Source of the DNA: Scytonema sp. UIC 10036 | GTDB taxonomy: Bacteria; Cyanobacteriota; Cyanobacteriia; Cyanobacteriales; Nostocaceae | Direction: 5' to 3' | Assembly: GCF_009725235.1 (NCBI RefSeq) | Contig: NZ_WJFC01000003.1 | Span: 124,001 to 188,000 of the forward strand | Length of the DNA stretch: 64,000 bases | Part shown: positions 1 to 64,000 of the stretch, piece by piece | How the letters are laid out: the number at the start of each line of letters is the position of its first letter | Numbering within the stretch: position 1 is the first letter of the stretch | The notes under the pieces: model-generated | Seen by the model: the letters and a program-made list of their open reading frames with translations, nothing else | Databases searched by the model: none | What the model was told of the DNA's origin: nothing | Position numbers and translations under genes: made by a program

Positions 1-1
1 G

Positions 2-214
2 GTTGAAAATTTGGGTTCGGCGGATACTGAGTTTGACCTGCGGTTTATGAATGCGATGATTGTTCATCACGAAGGTGCTGTCGATATGGCAAAAGATGCG
101 TTGAATAAGTCTAAGCGCCCTGAAGTTAGAAAATTGGCTCAAGAAATTATTGACTCTCAGCAGAAGGAAATTGACCAAATGAACCAATGGAGAAAAGATT
201 GGTATAAGAAATAA
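2..214 (+). CDS. DUF305 family protein (5' end cut by window)
   Basis: This is the C-terminal part of a DUF305 protein, a small helical-bundle family often found near metal-resistance genes. The visible part carries the family signature MIVHHEGAVDMAK, followed by a polar helix ending in WRKDWYKK. The frame is open to the first base of the window, so the start lies upstream; the TTG at position 11 is unlikely to be the true start. The adjacent metal-efflux genes (1364-6337) fit a role in metal handling or tolerance, but the function of DUF305 is not established. Confidence 0.8.
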   Translation, partial: VENLGSADTEFDLRFMNAMIVHHEGAVDMAKDALNKSKRPEVRKLAQEIIDSQQKEIDQMNQWRKDWYKK

Positions 215-352
215 CTTGATTTCTCTAACTCCATATACCTTTAGGAGGCAGCTAGTCAATGGGAATTTATTTTTTGGGGTGGACTGCTGCCACCGATCCT
301 GTCGCGCAAGTATTCCCACATCCGTCTAATTTCGGTTCGGAATTCTTGGCGC

Positions 353-976
353 TCAATTGGGGCTTGCTGCATCAAAAATCTGGTCAGCAGTCAAATTCAG
401 GTCTGGGAATAGAGGTGATTGGATGCGTTCGCTCCCTCTAAACTGGCTAACTTGATACTCGTCTTCGACCAGATGGTACACAGAGATAGTCGGTTGCTTG
501 GGATTGCCGATAAATTTGCGCCCGCCTAACGCCGCATAATCCACAATCCAGTATTCAGGAATACCCATTTCCTCATAGTCAGCAAGCTTTTTGAGATAAT
601 CATCACGCCAGTTCGTGCTTACTACCTCGATAACTAAAGGAATTGATGCGGCATCCGATACAGTTGACTCTTTTTTCCACAGAGGTTCTTTGGTTAAATT
701 AGGGCTGTTTAGTAGCAGCACATCTGGTGAGTAAGCTGATTCACTGTTAGTTGGTTTAACAAATGCTGTTTTAGGGATGAAATAAGGCAGTTTTAAACGT
801 TTGTATTCTGCAACTATTTCTCCTACCAAAAATCCGATTACCTCTTCATGGTCTCCTGTAGGTGGTGGCATCTCAATAATTACTCCATTATACAGTTCAT
901 ACCGTTGTTTCTTATCTGTTGGATACCAAGCAATAAATTCATCGAAAGTTACTTGTTTGGTTAAGGTTTGGGTCAT
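353..976 (-). CDS. Uma2 family (DUF820) putative restriction endonuclease
   Basis: The 207-residue protein matches the Uma2/DUF820 family, a PD-(D/E)XK nuclease-fold group greatly expanded in cyanobacteria. The visible hallmarks are the N-terminal FDEFIAWYP and YELYNGVIIEMPPPTG, the SPDVLLL strand carrying the catalytic Asp, and IPLVIEVVSTNWRDDYLKK, which supplies the Glu and downstream Lys of the active site. DYEEMGIPEYWIVD is the usual family end of the core. Length is normal. It stands alone and no methyltransferase is nearby. The biological role of most Uma2 proteins is unknown. Confidence 0.88.
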   Translation of the reverse strand: MTQTLTKQVTFDEFIAWYPTDKKQRYELYNGVIIEMPPPTGDHEEVIGFLVGEIVAEYKRLKLPYFIPKTAFVKPTNSESAYSPDVLLLNSPNLTKEPLWKKESTVSDAASIPLVIEVVSTNWRDDYLKKLADYEEMGIPEYWIVDYAALGGRKFIGNPKQPTISVYHLVEDEYQVSQFRGSERIQSPLFPDLNLTADQIFDAASPN

Positions 977-1363
977 CTTGTTTTCTCCTTAGTCGTTTCT
1001 GACTCCTCTGGTGGTTGCCAGTAAATTAACTAGCTTGGCTGTACTCGATAATACCTGTGTCTTGATAGAACTGGTATCTAGTAATGCCCATCTCATCTAC
1101 AAACTGTTTAATCCTGTTTTTAATGGGCATTCAGTAATTATAAACGGCAAATTGAGCACAGGAGGCGGAGCCTCTAGTCAGGCATTCCCAGGCGGAGCCT
1201 GGGAACGAGGGAACAGAGGATTCCCTTCTCCCTGTGGGGGAAGGGTTGGGGATGAGGGCGGTTTACCAATTTCATCTTATTTTCATTTCTCAGTGGCAAA
1301 CTGAAAGGTGCATACACATTCTTTATTCTTTCTTCCCAGTACTAAAAAATCTACTAAAGCACC
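977..1363. repeat. Intergenic region with palindromic GGAGCCT repeats
   Basis: No gene is seen between the Uma2 gene and the efflux operon. The stretch holds a hairpin-forming pair AATGCCCAT/ATGGGCATT near 1084-1130 and, at 1161-1210, palindromes of the type CCCAGGCGGAGCCTGGG preceded by GGAGGCGGAGCCTC. The same family occurs at 19511-19539 and 58607-58722, so it is a dispersed repeat. The promoter of the efflux genes presumably lies in the AT-rich 1270-1363 part, but no clear motif was identified. Confidence 0.6.
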
Positions 1364-2977
1364 ATGCCCAACTCTTTGCCTCAGTTGTCAAAAGTAGTTC
1401 CTTGCATTTCCAGTGGTGTACTGAGCTTTATGTTACTGCCCAGCCCCACAGTTGTGTTAGCTCATGCGGGACACGGAAATGAATTTCAAGGTGGTGAAAC
1501 CACTGGTGGTACCACTTCGATTCAAGTTGAAGCGGAAACGGCTAAACGCATGGGAATTCAAGTTGAGCCAGTGAAGCGTCAGCGACTCGCTGTTGGCATT
1601 AAAACTATCGGACAAATTGAAACTTTACCCGATCGACAAGTGGAAGTGACGACTCCCATTTCTGGGGCAAAAGTGGTTGAACTGTTGGTGGAACCTGGTG
1701 CATTGGTTCGGAAAGGTCAAGCTGTAGCGGTTCTGACCAGCCCCGATTTGGTGACACTGCGTGTTGAGTCCCAGGAAAAACTTGCTCAAGGACAAGCTGA
1801 TTTGCAACAAGCGATCGCAGACTTAAAGCTTGCCCAGCAAAACTATGAGAAATATCAGCAGATAGCAGCAGCAGAGATAGCTCAAGCACAAAGTCTGGTT
1901 GCTTTTGCTCGAGAAAAATATGAAAAAGACCAACAATTGACAAATGCTGGTGCTTTACCACGCCGCACAGCCTTGGAATCCCAAACCCAGCTAGCACAGG
2001 CAAAAGCAGAACTCACCAAAGCCAACAGCCGCCGAGATGTAATTGAGGCAGAAAATCAACTCAAACGCGCTCAAGCTGCCGTTCAAGTTGCCAAATCGCG
2101 TATCAAACTTAGCAATGCTGCTTATGAAACTCGGTTGCAACAACTGGGAAATCGAGCCAATGCGAAAGGATTGGTGACGGTAACTGCGCCAATATCCGGG
2201 AAAATTGCTGAAAGGGAAGCAACTCTCGGTCAATCTTTTGAAGATGCAGGTGGCAAGCTCATGACTATCGTCAACGATCGCCGAGTTTTTGCAACAGCAA
2301 GTATTTATGAAAAAGATTTAAGTAAAGTGAGGACAGGTCAACAGGTCAACGTTAAAGTGACTTCTGTTCCCAATCTCACTTTCAACGGACGCATTGCTGT
2401 AGTTGGCTCTGTTGTAGAAGGCGATACACGAGTTGTTTCTGTAAAAGCAGAAATAGATAATCCAAGTGGAGTTCTCAAACCAGGAATGTTTGCAGAACTT
2501 GAAATTCTCACTAATGAAGCATTATCAGCGAGCTTGGTGATTCCCAGTTCTGCCATAGTTGAAGCAAATGGCAAGAAACAGGTTTACGTGCAAAGCGGTA
2601 ATACTTATCAACCTGTTGAAGTTACCCTAGGTCAAACTTCCGCAGACCTCGTTGAGGTGAAGACTGGCTTATTTGAGGGAGATATTATTGTAACACAACG
2701 CGTACCTCAGCTATATGCCCAATCCTTAAGAAGCAGTTCTCACAAAGGAAAAGAAATCCAACAAACTTCTCCCCTTCCCCCTACCTCCCCATTCCCAACT
2801 CCTCTTCTTTGGCTGCTAGCAACAGGAGGAGGAACTGCGATCGCAATTGTAGCTTTCATCGCTGGTGCTTTTTGGTCTGGTCGTCAGACCAACTCTCAAC
2901 CATTAGTAAACTCACTTGTCTTACCAGAAGAAACTTCCACAGAAACACCAGAGTGGAGCGAACGCATTGCTCGTTAA
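1364..2977 (+). CDS. RND efflux membrane fusion (periplasmic adaptor) protein, HlyD/CusB type
   Basis: The 537-residue adaptor would link the inner-membrane RND pump encoded next (3137-6337) to an outer-membrane channel. After a hydrophobic N-terminus comes HAGHGNEF, a His-containing stretch resembling metal-linked adaptors. Next come the first lipoyl half (VTTPISGAKVVELLVEPGALVRKGQ), a long Ala/Gln/Lys-rich coiled coil (about residues 120-265), the second lipoyl half (VTAPISGKIAEREATLGQ) and the beta-barrel/membrane-proximal domains. Unusually, the C-terminus adds a Pro-rich linker (residues about 465-480) and a transmembrane-like segment (LLWLLATGGG onwards, about 480-505). The C-rich DNA of the linker may be repeat-derived. 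Metal specificity cannot be read from sequence. Confidence 0.88.
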   Translation: MPNSLPQLSKVVPCISSGVLSFMLLPSPTVVLAHAGHGNEFQGGETTGGTTSIQVEAETAKRMGIQVEPVKRQRLAVGIKTIGQIETLPDRQVEVTTPISGAKVVELLVEPGALVRKGQAVAVLTSPDLVTLRVESQEKLAQGQADLQQAIADLKLAQQNYEKYQQIAAAEIAQAQSLVAFAREKYEKDQQLTNAGALPRRTALESQTQLAQAKAELTKANSRRDVIEAENQLKRAQAAVQVAKSRIKLSNAAYETRLQQLGNRANAKGLVTVTAPISGKIAEREATLGQSFEDAGGKLMTIVNDRRVFATASIYEKDLSKVRTGQQVNVKVTSVPNLTFNGRIAVVGSVVEGDTRVVSVKAEIDNPSGVLKPGMFAELEILTNEALSASLVIPSSAIVEANGKKQVYVQSGNTYQPVEVTLGQTSADLVEVKTGLFEGDIIVTQRVPQLYAQSLRSSSHKGKEIQQTSPLPPTSPFPTPLLWLLATGGGTAIAIVAFIAGAFWSGRQTNSQPLVNSLVLPEETSTETPEWSERIAR

Positions 2978-2993
2978 ACAGTGAAGTGTGTCA

Positions 2994-3076
2994 TTGGTCA
3001 ATTGTCATTGGTCATTTGTCATTAGCCATTAGCAATTAGCCATTAGCCATTAGCAATTAGCCATTAGCAATTAGCA
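2994..3076. repeat. Short tandem repeat TAGCCAT/TAGCAAT (STRR)
   Basis: The intergenic stretch between the adaptor and pump genes consists of tandem heptamers TAGCCAT and TAGCAAT, preceded by GTCATTG units. The same heptamers recur at 56838-56890 and 56985-57018. Such short tandemly repeated sequences are typical of heterocystous cyanobacteria. Confidence 0.85.
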
Positions 3077-3136
3077 AAGGTTTTAGACATATTTAATTTT
3101 CACATACCTACCGCTCGAGAAAAAGATTTTATAAGT

Positions 3137-6100
3137 ATGCTAAGTAGTATTATTAAGTGGGCGATCGCACGTCGTTGGCTCGTCATTTTGGGAACAATTC
3201 TTCTAACTCTGTGGATATTTCGTACAATTATCCAAATGCCCTTAGACGTGTTCCCCAGCTTTGCACCACCACAAGTTGAAATTCAAACAGAAGCACCGGG
3301 ACTAGCCCCTGAAGAAGTAGAATCTTTAGTCACTTTACCTATTGAAAGCTCTATCAACGGGACTCCCGGAATTACAGCAGTCCGTTCTGCAAGTGCGTCA
3401 GGTCTCTCCGTTGTTAAAATCATTTTTAATTGGGGAACAGATATCTATCAAGCCCGCCAATTAGTCACAGAACGGTTGCAACAAGCTCAAAGCAAACTTC
3501 CAGAAGGAGTAGAAACACCACAGATATCTCCCACCACTTCCCCCATCGGAACTGTGTTGCAGTATGCCTTTTATATTGGGGACAAGGGAGACAAGGAGGA
3601 CAAGGGAGACAAGGAAGAAAATTCTCCCTTGTCTACCGTGTCTCCCCCCTCTCCCTCTTCCCTGATGGAACTGCGGCGCATAGTAGATTGGCAAGTTACA
3701 AATCGTCTATTAGCTGTCCCTGGTGTAAGCCAGGTTGTTGCTTATGGAGGAGATGTTCGCCAATATCAAGTTTTAGTCGCTCCAGAAAAGTTAAAAGCTT
3801 ATAATGTCACTTTAGAAGACGTAGTAGAAGCTACATCTGCTGCTAATATCAATGCTCCTGGCGGTTATTTAATCACTTCTGACCGAGAAAAGTTAATTCG
3901 GGGTATCGGACGCATTGAATCTCTTGAAGAATTACAGCAATCTGTAATTACTGCGCGTAATGGTACGCCTGTAAAAATATCTGATGTTGCTGACGTGCAA
4001 ATTGGAGCAGCTATTAAGCGGGGAGATGGGAGTTTTAACGGTCAAAAGGCAATTATTGTGATGATTAATAAACAGCCTCAAGCCGATACTCCTACGGTGA
4101 CTCGCGCCATAGAAGAAGCCATGAAAGAAGTTATAGCAAGCTTGCCAAAGAATGTGAAAGTACAAGCAACATTTCGACAAGAAAGTTATATTGATTCTTC
4201 CATTGAAAATGTCAGAGAGGCTTTAGTTGAAGGTAGTATTATTGTCGCTATTATCTTAATACCATTTCTCATGAATTGGCGCAATTTAGCCATTTGTTTA
4301 ACAGCCCTTCCTTTATCTTTACTGATAGGAGTGCTGTTACTCAATTGGATGGGACAGGGTTTAAATACAATGACGTTAGGTGGGTTAGCAGTTGCTATTG
4401 GTTCGGCGGTTGATGATGCAATTGTAGATGCAGAAAATGTTTATCGCTGTTTGAGAGAAAACAAGCATTCTCCCAAACCACGCCCTGTTTTGGATGTTGT
4501 TTTTGAGGGCTGTCAGGAAGTTCGAGATTCGGTATTTGGTGCTACTATCATTACTATAGTTGTTTTCTCACCAGTTTTTGCTTTAACTGGTGTAGAAGGT
4601 AGTATTTTTATTCCTATGGGATTGGGTTACATGGCAGCCGTGATTGCTTCAAGTGTCACAGCGCTTACTGTAACTCCTGCTTTGTGTGCAATTCTTTTAC
4701 CTTACGGTCATTTGCCAGAAAGAGAGCCTTGGGTTGCCAGATTTTTTAAGCAGCTTTATTATCCTTTATTGACATTTTCTCTCCGACGTTCTGGAATTGT
4801 TTTAGCTGTAGCGACTGCGAGTTTGGTAGCAGCAACTGTTATTTTTCCTTCTTTTGGTAGAGTCTTTTTGCCTGAATTTCAGGAGCAAACTTTAGTAAAT
4901 ACCCTAACTCTTTATCCTGGGGTTTCTTTAGAAGCAACTAATGCTGCTGGTGAAGCAATTCAAGCAGCACTGAAAGGCGAGCTGAGATTTCCTTACGTGC
5001 AATTGCGTTCGGGACGCGCTCCTGGTGATGCTGATGCGGCGGGTGTGAATTCAGCACATTTAGACATTGAATTGAGTCCCAAAGGTATGGAAGACAGGGA
5101 GGGAGCTATTGCTAAGCTGCGGGCAGAATTTGATAAGTTACCGGGAGTTGCACCAAATATTGGCGGTTTTATCTCTCACCGTATGGATGAGGTTTTGTCA
5201 GGGGTAAGAAGTGCGATCGCAGTGAAAATTTTTGGTTCGGATTTAGAACAACTCCGCACTCTCGGAAGTCAAGTTAATGAGGTCATGAAAACTGTTGAGG
5301 GCATTGTTGATTTACAACTTGAACCTCAAGTTCCTATAGAACAAGTACAAATTAAGTTTAATCGCCCTGCTGCTTCAAGATATGGGTTGACAATTGGAAA
5401 GCTTTCTGAAACAATTGAAACGGCTTTAAACGGAAAAGTTGTATCGCAAATTTTAGAGCAACAACAAACTTTTGATTTGGTTGTCTGGTTGCAAGCCGAT
5501 GCTCGTCAAAACACAGAAACAATTCGCAATTTATTAGTTGATACTCCTAGTGGAAATAAAATTCCTCTTGCCCAAGTCGCGACAATTGATAGTGGTACTG
5601 GTCCCAACACGATTAACCGTGAAAATGTCTCCCGCCTCATTGTTGTTTCTGCTAATGCTAGTGGTAGAGATTTACGCTCAATTGTGAATGAAATTCGCGA
5701 TAAAGTCGATGAACAGGTACATCCACCTTCTGGTTACTACATTCAATATGCAGGTCAATTTGAGGCACAAGAAAGAGCCACTCAAAACATTTTAATTTTC
5801 AGTGCGATCGCTTTTATCATCATTACCATCATCATGTATCTTTCCGTCAAATCAATCTCTTCCACCGCCATGATTACGATCAACTTACCTTTGGCATTAG
5901 TAGGAGGAGTTTTTTCAGTCGCTTTGACGGGTGGTGTAATTTCCATTGCTTCTTTAGTTGGCTTTGTCACCCTATTTGGAGTCGCAACACGCAATGGATT
6001 GTTATTAGTCGATAATTACAATACAAAATTTGCCGAAGGAATGCCTTTGAGAGAAGTTCTGATTGAAGGATCGATGGAACGTCTCAACGCTATTTTGATG

Positions 6101-6337
6101 ACAGCTTTTACCTCAGCTTTGGGATTAGCACCACTAGTTGTAGAAAGTGGCGCAGGTAAGGAAATTTTGCAACCACTTTCGATAGTCGTTTTAGGTGGCT
6201 TAGTCACTTCTACAGCTTTAACTTTGGTGGTACTACCTGCTTTATATGCTAAGTTTGGCAGATTCTTGGTTTCCAAGCGATCGGTTGTAGAAAATGGGAA
6301 AGCTATTCAAGCATTAACAGTGACCCGTGACCAGTAA
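3137..6337 (+). CDS. RND heavy-metal efflux pump, CusA/CzcA family
   Basis: The 1066-residue inner-membrane proton-driven pump has the twofold RND layout: TM1 near residues 13-30, a large periplasmic loop, TM2-6, a second loop, then TM8-12. The TM4 proton-relay region reads AVDDAIVDAENV (residues about 424-435), the position where CusA/CzcA proteins carry conserved Asp/Glu. It follows the adaptor gene in the same direction and probably forms one transport system with it. Two oddities are visible. Residues about 147-175 (GDKGDKEDKGDKEE, then a Ser/Pro-rich run) are encoded by an in-frame GACAAGG repeat element in the first periplasmic loop. The last residues TVTRDQ and the stop come from a GTGACCAGT-type short repeat. 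The exported metal is unknown. Confidence 0.92.
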   Translation: MLSSIIKWAIARRWLVILGTILLTLWIFRTIIQMPLDVFPSFAPPQVEIQTEAPGLAPEEVESLVTLPIESSINGTPGITAVRSASASGLSVVKIIFNWGTDIYQARQLVTERLQQAQSKLPEGVETPQISPTTSPIGTVLQYAFYIGDKGDKEDKGDKEENSPLSTVSPPSPSSLMELRRIVDWQVTNRLLAVPGVSQVVAYGGDVRQYQVLVAPEKLKAYNVTLEDVVEATSAANINAPGGYLITSDREKLIRGIGRIESLEELQQSVITARNGTPVKISDVADVQIGAAIKRGDGSFNGQKAIIVMINKQPQADTPTVTRAIEEAMKEVIASLPKNVKVQATFRQESYIDSSIENVREALVEGSIIVAIILIPFLMNWRNLAICLTALPLSLLIGVLLLNWMGQGLNTMTLGGLAVAIGSAVDDAIVDAENVYRCLRENKHSPKPRPVLDVVFEGCQEVRDSVFGATIITIVVFSPVFALTGVEGSIFIPMGLGYMAAVIASSVTALTVTPALCAILLPYGHLPEREPWVARFFKQLYYPLLTFSLRRSGIVLAVATASLVAATVIFPSFGRVFLPEFQEQTLVNTLTLYPGVSLEATNAAGEAIQAALKGELRFPYVQLRSGRAPGDADAAGVNSAHLDIELSPKGMEDREGAIAKLRAEFDKLPGVAPNIGGFISHRMDEVLSGVRSAIAVKIFGSDLEQLRTLGSQVNEVMKTVEGIVDLQLEPQVPIEQVQIKFNRPAASRYGLTIGKLSETIETALNGKVVSQILEQQQTFDLVVWLQADARQNTETIRNLLVDTPSGNKIPLAQVATIDSGTGPNTINRENVSRLIVVSANASGRDLRSIVNEIRDKVDEQVHPPSGYYIQYAGQFEAQERATQNILIFSAIAFIIITIIMYLSVKSISSTAMITINLPLALVGGVFSVALTGGVISIASLVGFVTLFGVATRNGLLLVDNYNTKFAEGMPLREVLIEGSMERLNAILMTAFTSALGLAPLVVESGAGKEILQPLSIVVLGGLVTSTALTLVVLPALYAKFGRFLVSKRSVVENGKAIQALTVTRDQ
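3577..3662. repeat. In-frame GACAAGG repeat element inside the RND pump gene
   Basis: Four 9-nt units (GACAAGGGA/GACAAGGAG alternating) are followed by a partial inverted complement, TTCTCCCTTGTCTACC and a C/T-rich tail. The arrangement is nearly the same as at 46570-46668 in chlD. Copies in the opposite orientation lie at about 29998-30060 and 30825-30900. Because the unit is 9 nt, it keeps the reading frame. Confidence 0.85.
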
Positions 6338-6359
6338 GTAAGTAGGGTGAGCAATGCTA

Positions 6360-6542
6360 GCCCTGTCAAGGTGACTGATAAAATTTTGATTCAGACAGCA
6401 ATTTTTCATCTTTCCTCTCTGCGCTCTCTGCGTCCTCTGCGGTTCAAAAGTCATATATTTAACCGCCGAGACGCAGAGTACGCAGAGGTAAGAGGAGAGA
6501 GAGCTATTCATTTCCTGAAGTTTTGATCCACCTTGACAGGGC
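6360..6542. repeat. MITE-like element, 14-bp terminal inverted repeats, copy A
   Basis: The ends are GCCCTGTCAAGGTG (6360-6373) and its exact reverse complement (6529-6542). Inside are internal palindromic CTCTGCG...CGCAGAG arms at about 6415-6490. There is no transposase gene. The homology extends left into GTAGGGTGAGCAATGCTAG (6342-6360), a string that also borders copy C at about 43013-43032. Copy B is at about 21770-21941 and copy C at about 42762-43013. A further hairpin, GCGCTT...AAGCGC, follows at 6541-6567. Confidence 0.8.
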
Positions 6543-6836
6543 GCTTATGGGCAATGCCCACAAGCGCCCTGTCAATGCGAACAATTGAACTATTAGAGTG
6601 AAGGTTTGAACTTTGGACAATCTGCTAGCTTTTTTCCCATTTGTTTTCTTGAAGTGCATAACTTAATTTTGCTGACACCTATATAAAAATAAGGATTTTC
6701 ATTTGTGCTGGTGTACGCGGTGCATCTAGGCTGGCGTCAAATCTTGCCACCAGGGAGTATCCCCTTAGCAAAGTTTGATGTCAATGTCAAAAAACGCTGC
6801 CATATAAGTCGGTCAATTTAGGAAAGAAAAACAATC

Positions 6837-9800
6837 ATGGCTCGTAACTTGTACGCTTTGTTAGTTGGTATCGATAAATATCCTGACCCAAACCATCATC
6901 TGCAAGGCTGTGTTAACGACATTACAGCAATAGAAGAGTATCTTAACGAACGATTTGATAAAAAAGAATATCAACTACATTTGCGATCGCTTAAAGATGA
7001 GCAAGCAACCCGTAAGGGAGTTATTGATGGCTGGAGGAACCATCTCGGTCAGGCAAAGGCGGATGATATAGTTCTGTTTTACTATAGCGGTCATGGTGCC
7101 CAGGAGTTGGCACCAAAGGAATTTTGGCACTTAGAACCAGACCATCTTGATGAAACTTTAGTCTGTTATGACAGTCGTAGCGAGAACGGCTGGGATTTGG
7201 CAGACAAAGAATTGGCACTACTGATTGCCCAAGTGGCGGAAAATAATCCGCACATAACAATTATTATGGACTGTTGCCATTCTGGTTCTAGCACAAAAGA
7301 TCCAATGCAACAGGCTTTGATTCGTCGCTTCCCTACAGATAAGCGAGAACGTCCATTGGATAGCTTTATTTTTTCTCTGGAAGATTTAAAACAACTTTCA
7401 GATTCTCGTGACCCGGAAAAACACCCAACTGGCTGGAAATTACCCAAAGGTCGTCATGTTCTTTTAGCTGCTTGTCGAGACTACGAAACAGCAAAGGAAT
7501 ATTACGGAGGTGACAAACACCGAGGTAGTTTCTCTTATTTTTTGATGGATACGCTCTCCAAAGCCAATGGAAAGTTGACTTATCGGGACTTGTTTGGGCG
7601 AACAAATGCCACGATTCGCAGTAAAATTACAGACCAGTCTCCTCAGTTGGAAGTGAAGAATTCTCTTGATGACAACAAATTTTTTCTCGATGGAGCGATC
7701 GCGGAAATCGATCCGTACTTCATTGTTAAAAATGACTTGACTCATGGCTGGGTAATAGAAGGGGGTGCAGTTCACGGAGTTCAACCACCCAAAGACGGCG
7801 AAACCACTTTACTTGCACTGTTTGACTTTGATGCCAAGATTGACGATCTGCGCGACCCTTCAAAGTCTTTGGGTACTGCAAAAGTCACTCAAGTGTTGCC
7901 AACCAAGAGTAAGATAGATATCGAAGGTATACAAAACCTGACTGCCGAGTACACTTTTAAAGCAGTTGTTACCAGTCTACCGCTACCACCATTGGGAGTC
8001 TATTTTGAGGGTGATGAAGCGGGTGTGACTTTAGCACGGGAAAAGCTAAAAACATCTGGGCTGAATGGTCAGCATCCCTCACCCTATGTCCGCGAAGAGC
8101 AAGAAGTAGGCAAAGCGGAGTTTCGCCTATTGTGTCGCCATGAGCAATATTTAATAGCAAGACCGACAGACGCTCGACCTCTTGTAGAACAAATTGATGG
8201 TTATACTCCCCAGAATGCATCCAAGGCTATTAAACGTTTAGAACATATTGCCCGTTGGACAACGATTGCTCAACTTGCAAATACTGCGACAACTCGAATT
8301 AAAGCGGGTGATGTCAAGATGGAACTCCTATTTGCCGATCGAGAGTTCTCTCAATCACAGCAAATGCGTTTGCACTACAAATATCGGGATGGTGAGTGGC
8401 AACAGCCAGAATTTCAACTTAAACTTACCAATACAACTCAGAAACCACTTTACTGTGCTTTGGTCAATCTTTCTGATAGTTTCGCTATTAGCGCCCCGTT
8501 TTTTGAAGCAGGTAGCGTCAGGCTTCAACCAGGAGAAGAAGTTTGGGCGTTAGATGGAGAAGAGTTGGTACTAGAAGTTCCAGATGAGTACTGGGAACAA
8601 GGAATTACCGAATATAAAGATATTATTAAATTAATTGTGAGCAACAATGAATTTGACGCTAGATTGCTCGCGCAAGGTAAACTTGATGCTCCTCGTCCAC
8701 CTATATCAAGAGATATAGATTCTCCAAATCAAAGCAGCCTGGAACGTTTGATGAATCGAACTCAACATCGTGATATCAAACCCAAAAACTCAGCAAAATA
8801 TGACGATTGGTACGCTGAGGCGATCGCAATTACTACAGTCCGCCCATTGGATTCTACCCCAGTTTCTCAGCAACAAGAACAACAATTAGGAGCAGGAGTC
8901 AAATTACAACCACATAAGAGCTTGGTGGCAAATGTTCGCATCACTTCTACACCACAAGTGAGCCGAGATTTGGGTAATAAAATCTTGCCTCCTATCCTAC
9001 GGGAAGATCCAAAAGTTGTTCGACCCTTTCAATTTACGACTAGTCGCGGTAGTGCTCCTGGATTAAGTGTATTGGAATTGACCGAAGTTCAAGACTACAC
9101 AGCTGTGACGCCAAATGCACCTTTGAAATTATTAGTTGATACACCGCTAGCCCACAATGAATATCTTCTTCCTATTGGCTATGATGGTGAATTTTTCTTA
9201 CCCTTAGGTCGCGGTCAAACAACTCAAGATGGCAAAACAGAAATTGAGATAGAAAGACTACCAGCCCCAGTTCGCCAGGGAGAGCGCAGCATCCAAGGGT
9301 CTATTCGTATCTTCTTTGAAAAAATAATTAGCGAGAATTTTGGGCGGGAATTTTCCTACCCAATTTTAGCGATCGCTGAAGTAGGAGATAACAAGAAAGT
9401 CACCTACAAACGGGTGATGGTTGATGTTAAGCAACAGGTGAGCCAAGCAAAACGAATTGCTCTCTTCATTCACGGAATTGTTGGCGACACTCAAAGTTTA
9501 GTTGAGAATATAAAACAACCTATATTGCAACCGGATGGTCAAAAACGTTCCATCAGCGAACTTTATGATGTCATTCTCACCTTTGATTACGAAAACTTAA
9601 ATACTTCAATTAAAGAGAATGCTCTACATCTGAAACAAAGGCTAAGAGAAGTCGGTTTGGGAGAAAACCACGGCAAAGAACTACACATTATTGCTCATTC
9701 GATGGGGGGTTTGGTATCTCGTTGGTTTATTGAGCGAGAAGGAGGGAATAAAGTAGTCCAACACCTGATTATGCTGGGTACACCAAATGCAGGTTCTCCT

Positions 9801-10301
9801 TGGCCAGTTGTGGGAGATTGGGTCAAACTCACTTTGAGTATTGGACTCAACGGTCTTTCTATGGTTGCTTGGCCTGCATCAGTTTTAGCAGGGCTGATGG
9901 GCTTTTTAGAAAAAAATATTCGCGTATCCTTAGCCGAAATGAAATCAGGTTCTGATGTACTAAATTCTCTAGCAGCCAGTGACGACCCTGGCATTCCCTA
10001 CTCAATTATCGCTGGCAATACATCTATTATTCCTGCTGCCTTGCCACAGCAATCTACAGAAAATCAGAGCGTGTTTGAGCGGTTACAACAAAGTTTATTT
10101 AAGAAAGTTGTGGCTATGCCTTTCTTTGGTGTAGCGAACGATATTGCCGTAACCGTAAATAGCATTAAGAGTCTTCCGTCATGGCGATCGCTTTCACCCT
10201 TTATTCAAGAAATTGCTTGCGACCATTTAAGTTACTTTGGGAGCGAATTAACAGAAGTTGGGTTAGAAGCTTTGGCTGTGGCTATTACAAAACAGAAGTA
10301 A
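6837..10301 (+). CDS. Caspase-domain (orthocaspase-like) protein fused to a lipase-like alpha/beta hydrolase
   Basis: The 1154-residue protein starts with a peptidase C14/caspase domain (about 4-285). The catalytic His is in YYSGHGAQ (H86) and the Cys in IMDCCHSGS (C147), so the protease looks intact. The middle (about 290-860) is unassigned, with beta-rich stretches (for example about 495-600). The C-terminus (about 870-1154) is an alpha/beta hydrolase resembling PGAP1/lipase families: oxyanion region ALFIHGIVGD (H879), nucleophile elbow IIAHSMGGLVSRW (S955), MLGTPNAGSPWP, and a likely catalytic His in CDHLSYF (H1130). No signal peptide is seen, so it probably acts in the cytoplasm or at the membrane surface. 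It lies 87 bp upstream of two caspase-STAND genes on the same strand. A role as a proteolytically controlled, membrane-attacking effector is inference. Confidence 0.88.
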   Translation: MARNLYALLVGIDKYPDPNHHLQGCVNDITAIEEYLNERFDKKEYQLHLRSLKDEQATRKGVIDGWRNHLGQAKADDIVLFYYSGHGAQELAPKEFWHLEPDHLDETLVCYDSRSENGWDLADKELALLIAQVAENNPHITIIMDCCHSGSSTKDPMQQALIRRFPTDKRERPLDSFIFSLEDLKQLSDSRDPEKHPTGWKLPKGRHVLLAACRDYETAKEYYGGDKHRGSFSYFLMDTLSKANGKLTYRDLFGRTNATIRSKITDQSPQLEVKNSLDDNKFFLDGAIAEIDPYFIVKNDLTHGWVIEGGAVHGVQPPKDGETTLLALFDFDAKIDDLRDPSKSLGTAKVTQVLPTKSKIDIEGIQNLTAEYTFKAVVTSLPLPPLGVYFEGDEAGVTLAREKLKTSGLNGQHPSPYVREEQEVGKAEFRLLCRHEQYLIARPTDARPLVEQIDGYTPQNASKAIKRLEHIARWTTIAQLANTATTRIKAGDVKMELLFADREFSQSQQMRLHYKYRDGEWQQPEFQLKLTNTTQKPLYCALVNLSDSFAISAPFFEAGSVRLQPGEEVWALDGEELVLEVPDEYWEQGITEYKDIIKLIVSNNEFDARLLAQGKLDAPRPPISRDIDSPNQSSLERLMNRTQHRDIKPKNSAKYDDWYAEAIAITTVRPLDSTPVSQQQEQQLGAGVKLQPHKSLVANVRITSTPQVSRDLGNKILPPILREDPKVVRPFQFTTSRGSAPGLSVLELTEVQDYTAVTPNAPLKLLVDTPLAHNEYLLPIGYDGEFFLPLGRGQTTQDGKTEIEIERLPAPVRQGERSIQGSIRIFFEKIISENFGREFSYPILAIAEVGDNKKVTYKRVMVDVKQQVSQAKRIALFIHGIVGDTQSLVENIKQPILQPDGQKRSISELYDVILTFDYENLNTSIKENALHLKQRLREVGLGENHGKELHIIAHSMGGLVSRWFIEREGGNKVVQHLIMLGTPNAGSPWPVVGDWVKLTLSIGLNGLSMVAWPASVLAGLMGFLEKNIRVSLAEMKSGSDVLNSLAASDDPGIPYSIIAGNTSIIPAALPQQSTENQSVFERLQQSLFKKVVAMPFFGVANDIAVTVNSIKSLPSWRSLSPFIQEIACDHLSYFGSELTEVGLEALAVAITKQK

Positions 10302-10388
10302 ATTACAAAAAGACACTCATTACCCATTCTTTAATGTCTTCGGAGTGACTTTCTTGCTTTTGTATTAATGAGATCGAGAGGTGTATCA

Positions 10389-13300
10389 ATGTCCAAAAAT
10401 AAATTCAACCGAAATTTGGCTATTATTATTGGTATTAATAATTACGAAAATGGCATTCCAAAACTAGAAACAGCAGATCCAGATGCTTTGAAACTAGCTC
10501 AAATTCTAAGAGAGCAACATACACATCTCAAAGAAAAATATCAAGAACAAAATCAATATGAAGTTCAGCTGTTGTTGAATCAACGTGCTAACCTGAACCA
10601 GCTTAACCAATTGATTGAAGACTTGAAAAAAGGACAAATACCTTTTGATAACGAAAAAGTTACAGTAACGTCATCAGATCGCGTCTTTTTTTACTTTGCC
10701 GGTCATGGAAAAGCCTTGGATGCTTTAGATAATCAAGAAGGACCTGTGGGTTATCTCATTCCTCAAGATGCCATCTTAGGCAACAGCAATACTTACTTGC
10801 CGATGCAGGATTTACATGATGCCTTAAACGCGCTTCCTTGTCGGCATATGCTAGCAATTCTAGATTGCTGCTTTGCTGGAGCTTTTCGTTGGGCTAGTAT
10901 TAAACGAGAGATTCAGCCCAAAGTCACAGTCTATAAAGAACGTTACGATCGCTTTATTACTGATGCAGCTTGGCAAGTGATTACTTCGGCAGCTGATGAC
11001 CAAAAAGCTTTGGATTTTTTAGGGGTACGAGGAGAAGTCAAATTTGGGAACGAAGTTCACTCTCCTTTTGCAAAAGCTCTTTTTGATGCTTTACTAGGGG
11101 GTGAAGGTGCAGACTCCAATCAAGATGGTATCATCACTGCAACCGAGCTTTACTCATATCTGCGCGATAAAGTTGAAATCTTCACTGAAAATAACTACAA
11201 GCGGCAAACTCCAGGTCTATGTCCGTTGAAAAAACATGATAAAGGGGAATTCATCTTTCTGTTACCTAATTTTGACCGGGATAAACTAGACGATGCACCA
11301 GAGCTTAACTTAGCAAATAATCCCTACCGAGGATTGCAATCTTATGATGAAAAAGACAGTCACTTATTCTTTGGTAGAGAGAATCTGATTGAAAAGCTTT
11401 ATCAGAAAGCAATTGCTAATAAGCAGCCATTAACATTAGTTTTGGGTGCGTCTGGAACAGGAAAATCCAGCTTAATGAAAGCCGGTTTGTTACACCGTCT
11501 GCGTCATTCCCAAGAGCAGAAATTTAAAATTTTAGACCCCATGCGACCGGGGGAAAGCCCTTTGAAGGCTTTGGCACAAGTGTGTTTACCAATCGCAACC
11601 GTGACAGCAGAGGAACTCGCAAAAGACAAACAAGCTTTAGCAAATAGCATTGAAGGTTGGAACAAGACTAATTCTCAGACTAAACTTTTACTACCAATTG
11701 ACCAATTTGAAGAATTGATAACTTTGTGTAAGAGTGATGAAGAACGAGAGCAGTTTCAGAAGTTGCTTTTGAATGCGATCGCTAAATATCCCGATAAAAT
11801 TCATGTAGTTATCACCTTGCGACTCGACTTTGAAGCGCAGTTTCAAAACTCTGTACTCAAAGACTTTTGGAATGATGAAACTCGGTTTGTCGTTCCACCC
11901 ATGACTCAAGATGAATTCCGCGAAGCCATTGAAAAACCTGCTTCGGAAAAAGTCGTGTATTTTGAACCTCCTAGCTTGGTAGACGAACTCATTAACGAAG
12001 TCGTACAGATGCCTGGAGCTTTACCCTTGCTGTCTTTTACCTTAAGCGAATTGTACCTGAAGTATTTGGGCGATCGCACGCGGAATAATCGCGCCTTAAC
12101 AAAGAAAGATTATGAAGAGTTAGGAAAAGTCATTGGTTCTCTAACCAAGCGTGCTAACGATGAGTACGATCGATTAGTTGCAGAAGACTCTGCTTATCAA
12201 GATACGGTGCGGCGGGTCATGTTGCGGATGATTTCATTGCAAGGTGGAGAGTTAGCACGGCGACAAGTGCCTAAATTGGAATTAGTGTATCCCGATAAAG
12301 AAGAAAACGAGCGCGTGCAAACAGTTATTAAACGCTTTTCTGAAGCCCGTTTAATTGTTGAAGGTTCCAATCCTCAAGGCGAACCTTATGTAGAGCCAGC
12401 CCATGATGCTTTGGTGCAAGGGTGGGATAAGTTGCTGGCTTGGAAAAATTCTAAAGAAGAAGAGGACAATATAATTTTACAACGGCGACTGACACCAGCT
12501 GCCGAAGAATGGAAAAGCGTTACAAACAAGTTACAACCATCAGGTTTGCAAACAAAGGCTGAAAATGTTGTTGATTGGTTAGATCGCAGGCTTTACGTTC
12601 TCGAAAACTTATTTGATAAAGTCAGTATTAGGCTAGTTCGTCGATGGCAACAAAGACAAAATCAGCAACAAACTTTGCGGGAAAAACCCATACAGTTTCT
12701 TTGGAATAGTAATCCTTATCTTGATGTATTAAATGAAAAACTCCAGATTAATAACAATTGGTTCAACCAATTAGAGACAGAATTTGTCCAACAAAGCGTT
12801 TTACAAAAACGCCGAAACATTAGTTGGCGGTGGCGGATTGCGATTGCCGTTATGCTGGGTTTAAGCGGGTTGACTATTGCTACTTTAATTGGTCAGAGAC
12901 AAGCATTGATAGGTCAAGTCGGTGCTTTTAGACAGTCTGCAGAGGCAAATTGGCGTTCTAATCAAGAGTTAGATGCGTTAATCGACAGTGTACGTGCAGC
13001 AAAGACTTTAAAAGACTGGCCTTGGTTCTTATTCAAACCCGATAAGGAGCTAAAACATCAAGTTTCTCACACGCTGCGAAAACTTTACCATACAACAAAA
13101 GAACGCAACCGTAGGTCAAAGCCGATAGGGACATTAGTCGGGATGGCTCCCGAAAACAAAGTCCTAGTTTCCGATCGCACAGACACACTTGTTAGTCACC
13201 TTTTGGACTCAGAGGGTAACCAGATTATTCCATTCTCAGGGTTTCAAACTTCGTCTAATCCTGTTAACCATAGTCCGGGCGTAACTTATAGTCTCGATGG

Positions 13301-14909
13301 AAAACTACTGGCAGTGGCGGATATTTATGGGGCTAGCTGGAACGCTCATAAGAATGGTACTGTTAGTTTTTGGGATATTGACAACAAAAGGTTGATCCAA
13401 TTTCCAGGACATCAAGGTGGAGTTAAAAGTATTAGTTTCAGCCCAGATAGCAAAAAAATAGCTACTGCTGACGCCAGTGATACTATTCGCCTGTGGAGTT
13501 TGCAAGACACACAACAATTTAAAGAATTCAAGAATAATATATACAAAAACATAGTAGGTATCGGTTTTAGCCCTGATAACCAGCTACTGGTAGCAACAGC
13601 AGATAATGATGAAAATAAATTAAGCTTGTGGGAAATCGAAGGCAACCAAAAATGGTCAGAATTAAATGGGGATGGGGATAAGCAAAAACGTTTCTCTAGA
13701 GCAATTTTTAGCAATGATGGTCAACGAATTGCAATTGAGTATGGCTGGGAGCCTCAGTATGGTACAGATGAGTCACGAAATATGAGTCTTTTCTTATGGA
13801 GCTACTTAGAGGACAAGCAGAATAATAATATAATAGGACTATCTAATTTGTACTCATTTCCATTAGAAACAAACGCTATCTCCATGTCTATGAGTCCAGA
13901 TGGAAAGCAGCTTGCTACTGCCTTATATGACAGTAACATTCGGTTTTGGAGCTTAGAAGATAAGAAGTTAGAGTGGGAAGAATTTCCCTATGAAGCAATA
14001 AGCGTCAGTTTGAGTGCAGATGGCAAAAAATTAGCCACTACAGACAAAAATGGCAAAGTCGGTGTATGGAATTTAGATAGTAGACAATTTGTCTCAATTC
14101 CAGAAATTCCAGGTTTTGTCAAAAACCTTAGTTTAAGTGCGGATGGCAAAAAATTAGCCATCATTAACCAAGATGGCACGGTTGGCTTGTGGAATTTGGA
14201 AAACAAAACGTTTGTCTCATTAAACAAAAAGTTTTCAGGCGGAGCTTTGGAGAGTAAGGATGTCAACTCTATGGGAGTCAAATTTAGCCTTGATAGCCAG
14301 CAAATAGCCATAATTTCACATACGGACAAGACTAATACAGTAGTCAACCTATGGGACTTGAAAACTGATAAAATGCAGATTATCGCAGACTCTACGAGTA
14401 TATTTGATGTTATATTTAGTGTGAAAAATCAGCTACAGAAGCTAACACCAGATTTAGTGATAGACGAAATAACATTATCGGACTTGAAAAATATTTTGTT
14501 GTTTAAATTCCAACAATCTAGATGCTCGTTTTCTTTACTAAATTACGCTGTCTCGGATGATACTGGCTTCCTTCCAGTTAGTGTTAGTAAAGATGGCAGC
14601 GTAATAGCTTCCGCATCAAGTAGCTACGATTCTGTTTGCATATGGGATTTAAAAAACGGCAATGAGTTAGCTAGATTCAAAGTGCCTCAAGGTAAAATTA
14701 AGAGTATAAGTTTGAGTGGTGATAGTAGCTTAGTAGCGATTGCAGTAGACAACGGTTCTATTTTACTATGGCGAATTGGGACATTTAATAAACTGATCGA
14801 ACTAGGTTGCGATCGCCTGCGCGAGTATTTGAAGAACTCCACTGTTAGTGAGAGAGATCGCCATCTCTGTGACGATATACCAACAACCACCGCCAATTCC
14901 AACCAGTAG
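10389..14909 (+). CDS. Caspase - STAND NTPase - WD40 protein with a transmembrane segment
   Basis: The ATG at 10389 is preferred over one 21 bp upstream because GAGAGG lies at a ribosome-binding distance; this gives 1506 residues. An N-terminal caspase domain (about 5-290) carries His in FYFAGHGKALD (H106) and Cys in ILDCCFAGAF (C161). The STAND-type NTPase follows the linker NPYRGLQSYDEKDSHLFFGRE, with P-loop GASGTGKSS (K359) and a Walker B-like LLPIDQFEELI. A helical region ends in a predicted membrane helix (about 812-832, RIAIAVMLGLSG...). The C-terminal part (about 925-1480) holds diverged WD40 repeats. The tail LGCDRLREYLK...DRHLC is shared with the next gene. Caspase-STAND proteins are known from multicellular cyanobacteria and are thought to be ligand-triggered switches in conflict or death pathways; the trigger here is unknown. 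Confidence 0.9.
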   Translation: MSKNKFNRNLAIIIGINNYENGIPKLETADPDALKLAQILREQHTHLKEKYQEQNQYEVQLLLNQRANLNQLNQLIEDLKKGQIPFDNEKVTVTSSDRVFFYFAGHGKALDALDNQEGPVGYLIPQDAILGNSNTYLPMQDLHDALNALPCRHMLAILDCCFAGAFRWASIKREIQPKVTVYKERYDRFITDAAWQVITSAADDQKALDFLGVRGEVKFGNEVHSPFAKALFDALLGGEGADSNQDGIITATELYSYLRDKVEIFTENNYKRQTPGLCPLKKHDKGEFIFLLPNFDRDKLDDAPELNLANNPYRGLQSYDEKDSHLFFGRENLIEKLYQKAIANKQPLTLVLGASGTGKSSLMKAGLLHRLRHSQEQKFKILDPMRPGESPLKALAQVCLPIATVTAEELAKDKQALANSIEGWNKTNSQTKLLLPIDQFEELITLCKSDEEREQFQKLLLNAIAKYPDKIHVVITLRLDFEAQFQNSVLKDFWNDETRFVVPPMTQDEFREAIEKPASEKVVYFEPPSLVDELINEVVQMPGALPLLSFTLSELYLKYLGDRTRNNRALTKKDYEELGKVIGSLTKRANDEYDRLVAEDSAYQDTVRRVMLRMISLQGGELARRQVPKLELVYPDKEENERVQTVIKRFSEARLIVEGSNPQGEPYVEPAHDALVQGWDKLLAWKNSKEEEDNIILQRRLTPAAEEWKSVTNKLQPSGLQTKAENVVDWLDRRLYVLENLFDKVSIRLVRRWQQRQNQQQTLREKPIQFLWNSNPYLDVLNEKLQINNNWFNQLETEFVQQSVLQKRRNISWRWRIAIAVMLGLSGLTIATLIGQRQALIGQVGAFRQSAEANWRSNQELDALIDSVRAAKTLKDWPWFLFKPDKELKHQVSHTLRKLYHTTKERNRRSKPIGTLVGMAPENKVLVSDRTDTLVSHLLDSEGNQIIPFSGFQTSSNPVNHSPGVTYSLDGKLLAVADIYGASWNAHKNGTVSFWDIDNKRLIQFPGHQGGVKSISFSPDSKKIATADASDTIRLWSLQDTQQFKEFKNNIYKNIVGIGFSPDNQLLVATADNDENKLSLWEIEGNQKWSELNGDGDKQKRFSRAIFSNDGQRIAIEYGWEPQYGTDESRNMSLFLWSYLEDKQNNNIIGLSNLYSFPLETNAISMSMSPDGKQLATALYDSNIRFWSLEDKKLEWEEFPYEAISVSLSADGKKLATTDKNGKVGVWNLDSRQFVSIPEIPGFVKNLSLSADGKKLAIINQDGTVGLWNLENKTFVSLNKKFSGGALESKDVNSMGVKFSLDSQQIAIISHTDKTNTVVNLWDLKTDKMQIIADSTSIFDVIFSVKNQLQKLTPDLVIDEITLSDLKNILLFKFQQSRCSFSLLNYAVSDDTGFLPVSVSKDGSVIASASSSYDSVCIWDLKNGNELARFKVPQGKIKSISLSGDSSLVAIAVDNGSILLWRIGTFNKLIELGCDRLREYLKNSTVSERDRHLCDDIPTTTANSNQ

Positions 14910-15093
14910 ATGAATTCATGTAAAAGCGATCGCATAACCTTTTTTAAGTAACAACTCCATCAGCAATTGCTGGCAAGAACAAAAGTGGCAAACAAGCCAT
15001 TGTTCAAATTTTTTCGGAAAACAGCGCTCTAATATCTGTAGTTAATAGTAATTCCAAACTGCTTGCCGTCAACCTACTAGCGTCTCTTGATGC

Positions 15094-18000
15094 ATGCCTA
15101 AATCTAAATATGAATTTCAACGCAATCTAGCAGTAATTGTTGGTATTAATAATTACTCAAATGGTATACCAATGCTAGAGACTGCTGTGCCTGATGCAAC
15201 AGAAATCGCCCGGATTCTCAAACAAGATTACAAGTATGAAGTCCGGTTACTGTTAGACAAAGATGCTTCTCTGGAAGAACTTATCCAACTGCTTGTAGCT
15301 TTTCAGATGCAGAAAATACCTCTTGAGCGTGAAACAGTGATGGTCAGCGGGAATGACAGAGTGCTGTTTTACTTTGCTGGACACGGTATTGCTTTAGATG
15401 CATTGGAAAGTCAGGAAGGACCAGCTGGATACTTAATACCCCATAACGCTCATGCAGGTAATATTAGTACCTACCTACTGATGCAGGAGTTACACAACGC
15501 CCTCGTTTCACTACCCTGCCGACATCTACTGACTATCCTAGACTGCTGTTTTGCTGGGGCATTCCGTTGGTCGAGCCTTAAAAGAGACATTGTCCCTTCT
15601 CAAACTGTCTACAAAGAACGCTATGAGCGCTTTATCAGTGACCGGGCGTGGCAAGTGATTACTTCTGCGGCTCATGACCAAAAAGCTTTAGATTTCTTAG
15701 CTTGTCGTGGAACAGTAGACCAGCACTCGCCTTTTGCTGCAGCACTTTTGAGGGCGTTGCATGGTGGTGCAGACACCAATCCACCAGCTAAGAATGGTAA
15801 ACCAGCTGGGGATGGAGTGATTACAGCAACTGAATTGTATAGTTATTTGCGTGATGAGTTGGAAACGACCACAGAAAAATTCTACAAACGCCAAACTCCT
15901 GGGTTGTTTCAACTCAGTAAACACGACAAAGGGGAATATATTTTTTTAGTTCCCGGTCATGAGTTAAACCTACCACCTGCACCGCCACTCAACCGCGAGA
16001 ATAATCCATATCGAGGACTAAAACCATTTGATAAAGCCCACAGCCATCTGTTTTTTGGTAGGCAAGAGGTAGTAAAAGATTTGAGTGCATTTGTCAATAA
16101 GCACCAACTTACAGTCGTTCTGGGGGCTTCCGGCACTGGCAAGTCAAGCCTGGTGAAAGCGGGGTTAATTCCGAATTTAGAAAATGCTGTGGAGAATCAG
16201 TGGCAAGTCCTTGAACCGATACGTCCTGGTGAGTTTCCGATGACAGCTTTGGCAAGGGCAAATCTGCAAATGATTCTTGGTGCAACGCCAGAGGACACAG
16301 CCTCAATTGATGCTTATAGTCAGGATTTACGGCAGGAAACTGGGAGATTCGCTCTTGATATGGCAGCTTGGAGCAATGCCCACCCACAGATAAAACTGCT
16401 ACTGGTTGTTGACCAGTTTGAGGAGTTAGTTACCATGTGTCACTCCGAGCAGGAGCGCCAGCAATTCCTGAAAGCACTGGAGGCAGCACTTAAATCAAAT
16501 CAATTATATATTGTCTTAACTTTACGTTCAGACTTTGAACCGCAGTTTTTTAATTCTGCTTTCTCATCTCAATGGATGGATGCTAGATTTTTGCTTAGAC
16601 CAATGACACAAGATGAGCTACGTGAGGTCATTGAAAAGCCAGCAGTAGAGAGGGTGTTATATTTTAACCCGCCCGATCTAGTAGAGCGATTGATTAACGA
16701 GGTCGTGCAAATGCCAGGAGCGCTACCTTTACTTTCATTTACCCTTAGTGAACTGTACTTAAAGTATTTAGAGCGGCGTGGAGATGACCGTGCTTTAACT
16801 GAGTTTGATTACTTTGAACTCGGTAGTGTTGCTGGTTCGCTTACGCAAAGAGCAACTCAGGAATACAGGAATTTAGTGAAGGTTGACCCAGCTTACGAAC
16901 ATACCGTTCGTCAGGTGATGCTGCGAATGGTTACCGTCGAGGGTGGTGAATTGGCGCGGCGACGAGTACCGAAGTCGGAACTGGTGTACGAAAGTGTAGA
17001 AGAAAATAACCGCGTGAAGACTGTTATTGAATGTTTTTCGGCTGCACGACTTTTGGTTGAGGGAAAAGAAATTGGAGATGAAGCTTATGTAGAGCCAGCC
17101 CACGATGCTCTAGTACGGGGTTGGAATAAGTTACAGCAATGGAAAAATTCTCAGCAAGAAAGTTTAGTGCTGCGTCAGCGTCTGACGCCTGCGGCTAATG
17201 ACTGGCAAAATCAACAGCACAGCTCAGATTATCTGTGGAGTAACGACCCTCGCCTTCCCGTATTGGAAAAAGTTTTAAAATCTGCATTTGAGGGCAACTG
17301 GTTGAATAAGCTAGAGATAGAATTTGTCAAGCAGAGCATTCAGAAAAGACATGATGAACTTGAGGAAACTAAGGAGCGACTTCGTATTTCTGAGGAACGT
17401 CGGGTAGAAGCAGAAAAGCAAAACGCGATCGCACTCTCTAGAAGCTCGGAAGCTTTTTTTGGTTCCAATCAACAATTAGAAGCGCTAGTTGCAGGAGTCA
17501 AGGCTGGAAGAAAGTTACAAAAATTACTGGCAGAAAACGCAATTTCCCAAGAATCTCTAACTATAAAGCAGACTGCGATCAACCTACAGCGAATAATTTA
17601 CAGTATCAGAGAGCGCAATCGATTGGAAGGTCATAGCGGTCCCGTTCAGAGTGTCAGTTTTAGCCCCGATGGTAGTGTCATTGCTACTGCAAGTTGGGAT
17701 AATACGGTCAAACTTTGGAGTCAAGAAGGTCGTTTACTCAGAACTTTCAAGGGACATAAAGATGGAGTCTTGAGCAACAGTTTCAGCCCTGATGGTAAAA
17801 CTATTGCCTCCACAGGCTGGGACAATACAATTAAACTTTGGAACCTTGAGGGTCAGGAACTGACAACCCTGAGGGGGCATACAAACCAGATATGGAGCGT
17901 TAGTTTTAGCCCTGATGGTGAGATAATTGCTTCTACAAGTATGGATGCGACAGTCAAACTCTGGAGCAAAGACGGTGGGGAACTGAAAACTCTTAAGGGG

Positions 18001-19428
18001 CATAGCAGTACTGTCCGTAGTGTCAGTTTCAGCCCCGACGGCACAATACTTGCCTCTAGCAGTTTTGATGGTACAGTCAAACTTTGGAATCTTGACGGTA
18101 CTTTAATTAAAACTCTAACGCATGGTGGGACAGTTTACAGCATTAGTTTTAGCCCTGATGGCAAGTTAATTGCTTCTGCAAGTTCAGATAAGACAGTAAA
18201 AATCTGGAGTTTAAACGGAGAGACACGTGCAACTCTAAAAGGACATGGCAGTGGGGTCACAAGTGTTAGTTTTAGCCCACGAAGCAGTATACTGGCGTCT
18301 GGCAGTTCAGACAATACAGTTAAACTGTGGAGTTTGAACGGGCAGGAAATTGCGACGCTTAAAGGGCACACAGCAGAACTGACAAGCGTTAGTTTTCATC
18401 CTGATGGTAACACCATTGCTTCTGCTAGTGAAGATTCCACAGTCAAAATCTGGAACCTTCATCAACAGAAAATCCCAATCCTTTGCGATAACGGTCAAGA
18501 GGCTACCCGCGTTTGTTTTAGTCCTGATGGAAAAACGATCGCTAGTGATGTCAAGAACACGGTCAAACTTTGGAAGCTTAATAGTCTTGAGAGGAAAACC
18601 CTTTCTGGGCATAGCTATGGTATTGCCAGCCTCAGTTTCAGTCCAGATGGCAAGTTTATTGCCTCTGGCAGTTTTGATAAAACAGTTAAACTTTGGAGTC
18701 AAGATGGACAGGTGCTTAAGACTCTCTTTGGACACGCGGGAGCAGTGAGAAGCGTTTGTTTTAGTCCTAACAACCAGTTAATTGTGACAGGAAGTGATGA
18801 TAAAACAGCTAAACTCTGGAATCAAGATGGTCAGGAAATTGCTACTTTCACCGGACATACTGGTGGGATATGGAGTGTGAGTTTTAGCCCTGACGGCAAG
18901 ATGATTGCTTCAGGAAGTGATGGTTCTGACAAAACCATAAAACTTTGGAGCATTGACGGTCAAGAACTCAAAACTCTTGAAGGGCATAGTAGTACGATCA
19001 ATAAAGTTAGTTTCAGTCCTAACGGCGAGATAATGGCTTCTGCTAGTTCAGACAACACGGTTAAACTGTGGAGCATTAACGGTCAAGAAATCCGAACTCT
19101 TAGGGGGCATAGCTATCAAGTTTTCGACGTTAGTTTTACCTCTGATGGTCAAATGATTGCTTCTGCTGATTGGGATGGTACAATCAAACTTTGGAACCTT
19201 GAAGGTCAACTACTTGTAACTCTAGAACGGCAAAGCAATAAAATTTCTAGCCTTAGCTTTAGCCCTGACAATCAAATATTGGCTGCTGCTACTAATAAAG
19301 GAATAATTTTATGGAATTTTAATTTAGACAATTTAGTGGAGTTTGGTTGCAAATGGCTGCATAATTATTTGCTGAATAATCCTAATGTTAAAGAAGACCG
19401 CAATCTTTGCAATATACATGTACATTAA
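15094..19428 (+). CDS. Caspase - STAND NTPase - WD40 protein with 14 regular WD40 repeats
   Basis: This 1444-residue paralogue of the preceding gene has a caspase domain (about 5-280) with H97 in FYFAGHGIALD and C152 in ILDCCFAGAF. The STAND NTPase has P-loop GASGTGKSS (K350) and LLVVDQFEELV as Walker B. A charged coiled-coil segment (about 745-795) replaces the membrane helix of its neighbour. The C-terminal part (about 845-1415) holds 14 WD40 units with the pattern GH...VxSVSFSPDG...IASxSxDxTVKLW, enough for two seven-bladed propellers. Units 5, 7, 8 and 14 are the most diverged. The repeats are also similar at DNA level, which favours repeat shuffling. The tail FGCKWLHNYLL...DRNLC matches the neighbour's tail. 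It likely works as an oligomerising sensor-protease; partner and substrate are not visible. Confidence 0.92.
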   Translation: MPKSKYEFQRNLAVIVGINNYSNGIPMLETAVPDATEIARILKQDYKYEVRLLLDKDASLEELIQLLVAFQMQKIPLERETVMVSGNDRVLFYFAGHGIALDALESQEGPAGYLIPHNAHAGNISTYLLMQELHNALVSLPCRHLLTILDCCFAGAFRWSSLKRDIVPSQTVYKERYERFISDRAWQVITSAAHDQKALDFLACRGTVDQHSPFAAALLRALHGGADTNPPAKNGKPAGDGVITATELYSYLRDELETTTEKFYKRQTPGLFQLSKHDKGEYIFLVPGHELNLPPAPPLNRENNPYRGLKPFDKAHSHLFFGRQEVVKDLSAFVNKHQLTVVLGASGTGKSSLVKAGLIPNLENAVENQWQVLEPIRPGEFPMTALARANLQMILGATPEDTASIDAYSQDLRQETGRFALDMAAWSNAHPQIKLLLVVDQFEELVTMCHSEQERQQFLKALEAALKSNQLYIVLTLRSDFEPQFFNSAFSSQWMDARFLLRPMTQDELREVIEKPAVERVLYFNPPDLVERLINEVVQMPGALPLLSFTLSELYLKYLERRGDDRALTEFDYFELGSVAGSLTQRATQEYRNLVKVDPAYEHTVRQVMLRMVTVEGGELARRRVPKSELVYESVEENNRVKTVIECFSAARLLVEGKEIGDEAYVEPAHDALVRGWNKLQQWKNSQQESLVLRQRLTPAANDWQNQQHSSDYLWSNDPRLPVLEKVLKSAFEGNWLNKLEIEFVKQSIQKRHDELEETKERLRISEERRVEAEKQNAIALSRSSEAFFGSNQQLEALVAGVKAGRKLQKLLAENAISQESLTIKQTAINLQRIIYSIRERNRLEGHSGPVQSVSFSPDGSVIATASWDNTVKLWSQEGRLLRTFKGHKDGVLSNSFSPDGKTIASTGWDNTIKLWNLEGQELTTLRGHTNQIWSVSFSPDGEIIASTSMDATVKLWSKDGGELKTLKGHSSTVRSVSFSPDGTILASSSFDGTVKLWNLDGTLIKTLTHGGTVYSISFSPDGKLIASASSDKTVKIWSLNGETRATLKGHGSGVTSVSFSPRSSILASGSSDNTVKLWSLNGQEIATLKGHTAELTSVSFHPDGNTIASASEDSTVKIWNLHQQKIPILCDNGQEATRVCFSPDGKTIASDVKNTVKLWKLNSLERKTLSGHSYGIASLSFSPDGKFIASGSFDKTVKLWSQDGQVLKTLFGHAGAVRSVCFSPNNQLIVTGSDDKTAKLWNQDGQEIATFTGHTGGIWSVSFSPDGKMIASGSDGSDKTIKLWSIDGQELKTLEGHSSTINKVSFSPNGEIMASASSDNTVKLWSINGQEIRTLRGHSYQVFDVSFTSDGQMIASADWDGTIKLWNLEGQLLVTLERQSNKISSLSFSPDNQILAAATNKGIILWNFNLDNLVEFGCKWLHNYLLNNPNVKEDRNLCNIHVH

Positions 19429-19510
19429 TTTAATACATTAGGACTTATAATTGTACAAACAGGTACGCAAAGACCGGATTATGTATAACGTGGGCAATTT
19501 GTTCTGGTTT

Positions 19511-19539
19511 CTCGTTCCCAGGCTCAGCCTGGGAACGAG
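19511..19539. repeat. Palindrome CTCGTTCCCAGGCT/AGCCTGGGAACGAG
   Basis: This near-perfect inverted repeat lies between the 3' ends of the convergent caspase and HD-Pnk genes. The same family is seen at 1161-1210 and 58607-58722. It could also act as a transcript-end hairpin, but no T-run follows it. Confidence 0.75.
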
Positions 19540-19555
19540 AGAGGGAGCGGTCAAT

Positions 19556-20698
19556 TTATTGCGTTATCCAATCCACATGTTGCGCTTCGATAATATTGGG
19601 AACTTCCAAACGGTTCCTCATTCGGTAAAGCACTTTTTCAGGTACCATGGCGTCTCGCTCGCGATTTCTGTGCAACAACTCATCCCAAGGCGCTTCCAAG
19701 TAAACAATGCGAACCCTGGCTTGATAACTGGAAAACAGGCGAATTAACATCCCGCGTAACTGGCGGCTCAGGTTCGTTGCATTCCACACAAAAGATTGTT
19801 GCGATCGCAAATATTCTTTAGCAATGGCTTTTGCTTGATTGGTGACAATGCCTTGGTCATCATCTGGGTCAACACCCATTGTCTTTCGCAATTCATCCAA
19901 AGAAATAACCTCCCAGTCTGCCAAATTTTCCTGAATCCAAGTATCCTTACCAGAACCAGGCAATCCCGACATGAGAACAACCTGAAAGCGAGTGTCATCA
20001 TAAGCATCATAATCTGGGTAGCTATTTTCTTTTTGAAAATAAACAAACCGACTGTGAGCCGATGGAAACAATCGCGGATGCTCCAAGCACATATTTTCCT
20101 GACAAAATTCGCGGAAAAACTCAATACGCTCAAATAACTGCACCTGGTCACTGCAGTAACGCCCCCGAACATCTGCTTCAGCAAGCATTGCCAACATATC
20201 GCAACGTATGATTTGACTGGCTTTGATAACAGACCGTTCTGGATTGGGCTTATCCCAAAACCACAAAGGCAAACTACCAAATTTTACCAAAGCAACAATT
20301 GCTTCCCGTTCTCTCAAAGGAACATTCAAATCCCAAAGAATTTCTTGTGCCATTTTTGCTCCTTGTAGGACATGACCTTTAGAGGAGATAGCACCATCTT
20401 CTTCTATTTGAGTGGCAACAGGTTTTGCAACATCATGTAGCAAAGCAGCAGCAAATAAGACCGAACGTTCGTTTGGAGGTAGCGAACGCCATTGAGGTAA
20501 GTCAACTAATGCTTCACAGACCAAACGTGTATGTATCAGAACATTACCTTCAGCATGGTAGCGGGGGTCTTGAGGACAGTCAGCCAAAGCACTGAGCCAG
20601 TCAAACTCAGATTCCAGCGCTGACCAATCGATTGACCAGTTCGTTTCATCAGGACAGTGAGGAAACGACCAAGATATTAAAGAAACAGAGGTATTCAT
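19556..20698 (-). CDS. HD-Pnk: HD phosphohydrolase fused to 5'-OH polynucleotide kinase
   Basis: The 380-residue protein has an N-terminal HD domain (about 45-200; H48, H56, then ALLHDVAKP with H88-D89) and a C-terminal P-loop kinase (about 238-380; MSGLPGSGKDTW with K251-D252). The kinase also has an ISLDEL Asp, a lid-like HRNRERD and a final RMRNRLEVP. This is the arrangement of HD-Pnk end-healing enzymes, described biochemically from Runella: the HD module removes 2',3'-cyclic or 3' phosphates and the kinase phosphorylates 5'-OH ends. Its start overlaps the stop of the RNA ligase gene by 4 bp (ATGA), so the two are almost certainly co-translated. Healing followed by sealing of broken RNA is the expected pathway. 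Activity is inferred from motifs only. Confidence 0.9.
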   Translation of the reverse strand: MNTSVSLISWSFPHCPDETNWSIDWSALESEFDWLSALADCPQDPRYHAEGNVLIHTRLVCEALVDLPQWRSLPPNERSVLFAAALLHDVAKPVATQIEEDGAISSKGHVLQGAKMAQEILWDLNVPLREREAIVALVKFGSLPLWFWDKPNPERSVIKASQIIRCDMLAMLAEADVRGRYCSDQVQLFERIEFFREFCQENMCLEHPRLFPSAHSRFVYFQKENSYPDYDAYDDTRFQVVLMSGLPGSGKDTWIQENLADWEVISLDELRKTMGVDPDDDQGIVTNQAKAIAKEYLRSQQSFVWNATNLSRQLRGMLIRLFSSYQARVRIVYLEAPWDELLHRNRERDAMVPEKVLYRMRNRLEVPNIIEAQHVDWITQ

Positions 20699-21486
20699 GG
20701 TTGGAACAAATCGACATCAGGACGCAGAATATTAGGTATGATGGGGCGGTTGAGCCAATGACCATCCGATTGCTTGATAGTTGTTAAAAAGCTGGAACGA
20801 ACGTACTTATAGCGAGCAGTCACCGTATCTCCCAGTTCAACCTTGATATACAAACCTTCCATAAGATTTGTTTGGTCAGTTTGTTTGAGAGAACGTTCCA
20901 CATCCAGTCCCCTTTCCAGGCAAAGTTCCTGAAAGCGTTCTAAATGTTGGGGAGTTTGGTAATGAGAATTACCCAGCAATCCTATCAGTTGTTTGTAAGA
21001 TAAGAGTTCCCCAGCAAACAGCACGGGTACCGAAACCAAAGGTAACCCAGCCAATAACTGCTTGCGGCTAGACGTACTGAGAAATTGTTGCTTTTCCAAA
21101 TCCAGCACATCGTACTCAAGAAAGTAATGAGGCAAAGCGTCGTAAAACACAGTATGTTTGGCGTAAAGCCATTCGCCAAACAAAATATAGCGAGTTCCCA
21201 ACACCTGCCAAAAAGCAACAGCATGGGTATTTGCCCACTGTTTGAACAAGTTAAAATGCTTTTCCCTCTGTCCCCCCGTGAGATAGTGTCCCCGACTTTG
21301 CAATTGGATTAGACCATCAGCACTGAAACTAATAGCAGCATTAGCCCCATCTACTTTTTCTTCGACGACTACATACTGGTGTTGTATGGCACAAAAGGGG
21401 ATGCTATCGAGGTCTTCATCTCCTGGTTGCGATCGCGAACCCTCAATATGATGAGTACGCGGATATTTGTATATTTGTTTTTCCAT
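20695..21486 (-). CDS. RNA ligase family protein
   Basis: The 263-residue protein belongs to the nucleotidyltransferase superfamily of ATP-dependent RNA ligases. Motif I is EEKVDGANA, with K44 as the lysine that would become adenylylated. FGEWLYAKH corresponds to motif III/IIIa, EGLYIKVE to motif IV and ARYKYVR to motif V. It is short, lacking a large extra C-terminal domain, as in minimal Rnl-type ligases. It is the first gene of a two-gene unit with HD-Pnk, whose 5'-phosphate and 3'-OH products are its substrates. Together they form an RNA-repair cassette. The physiological RNA target (for example tRNA cut by a toxin) is unknown. Confidence 0.9.
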   Translation of the reverse strand: MEKQIYKYPRTHHIEGSRSQPGDEDLDSIPFCAIQHQYVVVEEKVDGANAAISFSADGLIQLQSRGHYLTGGQREKHFNLFKQWANTHAVAFWQVLGTRYILFGEWLYAKHTVFYDALPHYFLEYDVLDLEKQQFLSTSSRKQLLAGLPLVSVPVLFAGELLSYKQLIGLLGNSHYQTPQHLERFQELCLERGLDVERSLKQTDQTNLMEGLYIKVELGDTVTARYKYVRSSFLTTIKQSDGHWLNRPIIPNILRPDVDLFQP

Positions 21487-21999
21487 TGCTTTACCTTGGC
21501 AACTGCGATTTCACAGCGAATAGAAGCGAACTTGCACGGAGAAAGCAACTCGATTTCATTCGAGAAGTGCTGCCATTCGCCCTTGAGGTGACTTGAAGTG
21601 AGATGTGAGATTACATACGCCGTAACCGCTAGTTTCCAAGAGTAGATATTTTTATATTGTTTACTTCACTAGCGCTGGGAGGTTTTTCGGATTTTACAGC
21701 AGTTTTCAGGTAAATAGACCACAGTCGTAGGGAAGCTCTTGCCTTGCGCCCCTACAAACGGTGTGGTTCATTTAGGTGAAAACTGAGGAAATTAATAGCT
21801 TTCTCACCTCTTACCTCTGTGTCCTCTGCGCCTCTGCGGTTAAATAAATTACTTTAAAACCGCAGAGGCACAGAGATCGCAGAGAAAAAAGATGAGAAAT
21901 TGCCGACTGAATCAAAATTTTATGAGTCACCTTGACAGAGCAAGGATGCTTACCCCACAAGAGGCATCAGTATTGTGTTTATTTCAACATTAGTAACAC
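21487..21999. repeat. Intergenic region with MITE-like element copy B (about 21770-21941)
   Basis: No gene is seen. The right half holds copy B of the element described at 6360-6542, in opposite orientation. Its recognisable end CACCTTGACAGAGC is at 21928-21941, and its internal inverted arms read CTCTGCGCCTCTGCGGTT and AACCGCAGAGGCACAGAG (about 21820-21880). The left terminal repeat is decayed. The part from 21487 to 21700 has no recognisable feature apart from presumably containing the ligase promoter. Confidence 0.7.
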
Positions 22000-22758
22000 T
22001 TAGGCATTAACAACCCCTGCATCAACTGCAAGTTCTAACAGGTGAAAAGGTGGTTGGTCGGGGAGCTTTTTCTTCAGAAGCGGCATGGATACGTTATACA
22101 CCGGAATGTTACTTATAGTTCGCCCCTCTAAATGACCGTTATGAGCGTGACCGTGAAAAGCAGCAGTCACCGAATATCGGGTGAGTGGTTCCTCAAGACG
22201 ACTCGAACCGAGAAATGGAAAAATTTCTGGCGGTTCACCCTCAACGGTAGCCTGGATTGGGGAATAGTGAAGTACAGCAATGCGGTGAGAAGTTTCTAAT
22301 CTCGCTAATGCGGATTCTAGTTTTAAGGCTTCATCCACTGCCTCATGGACAAAGTGCTTGATGGCTTCTTCACCCCAAGCTCCTAACGCCTTAGAACCAA
22401 AGCCTCCAGCAAATCCCTTCACCCCAGCAAAACCAACACCCTTAACCTCACAAGCATCCCCATCAAGCACCCGCACACCTGCTTCAGTCAGAATTTGTTT
22501 GACCTCATCTTGCTTTCCAGATTCATAATCGTGATTGCCAAACACAGCAATAGTTGGAATTTTAGCAGATACTAGCTCCTTGACGAGGACGTAGGCTTCC
22601 TCGGGCTGCCCGTAGTCTGTTAAATCGCCGCATAGCAACAGCACGTCGGCAAGCTCGCTCGCTTGCTCAAACAGGGGTTGCAAGGCTCCCTGAGATGTCT
22701 TGGTACAATGGATATCTCCTACTGCTGCTATACGCACTACATCCTTCGTTGTCGCCAT
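22000..22758 (-). CDS. Metallophosphoesterase (calcineurin-like)
   Basis: The 252-residue protein has the complete metallophosphoesterase motif series: AVGDIHCTK (D-x-H), LLCGDLTDYG (GDxxD), VFGNHDYESG (GNHD), VLHYSP (H) and FHGHAHNG (GHxH). It has no signal peptide, so it is cytoplasmic. It could hydrolyse phosphomono- or phosphodiesters; the substrate is not evident. It lies upstream of the RNA ligase/HD-Pnk pair on the same strand but 513 bp away, and is divergent to a nucleotidyltransferase at 23013, so a link to nucleic-acid end processing is possible but unproven. Confidence 0.9.
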   Translation of the reverse strand: MATTKDVVRIAAVGDIHCTKTSQGALQPLFEQASELADVLLLCGDLTDYGQPEEAYVLVKELVSAKIPTIAVFGNHDYESGKQDEVKQILTEAGVRVLDGDACEVKGVGFAGVKGFAGGFGSKALGAWGEEAIKHFVHEAVDEALKLESALARLETSHRIAVLHYSPIQATVEGEPPEIFPFLGSSRLEEPLTRYSVTAAFHGHAHNGHLEGRTISNIPVYNVSMPLLKKKLPDQPPFHLLELAVDAGVVNA

Positions 22759-22943
22759 CAGTTTTTCCCCTTAAACTTAATTAGATCATGGCGCAGTTAC
22801 TGGGTAGATTTTCATGCATCAATAGGAGCATTTATTTTGAAAATATATCAGTATTTTTACAGATTATTGCTTCGCTCTCCGGATTGAAGATTTATTTTGA
22901 GTTTTCAAAGACAATCGAGTTCTTAAGTACTTACTCACTTGTC

Positions 22944-22979
22944 CCCCTCATTTTTAGGTAGAAACCTAAAAACGAGGGG
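22944..22979. other. Strong 16-bp stem-loop upstream of nucleotidyltransferase gene
   Basis: The arms CCCCTCATTTTTAGGT (22944-22959) and ACCTAAAAACGAGGGG (22964-22979) pair with one mismatch around the loop AGAA. It lies about 33 bp before the start at 23013. No T-run follows on either side, so it is not a typical terminator. It could be a regulatory hairpin in the 5' leader or a small repeat. Confidence 0.5.
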
Positions 22980-23012
22980 TTAAAAGAATCTGGGAAGTCA
23001 AATATAAAGAAT

Positions 23013-23837
23013 ATGCAAACTGAAACAATCACTCAAATTGAACTCGATCCACAAACTCGCGCTTTTTACTGTCAAGCACTTCAACTCCTAAATGAGTCTA
23101 AAGTGCCATTTCTGGTTGCAGGAGCATTTGCTTTTGAGCGCCACACCGGTATTGCACGTCCGACAAAGGATTTGGATATTTTCGTTCGCCCACAGGATAA
23201 AGAGCGAATTATGGAGGTTCTATCTGCGGCAAGTTGTGAGACTGAAGTGCATTCACAACACTGGTTAGCAAAAGCTTTCTGTGGTGAAAACTTTGTTGAT
23301 ATTATCTTTAACTCTGCTAATGGTATTACTGAAATTGATAATGGCTGGTTTCAGCGTGCTGTCAGCGTGGAAGTGCTGGGCATCCCCGTCCAAATTTGTT
23401 CGCCTGAAGACCTATTATGGTCAAAGTCCTTCATCATGGCTCGCGATCGCTATGACGGAGCAGATGTTGCCCACGTACTTCTCACTTGTGCTGAAGATTT
23501 AGATTGGTCATACCTGCTTCATTGCTTTGGCTCAGACTGGCGAGTTCTCTTCAGCCATTTGATTCTTTTTGGCTTTATCTACCCAGCAGAGCGATCGCGC
23601 ATACCAAACTGGGTGATGCAAGAATTATCCAAGCGGTTGCAAGATGAAATTAACAATCCCCCCCCAAACGAAAAACTTTGTCAGGGGACACTACTCTCAC
23701 CATTACAGTATCTCATTGATGTAGAACAGTGGGGATATAAAGATGCAAGACTTCAGCCTGCAGGGAATCTGACAGCAGAAGAAGTTTCTCAATGGACAAC
23801 AACACTTACTGAAGAAATCAAAAGTAAATCTGATTGA
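23013..23837 (+). CDS. Nucleotidyltransferase-fold protein
   Basis: The 274-residue protein has an N-terminal nucleotidyltransferase fold: FLVAGAFAFERHTGIARPTKDLDIFVRP provides the Gly-rich turn and the D-x-D metal-binding pair (DLD). The third acidic strand is in NFVDIIFN. The C-terminal half is mainly helical. Such proteins resemble aminoglycoside and MNT-type nucleotidyltransferases, but the substrate is unknown. It diverges from the metallophosphoesterase gene across a 254-bp gap. Start chosen at the ATG after TATAAAGAAT; no strong ribosome-binding site is seen. Confidence 0.8.
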   Translation: MQTETITQIELDPQTRAFYCQALQLLNESKVPFLVAGAFAFERHTGIARPTKDLDIFVRPQDKERIMEVLSAASCETEVHSQHWLAKAFCGENFVDIIFNSANGITEIDNGWFQRAVSVEVLGIPVQICSPEDLLWSKSFIMARDRYDGADVAHVLLTCAEDLDWSYLLHCFGSDWRVLFSHLILFGFIYPAERSRIPNWVMQELSKRLQDEINNPPPNEKLCQGTLLSPLQYLIDVEQWGYKDARLQPAGNLTAEEVSQWTTTLTEEIKSKSD

Positions 23838-23859
23838 GAAGGAATACATTTTTCAATTA

Positions 23860-23963
23860 ATATCATGTCCGCTTATATACCCTGAGTAAAACTCACGCAA
23901 AGGCGCTAAGGCGCTAAGAAATTAAGAAAGTTTTCCGCATGGTTGTGCTACCGGAAATGATAT
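23860..23963. repeat. MITE-like 104-bp element (ATATCATGTCCG ends), copy 1
   Basis: It starts ATATCATGTCCGCTTATATA and ends CCGGAAATGATAT, giving imperfect terminal inverted repeats, with an internal CGCAAAGGCGCTAAGGCGC block. Copies 2 and 3 lie in the other orientation at 41601-41704 and 42877-42979, with almost the same length. There is no coding capacity. Confidence 0.75.
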
Positions 23964-24069
23964 ATAAGGGGTTGGAAATGGCAAGCAAATTACCAACTCC
24001 TCAAAAACTGTCACCAAATTTTCTTAAGATAATTCTGGAGCAATTTCTCCAATTGCTGTACAGTACTGG

Positions 24070-24687
24070 TCACTGGTCACTGGTCACTGTTAATAACTCC
24101 AACACCTTAGAGCGTAACGGCTCGTCCTCTGGGAGTGCCATAAGTTCGTCAATCGCCTGCTGCCGAACTTTCCCCTTGCCCAAAATTCTTAACCAAAGTG
24201 TTTTTTCGGTTTCAGGTAACTCGTCAATTGCCACTATTGCTGACCGGAAAGATTTTGCTAAAAAGTATACCCCAGGTGACCATTGCCTCTTTTTAGGTCT
24301 CGCCCTAAATCCTTCGATCAATTCAGAAGAAGCCGTTGGTGTCAGAACCCACAGTCTGGGTAAATTGGTTTCTTCAACCTGTTGCTGGTTTTCGCTTGGC
24401 TGACGCTCAAATTTGTCAATCATTTTTAATAACTTCAGCAGAGAGTTAGAAACGTCCATCTCATCCGGTTCATCACGGAAAGTTTCAAAAATTGCAGCCT
24501 TAGCAGCAAATCGACCCAATAAGCCCAACTTTGTAACATCTGCTACAGGTGGTGATTCATGAGGTACAAACCAAACATCTATCTCCACATACTCTGATAA
24601 TCGGCGAGCTATCTGTATCGAACCCAGAGGGTGCAATAACTCTTTGAAATAGCTTTTGACAAATCGATCGTAGGAAGAGCGTGTCAT
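24070..24687 (-). CDS. Conserved hypothetical protein, possible PD-(D/E)XK-like
   Basis: The 205-residue protein begins TRSSYDRFVKSYFKELL, contains EIDVWFVPHESP (about residues 52-63), then LGLLGRFAAKAAIFETFRD, and ends in a Leu/Glu-rich helical part. Similar cyanobacterial proteins are annotated as hypothetical; the N-terminal layout suggests a relation to Rpn/transposase-like PD-(D/E)XK nucleases, but no clear active site can be assigned. The last residues LLTVTSDQ and the stop are encoded by tandem GTCACTG repeats, so the present C-terminus is repeat-derived. Function unknown. Confidence 0.65.
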   Translation of the reverse strand: MTRSSYDRFVKSYFKELLHPLGSIQIARRLSEYVEIDVWFVPHESPPVADVTKLGLLGRFAAKAAIFETFRDEPDEMDVSNSLLKLLKMIDKFERQPSENQQQVEETNLPRLWVLTPTASSELIEGFRARPKKRQWSPGVYFLAKSFRSAIVAIDELPETEKTLWLRILGKGKVRQQAIDELMALPEDEPLRSKVLELLTVTSDQ

Positions 24688-24760
24688 ATCATGTCAGGAT
24701 AAATACTTGTATTATATTTGTAGTTAAGATGCATGCGCTAAAGCGCAACTACGAACACTT

Positions 24761-25054
24761 CTAAAGATACTTCTGAAGCGTTTTTTCCAACTGCTGCACC
24801 GTCGCTCTAGGAGAAGGGCGAGGTAACGGCTCCTCCCTCCCCTCTTCCTCTGCGCCCTCTGCGCCTCTGCGGTTTACAAAAAAAAGTACTGGAACCTCGT
24901 ATTGATACGCTTGAAACCAATCGTCACGAGTCGTAATATCCCGAATTTCCAATTCTAGAGAAGCAATACTTTGCTTCTCCACAATTTGTTCCAACTTTTC
25001 TTGCAAACCCTCACACAAATGACATCCCGGCTTGCTGTACAAAATTAATCGCAT
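24761..25054 (-). CDS. Glutaredoxin-like (DUF836) protein with in-frame repeat insertion
   Basis: The 97-residue thioredoxin-fold protein starts MRLILYSKPGCHLCEGL; CHLC is the redox CxxC. The cis-Pro region is YEVPVLF, and it ends in SPRATVQQLEKTLQKYL. Residues about 59-75 (NRRGAEGAEEEGREEP) replace a short turn expected between VLF and the LPR..SPRA part. They are encoded by CTCTGCG-type repeat DNA (about 24828-24885) of the same kind as in the MITE-like elements. The insertion keeps the frame and both halves are otherwise well preserved. It probably acts as a cytoplasmic thiol oxidoreductase, if the insertion is tolerated. Confidence 0.85.
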   Translation of the reverse strand: MRLILYSKPGCHLCEGLQEKLEQIVEKQSIASLELEIRDITTRDDWFQAYQYEVPVLFFVNRRGAEGAEEEGREEPLPRPSPRATVQQLEKTLQKYL

Positions 25055-25640
25055 TGCCTCAATTGAATAACTTTACATAAATTTAATTTTATAATTTTAA
25101 CCCTTACAAATTCTTTTTAACTTAAAACAATAGCTTTTTTATAATTTCAACCTTAAAAACACAGATTATATGAGTATTTGTACTTGATAATACTAACTAA
25201 AAAACAATCTTAGCAAAGATCAGTACTATATATGAATTTCAAATTCAGGAAGAATTTTGCGCGTAATCTTTAATTAAATATTTTTGCCTAGAATAGGAGT
25301 AATAGTCAAAGAAGTCATCGAACTTTTATCAGTTTATGATTGGGAGACTTTTCGTCAGGTACTAAAATTAGTTGCTCTTGATATTACCTCTAGAAGTTCA
25401 GAGGAATTGGCAGGTTGTACAGCTGTGTGATATTGTAACCACAGGGAGTACAACTGGTTACAGAAGCACAGTAGTTAGAGAAAAAGTGAACTAGGGAAGG
25501 ATATCACGAGGCGATCGCGAAATACCAGCCAGCCTTGAAAATTACTTAAAGAGGGCTGAGAAAAAAAGAAGTAGAAATATTGGTGTATGTTGGAGCCTAA
25601 ATGGACATACTTTTAGTTTTTATTTGCTTGATTTTATTTA
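25055..25640. other. AT-rich intergenic region with a possible coding remnant
   Basis: There is no intact gene. At 25293-25430 a + strand frame reads VKEVIELLSVYDWETFRQVL... to ELAGCTAV and a stop. It looks protein-like but has no start codon in context and no recognised family; it may be a gene remnant. A HIP1 site lies at about 25512. Nothing else is recognised. Confidence 0.35.
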
Positions 25641-25910
25641 TCAACTTTTATTTTTATAGACTTCTCCCCGACCAGCCACTTTGATAACAGTAACTAACAA
25701 TACATCGTCTTCTATTTCATAAACTACTCGATAACTTCCAATTTTAATTCGGTAGGTATTTTCTTCGCCTTTCAACTTTTTCATCCCACTAGGGCGAGGT
25801 TCTGTGGCTAAAGCATCTATTTTTGGCTGTATACGGTCTTGCAAGTCTTGAGGTAATTTCTGAAACATCTTTCTTGCACTAGGAGAGAATTCAACTGTGT
25901 AAGTCATCAA
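25641..25910 (-). CDS. RelE/ParE family toxin
   Basis: The 89-residue protein is a typical RelE-fold mRNA interferase: YTVEFSPSARKMFQKLP at the N-terminus, a central IDALATEPRPSGMKKLKG, then YRIKIGSYRVVYEIEDDVLLVTVIKVAGRGEVYK. The Arg/Lys in RIKIGSYRVVY and the C-terminal R-GEVYK are the usual catalytic or RNA-contact positions. It would cut ribosome-bound mRNA when free of antitoxin. It directly follows the antitoxin gene with no intergenic space (25911 is the last base of the antitoxin frame), consistent with co-translation. Confidence 0.92.
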   Translation of the reverse strand: MMTYTVEFSPSARKMFQKLPQDLQDRIQPKIDALATEPRPSGMKKLKGEENTYRIKIGSYRVVYEIEDDVLLVTVIKVAGRGEVYKNKS

Positions 25911-26150
25911 TTAAGCCACGTCTTGTTTTCTCTCTTCAGCAATTTCTTTTTTAATTTCTTCCCAAGAGAATGTACCGTGTAAGCGGATCTCTTCTCTGGC
26001 TTCTTTAACAGATTTTAAATCCTCTTCATCCTCTTCATCTTCAATGTTTTGTAAGAGTGCGAGTATTTCATCTAAGGTACAGTCATAAGCTTGATTTAGC
26101 AGTACGTTGATAGCTTTGATTATTTCTTGTCTTTCGTGTTCTGTTTTCAT
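25911..26150 (-). CDS. Antitoxin of the RelE-type toxin
   Basis: The 79-residue acidic protein (EDEEDEEDLKSVKEAREEI) ends in a helical SWEEIKKEIAEERK, a pattern seen in antitoxins that wrap RelE toxins. It has no obvious DNA-binding domain of its own. It lies between a ribbon-helix-helix-like gene (1-bp overlap, TAATG) and the RelE gene, so all three are probably one transcript. The DNA-binding function may be supplied by the first gene. The family assignment rests on size, charge and gene order. Confidence 0.8.
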   Translation of the reverse strand: MKTEHERQEIIKAINVLLNQAYDCTLDEILALLQNIEDEEDEEDLKSVKEAREEIRLHGTFSWEEIKKEIAEERKQDVA

Positions 26151-26380
26151 TATTTAATCTCCTTACTTTTTCTATCTCCTCCTCTAGTTTCACCTAAAGG
26201 TTGTTCATTTGCATCAATGATACCCATAGCTTTCAGAGAATTAAATAAATAATCTTCTAACCAGCTATTAGCTGACATATTATTTTTTGTCGCGTGTTCG
26301 GTTATTTTCTCAATAATTAAAGAATCTAGTCTGTATGTAGCGTTTTTCCGCTTTCTCATTTCTTCTAGCAGTAAGTACAT
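26150..26380 (-). CDS. Small ribbon-helix-helix-like protein, first gene of TA cluster
   Basis: The 76-residue protein reads RKRKNATYRLDSLIIEKITEHATKNNMSANSWLEDYLFNSL. This is a beta-strand then helix-turn-helix pattern like Arc/CopG-type DNA-binding proteins. It is followed by a polar tail with GGDRKSKE. Start: the ATG at 26380 has TAAGG just upstream; an internal ATG at 26356 would give MRKRKN and is also possible. It probably represses the operon through the GTAC palindromes at 26402-26523. Confidence 0.75.
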   Translation of the reverse strand: MYLLLEEMRKRKNATYRLDSLIIEKITEHATKNNMSANSWLEDYLFNSLKAMGIIDANEQPLGETRGGDRKSKEIK

Positions 26381-26401
26381 ATGTCCTTACCTTTATTATC
26401 A

Positions 26402-26523
26402 AACTACTTGTACATAGTTTAAAGCCTCCAGAATCAATGTACAAGTACTTTAACATAAGTTTTTCTTGATGTCTAAGTTTCTTATCATCGGGTTTTCCCA
26501 TACCAAAGTACTTGTACTTTGGT
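26402..26523. promoter_or_regulatory. GTAC-centred palindromic operator sites upstream of the TA cluster
   Basis: ACTTGTAC-type sites occur three times upstream of the RHH-like gene: about 26404-26415, GTACAAGTAC at 26438-26447, and a perfect 10-bp inverted repeat ACCAAAGTAC-TT-GTACTTTGGT at 26502-26523. Palindromes of this sort are typical binding sites for ribbon-helix-helix repressors. Binding is inferred. Confidence 0.6.
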
Positions 26524-26632
26524 AAATGTGAAGGGTGATGCTAAGATACTCATTCTTGAGTGTCAGCGATCGCTTTGCTTCCTAGGGGGCTATCTGTAGT
26601 TCAATCAATCACCCCCCTGAACGGTTACATAA

Positions 26633-28366
26633 TTACAACCCTGCAATCAGTTGTTGCACCCTCTCTATACCACTAGCGTCATTGCGCTGATTGTAGATTT
26701 TTGCAGCCTGCTGAAAAGCTTCCTTGGCTTCAGATGCTTTTTTCAAAGCTAACAGGGAATTCCCCTTGTTTTCATACGCTTCTGCGTACTTGGGATTGCG
26801 TTCGATCGCCCGATCGCAATCCTTAATTGCATCATCATACTTCTTGCGAGCAAAGCGGGCAACACTTCGTTGATAATACGCTTCAGTATAATCACTATCT
26901 AGCTCGATCGCCCTATCAAAATCTTTGGTTGCGTCCTTGTAATCTTCCAAAGCTTGGCGGCTCAGCCCGCGATTGAAATACGCCCAAGCCCAATTGTTAG
27001 AATTATCAATAGCTTTGTCAAAATCTTTAATTGCTGCGGTGTAGTTTTTCAGGGCATACTGAGCCACACCTCTGTTATTGTATGCCTCAGATAATTTAGG
27101 ATTGAGGCGAATAGCCTCAGAAGCATCCGCAATCACCGCCGCATAGTCTTTCTGAATGCGGTAAATAGTTGCTCGCCCGCTATATGCCTCGGCATATTTA
27201 GGGTTTAAAGCGATCGCTTTGTTAAAATCAGCTAAAGCAGCTGGGTAGTCTTTTTGGTCGAGGCGCGTCAATCCCCGGCTGTTGTATGCTCTAGCATACT
27301 TGGGGTCAACTTCTATGGCTTTATTGTAATCGGCGATCGCACCTTCATTGTCTGCCAAACGACTCTTAGCAAGACCGCGACTGGTGTAAGCTTCCGCAAA
27401 CTTGGGATTGACTTCAATTGCACGATTGTAGTAAGCGATCGCATTCTTATAATCGCTCTTTTTATAACGATTATCCCCCCATCGGGTATAATCAGGAGCC
27501 TCAGCAATAAAACCATCACTTGGTAACTGAGCGCTGTCTAAATTAGCACCTCTAAAATCCGCGTCAAGCAGAGTTGCACCCCTAAAATTCACCCCCGCCA
27601 GTTGTGCGCCACTCAAGTCAGAGTTATCAAGATTGGCATACTGCAAGTTACTTCCTTGCAAGTTGGCATTACTCAAATCCGCACGGCGGAAGTTGGCATA
27701 AGTAAGATTAGCATTTTTCAACTGTACGCCTCTCAAGTTAACACTCTCCAAGTTAGCTCGATTGAGGTTAACACCATTGAGAGACACGCCAATAAGATTC
27801 ACATTCCTTAAATCTACGCCACTCAAGTTCACCCCATCAAAACTAACCCCATTGAGGTTGACATTATCCAACCGCACGCCCCGAAGATCCGCATTAGTGA
27901 GAGTCACTCCACTAAGATTGACACCACGGAGATCAGCATTACTTAAATTTGTATTGCTTAAATCGGCATTTCTAAGATCTGCACCACTTAAGTTAGCACC
28001 ACTAAGATCGGCATTACTTAAATTAGCTCCACTCAAGTCAGTGCGAGAGAGATTTGCACGGGATAACTGTGTACTTTTTAACTCAGTATATCTCAAATCG
28101 GCACCACTTAAGTCTGTACCGCTTAAGTCTGCACTTGTTAAATTAGCATCATAGAGGTCAGCACGAACGAGATTTTTACGGCTGAAGTTAGTGTAGCTAA
28201 GATCGCATTTAGAACATCTGTTAGTTTCCGTTAGCTGTTTAACGTGTTCTGGTTTTTCAGCATAACTCGGAAGCGCTACTAATATTGGGGCAAAGAACGC
28301 GATAGTAGCAAAGAATTTTTTAATACTTCTTCTATAGGAGGGAGTCGTTGATGTAAACATTACCAT
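26633..28366 (-). CDS. Exported pentapeptide-repeat and TPR protein
   Basis: The 577-residue protein starts with a basic N-terminus and a hydrophobic signal (FFATIAFFAPILVALPSYA), so it is exported or membrane-anchored. Residues about 50-60 contain CSKCDLSYTNF, a CxxC often seen at the head of such repeats. Pentapeptide repeats A(D/N)LxG span about 60-285 and would form a quadrilateral beta-helix. About eight TPR units follow (290-560; for example YKNAIAYYNRAIEVNPKFAEAY), forming a protein-binding superhelix. It looks like a scaffold; the partner is unknown. It is monocistronic. Confidence 0.92.
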   Translation of the reverse strand: MVMFTSTTPSYRRSIKKFFATIAFFAPILVALPSYAEKPEHVKQLTETNRCSKCDLSYTNFSRKNLVRADLYDANLTSADLSGTDLSGADLRYTELKSTQLSRANLSRTDLSGANLSNADLSGANLSGADLRNADLSNTNLSNADLRGVNLSGVTLTNADLRGVRLDNVNLNGVSFDGVNLSGVDLRNVNLIGVSLNGVNLNRANLESVNLRGVQLKNANLTYANFRRADLSNANLQGSNLQYANLDNSDLSGAQLAGVNFRGATLLDADFRGANLDSAQLPSDGFIAEAPDYTRWGDNRYKKSDYKNAIAYYNRAIEVNPKFAEAYTSRGLAKSRLADNEGAIADYNKAIEVDPKYARAYNSRGLTRLDQKDYPAALADFNKAIALNPKYAEAYSGRATIYRIQKDYAAVIADASEAIRLNPKLSEAYNNRGVAQYALKNYTAAIKDFDKAIDNSNNWAWAYFNRGLSRQALEDYKDATKDFDRAIELDSDYTEAYYQRSVARFARKKYDDAIKDCDRAIERNPKYAEAYENKGNSLLALKKASEAKEAFQQAAKIYNQRNDASGIERVQQLIAGL

Positions 28367-28800
28367 GACTTGCGCTTAACCAGGATGGTACCTGACTGAC
28401 TTAGCCAGATACCGATGTATATCAAAAGCTATTTCCCATAACAGATGCTTCTCGAGATAAGTTTGTTCCTATAGTAGCGATCGCCCTTCAGAAAAACTTT
28501 GCGATAGTGGATTTTGTAACTGGCTGATGCTTCACGATATCGCAGACGGCTTGAAGCGCTGACTCACAGGTAAGCTGCGAACACTGCTCTAAAGATACAT
28601 CAAACGGATCGACAATTTTTTCATTGTTGCTGCAATTTCATGTACTGTATACTGTTCTCGACAGGCAACAAGTAATATATTTTACATAAAAATTCACTTG
28701 AAGATGAAGTGACTCATGCTGCTTTCAAAAAGTGTATGAGACCAAAAATCTGCAAGATGACCAGAGAAAGCTTGATTTTTAATATAGGTAATATTCAGCA
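28367..28800. other. Intergenic region, no recognised feature
   Basis: The 434-bp region separates two divergent genes. It presumably holds both promoters. No coding frame, hairpin or repeat of note was recognised beyond a GCGATCGC-like site near 28478. Confidence 0.4.
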
Positions 28801-29448
28801 ATGCTAACGGTACTTCGCTCTTACGCTGCATGGCTTGTTCCTGCAGCTTTGACTTTACTCAGTTTTGGCTCGGGGAACGAGAAGGCGATCGCACAGACTC
28901 TCTTCCCATTTAGTGGTAATTACGACGTAACAATCGCTGTTGAGCCGATTAACGAGAAATTTTCACGAGCAATTGAACGGGCGGTAAGTACAGATGCACC
29001 ATATGGACTCACCGAATATAACGGTTTAGTTTACGCCCTAACTGACTTCTCTACTGGCTTGTTCACCTTTAACACCGATCCAACAGCGATCGGCTTAGAG
29101 GGCTTCCCAGAAGGCTTTATTGAATTTAGTGGTAGCGGTGCTAACAAGGTATCTGGAACCGCTAGTGCTACCGCTTTAATTGACTTTGTAAACCTCAGAG
29201 GGTCAGGCTCTGGTTCTTTAATTATCACTGGCGGGGAGGGTATATTCAGCGGTGCTACTGGCATACTAGACTTTTTTGAGAACGACACAATCAGTCCAAA
29301 TCCAAACGATCCCATAAGAGGACAGGCGTTAGTGACTGGTACTATTAAAGTTGTTCCAGAACCGGAAACCGGAGTAGGGACACTAGTTGGTATTGGCTTA
29401 ATTGGAGCTGGTTTTACGTTGCGCCGACGTTACCTTCGCTCTACTTAA
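28801..29448 (+). CDS. PEP-CTERM sorting domain protein
   Basis: The 215-residue secreted protein has an N-terminal signal (LVPAALTLLSFGSGNEKAIAQ) and a C-terminal PEP-CTERM tail: VVPEPETGVGTLVGIGLIGAGFTLRRR, that is the PEP motif, a membrane helix and an Arg cluster. Exosortase would process it at the envelope. The middle is Gly/Ser/Thr-rich and beta-like, without a recognised domain. No exosortase gene is in the window. Confidence 0.88.
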   Translation: MLTVLRSYAAWLVPAALTLLSFGSGNEKAIAQTLFPFSGNYDVTIAVEPINEKFSRAIERAVSTDAPYGLTEYNGLVYALTDFSTGLFTFNTDPTAIGLEGFPEGFIEFSGSGANKVSGTASATALIDFVNLRGSGSGSLIITGGEGIFSGATGILDFFENDTISPNPNDPIRGQALVTGTIKVVPEPETGVGTLVGIGLIGAGFTLRRRYLRST

Positions 29449-29579
29449 TCTCATCAATTAATCTCTCTTTGCCAGAGAAGGTCTGCTACTCGTGTTATTC
29501 CTGCTTTAAGATGACGGCTCACTTGTGACACGCACTGATATTTTTGTTTAGTGAAGACAAGCATGGGGAGTCATATTAT

Positions 29580-29675
29580 TTTTATTTTGAACCGCAGATG
29601 AACGCAGATGAACGCGGATTTTTTTGGAACAATTATCTGCGTCCGTCTGCGTGCATCTGCGGTTTTAAATATTAT
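29580..29675. repeat. Inverted repeat GAACCGCAGATGAACGCAGATG...CATCTGCGGTT
   Basis: Two arms rich in CGCAGATGAACGC units face each other at about 29590-29620 and 29635-29665. They would form a long hairpin. It lies downstream of the PEP-CTERM gene and near the 3' end of the convergent coiled-coil frame, so it may function as an end-of-transcript hairpin. Confidence 0.65.
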
Positions 29676-29705
29676 AAATTAATAGCATTTTACGAAGAAT
29701 AAATT

Positions 29706-30026
29706 TTAGAACTGTTTCTTGTCGCGAGATGATATCTGCTTTTCCTTCCATTGTTTTTGGATGCGATCGCGTTGTTTTTGTTGTTCTAATCTTTGTTGTA
29801 GTAATGTCTGTCTTTCTTTATTTAAAGCAGCGAGGGTTGCTTTTCCCTTGGCGGATGCTTGGCGGATGCTTTCCATTGCTACGGTGACACTTGCGTCGCT
29901 GGGGTTGATTGCCGTTTCAGCGCGTTGTAAATTAAGTTGAGCAACTTTCAATGCCTGTTGTTTTTCTTCTAAGAGATTTTTAGCAGAAATTTTTGCTTTG
30001 TCCTCCTTGTCCCCCTTGTCTCCCAT
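29706..30026 (-). CDS. Coiled-coil protein or gene fragment starting inside a GACAAGG repeat
   Basis: The 106-residue frame begins MGDKGDKEDK, encoded by the same 9-nt repeat found in the pump and chlD genes. It continues as a Gln/Lys/Ala-rich coiled coil (LLEEKQQALKVAQLNLQRAETAI..., KERQTLLQQRLEQQKQRDRIQKQW). The body resembles the helical hairpin of efflux adaptors. No complete family domain is present, so this may be a fragment of a larger gene whose 5' part was replaced by the repeat. Expression is uncertain. Confidence 0.4.
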   Translation of the reverse strand: MGDKGDKEDKAKISAKNLLEEKQQALKVAQLNLQRAETAINPSDASVTVAMESIRQASAKGKATLAALNKERQTLLQQRLEQQKQRDRIQKQWKEKQISSRDKKQF

Positions 30027-30184
30027 GTCTACCCAATCCTCAATCCCTTAAAATCTTGCTACCATTTTCTGCTCTTAGACAAGCGGATGAATGCGGATAG
30101 CTCTGTACCTGATTCAATTGTAATCTGCTATGGTTAGTAGTCGTGCTCTACCCTGGTATAAAAGTAAAGTTAAGAGATAAAGAC

Positions 30185-30403
30185 ATGAATCAACTAAAAG
30201 TAGAACTCCCCTCAAATATTTCTATTGAGGAAGCACGGTTGCTTCTATCTGTGAAACTGTTTGAAACAGAAAAACTGTCGCTAGGACAAGCAGCAAAGTT
30301 AGCAGGTTATAGTAAGCGCACATTTATTGAGTTGCTTGGCAAAATGGGTGTTCCAGTCATCAATTACCCTGCTGAAGAGTTAGAACAGGAGATTAACCTT
30401 TGA
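30185..30403 (+). CDS. UPF0175 family protein (antitoxin-like)
   Basis: The 72-residue protein (start ATG at 30185; an in-frame start 42 bp upstream is less likely) reads VELPSNISIEEARLLLSVKLFETEKLSLGQAAKLAGYSKRTFIELL. That is the UPF0175 pattern with a small helix-turn-helix. UPF0175 genes usually precede a DUF3368 PIN-domain toxin, and a truncated one follows here immediately. It probably neutralised and autoregulated that toxin. Confidence 0.85.
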   Translation: MNQLKVELPSNISIEEARLLLSVKLFETEKLSLGQAAKLAGYSKRTFIELLGKMGVPVINYPAEELEQEINL

Positions 30404-30489
30404 ACGATCGAGCAGTTACTAATAGCACTTGTTTAATAGGCTTGGAGCGCATCGGACGATTAGACTTACTCCCTAGAAACAGTTGCTAG
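30400..30489 (+). pseudogene. 5' remnant of a DUF3368 PIN-domain toxin gene
   Basis: Overlapping the UPF0175 stop, a frame reads NDRAVTNSTCLIGLERIGRLDLLPR and then hits a stop. This is the typical beginning of DUF3368 toxins (xNSTxLIxLERIGRLDLL), which are normally about 150 residues long. The PIN active-site Asp residues further on are missing, so the toxin is inactive. Confidence 0.75.
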
Positions 30490-30906
30490 TTTTTGTTCGG
30501 AGAATCCAGTCTTGAATAAATAGTTTAATTTGATACCACTAATCATAGTAATACTGAGAACCTCAGCGATCGTTTCTTCTTGTTCAATGGACAAATCTAC
30601 TAAGAATTGGATTGCATCATAGGATTAGACATGGTTGTAACCTCAATTGAATGTATTTTGTGTTTGGTTTTCAGTGTTAGTCAGTCAACGTTGCTATTGG
30701 TGTTTGTTGCTTGTTGCTTCCCAACTGTTTGTAGTTTGTCCCACTGTTTTGCTCAGTTACCATGTCAATTACTGTTCAATCTCCGCCCAATTTTTGCTCA
30801 AGTTGAATCTAGGAGTAGACAAAGGAAAAATTTTTACCTTGTCCTCCTTGTCTACCTTGTCTCCCTTGTCCCAATCCCCAATATCTTAAATTTTGTTACC
30901 AAATTT
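30490..30906. repeat. Intergenic region with GACAAGG-family repeat (opposite orientation)
   Basis: No convincing gene. At about 30825-30900 there are TTGTCCTCC/TTGTCTACC/TTGTCTCCC units, then CCCAATCCCCAATATCTTAAA and TTGTTACCA. The same order, units then CCCAATCCTCAATCCCTTAAA and CTTGCTACCA, occurs at about 30000-30065. This defines one end of the repeat element. Confidence 0.7.
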
Positions 30907-30938
30907 AAAAACCCCTCTCATATTTTGGAGGGGTTTTT
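30907..30938 (-). terminator. Rho-independent terminator, likely bidirectional
   Basis: A perfect 11-bp stem, AAAAACCCCTC (30907-30917) and GAGGGGTTTTT (30928-30938), has a 10-nt loop and flanking A/T tracts. It lies 35 bp beyond the stop of the small minus-strand gene at 30973-31077. Confidence 0.85.
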
Positions 30939-30972
30939 ATAAAGTTTTTTTATTAAATTTAAAATTTTTGCC

Positions 30973-31077
30973 CTAGAAGAGGCTCATGATGGTAATGATT
31001 CCAGCACTTGTCAGCACAACCAAAGCTCCCATTGCAACTGATACACCGATTGGATTTGGAGTATTTGAACCGTTCAT
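30973..31077 (-). CDS. Small single-pass membrane protein, 34 residues
   Basis: The reading frame encodes MNGSNTPNPIGVSVAMGALV, then a hydrophobic stretch ending in TIMSLF: one transmembrane helix (about residues 10-32) with a short polar N-terminus. GAGG lies about nine bases before the ATG, and a strong terminator follows the stop, so a short dedicated transcript is plausible. Size and topology resemble small thylakoid or regulatory membrane peptides, but it could not be matched to a named photosystem, cytochrome or NDH subunit. Function unknown. Confidence 0.6.
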   Translation of the reverse strand: MNGSNTPNPIGVSVAMGALVVLTSAGIITIMSLF

Positions 31078-31643
31078 TTTTTTAAACCTCTGCTTCTAAG
31101 GTATGTTTTTTAAAGATATCAGTACCGCCATATAGTTCAATCAAATCATGGTAAAACTTAAAAAAGCTTTACTTAGCTTAACAAAGTCAATAGTGTTTGC
31201 TAATTTGAAAAAAAGCAGAGTACAGAGAGAAGTTGCCAAGAGAGTTTCCCTCCAAGCACACTTTGGTGAAGCAAAAGGTATACTGATTTTTTCATCCCCA
31301 AGCTAAACACTGAGATTTTCAGTAGAATCAGTAGAATTTACAGTAGAAAAATTTAAATAATGGGTTAAATTTTCAATCAAGGTTAATTTCTGCCGATCGC
31401 TTATGCCAATTGTCTAAGTAAGTCAGCGAGAAAAAAACAACCTAAGTAACGAAAAGTAAAATCTCTATATTTGGCTTGTAGTTGCGCTGTTTATGCCTGC
31501 GGCACGCAAAGGCGGCGAACGCATGCACCGCGACTACGAACCAGTAACGATGATTTGCGCCGACTTACTTAAATTAACGCTAGACTGACCGCTTTGATAA
31601 TTAGCCACTCTGATATGACCTCATCTACTAGTCATTTAAATCC
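31078..31643. other. Intergenic region, no recognised gene
   Basis: The 566-bp gap contains AT-rich sequence near 31100-31400 and a dispersed-repeat-like segment (about 31480-31550, GCCTGCGGCACGCAAAGG) of the kind common between cyanobacterial genes. No frame with coding character and no RNA motif were recognised. Confidence 0.4.
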
Positions 31644-32453
31644 ATGGCACTCATAAACGTAAAAAATAATACTTTTTCTTGTGTATGCTTTTGTTTATTT
31701 TGGTGCTTTTTAATAAGTTTAACTATTGGATTTTTCACACGGAACTCCCTCAATAATTTAGTTGGTTTTGAATTTCTATCACTTGCAATCAATTTAGTAA
31801 TAACCAGTTTAATACCTAAAAAACTTGCATGGAATGGGATTCTGGCTGGTGCAGGAGTTCTTTCTGGAGTTGGCGGTACTTTATGTTTAACTTCTATTTT
31901 AAATCCCTCTTTCTTAATCTTAGGTCTATCTGTTAGCATAATTTTTTATATTTTTGCTCGTAAACTGACAAATTTTTATATTCAGAATAAAGTGAATTTT
32001 CTAGGAGTGAAACCTTACAGAATTGGTTGCTACTTGATATGTGTACTTCTTAGTATAGAAATTATAATGTCTCTTATTCTTTTAAGTAGTATGTTTAATA
32101 CATTGATAATAGGAGCTTTTATTGTCCTTGCCATCAGTTTACCGATATCTATTATATTTCTTATAAAAACTGGTATTTTTCAAGAAGCACAAGATAAGAT
32201 TATAGTTATTTCTGGAATGCTAAATGGAATTTGGTTAGTCAGTACCGCCCAAGTGGAAATGGGAACATTAGAAGCAACTCATTCTCTCTTTTTCAGCTTC
32301 ATAATTATGATTTGGTCAGTGGCTGGTAGCACTGCTCTCCTATTGCAGAATTTTCAGTATAAAAATGGTAAATTACAAGCACGTTTAGCGACTGCTGTGA
32401 CTGCATCTTTAGGTATTGTAGTGGGAATATTACCTTATTTATTCTTCAAATAA
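31644..32453 (+). CDS. Multi-pass membrane protein of unknown function
   Basis: The 269-residue, strongly hydrophobic protein has about eight predicted membrane helices (for example LFWCFLISLTIGFF, FLILGLSVSIIFYIFA, YLICVLLSIEIIMSLILL, AVTASLGIVVGILPYLFF). No family motif was recognised. Its base composition is more AT-rich than neighbouring housekeeping genes, which may point to transfer. A fragment of another hydrophobic frame follows at 32586-32810. Confidence 0.65.
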   Translation: MALINVKNNTFSCVCFCLFWCFLISLTIGFFTRNSLNNLVGFEFLSLAINLVITSLIPKKLAWNGILAGAGVLSGVGGTLCLTSILNPSFLILGLSVSIIFYIFARKLTNFYIQNKVNFLGVKPYRIGCYLICVLLSIEIIMSLILLSSMFNTLIIGAFIVLAISLPISIIFLIKTGIFQEAQDKIIVISGMLNGIWLVSTAQVEMGTLEATHSLFFSFIIMIWSVAGSTALLLQNFQYKNGKLQARLATAVTASLGIVVGILPYLFFK

Positions 32454-32585
32454 TATTAAGTTTTATATGCGAAATTGAGCGCCTATTATAAGGGTTGAAT
32501 TTATGGGAATACTACTACTACAGTCCTCAAGAATTAAATAGAGGATGGCGTACACAGTTACCTTCCTGTGGGAGAGTGGTGATGA

Positions 32586-32810
32586 GTAGAACTGTATGGA
32601 TTATACTGGGAATATCATCAAAGTCATCCTATTACGTTACGAATCATCGGTGCAATCGGTGTTGTGTCGTGTGTTTTCTCGATATATAGTAGTTTTCAAG
32701 AGCGCAACCTCAACTGGATAGGAGTCACTTCGCGTTTGGCAATAGTTTTGGGTTTTTGGTTACCTGGTTCTATTTATCTTTTGCTAAAAGGCAGAATGAC
32801 GAACCAGTAA
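32586..32810 (+). pseudogene. Possible remnant of a small membrane protein gene
   Basis: The frame ends at the stop at 32808-32810 and reads ...ITLRIIGAIGVVSCVFSIYSS and, further on, LAIVLGFWLPGSIYLLLKG. It looks like two membrane segments of a real protein, but the frame has no start codon upstream and is closed by tandem TGA codons at about 32580-32585. It is probably the 3' part of a decayed gene. Confidence 0.4.
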
Positions 32811-32937
32811 ACAACGCGATTCATTAAATTGCGATCGCCCTAAGAACAGCTTATAAATCATTCTGGCGATGGAAAATTAAATGATTGCCACTATGGTATG
32901 AACCTAAAAGATAACGCAGCTCGTAAGGTTTAGGCTC

Positions 32938-34056
32938 ATGGTGTTCATGCCTCTCAATTTCCTGCTCCTATGGTTAGTTGAACTGCTATCGATTGGGGTT
33001 CTCGCTGGGGGAATCTACATTCTTTATGAGTGGTATGAACGAGAATTGGTGGGAACTTCATACTTAGTGGCAGGGCTGGCAATGGTTTTGTGGTCTTTTG
33101 GCGGTCGTTTTATCGGTTTGCCTCTACTACGTCGTCGTGGAGTAGAAGAACCAAAATTTATCCGCAGCCAAACCGTTAAGCGTGTGTCACGACCGGATGG
33201 TAGCGTATTGCAAGTGGAGTTTTATGGAGATGAAGATGCGCCACCGATTATTCTCTCACACGGTTGGGGACCGAACAGTACTGTGTGGTACTATGCTAAA
33301 CGACAACTGAGCGATCGCTTCCGAGTGATTGTTTGGGACTTGCCTGGGTTGGGAAAATCCGCTAGACCAAAAAATAACGATTACTCCCTTGAGAAATATG
33401 CCCGCGATTTAGAAGCTGTTGTTGCCATAGCAGGGGATAAGCCAGTTATCTTGCTGGGACACAGTATGGGTGGCATGATTAACCTAACATTCTGTAGGTT
33501 GTTTCCAGAGCATTTGGGGCGAAAGGTAGCTGGCTTAGTCCTTGTAGATACTACCTACACCAATCCAGTCAAGACTTGTATTTTTAGCGGTTTGATACGT
33601 AAATTGCAAAAGCCACTACTTGAACCTCTGTTGTACCTCACGATCGTGCTGTCACCGATTCTATGGTTGATGACTTGGCTTTCATATCTCAATGGTTTGC
33701 TGTATATTAGCGTGGAATTATCTGGATTTACAGGTACAGAAACACGCGGTCAACTCAATTTTGCAGCGATACTATCAGCATTAGGTTCGCCTGGAGTTCT
33801 AGCTCGTGGTACATTGGCAATGTTTAAATATGAGGAAACAGAGACACTGGCGAAAATTAACGTTCCTGTTTTGGTTGTTTGTGGCGCAACAGATATAGCA
33901 ACTAAACCCGTAGCAAGCGATCGCATGGAAGCCGAATTACCTCGTGCTGAAAAAGTCACTATCAAACCAGGCGGACACATGGCATTAATGGAGCAAAACC
34001 AGTACTTTGCCGAAGCTGTCAGCAAGTTTTGTACTGCCTGTTCCCTCAAACTGTAG
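32938..34056 (+). CDS. Membrane-anchored alpha/beta hydrolase
   Basis: The 372-residue protein has two N-terminal hydrophobic segments (about 5-30 and 40-60), then an alpha/beta-hydrolase domain. LSHGWGPNSTVW is the oxyanion region, VWDLPGLGKSARP is typical of the fold, LLGHSMGGM is the nucleophile elbow, VCGATDIATKP carries the acid and PGGHMALME the His. The triad is complete. A hydrophobic insertion (about 225-250) may form a lid at the membrane. The substrate (ester, lipid or peptide) is not evident. Confidence 0.88.
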   Translation: MVFMPLNFLLLWLVELLSIGVLAGGIYILYEWYERELVGTSYLVAGLAMVLWSFGGRFIGLPLLRRRGVEEPKFIRSQTVKRVSRPDGSVLQVEFYGDEDAPPIILSHGWGPNSTVWYYAKRQLSDRFRVIVWDLPGLGKSARPKNNDYSLEKYARDLEAVVAIAGDKPVILLGHSMGGMINLTFCRLFPEHLGRKVAGLVLVDTTYTNPVKTCIFSGLIRKLQKPLLEPLLYLTIVLSPILWLMTWLSYLNGLLYISVELSGFTGTETRGQLNFAAILSALGSPGVLARGTLAMFKYEETETLAKINVPVLVVCGATDIATKPVASDRMEAELPRAEKVTIKPGGHMALMEQNQYFAEAVSKFCTACSLKL

Positions 34057-34209
34057 TAAGCGCATTCACTTATTCACAACACTTTGCGATCGTTTGAGCT
34101 TTAACTTTATCCAAAGGAAAATTCTGTGGATATGTTAAAAACATCAACATAATATCCTATTTTAATCAGCTATCCTAGTATTTAGAATTTTTCATTAATC
34201 CCAAAAGGT

Positions 34210-34446
34210 ATGAGTATTATCATTCCAGATGAAGTATTGCAAACAACCCAAATGTCTGAGTCTGAGTTATTAACTGAAATTGCAGTTATGCTGTTTCAAA
34301 AGGAAAAATTTACTTTAGGTCAAGCAAGCCGTTTTGCGAAAATGAATCAACTCCAGTTTCAACGCTTACTTGCAAGTCGCCAAATTCCTCTTCATTACGA
34401 TATTAGCGAGCTCAGAGAGGATGTAAAAAGTCACCGAAGCAAATAA
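34210..34446 (+). CDS. UPF0175 family protein (antitoxin-like), second copy
   Basis: The 78-residue protein has the UPF0175 core LLTEIAVMLFQKEKFTLGQASRFAKMNQLQFQRLLASRQIPLHY, with a helix-turn-helix-like middle. AAAAGG precedes the ATG. It is six bases ahead of a decayed DUF3368 gene, the standard order for this toxin-antitoxin type. It is diverged from the copy at 30185. Confidence 0.85.
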   Translation: MSIIIPDEVLQTTQMSESELLTEIAVMLFQKEKFTLGQASRFAKMNQLQFQRLLASRQIPLHYDISELREDVKSHRSK

Positions 34447-34452
34447 TTGGCG

Positions 34453-34786
34453 ATGATTGTAGTTAGTGACACCTCACCTATTAGTAATTTGGCTGCTATC
34501 GGTCAATTAGAATTATTGCAACAACTTTACAGCACTGTAATTATACCAACAGCAGTTTATCGGGAACTTCTTAATTCTGGTGAGACAGACCCTGCTGTTT
34601 TGGCGATTCAGTCTGTCAACTGGATTGAAACTCGTTCTGTTGCCAATATTACTTTGCTTCAAACTTTACAAAAAAATTTAGATATTGGTGAAGTTGATAC
34701 AGCCATTATTAGACGATTTAATTGCTAACGGCTTCTGGATTCGTGAACAATTGTACGCAGAAGCTCTTAAATTAGCCGGAGAGTAA
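34453..34786 (+). pseudogene. DUF3368 PIN-domain toxin with internal deletion and frameshift
   Basis: The 5' part is well preserved: MIVVSDTSPISNLAAIGQLELL carries the first PIN Asp, followed by VYRELLNSG and NLDIGEVDTAII. The frame then ends at 34728. The characteristic C-terminus DDLIANGFWIREQLYAEALKLAGE resumes at once in another frame and stops at 34786. The missing middle of roughly 35 residues normally holds the later active-site Asp residues. The toxin is therefore broken by a recent-looking deletion. Confidence 0.85.
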
Positions 34787-34976
34787 AGCCGATCGCTCCT
34801 ATGTTGGTGAAAAGAATGCGATCGGCTCCATGTCCAGGACGCTTGTTTGTTCCTCTTCTACTTTCAGATAAGCGTGCTTTTGCCTTCTAGCTAAATCAGC
34901 TAAATATCCAAGATGGTATATGTGAAATCTACCCCCCTGAAATTAGCTATTTTCTGAATTTAGGCTTTTATCAAAG

Positions 34977-35357
34977 TTAATCAATATCGCAATCTAAGAG
35001 TTTCTGAAGTAACTCTGGTTCCTCAGACATTGCTTTACAGATACGGGTAATCATGTAAGAAGCTGTATTTTTATTGACTTGAATTTTAGCAGCTAGTTCA
35101 AGAACAGTAATATTTTTTTGAGACTTGAGAACTAAGCTAATAGCAGTAAACCACTTAGATAAATCCACATGAGTCTTGTGAAACAATGTATTCACAGTAA
35201 CGCTGTAAGAATTAAAACAGCTATTACAATGGTACCTGTTTTCTTTCTTAATTTTGGTGGAATTAGTAGAACCACAATAGGGACATATTGGCACTCCATC
35301 CCAACGAATTTTTTCTAAAAGTTCAATGCATTGCTTTTGTGTCTTCTTTTGTAGCAT
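34977..35357 (-). pseudogene. IS1595-like transposase N-terminal fragment (zinc ribbon)
   Basis: The frame contains ICPYCGSTNSTKIKKENRYHCNSC, a zinc ribbon, then VTVNTLFHKTHVDLSKWFTAI and a helix-turn-helix-like segment (ELAAKIQVNKNTASYMITRI). This is the N-terminal part of IS1595-family transposases. The DDE catalytic domain is absent, and no terminal inverted repeats were recognised. An upstream in-frame start at 35435 adds 26 residues with a CHLC motif and cannot be excluded. It is a relic or a captured DNA-binding domain. Confidence 0.7.
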
Positions 35358-35435
35358 GAGATACAACCTGACATCTTGTTTCCGCAAATGCGTGTAACAC
35401 AGATGACAAGTTTTTGCTTGATAAAAACTCAGCAC

Positions 35436-35932
35436 AAGACAGAAAAGACCAAATTTACATAAGACTTATTTCCTTCCTAGTTTATGGAAGTGACTTTAGA
35501 TGCGTCAAAATATAGAATTTTATCAGAAATAGTTTTACTCAGCTAATTGTTTCTTCTCAAGCCTTTTAAAATTATGCAAAAGCAAAAAGAACAGTTTAAT
35601 TGCACGAATTCTATTTTAGCTACTTAATAGCTATAGGAATGTATTGAATTTGTTATCATAAACGTTTTCAATCTCAAGTTAAGTTAGTTTTAATACACAT
35701 AATATGTAAATAAAAAAGTGCATTAGAACAAATAAATAACCGAAAGAGTATGGTAAATTTAATACTAGCTTCACCAATCAGCTATTTCTGGACATTGATT
35801 TATTACGTGTAAATCATTTAATAATAGATATTTTAAATACAATCGATTGACGGAAATGATGTCAGTCAATCGGCTGATTTTAGTTCAGGTAATTTTTGAT
35901 TTTTTCATTTCAACTTTATTGATGTTAAAGAG
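35436..35932. other. AT-rich intergenic region, no recognised feature
   Basis: The 497-bp, strongly AT-rich stretch lies between the transposase fragment and a coiled-coil gene. No coding frame, repeat or RNA motif was recognised. Confidence 0.4.
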
Positions 35933-36382
35933 ATGACAACTAAGTATTTAGAGATTCTAAAACAATTAAAAAATTCTGTTAGTGAGCTTATAAATGAAGC
36001 AGAAAACCATAAAAGAAATGCAGCTAAGGCAAAAGAGTTAGCTGACAAATCTTACAAAGAGGCTTTAACTTTGGAGAAGATGGGCGAAAAAAGTAAAGCT
36101 CAAAAATGCCTCAATTTACAACAGCAATGTATTGACCAACAGAAAAGCGCAATAGAAAATTTTAAGAAGAAAGAAGAATTAGCAAAAAAAAGGGATGATC
36201 TAGCCAAAAATATTGAAAGGAAACGTTCAGAGATCGTAAATGATATAGATAAGTTAGAAGATTTTCTACGAAAAGGGTGTGATAAAAATGACTGTCCTGA
36301 AATTCGACAATTACTAATCCAGAATAGTTTAATTGAAGAATTTCAGAGGTATCAAGAATTGTTAAAATTTTGTCAGGAATGA
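35933..36382 (+). CDS. Coiled-coil protein of unknown function
   Basis: The 149-residue protein is almost entirely charged helix with Lys/Glu heptads (ELINEAENHKRNAAKAKELADKS..., FKKKEELAKKRDDLAKNIERKRS). A short C-terminal part contains CDKNDCPEIRQLL. No signal peptide, membrane segment or family was recognised. It is AT-rich, like its flanks. Confidence 0.6.
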   Translation: MTTKYLEILKQLKNSVSELINEAENHKRNAAKAKELADKSYKEALTLEKMGEKSKAQKCLNLQQQCIDQQKSAIENFKKKEELAKKRDDLAKNIERKRSEIVNDIDKLEDFLRKGCDKNDCPEIRQLLIQNSLIEEFQRYQELLKFCQE

Positions 36383-36560
36383 AAGGGAACGGGGAACGGG
36401 GAACAGGGAACAGTGAAACGCACGTCCCCCACAAGGGGCAGGGTTTCCTCCTTCCAAAGGATACAAGGAATTTTTCGCCTACGAAGGCCGAGGTTTAAAA
36501 CCTTGCTTCGGGTCTAGTTTTTTCCCTATTCCGCGTTCCCCGTTCCCTGTTCCCGCCTCC
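36383..36560. repeat. GGGAACGGGGAACAGGGAACAG repeat with inverted partner
   Basis: Tandem GGGAAC(G/A) units at 36384-36412 face complementary CGTTCCC/TGTTCCC units at 36525-36556. The pair could form a long hairpin and separates two convergent genes. Confidence 0.75.
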
Positions 36561-36590
36561 AAGGGACTTAATAAAACTGCCTCATATAGT

Positions 36591-38048
36591 TTATTGATTC
36601 TCGGTCTCTAGATTTTCGCTATTATTCTTCTTTTTTTTCGCTATATATCTAGTTATCTCTTCAAGCTCCCTTTCTAGAAAATTCAAGTTTTCTTCCTCTT
36701 CTTTTGCTTTATTATCGATAGTTTCTTCTGATGATATTTCTTGTGAAGCAGAATCGAATAAAGCTTCTAATTCATTTAATTTGCTTTTCAAACTTATTAT
36801 TGCATTAATGACATGGTTCTTCTCATCAGAATCTTGGCTTGTATTTTCTGTAGATTCCGCAAGAATCAAATCTAATAGATGCGAGAATTTTGATAATGTT
36901 AAATCTGTGGGGTTACTGTTATGACTTGATAGTGTTTCTTTATACTCTTTATCTAATTGAAAATTTTCTTTTGGATACTTATTCAAAAAACTTTGTGAAT
37001 ATAATGCTTTTTTGTAATTAGCAGCTTGACAAATAATTTTTATGTCTAATTCATCATAACCTGTTTTCGCACCGCCAAAATGAGCGCCCTCGATATTAGC
37101 ATTTCTAAAATCGGCATTAAGAATATTCGCTTTCCTAAAGAAAGCATGGCTTAAATCAGTGTTTTTCCCGTTAAATTCCCCGAATTTTGTATAGTATAAT
37201 GTAGTTTTATTTAATTTAGCCCTACGCAATTTTGCACCTTGCAATTTTGTTGTAATTTCTATTTCTTGCTCGTTTGTATTACGTTTATATAATCGCTGTA
37301 AATTTGCACCTGTAAGATTAGCTTCAATTAAATTAGCACCTCTCAAATCTGCTCCTTGTAAATTTGCTCCAGCAAAATTAGCACCTCTGAGATTTGCTCC
37401 TTGAAAATTAGCTTCTTCTAAGATGGCATTTTTAAAACTTGCTCTTGTTAAATCAGCACCACTTAAGTCTATTCCTCGTAAGTCTGCGCCATCTGCATCC
37501 AGTCCTGTAATATCTGCACCTTCTTCATACAAATCCTCAATTGCTTGTTTTCTTGCGCCACTTGTTTCTGAACCTTGGGCACCATCAATTAACTGCCAAG
37601 CTTGACGTTCTAATTGTTTCTTTCTGTCAAAAGTATCCCAGAAATATAAAATCGCTGCGGAAAGCACTCCAATATTTTGAACTTGTCCTAATAACTTAGA
37701 ATCGGACAGAGGACAAATAAGCCAAGTTAAGATATTAAATTTATATTTGCATTTTTTATTTTCTTCGTTTCTGGCTTCATTTTGATTGTATGCTTCAATA
37801 AATTCAATTATTTGAGGATTTTTAGCCTTGCTGTTAGCCGGATTTGCCGACTGCGGTTTCTCATCTTTCAGAATATTTTCCAAATAAGCTATACCGCCAA
37901 CAATGAAAAACGTTATTCCCAGTGTTACAGCTACTTGACGGCGGCTTTTCCTATTACTAGGGGATGGCTTTTTCTTTGTATTTTGATTTTTTTTAGTGAA
38001 AAATTTAAAAAATGAAGTATACCAAGAAGTATGAAGTGGTGCAGCCAT
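36591..38048 (-). CDS. Membrane-anchored pentapeptide-repeat protein
   Basis: The 485-residue protein has a basic N-terminus, a membrane segment (about 37-55, VTLGITFFIVGGIAYL) and a second hydrophobic stretch (about 118-137, VQNIGVLSAAILYFW). Pentapeptide repeats A(N/D)LxG cover about 180-330 and are interrupted by KRNTNEQEIE-type inserts. The C-terminal 120 residues are acidic coiled coil. It has the organisation of a membrane scaffold; the function is unknown. Confidence 0.85.
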   Translation of the reverse strand: MAAPLHTSWYTSFFKFFTKKNQNTKKKPSPSNRKSRRQVAVTLGITFFIVGGIAYLENILKDEKPQSANPANSKAKNPQIIEFIEAYNQNEARNEENKKCKYKFNILTWLICPLSDSKLLGQVQNIGVLSAAILYFWDTFDRKKQLERQAWQLIDGAQGSETSGARKQAIEDLYEEGADITGLDADGADLRGIDLSGADLTRASFKNAILEEANFQGANLRGANFAGANLQGADLRGANLIEANLTGANLQRLYKRNTNEQEIEITTKLQGAKLRRAKLNKTTLYYTKFGEFNGKNTDLSHAFFRKANILNADFRNANIEGAHFGGAKTGYDELDIKIICQAANYKKALYSQSFLNKYPKENFQLDKEYKETLSSHNSNPTDLTLSKFSHLLDLILAESTENTSQDSDEKNHVINAIISLKSKLNELEALFDSASQEISSEETIDNKAKEEEENLNFLERELEEITRYIAKKKKNNSENLETENQ

Positions 38049-38260
38049 CTACCCTTGCTCCCTGTCTGAAACTATACTTATTGTAAATTAAACAAGAATT
38101 TATCTCTTGATGCAAGTAAAATTTATTGTTGGCTGTTAGTCCTACCTAATAGGTATTGACTGTCGGTTCGCTGATTTTTAGAAGACAAGAGGAATTAATG
38201 TTTTGAGGGGAGAGGAATAGGAAGATTGTACCAACCCTCAAGCAGTCTAGTAACACATCA
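38049..38260. other. Gap containing the decayed 3' part of the TetR gene
   Basis: The region downstream of the TetR-like fragment shows only short out-of-frame protein-like pieces. No independent gene is seen. Confidence 0.35.
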
Positions 38261-38473
38261 TTAGATACAGATATCAACGATCGCTGACAGCAAATCCTCT
38301 TTGCCCTTAAAATAGTGATACAGCAATCCTTTAGAGATTTGCGCTTGCTTGGCAACATCCTCAATCGATGTTGAGCGATCGCCCTTCTCGCAGAACAAAC
38401 TCATTGCCGCCTTAAGAATTTGTTCGGTGGTGGCGCGGCGGATGCGAGCCTTTTCGGCTGGGGTGCGCGGCAT
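38261..38473 (-). pseudogene. TetR-family regulator, truncated after the DNA-binding domain
   Basis: The 70-residue frame holds the complete TetR helix-turn-helix (RRATTEQILKAAMSLFCEKG, IEDVAKQAQISKGLLYHYFKGKEDLL) and stops at VDICI. Normal TetR proteins have about 190 residues with a ligand-binding domain, which is missing here. It may be a pseudogene or, less likely, a stand-alone DNA-binding protein. It lies next to a divergently unrelated phosphotransferase-like gene. Confidence 0.8.
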
Positions 38474-38535
38474 TCTTATGACTCGGTAATTAACATCAAA
38501 ATCCCTCTAGAGTATCCATAAAGGTGGTGACTTGC

Positions 38536-39459
38536 TCAAGCACGTTTGCCATCAGCAATTTCTGTAGCACGCAAGTTATCGAGTATGACTTTAGCAGGTT
38601 CAACCCAATTCGGTAACTCTGGCAGCAGTGCATATACCCAAACAACAGCGTGTAACTGCCGCATCTTATGGTACGGCTCTAGCTTTCCAAAGTCGGGAGC
38701 GTTAGGATAGGCTGAGATGCCTTCATTGTTAAGGTTGATTAAGTCCCAAGCGATAGAACCCATACAAGTGTCCTCAAAATCGTTCCACAACAGCCCTTCT
38801 GAAGTGTGGATTAAATTGAATGCGTGAGAATCTCCATGCAGTGGTTGCAATGAACCAACAGAGTTATCTAACTCAGGCAGCAGGCGATCGTAAGTTTCTT
38901 GTAGCAGTGTCAGATCGCTTTCAGGAAGAATGTTACCAACCTGTTTCAGACGCTCAAGCCCGCGTCGAATATCGTTAAGAGGTGTCAAAAGTGGTAGTTC
39001 GCCAGGATAATCCCGCAGAACGGTATGCAAATCGGCAAGCATTCGCCCGACGATTGCAGGCTCTGGTAAAGTGTCAGAGACAGGTGGAAAGTAGCGCCAA
39101 AAGCTCATCATAAAACCATCGTGTTCGTGGGGGCTTGGCGGTAAGAGGTCGCTAGGTGCAACCACTGGAGCACCTTGGGCTGCCAGAAACTCAGTTACAC
39201 AGAGTTCGCGTGCCCACCAAGACTCAATAGGCGAGCGCAATATGGGAGCGATCGTACCGATCCGGGCGACCACTGGCGCGGGGCGCAGATGGACTCGCAC
39301 CGAATAAGTATTATGCAGTACATGGGGGTCTTCAACTCGAATGCCATGGGCAGAAGCGACAGCGATGGAAGCAGCAACTGCACGGGCAGTAAGAACCGAA
39401 CGCTCCGGTTTTTCAGAAAGCGACACCGGAACTGTTCGCTCTGTAGAATTTTGATCCAT
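38536..39459 (-). CDS. Aminoglycoside phosphotransferase (APH)-fold kinase
   Basis: The 307-residue protein has the APH/choline-kinase signature: a small N-lobe with VVARIG, catalytic loop PLHGDSHAFNLI (Brenner motif) and LLWNDFEDTCMGSIAWDL, which supplies the metal-binding Asp. It would phosphorylate a small molecule. The family includes antibiotic kinases and many enzymes of unknown substrate, so resistance cannot be claimed. Its coding GC is higher than that of the surrounding accessory DNA. Confidence 0.85.
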   Translation of the reverse strand: MDQNSTERTVPVSLSEKPERSVLTARAVAASIAVASAHGIRVEDPHVLHNTYSVRVHLRPAPVVARIGTIAPILRSPIESWWARELCVTEFLAAQGAPVVAPSDLLPPSPHEHDGFMMSFWRYFPPVSDTLPEPAIVGRMLADLHTVLRDYPGELPLLTPLNDIRRGLERLKQVGNILPESDLTLLQETYDRLLPELDNSVGSLQPLHGDSHAFNLIHTSEGLLWNDFEDTCMGSIAWDLINLNNEGISAYPNAPDFGKLEPYHKMRQLHAVVWVYALLPELPNWVEPAKVILDNLRATEIADGKRA

Positions 39460-39628
39460 AAAAAACTCAGTTTTTTGTATTATAGCAACCTACAAAAAAC
39501 ATACACAAAAAACTGGTTATCTTGCACAAGCGTAAATCCATCTGCGTCCATCTGCGGTTAATTATTCATTTTAGGCTGCAAAAAGTCTAATGAAATACAC
39601 ACAAATCAGAGTATTTTATCAAGTTGAA

Positions 39629-40279
39629 TTAAGTTGAAATCTGCATAAATTTTTTCTGGATAGCTGCATTTTCTATCTGGTTACGAAATGTATCAAGCAT
39701 TCCTATAACTTCTAAATGTAACTCTATATATTCACCCTTATCAAACAGCGAATAATCACCATGTGCAATTTCGTTTCTTGTCTTTAAAAGTTTAGTATCA
39801 ATTAGCACCGATTTAGTAGAGTAGAGTGAAAAGTCTATTCCAAGAATATAAGTTATTTCTTTTAAAATTTCAGAAGATAGATTTGATGCAGTCGATATAA
39901 CATCTTTAGGTAAAATACATCTTTGATTTAATTCAGAAACAAAAAAATCACAAACAGGTATATACAATGATGGTTTATTTGTATCTTTTGCTTCCTTAAG
40001 TTTTTCTTTCATTGCTAAAGCTAAAAAATTAGTAGAAAGTTCCTTATAGGTAAGCTTTTTTGACCTGACATATTCTAGATAAGAATTTGCTGCTAATTTT
40101 ACAAAACCTTCCCAGTGGGAATAGAGTATACATATTCCACTCCGAAGTAATACTTTGTGTCTTTGGTCAGAAACATTTTTCGCTTCTACCAAAGATTTGA
40201 TTTCTGAAAGTTCTTTCTTTCGCCAAGCAAGGTCACCAGACAACTTATCACTTAATTGTTCAGCAGTTCGGATGCTCAT
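39629..40279 (-). CDS. MAE_28990-type HEPN nuclease-like protein
   Basis: The 216-residue protein matches the MAE_28990/MAE_18760 HEPN family: SGICILYSHWEGFVKLAANSYLEYV near the N-terminus and KTRNEIAHGDYS, whose R168-x4-H173 is the HEPN RNase motif. HEPN proteins are typically metal-independent RNases used in toxin and anti-phage systems. The gene overlaps the DUF262 gene by 4 bp and is co-translated with it. A two-component defence role is inferred. Confidence 0.88.
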   Translation of the reverse strand: MSIRTAEQLSDKLSGDLAWRKKELSEIKSLVEAKNVSDQRHKVLLRSGICILYSHWEGFVKLAANSYLEYVRSKKLTYKELSTNFLALAMKEKLKEAKDTNKPSLYIPVCDFFVSELNQRCILPKDVISTASNLSSEILKEITYILGIDFSLYSTKSVLIDTKLLKTRNEIAHGDYSLFDKGEYIELHLEVIGMLDTFRNQIENAAIQKKFMQIST

Positions 40280-41409
40280 AAAGGTGAAAATACCTTTCTA
40301 CCAAGTGGAATAAGATAGGGTAAACGTCTCGCCGCATTCACTCCTGCTCCTGACCATTTTTGATATGTTGGATCTGACCAAATGTTTTTTATCCGCTCAG
40401 ATATTTGGTTTGTTGGAGGTAGATTTCGATAGTTGTATCCAATTCCTAGTGCTATTACCTCATATGCAGATAATAAAAATCCTCCAAGAAATCTGTCATT
40501 CTCAGATTTATATCTTTTGAAGCTATTATCCCCCATAACTTCATTAAGAGTATTGAAGGTCACCTCAAATGCTCTCTCTATATGACTTCCATCCCAATCT
40601 TTTTTAACAGCCATGTCACGCATTCTATCTGTTAAAAAAAAGCTGACATCTCCGCACAAACTTTGAATGCTTTTATCATCTTCATCAAATAAAAGAAGAA
40701 AACGTAATACTAATTCCATATCATATTGTTCTTCATAAAGTCGATCGCTCAAAGCAATGCAGCTTTTAAATGCCTCACGATCTGCAAGCGATCGCATCAA
40801 TCTATATAAATTCTTATCTAACATTAACAAAATGCAATTTCTTACTTCTTGTTCTGTGGCAATTGAGCCTCCTGTATTTAGTCGTTGAAATAGCTCATAT
40901 TTAATCATTGGATCGCTTTCTTTTTCAACAATATTGACTGCGATTTTTGCTCGCTTTATCAATAAACGTTGTGCCTGCGTCAAAGAGTTTTCTTTATCAT
41001 CTGGATCGTCCCACTTTTTCCCTGCTAAAGAAGGTAAATACGTTGTTTTTTGTAAAGCGAACAAAGGTTTATCTCGTGTTTGAACAGATGATGTATCTTG
41101 TTCTTGAGTATCGGGTTTAAAGATACCCACAAATTCATATATAGTTGACAGTCTCTGCAAACCATCGATAACATCCCAAATACCATCTTCTCTTTGACTG
41201 ACAAAAATTGGCGGAATTGGTATACCTAAAAGAATTGATTCTATAAAAGTAGATTTTTGATGCTCTGACCAACGAAAAAATCTTTGAAAATCTGGATGAA
41301 TATCGATTTCATCTTTCTCATAAAGACTAATCCACTCACCAATAGACATTGAGTAGCCATCTGTCCGAATTTCTTGCCTTGTTTTGTCAATCTCTTCTTG
41401 TAGAGACAT
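40276..41409 (-). CDS. DUF262 (ParB/GmrS-like NTPase) protein
   Basis: The 377-residue protein carries the DUF262 signature: IHPDFQRFFRWSEHQKSTFIESILLGIPIPPIF, then WDVIDGLQRLSTIYEF (DGxQR motif) and FQRLNTGGSIATEQEVRNCIL. DUF262 is the NTP-hydrolysing half of GmrSD type IV restriction enzymes and is found with various nucleases. No HNH/DUF1524 domain is present, and the partner here is the HEPN gene. It presumably controls the HEPN RNase upon phage or nucleic-acid signals. Confidence 0.9.
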   Translation of the reverse strand: MSLQEEIDKTRQEIRTDGYSMSIGEWISLYEKDEIDIHPDFQRFFRWSEHQKSTFIESILLGIPIPPIFVSQREDGIWDVIDGLQRLSTIYEFVGIFKPDTQEQDTSSVQTRDKPLFALQKTTYLPSLAGKKWDDPDDKENSLTQAQRLLIKRAKIAVNIVEKESDPMIKYELFQRLNTGGSIATEQEVRNCILLMLDKNLYRLMRSLADREAFKSCIALSDRLYEEQYDMELVLRFLLLFDEDDKSIQSLCGDVSFFLTDRMRDMAVKKDWDGSHIERAFEVTFNTLNEVMGDNSFKRYKSENDRFLGGFLLSAYEVIALGIGYNYRNLPPTNQISERIKNIWSDPTYQKWSGAGVNAARRLPYLIPLGRKVFSPL

Positions 41410-41851
41410 GGGTTAAAATGTTCTAGGTATTGTTAAGTTAACTAGTCTTGCATAACTGCAATGTTTTGGATATTTTATCTCGAATTGAGTGCTGGTAATT
41501 ATATAGCAATCCTAAATCATTTGTAAAATTCTCTCTTCTCTCTTTCCTTCGTGCTCTTTGCGACACTCTATGCTGCAACGGAAGGAACGCTCCGCACTCA
41601 TATCTAGTCCCATAGCATAACCATGTGGAAAAATTTCTTAATTTCTTAGCGCCTTCGCGTCTTTGCGTGAGTTTTATTCAGGGTATATAAGCAGACATGA
41701 TATTATTTGTCAAGTCCTTGCTGGTGTTACAAGATACTGCTTTATATCCAATGTACCGAATTTAGCTTTTCCAGAATTCCGACCAAGTTATGTGCCATTG
41801 TGGTGTAAAATTAGGATACATTTAAGCAAGGAACAATTGGACTGGAAAATT
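41410..41851. other. Intergenic region upstream of cysH, containing MITE-like copy 2
   Basis: There is no gene. The MITE-like copy 2 occupies 41601-41704, with a TTTCCTTCGTGCTC-type repeat before it. A frame that continues upstream of cysH from 41663 is partly repeat DNA and is not taken as coding. The cysH promoter is probably between 41705 and 41851. Confidence 0.55.
41601..41704. repeat. MITE-like 104-bp element, copy 2
   Basis: Orientation is inverse to copy 1: ATATCTAGTCCCATAGCATA at one end, ACATGATAT at the other, with CTTAGCGCCTTCGCG inside. The length equals that of copy 1. Confidence 0.75.
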
Positions 41852-42571
41852 ATGACCACTGCGTTTAGACCCCAAAGTACCACTCTTGACTTAGACAAGT
41901 TAAATGAAAGATTCGAGACCGCTCATCCAAGAGAAATACTGGCGTGGTCTGTGCAAAATCACCCAACCGGACTGGTACAAACCAGCGCCTTCAACGTCGA
42001 TGACCTGATCGTTACCGATATTTTGTATCGAGACCTCAAGCATCCAGTCCCCGTAATCTTCCTCGATACCCTCTACCACTTCCCACAAACACTAGAACTT
42101 GTTGCCAAAGCCAAAGACATCTACAACCTGGATTTGAAAGTTTACAAAACACCCGATGTAGACAGTCGCGAAGCCTTTGTCGCCAAATATGGGGAAGCAC
42201 TTTGGGATACAGACATTGCTAAATTCCATGAAGTTACCAAGATAGAACCTTTGCAAAGAGGTCTATCCGAACTGAACACCCTTGCTTGGATTACTGGACG
42301 CCGTCGCGATCAAGCTGTCACCCGTGCCAATATGCCCATCTTTGAATTAGATGGTAACAAGCGCCTCAAGATAAATCCTCTAGCAAATTGGACGCGCCAA
42401 CTCTCTTGGGAATACGTTGCCGAACATGGTGTTATTTATAACCCTTTACATGACCAAGGGTATCCAAGCATTGGTGATGAGCCTATTACAACCCCAGTCG
42501 CTGATGGTGAAGATGAGCGTGCTGGACGCTGGCGGGGAAGTAATAAAACAGAGTGTGGAATTCATATTTAA
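41852..42571 (+). CDS. cysH: Phosphoadenylyl-sulfate reductase
   Basis: The 239-residue enzyme reduces PAPS to sulfite with thioredoxin in sulfate assimilation. The start at 41852 gives MTTAFRPQSTTLDLDKLNERF with GGAAAATT upstream; longer frames run into repeat DNA. Visible features: the VIFLDTLYHFPQTLEL strand, WITGRRRDQ and the C-terminal ECGIHI with the catalytic Cys. The paired Cys residues of iron-sulfur APS reductases are absent (the region reads HEVTKIEPL), which supports PAPS specificity. It is monocistronic with a terminator after it. Confidence 0.93.
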   Translation: MTTAFRPQSTTLDLDKLNERFETAHPREILAWSVQNHPTGLVQTSAFNVDDLIVTDILYRDLKHPVPVIFLDTLYHFPQTLELVAKAKDIYNLDLKVYKTPDVDSREAFVAKYGEALWDTDIAKFHEVTKIEPLQRGLSELNTLAWITGRRRDQAVTRANMPIFELDGNKRLKINPLANWTRQLSWEYVAEHGVIYNPLHDQGYPSIGDEPITTPVADGEDERAGRWRGSNKTECGIHI

Positions 42572-42616
42572 CGTATCAGTCAACACGTCTGTTTAAAAGG
42601 ATGTGGGAATTTCATA

Positions 42617-42661
42617 AGTCCTCAATCAGGTGGAACTTCCATCGCTTGAGGACTCATTTTT
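42617..42661 (+). terminator. Terminator after cysH
   Basis: The stem AGTCCTCAA (42617-42625) and TTGAGGACT (42646-42654) is followed by CATTTTTTG. It lies about 45 bp after the cysH stop. Confidence 0.8.
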
Positions 42662-42761
42662 TGTTAGGTACAAGCAAAGATAAAATGTTGGTATCAACCA
42701 AGGCTGGTTTCATTGCTTCTTCTCCCTAAAAAAGCCAGGTGGCGACGTGTAATTATTTCTT

Positions 42762-43013
42762 CACTTAATTCCTCATCTTCTCTGCTGCGCTCTGGAGCTT
42801 ACTCTGCGGTTCAAAAGCCATTTAATTAACCGCCGAGACGCAGAGTACACAGAGGTAAGAAGTGAGAGAGCGATTCATATCATCTCCGCTAGCATAACCA
42901 TAATAAAAGGTGCATAATTTCTTAGCGCCTTCGCGCCTTTGCGTGAGATTTATTCAAGGTATATAAACGAACATGATATGATTTTCCAAAGCTTTGATTC
43001 ACCTTGACAGGGC
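42762..43013. repeat. MITE-like element copy C, interrupted by a second element
   Basis: It shows the same internal arms as copy A (CTCTGCGGTTCAAAAG, AACCGCCGAGACGCAGAG) and the right end CACCTTGACAGGGC (43000-43013). The left terminal repeat is lost. At 42877-42979 it is interrupted by copy 3 of the 104-bp element; both flanks rejoin with good match to copy A. The flanking TAGCAATGCTCACCCTAC (43013-43032) matches the outer flank of copy A. Confidence 0.75.
42877..42979. repeat. MITE-like 104-bp element, copy 3, nested in copy C
   Basis: It starts ATATCATCTCCGCTAGCATA and ends GAACATGATAT, with CTTAGCGCCTTCGCG inside. It sits within the other repeat, at the position equivalent to ATTCAT/TTTCC near 6510 in the uninterrupted copy A. 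Confidence 0.75.
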
Positions 43014-43075
43014 TAGCAATGCTCACCCTACGTGTTTACTTTGTCCATAAATTTTTTGCAATTTCCTCGGTCAAT

Positions 43076-43891
43076 ATGAACCTCAAGCAATTGACTCCTA
43101 TTTTTGGTATGTATTTGCTGACTTACCCAATTTGGCTGCATAGTCCCGTGCATGCTCAGCAACAAGATATCAAACTCATACCCTTTTTTGACAATGAAAA
43201 CAATCCCGTACCTGTAGACTTTCCTGAAGGACAAAAACTCGATATTTCCCCTCCACCTCCTCAATTGAATTCCTTCGACAAAGCTGTATTAAACGTCTGC
43301 GGTTCTATAGGTACTAGAGTTAGCCCTGATAAATTTAAGAAGTTGCTGTCATCTTATCCAGATGTATTGCAAAAACTTCAGCAAGTGACCAAGGGAGAAT
43401 TGCGTCCCGGACGCAGGGGAAAAGCACAATTTTTAGAAGATTTAACAGAAATTTGGTTTAAGCGTCGCGGATTTGAACATATTTTTTGTGGAGAAATATA
43501 TAACGCTAATGATATCGGTGGCTTACATTTTTATGGCAGATATTTAGAATTACAAAATCTGGGAATTGGAGGACACTTTGTCAGCGATAAAACTCGCGAG
43601 GAAGTTGTTCCTGGTGTTATATATACATTAGGAGTTGTCATCAAGCAAGGTAACCAAATAGTGACAGATGTTATTAAAGGATACGGTTATCTTAGTAATG
43701 CTCAAGAAATGCTTTTAGATGTCACAAAAGTCTTTAAACTGCAAGGAGAAACTGACGGAGCTTGCATATATAATGCACGAGACCAAGAAACTGGAAAAAT
43801 TTTCCCTACAGTCTTTGTTAGGAAGGAAAGGGCAATAATTACCTACTACACTGATGCGACACCTAACGGTGAAAAATGTAAAGATTCTTAA
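43076..43891 (+). CDS. Secreted EndoU (XendoU-like) endoribonuclease homologue
   Basis: The 271-residue protein begins MNLKQLTPIFGMYLLTYPIW with a signal peptide ending near PVHAQQ; upstream in-frame ATGs lie in repeat DNA, so this start is preferred. RRGFEHIFCGEI (H135) and DIGGLHFYGRY (H151) match the two catalytic His of the EndoU fold, with the 16-residue spacing known from XendoU. GYGYLSNAQEMLLDVTKVF and IFPTVFVRKERAIITYY form the typical C-terminal half; the catalytic Lys is not assigned with certainty. EndoU enzymes cut RNA at U residues. An exported one could act on extracellular RNA or in competition. It is not linked to an immunity gene here. Confidence 0.8.
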   Translation: MNLKQLTPIFGMYLLTYPIWLHSPVHAQQQDIKLIPFFDNENNPVPVDFPEGQKLDISPPPPQLNSFDKAVLNVCGSIGTRVSPDKFKKLLSSYPDVLQKLQQVTKGELRPGRRGKAQFLEDLTEIWFKRRGFEHIFCGEIYNANDIGGLHFYGRYLELQNLGIGGHFVSDKTREEVVPGVIYTLGVVIKQGNQIVTDVIKGYGYLSNAQEMLLDVTKVFKLQGETDGACIYNARDQETGKIFPTVFVRKERAIITYYTDATPNGEKCKDS

Positions 43892-43991
43892 TTGTTTAAC
43901 CTTTTAACTAAAAGTTAAATCACAGGCAATCAGTAGTTAACAATAAGCGCTCAATGTGGGATTGTCCACTGAGGAAGAAAGAAGAAAATAG

Positions 43992-44957
43992 ATGTCTAGA
44001 TTGAGGTTCATCTTGCTGTTCCTCGCCATGGTAATCTCATTGATTACCTTCAATTCTTTACCGATCGCCAGTACTCAAGCCAAGGTTACCAATCTCAACC
44101 AGTATATCCTTCCTGGTGAGAGAGTTTTTCCAGAGGGTATTGCCTACCAACGAACAACTAAAGACTTTTTTGTCAGTAGCACTACAGATGGGACGATTTT
44201 CCAAGGCAATCTCAGGCAAGAATCAGCAGACGTGTTCCTATCAGGTGGTACTGATGGACGCACAGCAGCCGCCGGTTTGAAAGTGGACAATCGCAAAAAC
44301 CGACTGTTTGTAGCAGGAGGCAATACCGGTCAAATCTTTGTCTACGACACTCATACCCGCGAACTGCTTGGTAAGTTCAACAACCAAAAAACTTCTACAT
44401 TCATCAATGATGTAGCTATCTCCCCAAACGGAGATGCCTACTTTACTGACTCATTAGACCCGACTTTATACAAAGTTTCGACTAACGAAGCAAACGAAAT
44501 CGAGTTTTCGCCTTGGCTCGATTTGACTGGTACAGAATTGGTGTATCAGTCAGGCTTTAACTTGAACGGTATTGCTGCCACTTATGATGGCAAGTACTTA
44601 ATTGTTGTGCAATCTAATACCGGAAAGTTATTCCGAATTGGTATTGCAAGCCAACAGGTAACGGAAATTGACTTGGGCGGTGAAAGGCTAACCAACGGTG
44701 ATGGTATCTTGCTCAGTTTCGGGCGAATTTTGTACGTCGTGCGTAACCAGCAACAGTTGATAGTCAAAGTGCAACTAGACGAAGATTTCTCTCGCGGTAG
44801 TGTGGTCTCCAGCACAACCGATCCATCAATTGCATACCCGACCACCATTGCCCAAGCTAAAGATAGGCTGCTTGTTGTCAACTCTCAGTTTAATAGACGT
44901 GGAGCAGGGTTATCACCTGACTTGCCGTTTACTGTTTCTAGCATTCCCGCTCCCTAA
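43992..44957 (+). CDS. Secreted SMP-30/gluconolactonase-like beta-propeller protein
   Basis: The 321-residue protein has a signal peptide (LLFLAMVISLITFNSLPIASTQA). A six-bladed propeller-like body follows, with FPEGIAYQRTTKDFFVSST, LKVDNRKNRLFVAGGNTGQIFVYD, INDVAISPNGDAYFTDSL and NLNGIAATYDGKYLIVVQ. These are the blade motifs of SMP-30/gluconolactonase-like proteins. The conserved Asn/Asp (IND, LNG, TNGDG) would bind a divalent cation. The substrate is unknown; it could be a lactonase or a binding protein. Confidence 0.82.
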   Translation: MSRLRFILLFLAMVISLITFNSLPIASTQAKVTNLNQYILPGERVFPEGIAYQRTTKDFFVSSTTDGTIFQGNLRQESADVFLSGGTDGRTAAAGLKVDNRKNRLFVAGGNTGQIFVYDTHTRELLGKFNNQKTSTFINDVAISPNGDAYFTDSLDPTLYKVSTNEANEIEFSPWLDLTGTELVYQSGFNLNGIAATYDGKYLIVVQSNTGKLFRIGIASQQVTEIDLGGERLTNGDGILLSFGRILYVVRNQQQLIVKVQLDEDFSRGSVVSSTTDPSIAYPTTIAQAKDRLLVVNSQFNRRGAGLSPDLPFTVSSIPAP

Positions 44958-44983
44958 TCAAACTCAGTCAAGGACAATATACA

Positions 44984-45046
44984 ATGAAGAAACTCTTTCG
45001 TATACTGGCTGTTGGTGCGATCGCGACAAGTTGGAGATTTACTTAA
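44984..45046 (+). pseudogene. 5' remnant of a gene cut by a palindromic repeat
   Basis: AAGGACAATATACA precedes an ATG, and the frame MKKLFRILAVGAIATSWRFT reads like the start of a signal peptide, then stops. The stop falls where the repeat sequence TTAAATCGCCAAACGTATTG begins (compare its copy near 50490-50512). The rest of the gene is missing. Confidence 0.5.
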
Positions 45047-45133
45047 ATCGCCAAACGTATTGTGTAGGTTGGGTTGAGGAACGAAACCCAACAATTTGAT
45101 TCAATGTTGGGTTTCGTTCCTCAACCCAACCTA
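45042..45133. repeat. Palindromic element with perfect 29-bp arms
   Basis: Arms at 45065-45093 and 45105-45133 (TAGGTTGGGTTGAGGAACGA... and its complement) are perfectly complementary around an 11-nt loop. A one-sided copy lies at about 50458-50512. Confidence 0.85.
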
Positions 45134-45184
45134 CTAGGAACAATCATGTTTGGTATGCTGAATCTAGACTAACTTTTATTCAAA

Positions 45185-47329
45185 ATGTCTATGCCCGCGC
45201 CTACCATTAACCCTCTCAGTACAGCCTTTCCCTTGACAGCCGTTGTCGGTCAAGAAGCAATCAAGATAGCCCTGCTGTTAGCTGCAGTCGATCCGGGTTT
45301 GGGAGGTGTAGCGATCGCAGGTCGTCGCGGTACGGCAAAATCAGTTATGGCGCGTGCTATCCACGCCTTACTCCCACCGATTGAAGTTGTTAAGGGTTCT
45401 ATCAGCAATTGCGACCCCAATCATCTAGAAGAATGGGATGATAAAATTTTAGAAACCCTTGTAGAACAGGATGCCCAGTCCACAACAGTAGAAACAGAAA
45501 TCATAAGCGCTCCTTTTGTCCAAATTCCTCTAGGCGTAACAGAGGACAGACTTTTGGGTTCTGTGGATGTGGAAGAATCGGTTAAACAAGGGGATACTGT
45601 TTTTCAACCCGGTTTGCTTGCTCAAGCGAATCGCGGCGTTCTTTATGTGGATGAAATTAACTTATTAGATGACCAAATTTCAAATCAACTTCTCACAGTT
45701 TTATCTGAGGGGCGCAACCAGATAGAACGAGAGGGCATTAGTTTTCAGCATCCCTGCAAGCCCTTGTTCATCGCTACCTATAACCCAGAAGAAGGGACTC
45801 TGCGGGAACACTTACTCGATCGAATTGCGATCGCGCTTTCTGCTGATGGTGTCCTAGGTTTAGATGACAGAGTGCAAGCAGTAGAAAAAGCAATTTCCTA
45901 CTCCCAATCACCTCAAGAATTTATCAAACAGTACAGCGAAGATATAGACGCCCTCAAAACCCAAATTATCTTGGCACGGGAATGGTTAAAAGAAGTTACC
46001 ATCTCTCACGAACAAATTGGTTACTTGGTAGAAGAAGCAGTACGTGGAGGAGTTCAGGGACATCGTGCTGAAATATTTGCCGTGCGAGTTGCCAAAGCAT
46101 CTGCAGCTTTAGATGGACGCACGCAAGTCACTGCTGAAGATTTGCGGCGTGCTGTGGAACTCGTTATAGTGCCACGGACAACTATTATACAAACACCTCC
46201 ACTCGAAGAACCACCGCCACCACCTCCCCCACCTCAGAATCAAGAAGAACCTCAAGATGATTCCGAACAAGAACAAGAGGAACAGGAAGAGCAACAAGAG
46301 GAACAAGAACAGCCAGAACAAGAACCACCAAGCGTTCCTGAAGAATTTATCTTCGATCCTGAAGGAGTCATTCTCGATTCCAGCGTGCTTTATTTTGCTC
46401 AGATGGCACAACGGCAAGGAAAATCTGGCAGTCGCAGCTTAATTTTTTCAGAAGATCGGGGACGATACATCAAACCGATGTTGCCCAAAGGAAAAGTACG
46501 GCGCATCGCTGTAGATGCCACTCTCCGCACTGCAGCCCCCTATCAGAAAGCAAGACGGCAGAGGTATGAGAATCAGGGACAAGGTAGACAAGGTAGACAA
46601 GGTAGACAAGGTAGACAAGGTAGACAAGGTGGCAACATTTCTCCCTTGTCTACCCCCTCTTCCCCCAAAAAGCGGGTATTTGTAGAGCAAGGTGATATCC
46701 GCTCAAAGCGTTTGGTGAGAAAAGCGGGTGCTCTTGTTATTTTTATTGTGGATGCATCGGGTTCTATGGCACTGAACAGAATGCAGTCAGCCAAAGGAGC
46801 AGTAATGCAATTGCTGACAGAAGCATATCAAAACCGCGACCAAGTTGCTTTGATTCCTTTTAGAGGAGAACAGGCAGAAGTTTTATTACCGCCAACTCGT
46901 TCTATTGCACTGGCGCGTAATCGTTTGGAAAGATTACCGTGTGGTGGTGGTTCGCCACTCGCTCATGGTTTAACTCAAGCTGTACGTGTCGGTTTAAATG
47001 CTCAAATGAGTGGTGATATCGGTCAAGTTGTGATTGTAGCGATCACTGATGGACGTGGCAATATTCCTTTGTCGCGTTCTTTAGGTGAACCCCAAGAACC
47101 AGGGCAAAAACCAGATATAAAAGCAGAGTTGTTAGACATTGCTGCCAGAATACGAGCTTTGGGAATGCAGTTATTAGTAATAGATACTGAAAGTAAATTT
47201 GTTTCTACTGGGTTTGCTAAAGAGTTAGCCAAGAATGCTGGAGGTAAATATTATCATTTGCCAAAAGCTAACGATAAAGCTATTGCTGCTATGACAAAAG
47301 GGGCAATTGCTGATTTAAAATCTAAATAA
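45185..47329 (+). CDS. chlD: Magnesium chelatase subunit D
   Basis: The 714-residue ChlD works with ChlI and ChlH to insert Mg2+ into protoporphyrin IX, the first committed step to chlorophyll. N-terminal AAA+ domain: Walker [11 protein letters not shown] (K52), [14 protein letters not shown] as Walker [14 protein letters not shown] Pro/Glu/Gln-rich acidic linker (about 340-385) follows, then the C-terminal integrin-I domain with [15 protein letters not shown] (D523) and [17 protein letters not shown]. Residues about 462-495 (repeated GRQ units, then a Ser/Pro stretch) come from an in-frame GACAAGG repeat insertion just before the I domain. It is the expected essential gene, so the insertion must be tolerated unless another copy exists. 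Confidence 0.95.
46570..46668. repeat. In-frame GACAAGG repeat element inside chlD
   Basis: Five exact 9-nt TAGACAAGG units follow a GGGACAAGG. Then come CAACATTTCTCCCTTGTCTACC and a C-rich tail, mirroring the element at 3577-3662. In this frame each unit encodes Gly-Arg-Gln. Confidence 0.9.
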
Positions 47330-47332
47330 ATT

Positions 47333-47400
47333 AGTTACTGGTTATTGGTTATTGGTTAGTGGTTCAACTAACAACTAACAACTAACAACTAACAACTAAC
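47333..47400. repeat. TTGGTTA / CTAACAA tandem repeats forming a hairpin
   Basis: GGTTATT/GGTTAGT units face five CTAACAA units between the convergent chlD and sigF genes. A similar arrangement follows prfB at 51918-51980. It may help to end transcription from both sides. Confidence 0.8.
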
Positions 47401-48188
47401 TATGCACTTGTTGCAACTGCTTGTGGTTGTAACATGGTGACTAAGTCTTGGATTCCTTTTTGGAGATATCTTGTGACTGTCATTGGGCTGGTGCCAATTT
47501 TCTTGGCTGCATCTTTACGAGATAGTTCTTTTAAATACACCATTTCAACTGCCATGCGGGGCTTTTCTTCTAGCTTATTAATGGCTCCTTGAAGTTGTTG
47601 CTGTTCTTCTTCTAATTGTTGGAGGACGGCAAAACGAGGACAGGGCAGTGCTTCTCCTAAGGTGATTTGGCAATCAACGTTTTGAACTACGGTAGCATCT
47701 AAACTTAAAGGCAATCGGTTTTGAGCCGCTAACTTGGTTTCTTGCCATTCTTGTACGGATACCTTAAGTTCTTTGGCAATTTCTGAATCTTTGGCAGGAC
47801 GACCTAACGCTATCGATAATTCTTTACGAACTTTTTGTCCTTCATTATACAGCTCTTGCCAGCGACGGGGAATTTTTAGTAGGGTGCTGCGATCGCGTAA
47901 AAAGTGCAGCATCTCACCACGAATATAAGGAACTGCAAAGGAACTAAAAGCGTATCCTTGGGTAGGATCGAAGCGCTCAATAGCTCTTATTAGACCAAAA
48001 TAACCAATTTGTTCTAAATCTTCATATGGTTCGTTGCATTGATGGCTGAATTTATGAGCCATCTTGCGTACCAGTCCAGTATGTAACTGTACGAGCTGAT
48101 TGCGAAGTTTAATGGAAGGGTTCTGGTGGTACAACTGTAATAATTCTATGCCATCAAACCGGGTAGAAGATTGATTAGTTGCCATCAT
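47400..48188 (-). CDS. sigF: RNA polymerase sigma factor, SigF type (group 3)
   Basis: With the start at 48188 (GAGGAATTTATT before ATG) the protein has 262 residues, normal for cyanobacterial SigF; 51 residues of upstream open frame look non-conserved. Region 2: LVQLHTGLVRKMAHKF, YEDLEQIGYFGLIRAIERFDP, FSSFAVPYIRGEMLHFLRD. Region 3 starts at RPAKDSEIAKELKV. Region 4: AVEMVYLKELSRKDAAKKIGTSPMTVTRYLQKGI. Group 3 SigF controls pili, motility and stress genes in model cyanobacteria. The 3' end lies at the hairpin repeat shared with chlD. Confidence 0.9.
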   Translation of the reverse strand: MMATNQSSTRFDGIELLQLYHQNPSIKLRNQLVQLHTGLVRKMAHKFSHQCNEPYEDLEQIGYFGLIRAIERFDPTQGYAFSSFAVPYIRGEMLHFLRDRSTLLKIPRRWQELYNEGQKVRKELSIALGRPAKDSEIAKELKVSVQEWQETKLAAQNRLPLSLDATVVQNVDCQITLGEALPCPRFAVLQQLEEEQQQLQGAINKLEEKPRMAVEMVYLKELSRKDAAKKIGTSPMTVTRYLQKGIQDLVTMLQPQAVATSA

Positions 48189-48558
48189 AATAAATTCCTC
48201 TTTAGTAACTACTGGTTTTTGGGAAAAATAAGAGTTGCGTATACGTTTTTCAAAGCTGTCATTATTTTCCTTAGGAAGCCCTTTGGAAACCATTCGTTGT
48301 TCCACTGAACTTATAAGAGGCTCCACCGCAAGAATCAGCATTTACACGGATTCTTTTTCCTGTGCTTCTGGATTCATGCACAGCTTACCTTTATGCGGAG
48401 AAATGTTAAATCGTGTAAAGTAAGGAGGGGTTAGGGGTTAGGAGGTGGGGGTTAGGGAAGAGCTGCTGTAGTATTGTGGCTGTTCGGAGAAGCGATCGGT
48501 AAAAATAGAAGTAAACGCAAACAACAATTCTTGGCTTAAAAACCTCTTCCCTTGAAAT

Positions 48559-49287
48559 ATGAGCAATACCAGCAACTTCCGAGAAGCGATTTCTAAGGCT
48601 AAAACGCAAGCCCTACTAGGTCCCAACGTGATCGCCAACGCCCTGCCTTACTTAGGAGGCGGGTTGGTTCTCACTGCGTTGGGGACTTATGGTGGACTCG
48701 GTGTTATCCGTAATCACCCAGCGCTGTTTTTCCCCACTTTCATTGGGGCGGTGATTGTGGAATTGATTTTGTTCTTTGTTGCCCAAAATGTTGCCGAAAA
48801 AGGTAACAAGAAAGTTGCACTACCCCTGTTGGCAACTTACAGCCTTTTATCTGGATATACTCTCAGTGGTTTGATTTTCGTTGCATTGCGAACTCAAGGT
48901 GTAGGCATACAAGGTATTGGGCTCGCAGCCCTTGGTTGTGGTGTCACTTTTATCGCTGCCCGTCAAATTGGCTCAAATCTCTCTGAGTCAGATGGTATGG
49001 CTTTGACAAGAACCATTAACTTAGGGTTAATTGCACTAGTTGTTGTCGTTGGAGTGCAATTTTTATTTAGCTTGTTTGGTGTTTATACACCTACTTGGCT
49101 GGAAATTGGCATTTCGGGTGTGGGAGTCTTTCTCTTTATTGGCGTATCTGTCGTTGACTTCTACATCTTGCCCCGTACTTACCGTGATGACCAGTATCTA
49201 CCTGCTGCTTTATCGATGTATCTAACTTACATCAACCTCTTTATTTTTATCTTGCGATTGCTTATTGCTTTAAATAGTCGCGATTAA
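48559..49287 (+). CDS. Bax inhibitor-1/YccA family membrane protein
   Basis: The 242-residue protein has seven predicted membrane helices and the BI-1 family pattern: ANALPYLGGGLVLTALGTYG, FPTFIGAVIVELILFFVAQ, YSLLSGYTLSGLIF, and the C-terminal VDFYILPRTYRDDQYLPAALSMYLTYINLFIFILRLL. The Asp pair in the last two helices is the family's pH/Ca2+-gating site. The bacterial role is unclear (membrane homeostasis, calcium leak). The family name recalls cell-death control, but no link to the caspase genes 30 kb away is implied by position. Confidence 0.92.
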   Translation: MSNTSNFREAISKAKTQALLGPNVIANALPYLGGGLVLTALGTYGGLGVIRNHPALFFPTFIGAVIVELILFFVAQNVAEKGNKKVALPLLATYSLLSGYTLSGLIFVALRTQGVGIQGIGLAALGCGVTFIAARQIGSNLSESDGMALTRTINLGLIALVVVVGVQFLFSLFGVYTPTWLEIGISGVGVFLFIGVSVVDFYILPRTYRDDQYLPAALSMYLTYINLFIFILRLLIALNSRD

Positions 49288-49354
49288 ATAAAGAATCAGG
49301 GATTGGGAGCTAGGGGCTGGCGATTGGCGATTGGGAATTAATAAATTATCCCCA

Positions 49355-49455
49355 GAATGTGGGATGGGCAATCCTGCCCGTCCCCGATCAAAAGTAAGCT
49401 GTCCCTACGCCGCAACATCGCGATCGTTGCTGATAAAGCGTTGAAACCCACATTC
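49355..49455. repeat. Small element with GAATGTGGG terminal inverted repeats
   Basis: GAATGTGGG (49355-49363) and CCCACATTC (49447-49455) bound a 101-bp stretch with internal GGGCAATCCTGCCCG. It lies 17 bp upstream of the small gene at 49473. Only one copy was seen in the window. Confidence 0.5.
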
Positions 49456-49472
49456 CGCTTCTAGTTTAGGTT

Positions 49473-49703
49473 ATGGACACCATTGTATATCCTGAGAAGT
49501 ACCGCATACTCGAATGTCGCGCAGGTCGCTGGTTTGTCAAAAATGCTGATATCTTCTACAGGTTCAATAACTCTGATATCAATTATGACGATTTTGTTGA
49601 ATTGTACGGTATCACTGAGCAACAAGTAGTTATCGAATTATTCCGCATCAATGGCGGGAAAACGGGCTACTATCTAGCCAACCTCAAAGACAAGAAATAT
49701 TAA
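49473..49703 (+). CDS. Small conserved-looking hypothetical protein
   Basis: The 76-residue protein reads MDTIVYPEKYRILECRAGRW, then FYRFNNSDINYDDFVELYGITEQQVVIELFRIN, and ends in YYLANLKDKKY. It is soluble, slightly acidic, with mixed helix and strand. No family was recognised. Codon use is normal. Confidence 0.6.
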   Translation: MDTIVYPEKYRILECRAGRWFVKNADIFYRFNNSDINYDDFVELYGITEQQVVIELFRINGGKTGYYLANLKDKKY

Positions 49704-49933
49704 CATTAGCTTGAAATTGTAAACTTTGGAAAACTGGAATATTCACTAAATTATTGAGTTGAATTACCCCAAAATTTTTTAGAAAAATAGCAGGCGAGGT
49801 GTATAGCACTCGTTGTTTTGGCGACACCTCCTTTAAAACTAGCAAGGGTGATAATCATGCCCCTCTCCAAAACCTGATGCTTCTAAGTTTCACCTATCCT
49901 GGTGAAAATTCGTATTACCCACATTGCAAATAG

Positions 49934-50425
49934 TTATATTGTTGCCAATATAGATTCATTAACGTTGGTAACGCTAATAGTAAATTCTTGGGTGATGCTT
50001 GAACCCGACGCAAGTAAGTGAAACCTTCGCACGACTGTCGGGAGGAAGAACGTCTCATCATATTCATCGGTGCGATCGCCTATCAGTTCCTGCGATCGTG
50101 GGGTCATAAGTAATGCGATCGCTGTTCGTTGTACCACTAGGAGCCGTATCGTTAGCTAAAGCAGCTAAAATTGCTGGCGGTGTTGGAGAAAGATTTAGCG
50201 TTAAAGAAAAGCTGGCATGAGAAGTATTACCAGCAAAATCGGCGGCATTGACCTTGAGGGTATAGGGTCCGGAGTTAAGTCCTGTAAAATCAAGTAGATG
50301 GTCAAAAGTTCCGAGCGGGCTAATTGACACAGGAGTTGCAACCAAATCATCAATTTGAACACTCAGCGATGCAATAGCCGATCCAGTTCCATTAACAACA
50401 CCAACAAGTCGGGCTGTTGGAAACC
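49934..50425 (-). pseudogene. Fragment of a large cadherin/Ig-repeat surface protein gene
   Basis: Reading from about 50420 downwards: VGVVNGTGSAIASLSVQIDD, ISPLGTFDHLLDFTGLNSG, YTLKVNAADFAGNTS and ITYDPTIAGT, then a frame change to RRFHLLASGSSITQEFTISVTNVNE. These are repeat units of large cyanobacterial Ig-like/cadherin surface proteins. Both ends are missing and at least one frameshift is present. A palindromic repeat (about 50458-50512) lies just beyond the 5' side. Confidence 0.65.
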
Positions 50426-50804
50426 CCTGTCACTATCAGCAGGGGTGGTATAACATCATTGTTGGGTTTCGTTCCTCAACCCAACCTACACAATGCATTT
50501 GGCGATTTAAGATTTCCTTTATAAATGACCTCTAAAAGAGTGTTCTATCTGTGGTAAGCGCAACTCCCCACGCACTACCAACAACAAAAGTATCGGAACC
50601 TGCTCCACGCGATCGCGCTCTAGTCGTTTGGAGATGTCTACTGTAATTTCTCGCTGAACTCAAAGCAGCGATCGCTCTGAAAAATATCAATCATCAAGCA
50701 TACGGAACTACGTATATTGTTCAAGTATAGGTAGAATAAAAAGGTAAACAAGTTTATAAATCGATCGCATATCATTGTAAAGCGATCTTTCATCAGTCAA
50801 CATT
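50426..50804. other. Intergenic region with a half copy of the 29-bp-arm palindrome
   Basis: TTGTTGGGTTTCGTTCCTCA and the flank ACACAATGCATTTGGCGATT at about 50458-50512 match one half of the element at 45042-45133. The rest up to prfB shows nothing recognisable. The prfB promoter is presumably between 50700 and 50800. Confidence 0.6.
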
Positions 50805-51921
50805 ATGGAAGTATTAGAACTTAAACGCGAAATCGAAACGTTGTCCGATCGCCTGGGTAAAACTCAGGACTATCTTTGACATACCCGCACTGACTGCTAA
50901 AATTCAAGACCTGGAAAAAATTTCAGCCCAGCCGGAATTTTGGGACGATCGCAACACAGCCCAAACAATACTGCAAGAACTTGATGAACTGAAATCGCAC
51001 TTGCAGCAGTATCACCAGTGGAAATCCAATCTGGAAGATACAAAAGCTGTGGTAGAGCTTTTAGAGTTGGAAACGGATGAAGGACTCCTCGAAGAAGCCG
51101 AATCTACTGTCAACAAACTTAACAGCGAACTCGATCGATGGGAGTTACTCCAATTACTTTCGGGTCCCTATGACGAAAATGGGGCTGTATTGACAATCAA
51201 TGCGGGTGCTGGTGGTACGGATGCCCAAGATTGGGCAGAAATGTTGTTGCGGATGTATACCCGTTGGGCAGAAAACCAGGGCTATAAGGTGGCGCTTACT
51301 GAAGTGTCTGAAGGCGATGAAGCAGGTATTAAATCTGCAACTATAGAAATTACGGGGCGCTATGCCTATGGGTATCTCCGTTCCGAAACGGGTACTCATC
51401 GTCTGGTGCGAATATCGCCTTTCAATGCTAACGGGAAGCGACAAACAAGTTTTGCTGGAGTAGAAGTTATGCCTCAGCTAGACAACAGCGTACAACTGGA
51501 AATTCCAGAGAAGGATTTGGAAATTACAACCTCTAGATCTGGTGGCAAAGGTGGACAAAATGTCAACAAGGTAGAAACTGCCGTGCGGGTTGTTCACATT
51601 CCCACGGGTATAGCCGTGCGTTGTACGGAAGAACGCAGCCAGCTGCAAAACAAAGAAAAAGCCCTTGCCCGGTTGAAAGCGAAACTGTTGGTGATTGCCC
51701 AAGAACAACACGCTAAGGAAATTGCAGAAATTCGGGGTGATATGGTGGAAGCTTCTTGGGGTAACCAAATCCGCAACTACGTATTCCATCCGTACCAAAT
51801 GGTTAAGGACTTGCGAACAAACGAAGAAACAACTGCGATCGCCGATATCATGAACGGCGAAATCGATTCGTTTATCCAAGCTTATCTCAGGCAAGAAAAT
51901 CAGTTGGTAGCAAATAGTTAG
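50805..51921 (+). CDS. prfB: Peptide chain release factor 2, with programmed +1 frameshift
   Basis: RF2 ends translation at UGA and UAA. The first frame runs from ATG at 50805 for 24 codons ([20 protein letters not shown]...) to an in-frame TGA at 50877. A +1 shift at CTT-TGA-C continues as [15 protein letters not shown] and gives a 371-residue protein. The GGQ loop ([17 protein letters not shown]) is intact, as is the anticodon-like recognition region. RF2 shortage promotes the shift, so the gene autoregulates. Annotation starting only in the second frame would lose the N-terminus. Confidence 0.96.
50866..50880 (+). promoter_or_regulatory. Programmed +1 frameshift site of prfB
   Basis: CAGGACTATCTTTGAC: the CUU-UGA-C slip site is preceded by AGGA, a weak Shine-Dalgarno-like element at the expected distance, as in other bacterial prfB genes. 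Confidence 0.93.
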
Positions 51922-51980
51922 TGGTTAGTGGTTAGTGGTTAGTGATTTCTCGACTAACAACTAACAACTAACAACTAACC
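51918..51980. repeat. TTAGTGG / CTAACAA tandem repeats after prfB
   Basis: Four GTTAGTG units and then inverted CTAACAA units form a potential hairpin that begins right at the prfB stop codon. It belongs to the same family as 47333-47400. Confidence 0.8.
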
Positions 51981-52032
51981 AATTTACTACACAAACTGTT
52001 ACATTATTACTAGAGTTAGTTAACAAAAGATT

Positions 52033-52188
52033 ATGAGTGACTCTCCTTCGACGGAACCTCAACCCAGCTACGTAAAACTTGCCATGAGAAACATGGTGCA
52101 GAAGCGACTCACCTCTCTCAAACATTTTTTCCTGACGACTGTGGGGCTTTTAGCTGTTTTGGTGGGTCTCGCTTACTTAACTCGCTGA
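52033..52188 (+). CDS. DUF3285 family small membrane protein
   Basis: The 51-residue protein reads PQPSYVKLAMRNMVQKR, then TSLKHFFLTTVGLLAVLVGLAYLTR: a short cytosolic part and one membrane helix. This is the cyanobacteria-specific DUF3285 family, which typically lies between prfB and ybeY as here. Function unknown. ATG at 52033. Confidence 0.88.
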   Translation: MSDSPSTEPQPSYVKLAMRNMVQKRLTSLKHFFLTTVGLLAVLVGLAYLTR

Positions 52189-52258
52189 GCGGCGATCGGT
52201 TCACACAGGGGATTGATTAATAAATATTAAGAATGTTATCTAATTGAGGCAATTTATG

Positions 52259-52281
52259 TAGGGTGGGCAGTGCCCACCCTA
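52259..52281. repeat. Palindrome TAGGGTGGGCA/TGCCCACCCTA
   Basis: A 23-bp near-perfect palindrome in the ybeY leader. The GGGTGGGCA-type palindrome is a common dispersed cyanobacterial repeat. Confidence 0.6.
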
Positions 52282-52320
52282 TAGGGCTAAATAACTTAAG
52301 TGTGGGAGAATTTATAGCCA

Positions 52321-52848
52321 GTGAAAGTCGATGTTTATGTACAGGACTGTGTTACTGAATCGTCCCAAGAAACAAATCTAGATTTTTGGAATGCCCAAAC
52401 TCGAATGACTGCTGAAACTTGGCAAAATTGGTTTGGGCAGTGGATGGAAAGACTGGATGATGAGTCTGGGCTAGCGCCAACATATGAAATTGGGTTGCGC
52501 TTGACGGATAACAGCGAAATGTACGAGCTGAACTCTCAATACCGTCATCAGAATAAACCTACAGATGTTTTATCATTTGCGGCTCTTGAGGTAGATTTTC
52601 CTCAAGGAGAGGAAATAGACACTGAAGCCCCATTGTATCTTGGTGATATTGTTATTTCTCTTGAGACAGCGCAACAACAAGCCGAACAGCAAGGGCATTC
52701 TTTACAGACAGAATTAGCTTGGTTGGCAGCTCATGGTTTGCTGCATCTCCTGGGTTGGGATCATCCAGATGAACAGAGTTTGAACCAAATGCTGAACCAG
52801 CAAGTAATATTACTGAAGGATATAGGTATTGATATTAACGTAGAATAG
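52321..52848 (+). CDS. ybeY: Endoribonuclease YbeY (16S rRNA maturation)
   Basis: The 175-residue protein starts at GTG. It has DNSEMYELNSQYRHQNKPTDVLSFA, YLGDIVISLETA and the zinc site AAHGLLHLLGWDHPDE with H138, H142 and H148. YbeY takes part in 16S rRNA 3'-end processing and ribosome quality control. It lies in the usual cyanobacterial order prfB - DUF3285 - ybeY - dgkA - trpG. Confidence 0.95.
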   Translation: MKVDVYVQDCVTESSQETNLDFWNAQTRMTAETWQNWFGQWMERLDDESGLAPTYEIGLRLTDNSEMYELNSQYRHQNKPTDVLSFAALEVDFPQGEEIDTEAPLYLGDIVISLETAQQQAEQQGHSLQTELAWLAAHGLLHLLGWDHPDEQSLNQMLNQQVILLKDIGIDINVE

Positions 52849-52988
52849 CTCTTGCTTAATAACTTCTTAGTGTTATTCTGGAATTGTCATCTTGCGAAAC
52901 TCTCGTAAAAAAATTGTTTATATACCTGTTACACAATTACAAGAACTGAAAATTCTGATAACCTCTTTACTCTCTTGTGTCCACGCCT

Positions 52989-53462
52989 ATGTCCCAACAA
53001 GTTTCATCACCCCCGCAAGTCTCAGCACCACCAACGCCAAGTTGCCTGGAGACAGTTGTTCCCAAACAACGGGAATTTTCATGGAAGGTTGCTTCTAATT
53101 TATTTGTTAGTTTTAAGTATGCTTGGTGCGGAATCACCTATGCTTTTCAAAGCCAGCGCAATTTTCGCATTCATGTTGGTGTATGCGCTCTAGCGATCGC
53201 ATTGAGTCTTTTATTACATCTTAAACCAGTGGAAATAGCGGTTATTGCGGTTACCAGTGGTTTAGTTTTAGCACTAGAGTTACTGAATACAGCTATAGAA
53301 TCTATAGTAGACCTGACAGTTAAGCAAACGTATCACGAGTTAGCAAAAATAGCTAAAGATTGTGCGGCAGGAGCGGTGCTTGTATCCGCTATGGTAGCGC
53401 TACTTGTAGCGGCAATGCTGTTGTTACCTCCGCTATACATCTTAATTATCTCGGTTATTTAG
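52989..53462 (+). CDS. dgkA: Diacylglycerol kinase (prokaryotic DgkA type)
   Basis: The 157-residue membrane protein has a Pro/Ser-rich N-terminus, then the DgkA core: FKYAWCGITYAFQSQRNFRIH, and the catalytic helix LALELLNTAIESIVDLTV with the conserved Glu/Asn, followed by AKDCAAGAVLVSA. There are three membrane helices. It phosphorylates diacylglycerol or undecaprenol. An alternative GTG start lies 12 bp upstream (52977). It is followed by trpG/pabA in the same direction. Confidence 0.92.
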   Translation: MSQQVSSPPQVSAPPTPSCLETVVPKQREFSWKVASNLFVSFKYAWCGITYAFQSQRNFRIHVGVCALAIALSLLLHLKPVEIAVIAVTSGLVLALELLNTAIESIVDLTVKQTYHELAKIAKDCAAGAVLVSAMVALLVAAMLLLPPLYILIISVI

Positions 53463-53546
53463 CCGATGGCTCCTCCTGATAACTTTCCGCATCATCTAAG
53501 CATCCAAAATGATATGATGATTGGCAGAAATCAGGAGCCATAGCTT

Positions 53547-54158
53547 GTGATTATAGTTATTGATAATTACGATAGTTTTACCTATAACTTAGTACAGTAC
53601 CTGGGAGAATTGGCAGCAGAATTCCCAGTCACCTCCGATATCAAAGTTTTTCGGAACGATAAAATAACCATAGATGAAATTATTGCTTTAAAAGCAGATG
53701 GAATCGTGATTTCACCAGGACCAGGTCGTCCTGAAGATGCAGGCATTTCTCTAAGTGTCATCGAACAGCTCGGACCTAGCTTGCCAATTCTAGGAGTTTG
53801 TTTGGGGCATCAAAGCATCGGTCAGGTTTTTGGCGGTAAGATTATTTCCGCACCTGAATTAATGCATGGCAAAACTTCTCCGGTTCATCATAAAGGAATC
53901 GGTGTTTTCCGAGAATTAGAAAGTCCAATGACCGCAACCCGGTATCATAGTCTAGTGATTGAGCGCGACACTTGCCCAGAGGTGCTGGAAATCACTGCAT
54001 GGGTTGAGGATGGAACAATTATGGGAGTACGACACCGGAACTATCCTCATATTGAAGGCGTCCAATTTCACCCAGAGAGTGTCCTGACACATTCAGGAAA
54101 GCAGTTATTGCGAAACTTTCTGGAACAATTGCAGTCTAGAGAGCGGAATTCTTCATGA
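53547..54158 (+). CDS. trpG: Glutamine amidotransferase, anthranilate/aminodeoxychorismate synthase component II
   Basis: The 203-residue class I glutamine amidotransferase (GTG start) supplies ammonia to TrpE or PabB. It reads MIIVIDNYDSFTYNLVQYLG, SPGPGRPEDAG, the catalytic GVCLGHQSIGQ (C85), and the His/Glu pair in QFHPESVLT. Whether it serves tryptophan, folate or both cannot be told from sequence. Its stop overlaps the next start by 4 bp. Confidence 0.92.
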   Translation: MIIVIDNYDSFTYNLVQYLGELAAEFPVTSDIKVFRNDKITIDEIIALKADGIVISPGPGRPEDAGISLSVIEQLGPSLPILGVCLGHQSIGQVFGGKIISAPELMHGKTSPVHHKGIGVFRELESPMTATRYHSLVIERDTCPEVLEITAWVEDGTIMGVRHRNYPHIEGVQFHPESVLTHSGKQLLRNFLEQLQSRERNSS

Positions 54159-54937
54159 AACGACGACAGTTCATGGGCTATACAGGGGCAGGAGTGGTGA
54201 CAGCATTGCTGAGTGGTTTGAGTTCTGAATTTCAAGCAAATGCTCAGTCTAAGCCTCGATCTGGTGGTTCATTATCAATTCAGTGGTTGGGTCATACCTC
54301 CTTTCTGTTTACTGGTGGCGGCGTAAGAATTCTGGCAAATCCCTTTCGGACAGTAGGTTGTACCGCAGGGTATCGTCCACCTAAAGTCGAGGCAGATTTG
54401 GTATTGATTAGCAGTCAACTGTTAGATGAGGGCGCTGTAGAAGATATTCCTGGAAATCCCAAACTCATTTACGAACCGGGAGTTTACGAGTTCAATAGCA
54501 TTAAATTTCAAGGAATTGCCATAAATCACGATCGCAAAGGCGGAAAGCAATTTGGCATAAATACCGCTTGGCTGTGGAAACAAGGAGGTATTAGCGTTCT
54601 CCATTTAGGGGGGGCAGCTGCGCCCATCTCCATAGAGCAAAAAATTCTGATGGGGCGTCCTGATGTGGCGTTAGTTCCCGTAGGAGGAGGACCAAAAGCT
54701 TACAACGCTGAGGAAGCCAAGCAAGCCATTCAAGTCATCAATCCCAAACTAGTGATTCCTACCCATTACCGTACACAAGCAGCTGATGCTGCTACGTGTG
54801 ATATTTCCCCATTAGATCAATTTTTGACTGCGATGGATGGTGTGACAGTGCGCCGCAGCAATAGCGACACCATAACTATTAGCTCTGGCAATCTCCCAGA
54901 AAATAGTGCCATTCAACTGTTAACTTACAAATTTTAG
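54155..54937 (+). CDS. MBL-fold (UPF0173-like) protein with Tat-like signal and lost HxHxDH motif
   Basis: The 260-residue protein has an N-terminal KRRQFMGYTGAGVVTALLSG, a twin-Arg-type signal, so it is likely exported folded. The fold is that of UPF0173-like metallo-beta-lactamase proteins (SIQWLGHTSFLF; GGISVLHLGGAA; ALVPVGGG; KLVIPTHYRT). At the place where the HxHxDH metal motif normally stands, the sequence is LVLISSQLLDEGA. The later His (NHDRKGGK, HLGG, THYR) remain. It is co-translated with trpG. Enzyme activity is uncertain. Confidence 0.82.
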   Translation: MKRRQFMGYTGAGVVTALLSGLSSEFQANAQSKPRSGGSLSIQWLGHTSFLFTGGGVRILANPFRTVGCTAGYRPPKVEADLVLISSQLLDEGAVEDIPGNPKLIYEPGVYEFNSIKFQGIAINHDRKGGKQFGINTAWLWKQGGISVLHLGGAAAPISIEQKILMGRPDVALVPVGGGPKAYNAEEAKQAIQVINPKLVIPTHYRTQAADAATCDISPLDQFLTAMDGVTVRRSNSDTITISSGNLPENSAIQLLTYKF

Positions 54938-55470
54938 GTTAGAGGCTAGGGGTTAGGGGTTAGGGGCTAGGAGATTTGTTTTCTCGATCCGGTGGCTCCG
55001 TCTGGGAATGCAGTAGGGTTGGCTGCTGCTTTGTGCGATCGGGTAAATACAGACTTTAGCCCTACCTACTTCAAGGTATAAAGACGCGCTCAATGGAAGC
55101 GTCTTTTTTTCATCAGTATCTGTCCGCAGCCACCAAGTTTTCTTTAATTATTTTCAATATACTTAAATTTTCAAATTCTATTTGGGCACTATAAACTTGA
55201 CCAACTCTCTCAACAGAAGTATGAGAGCTACCTTGGAGGACTTTTGTTTGTGCCATTATGTCATTGAAAAAAGTATTTTTCTAAAATTCTAAGTAATTTT
55301 ACTTGCATGACTGTTTGACAAATAACTAGTTTATTAAGTAAAAATAATTATTTAGTTAAAAAACTTTTCAAGCTTATGTTCTAAACTTTATTCTCTTATA
55401 CCTTCTTCACCTAGAAAAGCCAATTGAAATTTTCATCAGTTTTTATCAAAAAAATTAAGGGTAAACTATC
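54938..55470. other. Intergenic region with GGTTAGG repeats and a terminator
   Basis: GGTTAGG/GGCTAGG tandem units lie at 54938-54972. The terminator at 55081-55110 follows. The rest is AT-rich, with an unclassified stretch at about 55130-55260 and no coding frame recognised. Confidence 0.55.
55081..55110 (+). terminator. Rho-independent terminator downstream of trpG/MBL genes
   Basis: The stem AAGACGC (55081-55087) and GCGTCTT (55099-55105) is followed by an uninterrupted T-run to 55110. Confidence 0.8.
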
Positions 55471-56838
55471 ATGCAAGCTTGGCATCAACATGAAACCGAA
55501 CTAAATTCTTCAGCAAGAAAAGAAACAATTTTAGTAATTGACGATAGTAAAGCTAATTTAGATTATTTAAATATCACCTTAAGTGATGCTGGCTATAACG
55601 TGTTGATTGCAATGGATGGTACAAATGGCATTGAACAAGCTTACAATGAACCAATAGATTTAATTTTGTTAGATATAATTATTCCAAAAATTGATGGATT
55701 TGAAACGTGCCGCATACTTAAATCAAATCCGATGACAAAAGATATTCCTATTATTTTTATGACTGCTCTTTCTGAAACAGGACAAAAAGTCAAGGGTCTG
55801 AATTTAGGAGCAGTCGATTATATTACAAAACCATTTCAAGAAGAAGAAATATTAGCTAGGATACAAGTCCATTTAAAACTTAGACGATTGAATCTAGAAT
55901 TAGACCAGCAAAAACAACAACTTGAAAATCGAGTAAAAAGCAGAACTGCTGAACTTTCTGAAGCTCTTGAAGAACTCAAAAAAGCTCAATTGCAGCTAGT
56001 ACAAAGCGAAAAAATATCTTCCTTAGGACAGCTTGTAGCTGGTGTGGCTCATGAAGTTAACAATCCTTTAGGCTTTATTTTTAGTAACTTACATTATGCT
56101 GACCAATATGTATACGATCTTGTCCATCTCATGAAACTTTACCAAAAAGAGTTTCCAAATCCGGGAAGCGAGATAGAAGAAGAAATGGAGACAATTGACC
56201 TAAATCACATACTAGAAGATTTGCCTAAAGTTATTTCCTCAATGAAACTAGGGACAGATCGCATTCAAGGGATTATGCAGTCCCTCAGAAACTTCTCGCG
56301 TGCAGACGGAGATCAAAAAATAGCTGTCGATATCCACGATGGATTAGAAACAACTCTCATGATTTTGCAACACCGTCTCAAAGCTCGACCCAAGCGTCCC
56401 ATGATAGAAGTCATTAAAGAGTATGAAAACTTACCTCCTGTGAAATGCTACCCCGGACAACTCAATCAAGTTTTTATGAATTTATTAACAAATGCTATAG
56501 ACGCTTTAGAAGAAGGGATGGGGAATGGGGCGTGGGGCATAGAATCTACTCCTAATTCCCATTGTCCAAAAATTCACATTAAAACCGAACTTGTGGAAGA
56601 TACAAAAGTTCTGATCCGGATAGCAGACAATGGACCCGGAATGCCTGAACCAGTACAGAATCAGATATTTAATCCTTTTTTTACCACAAAAGCAGAAGGC
56701 AAAGGGACTGGATTAGGTCTTTCTATTAGTCACCAAATTATAGCTCAAAAACATAATGGAATGTTGCAATGTATTTCATCTTTCGGTCAAGGAACAGAAT
56801 TTATTATTGAAATTCCATTGGATGCAGAGGATGAATAA
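55471..56838 (+). CDS. Hybrid response regulator - histidine kinase
   Basis: The 455-residue cytoplasmic protein has a receiver domain (VIDDSKANLDYL; phospho-acceptor D68 in LILLDIIIPKIDG; K120 in YITKPF), a coiled-coil linker and an HisKA-type dimerisation helix (SSLGQLVAGVAHEVNNPLGF, H194). The HATPase domain follows, with the N-box NLLTNAIDALEE, G1 box DNGPGMP and GKGTGLGLSISHQI. A short repeat-derived insertion (MGNGAWGIESTPNS, residues about 349-366; DNA 56515-56570) follows the N-box. It receives signals through the REC domain, presumably from another kinase. Partner unknown. Confidence 0.92.
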   Translation: MQAWHQHETELNSSARKETILVIDDSKANLDYLNITLSDAGYNVLIAMDGTNGIEQAYNEPIDLILLDIIIPKIDGFETCRILKSNPMTKDIPIIFMTALSETGQKVKGLNLGAVDYITKPFQEEEILARIQVHLKLRRLNLELDQQKQQLENRVKSRTAELSEALEELKKAQLQLVQSEKISSLGQLVAGVAHEVNNPLGFIFSNLHYADQYVYDLVHLMKLYQKEFPNPGSEIEEEMETIDLNHILEDLPKVISSMKLGTDRIQGIMQSLRNFSRADGDQKIAVDIHDGLETTLMILQHRLKARPKRPMIEVIKEYENLPPVKCYPGQLNQVFMNLLTNAIDALEEGMGNGAWGIESTPNSHCPKIHIKTELVEDTKVLIRIADNGPGMPEPVQNQIFNPFFTTKAEGKGTGLGLSISHQIIAQKHNGMLQCISSFGQGTEFIIEIPLDAEDE

Positions 56839-57018
56839 ATTTTTAATTGCTAATGGCTAATTGCTAATGGCTAATGGCTAATTGCTAATAGTTAATAGCA
56901 ATGAGTAATTATAGGAATCCTAAAGCAATACTTGTCGGTTAAGCCTAAAAATACGATTGCAATATTGTAGCCATGCTTACAAACAGCCATTAGCCATTAG
57001 CCATTAGCTCTTAGCCAT
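56838..57018. repeat. TAGCCAT/TTGCTAA tandem heptamers between convergent genes
   Basis: TTGCTAATGGCTAA units at 56845-56890 face TAGCCATTAGCC units at about 56985-57015. The latter run up to the stop of the protease gene. Same family as 2994-3076. Confidence 0.8.
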
Positions 57019-58064
57019 TATAATTTTTTCCGGTAACGAAGGGCTGCGAATCCTGCGAGTAAGAGCGCACCAATTGTACTGGGTTCTGGGACTGTTGCAG
57101 GACGGCTGAGAATACTGTCAATCCAGTTTGCGTATGTTGAAACTCTGGTATCACCACTGAATTCTCCAAAGCTGGAATTTAGAATGTTGTCAATATCAGA
57201 ACCCGAACAGTCTGGATAACCATAACACACACCAAATGATGTGATTCCAGCAATGAGTCCATTGATAAATGTTGGTCCTCCAGAATCACCTGGTGCTGAA
57301 TTGATTTCATCCAATCCTAGTCCGGTGTCTGAAAGACTAAAGTGGACTCCAAAGGCGTCGTTAGCTGATAAACCATTATCAAAATCATAGGCTAAAACTG
57401 CGCTAGCACCTGGGAAAGTGTCTAGTTCAGGCAGGGTGGATAAAATTTCGCCTGGAGCATCGTAAATGTTTTTACCAAGGCGTTTTAATCCATCCCATGA
57501 AACACCTCCTTCATGACCGTTACCAGAATAACCATAACCTACTTTAATGCCTATCTTCCCAACTTCATCTGTATTGCGATAAATATTATAACGTTCGGCT
57601 GCTAAAGGTGCTTCTGACGCTAGTTCTATGATAGCAATATCGCCATTGATAATACTAAAGTCATCAGTCCAGTCTGAGTGAATAAAGAGATTTGCACTCT
57701 TTATGGATGTAGAACCTGTAGGTAGATCGAAAAAAGCTTGAATACTATTAGCAATAATATTTTGAGAGCCGTCAGTAAAACAATGGGCGGCTGTAAGAAT
57801 ATGTCTGCCTGAGGTTAATAAAGAACCCGAACAACCGAAGGTTTCTAAATCAGTTTTGATGACTAAATCTACAACACCATCAAATCCTGTTCCTGGATGG
57901 ATAACAGAATGTGCTGGATCGCCTACTGTAACATAACGCGGACGATTTTCATTTATGGTTCTAAGCTTACGAAAGGTAGCTGCTTCTGCATTCAATAAAC
58001 AGCCTCCAAAGATAGTTGTCAAAGCTACAATTACTGGCAAGAGGGCTTGGTGAGAAATTTTCAT
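57018..58064 (-). CDS. Trypsin-like serine protease with PEP-CTERM tail
   Basis: The 348-residue exported protease has a signal peptide (ALLPVIVALTTIFGGCLLNAEA) and a chymotrypsin-fold domain. The catalytic triad is H94 (ILTAAHCF), D142 (NGDIAIIEL) and S261 (SAPGDSGGP). C78 and C95 can form the usual disulfide. The C-terminus is a PEP-CTERM signal (TVPEPSTIGALLLAGFAALRYRKKL), so exosortase processing at the envelope is expected. Its 3' end borders the heptamer repeat. Confidence 0.92.
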   Translation of the reverse strand: MKISHQALLPVIVALTTIFGGCLLNAEAATFRKLRTINENRPRYVTVGDPAHSVIHPGTGFDGVVDLVIKTDLETFGCSGSLLTSGRHILTAAHCFTDGSQNIIANSIQAFFDLPTGSTSIKSANLFIHSDWTDDFSIINGDIAIIELASEAPLAAERYNIYRNTDEVGKIGIKVGYGYSGNGHEGGVSWDGLKRLGKNIYDAPGEILSTLPELDTFPGASAVLAYDFDNGLSANDAFGVHFSLSDTGLGLDEINSAPGDSGGPTFINGLIAGITSFGVCYGYPDCSGSDIDNILNSSFGEFSGDTRVSTYANWIDSILSRPATVPEPSTIGALLLAGFAALRYRKKL

Positions 58065-60918
<2,854 letters not shown>

Positions 60919-60987
60919 GTAAACGAGGGCACGAGGCTTGTGGCAGAAGGAAAGATAGCTGCCTCGTGCCTTCTTACTTCTGCCTTC

Positions 60988-63900
60988 TTAAACATTGAGA
61001 ACTACTTGAGCTAACTGCATAATCTGATGGAACTCAAAGTTTTGTGATAGTTGCTTCAGTTCTGTTGCCAAAGACGCGTGTTCGGGTGGAATTTGCTCAA
61101 TCACAAGCAAAACTTCTTCTTCATTACACGATAATGCTGCCCGATGTAATTGAGCAATCCAAGTTGCTGGCATGACAGCCAAATTTTCAGAGGTTAGTAC
61201 ATTGTTGACAGTTAGGTCGTTGGTTGTTAATTGCGGTTCGCTGTCAGCATAAATATAGGAAAGCCCTAAATATTTCGCCATCATGTTGAACAAGGTTTCT
61301 TCCTGAAAGGGTTTGCTGATATAGTCATTGCAGCCCGCTGCAAGGGCAAGATCGCGATCGCTCTCAGATGCATGAGCGGTTAGAGCAATAATCTTCGAGG
61401 GTTGGTTTTGATTTTGAACTGCATTTTCTTGTTCTCGAATCCATTTTGTTGCTTGGTAACCGTTAAGAACGGGCATTCGGATGTCCATCCAGATGAAATG
61501 GGGATGCCATACTTGCCAAAGTGCGATCGCTTCTTGCCCGTTTGTTGCTTCTTGAACATCTAATCCCAAGTCAGTCAACAATTTGACCAGTAGCAAACGA
61601 TTTTCTGGCTGATCGTCAACTACAAGAATGCGGTATTGAGGTTGACTGGGAACTAGCCCAATAACCTGACGGTTAATTTGTTCGGGCTGTGTATCTGTAC
61701 TGGTAGCAAGCAGAACTGGAAGGGTAAATTGGAAAGTTGTGCCTTGTCCAACTGTGCTACTGACTGTAATATTACCTCCCATTAAACGGGCAAGGTTGCG
61801 GCTAATGGTTAATCCCAACCCAGTTCCCTCTGTTGCTCCTTTTCCGGCTTCTGCTTGAACAAAGGCGTTGAAGATGAGATCCAAATCCTGAGATGGAATA
61901 CCAATACCCGTGTCTTCTACTTCAAACAGCAGGGAGACAGGAGAAGTCAAGTTCTTCAGTTCTTGAGAGTTGAAAGTTCCCCCTTCTTCATTCACCTTGA
62001 CACGGAGTGTAACACTTCCCCTCTTGGTGAATTTAATCGCATTGCTCAGCAGGTTGATAAGGACTTGACGGAGTTTACTGGGATCGGTAGTGATGTATTG
62101 GGGCAGAATTGGGTCAATGTCGATATTAAACTGTATGCTCTTAGCAACCGCTTTTTGCTGAAACATACAAAGAAGGGAATGTAACAAAGCAACGAGATCG
62201 ATATTGCTAGTGTCAATCGAAGCATGCCCCGCTTCAATCTTGGACAAGTCCAGTATATCGTTAATGAGATTGAGTAGATGATCGCCGCTCTTACGAATGA
62301 TTTTGAGGTTTTCTTGCTGTTCGGCGTTGAGAGAACGATCGCGGCTCATCACCTGAGTAAATCCCAGAATCACATTTAGAGGAGTTCGTAATTCATGGCT
62401 CATGTTTGCTAGAAAAAGGCTCTTTGCCTGATTTGCCACTTCTGCGTTTTCTTTTGCCTGTTGCAGTTCTAATTCGGTTTGTTTGCGCTCTGTAATATCT
62501 TGTCCAATACCAATTACATAACCGTTGGAGAGCCGTACATTTGCCCAGGAAGTGTACAGCGTTTCTCCAGAGGCAGTGTGAGTCCTGAAGTCCTTCCACT
62601 TGCCACTGACTGCTCGCATATGTTCTATTACAGTTTGACGTTCTACAGGAGCGGGATAACATTTTGCTAACACATCAGATTGGTGCCAGTCTTGTAGCGA
62701 CCACCCCAACACTCGCTGTAATTCGGGGTTGATAAACTCTACACGCATATTTTGATCGAACAACGCTACCATGAGGGGAATGTGGTCAAACATTGCCTGG
62801 AGAATTTCTTTTTGATGTTTGAGTTCCATTTCCGAGCGTTTGCGATCGCTAATATCTCGCAAGAACGCTGTGAAGATAATTTCATCCCCCAGTTCTAGCT
62901 TTGAGATAGACGCTTCCGCCGGAAATTCAGTGCCATCTTTGCGGCGACCAAATATCTCCCCCCATTCTCCAATTTGACGAAATTTTTTGCTACCCATGTG
63001 CCGTGCATTACCGCTCGATTGAGCAAAGTCATGCACGTACTGATGGTGAATGTCGGCAAACCGGGGAGGCAATAACCGCTCCAAAGGCTGTCCCAATATC
63101 TCCTCTGCGATGTAGCCGAAAACTTTTTCTGCGCCTTGGTTAAATAGGGTAATGTGTTGATTGTTGTCTACAGAAATAATAGCATCCTGGGCAATTTCTA
63201 AGATTCCGGCAAAGCGCGATTGTGCTTTTTGTAAAGCTTCTTCAACCTGTTTGCGATCGGTAATATCTTTCATAAAACAGTGATGCCCAATAAATTTGTG
63301 CTGCTCGTTGTAAATTGAAATCATGACAAGCTGTTTGTAGAAAATCGACCCATCCCGGCGAATTCCTCTAGCATCAATTTCAACCTTACCGTTTTGCAGC
63401 ATCACATTGTAGGCAGCAATCATTTTCTCCAGATCCTCAGGATGAACGGTCTTTTGCCATGCCATCCCAATCATTTCTTCCGGTGTGTAGCCTACTACAC
63501 TAGCATAAGCTTGGTTGGCAAACACATACCGCCCCTCAACATCTAACTTTGCAATACCCGATACTGCATATTCGAGAGCCACGCTTATTTCTCGCAGTTC
63601 CACCTCTTTCTGCTTGCGTTCGGTAATATCAGTGTGGGAGCCAGTCATCCGAATTACATTGCCTGCTTCGTCCCAAAGTGCCTGACCACGATCGAGAATC
63701 CATTTATAGGAGCCATCTTTACATAGAACCCGATGTTCAGAAGTATAAAATGGTGTTTTCTTAGCAAAGTGGTCTTGAATCAGCTCGGTTACATAACCGA
63801 GATCGTCGGGATGCACTCGTTTTGCCCAGTCATCCCAGTGATTGTTGATTTCGCTATCTTCAAAGCCCAACATTTCTTTCCAACGGCTAGAAAAGAACAC

Positions 63901-63999
63901 CTCATTGGTTTGCACGTTCCAGTCCCAAATGCCGTCGTTATTACCGCGCAGTGCCAGGTGCCAGCGTTCCTCACTCTCTCGCCAAGTGTTCTCCATCTG
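60988..63999 (-). CDS. Multi-PAS hybrid sensor histidine kinase (5' end beyond window)
   Basis: At least 1002 residues are visible. Four PAS/PAC units (about 5-115, 130-250, 265-390, 400-510; for example DGIWDWNVQTNEVFFS, GILEIAQDAIISVDNNQ) are followed by HisKA (LANMSHELRTPLNVIL), HATPase (NLLSNAIKFTKRG; GTGLGLTISRNLARLMGG), a receiver (ILVVDDQPENRLLL; FIWMDIRMPVLNG) and a C-terminal helical HPt-like tail without an obvious phospho-His. The frame is open through the window end, so the Met at 63996 is probably internal. The sensed signals are unknown. Confidence 0.9.
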   Translation of the reverse strand, partial: QMENTWRESEERWHLALRGNNDGIWDWNVQTNEVFFSSRWKEMLGFEDSEINNHWDDWAKRVHPDDLGYVTELIQDHFAKKTPFYTSEHRVLCKDGSYKWILDRGQALWDEAGNVIRMTGSHTDITERKQKEVELREISVALEYAVSGIAKLDVEGRYVFANQAYASVVGYTPEEMIGMAWQKTVHPEDLEKMIAAYNVMLQNGKVEIDARGIRRDGSIFYKQLVMISIYNEQHKFIGHHCFMKDITDRKQVEEALQKAQSRFAGILEIAQDAIISVDNNQHITLFNQGAEKVFGYIAEEILGQPLERLLPPRFADIHHQYVHDFAQSSGNARHMGSKKFRQIGEWGEIFGRRKDGTEFPAEASISKLELGDEIIFTAFLRDISDRKRSEMELKHQKEILQAMFDHIPLMVALFDQNMRVEFINPELQRVLGWSLQDWHQSDVLAKCYPAPVERQTVIEHMRAVSGKWKDFRTHTASGETLYTSWANVRLSNGYVIGIGQDITERKQTELELQQAKENAEVANQAKSLFLANMSHELRTPLNVILGFTQVMSRDRSLNAEQQENLKIIRKSGDHLLNLINDILDLSKIEAGHASIDTSNIDLVALLHSLLCMFQQKAVAKSIQFNIDIDPILPQYITTDPSKLRQVLINLLSNAIKFTKRGSVTLRVKVNEEGGTFNSQELKNLTSPVSLLFEVEDTGIGIPSQDLDLIFNAFVQAEAGKGATEGTGLGLTISRNLARLMGGNITVSSTVGQGTTFQFTLPVLLATSTDTQPEQINRQVIGLVPSQPQYRILVVDDQPENRLLLVKLLTDLGLDVQEATNGQEAIALWQVWHPHFIWMDIRMPVLNGYQATKWIREQENAVQNQNQPSKIIALTAHASESDRDLALAAGCNDYISKPFQEETLFNMMAKYLGLSYIYADSEPQLTTNDLTVNNVLTSENLAVMPATWIAQLHRAALSCNEEEVLLVIEQIPPEHASLATELKQLSQNFEFHQIMQLAQVVLNV

Positions 64000-64000
64000 C

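Follow-up and report, generated by a model that had tools for sequence, protein, structure and literature searches.

Three caspase genes follow one another in the window, by which we mean the whole 64,000-nucleotide stretch of Scytonema sp. UIC 10036 DNA that was analysed, and they raise the question of whether they act as one cell-death or immune system and, if so, which of them belong to it. The gene calls came out as originally predicted: P1, P2 and P3 are neighbouring, intact open reading frames on the + strand with no internal stop, their caspase domains were recovered with Pfam, NCBIfam and PADLOC models, and GHG and DCC motifs are present in all three (Table 1). The start of P2 is most likely the ATG at 10389 (MSKNKFNRN), preferred because the ortholog in L005 starts likewise; with this start the P1-P2 gap is 87 bp, as had been claimed (66 bp if counted from the ATG at 10368), and the gap of 184 bp between P2 and P3 was likewise confirmed. 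An RND pump gene (Pfam) lies upstream of P1, and the 499 bp between the two are without a long open frame. Farther along the window, 26 kb off the locus, a ChlD-like AAA+vWA protein is encoded at 45185-47329. Because promoter-like sites (22 versus 23.5 in shuffles) and terminator-like sites (11 versus 11.5) were not above shuffle level, the case for joint transcription rests on gene spacing, on frame overlaps in relatives and on gene fusions.

Table 1. Features of the caspase locus in window coordinates; residue numbers of P2 are counted from 10368.
Feature	Position	Strand	Description
P1 (1154 aa)	6837..10301	+	caspase - uncharacterised a/b region - Ig-like sandwich - b-rich module - DUF7379/lipase-type hydrolase
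P1 caspase domain, residues 6-273	6852..7655	+	dyad H86, C147
P1 Ig-like beta-sandwich, ~residues 492-671	8310..8849	+	
P1 hydrolase, residues 876-1154	9462..10298	+	S955 (AHSMG), D1102, H1130
P2 ORF from upstream ATG	10368..14909	+	
P2, most likely start	10389..14909	+	caspase - nSTAND1 - hydrophobic helix - degenerate WD40 region
P2 caspase domain, residues 15-284	10410..11219	+	Peptidase_C14 6.4e-15 (Pfam)
P2 nSTAND1 NTPase, residues 319-718	11322..12521	+	6.7e-102 (Pfam)
P2 candidate transmembrane helix, residues 824-842	12837..12893	+	Kyte-Doolittle mean 2.17 over 19 residues
P2 WD40-type sensor region, ~residues 993-1470	13344..14777	+	WD40 2.2e-22 (Pfam)
P3	15094..19428	+	caspase - nSTAND1 (305-711) - WD40 blades (~841-1410)

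P1 joins a caspase domain (Peptidase_C14, 1.9e-20) to a C-terminal hydrolase matched by the Pfam models DUF7379 (4.3e-14), PGAP1 (3.1e-5) and LCAT-type (5.4e-5); PADLOC caspase and LmuA models also match P1, as model names rather than tested functions. P2 is a caspase-nSTAND1 protein in which a hydrophobic segment lies behind the NTPase, as it does, judged by hydropathy only, in 15 of the 18 members of its clade, and P2 probably sits in a membrane. P3 has the same design, with Pfam matches to nSTAND1 (3.6e-107) and WD40 (6.3e-166) and a caspase domain found by the NCBIfam (1.5e-15) and PADLOC (7.3e-12) models, Peptidase_C14 not being among the best 25 of 62 Pfam matches listed for this protein. 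Its propeller holds 14 blade motifs at a spacing of 40-43 aa with a mean pairwise identity of 0.43. No tandem DNA repeats were found in the WD40 part.

Conservation of the arrangement was counted across 148 genomes drawn from the whole order, with the centre genome G001 left out of the pairing count. Twelve of 14 P1 genes (13 drawn genomes) were followed on the same strand, within 3.1 kb, by a caspase-nSTAND1 gene, at gaps of 11-2986 bp and against 0.004 pairings expected under a uniform-placement estimate. Seen from the other side, 12 of 17 counted caspase-nSTAND1 genes adjoin a P1 (G062:C52, a distant place at 29% identity, was left out of the 17). Both genes occurred in 12 genomes, P1 only in 2, the partner only in 4 and neither in 130 (Fisher p 1e-12; 8.5e-12 without G001). 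In the wider set of fetched loci a partner lay within 3.1 kb of 40 of 51 P1 genes, the two frames overlapping by 8 nt in L031 and L062; the 11 P1 genes without a same-strand partner within 3.1 kb downstream include L024, where the partner is cut by the contig end, and L010, where the contig ends. Ten fetched caspase-nSTAND1 genes stand away from P1, seven without a P1-caspase-like gene upstream (L071, L073, L074, L076-L079), two preceded by another caspase (L070, L072) and one cut (L075). Across the 40 pairs the divergence of P1 tracks that of its partner (Mantel r 0.88; none of 5000 permutations as high), a correlation partly due to shared species history. Pairing of P1 with a caspase-nSTAND1 gene is well supported, and the conserved unit is P1 with one such gene.

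The original prediction had gone further, to a set of two sensors and one effector. The link of the caspase-lipase with STAND caspases as one unit stood, by synteny, co-occurrence and fusions. The trio as a conserved system did not, and was rejected as a unit: a second downstream caspase-nSTAND1 gene follows in 6 of 51 P1 relatives, some being hidden by contig ends. The second sensor caspase, P3, is optional. It was also considered as an ortholog of the third genes in L002, L011 and L017, to which it is near in a quick tree, and this was rejected since they form no supported joint clade.

Caspase genes duplicated into an ordinary cluster, with no joint function, would also lie side by side; cyanobacteria are rich in caspases, adjacent related ones are noted in the part of PMC2853523 available to us, and P2 and P3 are 59% identical over caspase and NTPase. 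The pairing frequency speaks against this for P1 and P2, and recent tandem duplication does not explain that pair because the P1 caspase differs, carrying DCCHSG where P2 and P3 carry DCCFAG (with YFAGHG in both). Fusions, too, are mostly in one order: 18 of 32 long database proteins combine P1 and caspase-nSTAND1 pieces, and P1 comes first in 16, the same order as in the gene pair. We consider this explanation very improbable overall; it is contradicted for P1 and P2 and may hold for P3.

One of the fusions, of 3057 aa, is encoded on a complete Nostoc plasmid. P1-type genes also occur on plasmids, including some typed conjugative, and plasmid copies extend outside cyanobacteria; among 50,697 phage records searched there was one weak match, to the caspase only.

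Within P1 the constant catalytic part is the caspase, not the lipase. The His-Cys dyad is conserved in 51 of 51 relatives, whereas 10 of the 51 stop short of the hydrolase (one of them, L021, is truncated at the 5' end as well), and the 41 hydrolases that are present keep Ser in 38, Asp in 41 and His in 41, the triad being assigned from position and conservation rather than from a superposed active site. Ser has become Gly in L019, L047 and L057. Given the three hydrolases without Ser and the ten proteins that end before the domain, cleavage of lipids cannot be the output of every P1, and the lipase is not a constant part. These losses would suit a P1 that works as a protease upstream or independent of P2, with a hydrolase that positions or regulates it (binding lipids or acyl groups, or deacylating) instead of destroying membranes; a palmitoyl-thioesterase model, below its cut-off, and the PGAP1 model score on it too. 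Yet the triad is otherwise kept, and the fold matches the lipases BlEst2 and CALB as well as a phospholipase, so that we regard such a role as quite unlikely.

Several basic residues of P1 are strongly conserved: K/R154, R172 and R645 in 68 of 68 sequences, R163 in 99% and R170 in 97%, a pattern that by itself fits structural residues as well as cleavage sites. Residue 154 and R172 lie C-terminal to the catalytic Cys. R669, at the junction of core and hydrolase, was not proposed as a cleavage site, as Pro comes next. Six P1 genes of relatives have an N-terminal extension of ~115 aa, and 5 of these 6 loci have a preceding lipoprotein-like gene, a label that we give on account of a GC motif following a hydrophobic start. 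Both features are absent here, the sequence upstream of 6837 having no long open frame, and the proteins upstream of P1 in L011 and L030 have no Pfam family.

The prediction that the STAND caspases are sensors agrees with the turnover of the WD40 part. Over 55 pairs of P2 orthologs median identity was.81 for the caspase,.76 for the NTPase,.50 for the linker and.33 for the sensor, which in every one of the 55 pairs was conserved least; L005 and L008 have 94% of the caspase in common versus 32% of the sensor. The propeller gives way to a hydrophobic tail, accompanied by a GUN4-type gene, in L001, L002 and L004 and to another tail in L003 and L006, and the one in L043 carries an additional periplasmic-binding-protein domain. 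Fast turnover of repeat propellers may also occur without an arms race.

Such sensors could also serve a stress or developmental death programme tied to photosynthetic or redox state, heterocysts or hormogonia. The GUN4 (tetrapyrrole-binding) gene after P2, recognised by Pfam in L001 and L002 and matched in length and place by the gene in L004, points that way, GUN4 being read as a sensor of photosynthesis status in the accessible part of PMC7159879; the periplasmic-binding-protein sensors suggest small ligands. Against it stand the patchy presence of P1 (at least 14 of 148 genomes), the plasmid copies and the fast sensor exchange. These traits are more typical of conflict systems, and we judge a stress or developmental programme rather unlikely.

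We give about an even chance to P1 and P2 being the executioner and receptor-protease of one switch for cell death or growth arrest, most likely in defence of the filament. The variable C-terminal propeller of P2 would sense a trigger and its nSTAND1 NTPase would oligomerise, bringing the caspase domains together and activating them. P2 would then recruit and activate P1, directly or by cleavage after a basic residue in the flexible caspase loop, and its probable membrane location would put P1 at its lipid substrate. In active P1 the caspase would cut cellular proteins and the lipase domain membrane lipids, and P3 would act as a second, optional receptor. The most likely use would be the sacrifice of one cell to protect the filament from phage or other invaders. 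The fuller version, in which an apoptosome-like STAND receptor (P2, optionally P3), probably membrane-spanning and with an exchangeable sensor, activates a caspase-lipase executioner, so that one switch destroys protein and membrane and in some lineages is a single polypeptide of ~3000 residues, is put forward more tentatively.

If the switch exists, multicellular cyanobacteria would hold a two-tier caspase system of receptor and executioner in which a lipase is the second weapon, and the initiator-executioner order of animal apoptosis would have a prokaryotic counterpart open to testing. Its sensor would be replaced while the enzymes stay, offering natural variants for ligand finding, and the fusions and the plasmid copies outside cyanobacteria would be compact versions.

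Among known systems, the VMAP ternary systems (Kaur et al. 2020, PMC7159879, as far as the available text goes) resemble this locus in joining a caspase with an a/b-hydrolase, in their multicellular hosts and in a predicted conflict role. Their hydrolase is a separate neighbouring gene, whereas both enzymes here lie within P1; their core is MoxR-vWA-VMAP, whereas the partner here is a caspase-nSTAND1 receptor, and no MoxR, vWA or VMAP gene was found in the 11 flanking ORFs scanned with Pfam (353-29448). EACC1-caspase systems (section 33 of the same text) are likewise two-gene units with a membrane link and STAND or other variable C-terminal domains on the caspase protein, as in P2, P3 and their relatives. 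Their constant 5' gene is a small transmembrane protein in place of the caspase-lipase; no such gene with a single TM helix was found between the RND pump gene and P1, and the NCBIfam model caspase_w_EACC1 scored 42-60 bits in P1, P2 and P3 versus a cut-off of 140. In Canu (Tuck et al. 2025, PMC12799240, available in part) an Ig-like-domain caspase activates a neighbouring pro-nuclease by proteolysis, a model for protease-effector pairs. The Canu effector is an MBL-fold nuclease, whereas here it would be a caspase-lipase, with a STAND NTPase, carried by a second caspase, as the sensor; no MBL fold was among the Pfam matches listed for P1-P3 (best 25 for P2 and P3) and the 11 flanking ORFs.

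Fungal NLRs with WD40 repeats, among whose N-terminal effectors is a sesB-type a/b-hydrolase lipase read as a non-self response (PMC4986451, in the part available), offer an analogy only, being one protein with no fused caspase. As in NLR-like STAND receptors, the NTPase of P2 and P3 (nSTAND1) has an effector on one side and a repeat sensor (WD40) behind it, and P1 has an a/b-hydrolase fold with a Ser-Asp-His triad. A Chitinophaga metacaspase bears a GDSL lipase and an amidase (PMC3501461, likewise in part). The literature searched, mostly without subscription papers and bioRxiv preprints, yielded no caspase-lipase plus caspase-STAND system, no DUF7379, and no joint mention of orthocaspase, cyanobacteria and lipase; nSTAND1 appeared together with caspase in two papers. 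The architecture of P2 and P3 has long been known from the caspase-NACHT-WD40 orthocaspases of cyanobacteria, whose descriptions, in the portions available (PMC3501461, PMC2853523, PMC7475262), include no caspase-lipase partner. The pair of caspase-lipase and caspase-nSTAND1 protein appears to be a variant of known conflict systems.

The original prediction of a three-gene caspase cluster was borne out by ORFs and domains (table): P1, the caspase-lipase, is followed by the caspase-nSTAND1-WD40 proteins P2 and P3. The intergenic gaps of 87 and 184 bp also held, given a P2 start at MSKNKFNRN, the start in the ortholog from locus L005. An HlyD/RND pump pair lies 499 bp upstream of P1, and the downstream neighbours of P3 are in opposite orientation. 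Among P1 relatives with a named source, the closest were cyanobacterial, e.g. from Brasilonema (80%).

Caspase genes and other features of the window
Feature	Position	Strand	Description
P1	6837-10301	+	caspase plus lipase-type hydrolase
P2	10389-14909 (ORF tool start: 10368)	+	caspase-nSTAND1-WD40
P3	15094-19428	+	caspase-nSTAND1-WD40
RNA-repair pair	19556-21486	-	HD + polynucleotide-kinase-like (AAA_33) protein and RNA ligase (PF09414), 4-nt ORF overlap
Metallophosphoesterase	22000-22758		adjoins RNA-repair pair
Nucleotidyltransferase	23013-23837		adjoins RNA-repair pair
GmrSD_N/DUF262 protein	39629-41409	-	PADLOC model NsnA match, 5e-61; 4-nt overlap with 216-aa ORF
Uma2-type putative endonuclease	353-976	-	PADLOC candidate PDC-S03 match, 1e-102

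Every gene that matched both the P1 caspase and the P1 middle part, in 32 genome-collection loci and 20 whole-genome regions, was taken as a P1 relative (n=51). A same-strand caspase-nSTAND1 gene (the partner) lay within 3.1 kb downstream in 40 of the 51. The distance was 300 bp or less in 21 loci, and in two of those 21 the genes overlap by 8 nt. Among the 11 exceptions, caspase-nSTAND1 was located 118 bp downstream but interrupted by the contig end (L024), at 4.4 kb beyond an intervening CHAT-TPR gene (L059), at 12.7 kb (L060) or 2.7 kb upstream of P1 (L015); the L010 contig stops 0.8 kb past P1, and no caspase-nSTAND1 was found in the available stretch around P1 in L013, L014, L022, L054, L056 and L061. 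Possible further effectors are encoded between P1 and partner: a phage-lysozyme/YkuD protein in L025 and, in L011, a DUF1400 a/b-hydrolase.

Because the 51 genes were gathered through P1, at partly hand-chosen places, an order-wide draw of 148 genomes served as the fairer test. P1 was present in at least 14 of these (E <= 1e-120), a lower bound since at most four candidates were scored per genome. With the centre genome excluded, 12 of 14 P1 genes (13 genomes) had the partner downstream on the same strand at gaps of 11-2986 bp, against 0.004 expected under even placement. Across the 148 genomes, both genes occurred in 12, P1 alone in 2, the partner alone in 4 and neither in 130. Ten caspase-nSTAND1 genes without an adjacent P1 were also examined. 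In two (L070, L072) the gene immediately upstream encodes a different caspase (708-710 aa, 32-33% identity to that of P1), seven (L071, L073, L074, L076-L079) had no upstream caspase detectable by similarity to P1-P3, and one locus (L075) was cut. The partner thus also occurs on its own.

In L010, L011, L014, L015, L017 and L030, P1 is extended at its N-terminus by ~115 aa that look helical. A conserved lipoprotein-like gene of ~290-316 aa comes before P1 in all of these but L010, where the sequence starts too late to tell. In L021 (1-1791), P1 is 78% identical to that of the window, its frame ends near residue 672 and no hydrolase remnant precedes the partner gene; recent lipase loss is likely. 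In a Chloroflexi MAG (L022, 3724-4773), the gene 22 bp downstream of a P1 relative (38%) encodes not a caspase-STAND protein but a lipid enzyme, an APP1 phosphatidate phosphatase.

On a complete Nostoc plasmid, P1 and partner modules form a single stop-free gene of 3057 codons, the one fusion checked at the DNA level. The P1 part spans residues 1-1159 (55% identity); behind it come a caspase (starting at 1219), pieces of nSTAND1 and a domain of the periplasmic-binding-protein type. Searches returned 32 long relatives, 18 of which combined P1 with caspase-nSTAND1 pieces. P1 leads in 16 of these; P0163 has the partner ahead of P1, and P0188 has a P1 part without hydrolase flanked by caspases on both sides. 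His and Cys motifs were retained in both caspases of 11 of the 13 fusions in which both were complete; the P1 caspase is incomplete in P0182, P0186, P0187 and P0190. By the patterns used, no Cys motif was found in the P1 part of P0161 and P0163, and no lipase motif in P0164. Further fusions joined P1 to CHAT (P0177, P0184) or placed it behind a long N-terminal stretch with a PG_binding_1 hit. The latter proteins (P0165, P0167, P0175, P0178-P0181; one from Isosphaeraceae) are ~2940-3460 aa long, with P1 as their C-terminal part after ~1800-2300 residues.

Plasmid copies had various neighbours: a short P1 form with a caspase-nSTAND1 gene (two Nostoc plasmids), a following CHAT-TPR gene (Anabaena) and, outside cyanobacteria, a nearby opposite-strand CHAT gene (Rhizobium, P1 at 43%) or another caspase gene upstream (Deinococcus, P1 at 39%). 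The Deinococcus locus (L064, 3590-12537) encodes, consecutively on one strand, a C1 peptidase, a hypothetical protein, an I42 protease inhibitor, the other caspase, a 323-aa protein and P1. From these fusions and plasmid neighbours, the role of second component seems to fall to another caspase-fold protease that carries a sensor part, in most cases a caspase-nSTAND1 protein; a few cases hint at CHAT as an alternative.

In the 55 pairwise comparisons of 11 propeller-bearing P2 orthologs, median identity was 0.81 for the caspase, 0.76 for the NTPase, 0.50 for the linker and 0.33 for the WD40-type sensor, which was the lowest-identity part in all 55 pairs. In Nostoc, caspase, NTPase and sensor identities were 94%, 92% and 32% (L005/L008), 94%, 89% and 32% (L005/L021) and 94%, 92% and 34% (L007/L008), although L007/L009 is a counter-case (sensor 78% at caspase 96%). 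The P1 hydrolase was not fast-evolving (median 0.75, 45 pairs). The propeller was absent from five fetched P2-type loci. In L001, L002 and L004, the protein ends in hydrophobic segments and the next gene encodes 454-455 aa, assigned to GUN4 by Pfam (L001, L002) or by size and place (L004); L003 and L006 have another tail. P2 is therefore read, from these comparisons, as a putative receptor whose engine stays constant as its detector changes, while repeat propellers may also turn over fast without conflict.

Two proteins with intact catalytic motifs form a conserved unit that can also exist as one chain, and the detector carried by the NTPase partner is variable. By analogy with other STAND proteins (cf. 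PMC7159879), a ligand would drive oligomerisation of the receptor and proximity activation of its caspase. P1 could then be activated by cleavage, given the Arg/Lys specificity of metacaspases (PMC3501461) and the conserved basic residues in the P1 loop after the catalytic Cys; the structure model has pLDDT <50 at 148-162. A protease switching on a partner enzyme has precedent in bacterial defence (PMC12799240). The hydrolase fold and triad suggest that P1 may cleave lipids. A hydrophobic segment follows the NTPase in 15 of the 18 members of the P2 clade (100% SH-aLRT, quick tree) and was not found in P3; 15 of 51 P1 relatives also have one in their C-terminal 120 residues, and the P1 of the window has none of this kind. 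Together with the lipoprotein-like gene of five loci, the candidate P2 helix and these C-terminal segments suggest action at a membrane.

Among the matches listed for P1-P3 and the flanking ORFs scanned, a defining gene of each of the VMAP, EACC1 and Canu systems was missing, and by this measure the locus belongs to none of them. A caspase-lipase combined with a caspase-nSTAND1 receptor, their fusions and the sensor exchange were not found described in the literature searched, which gave partial coverage. The single parts are known: caspase-NACHT-WD40 proteins (PMC3501461, PMC2853523, PMC7475262), nSTAND1 (PMC8195603), a caspase with a neighbouring a/b-hydrolase and the EACC1-caspase pair (PMC7159879), and a caspase-activated nuclease (PMC12799240).
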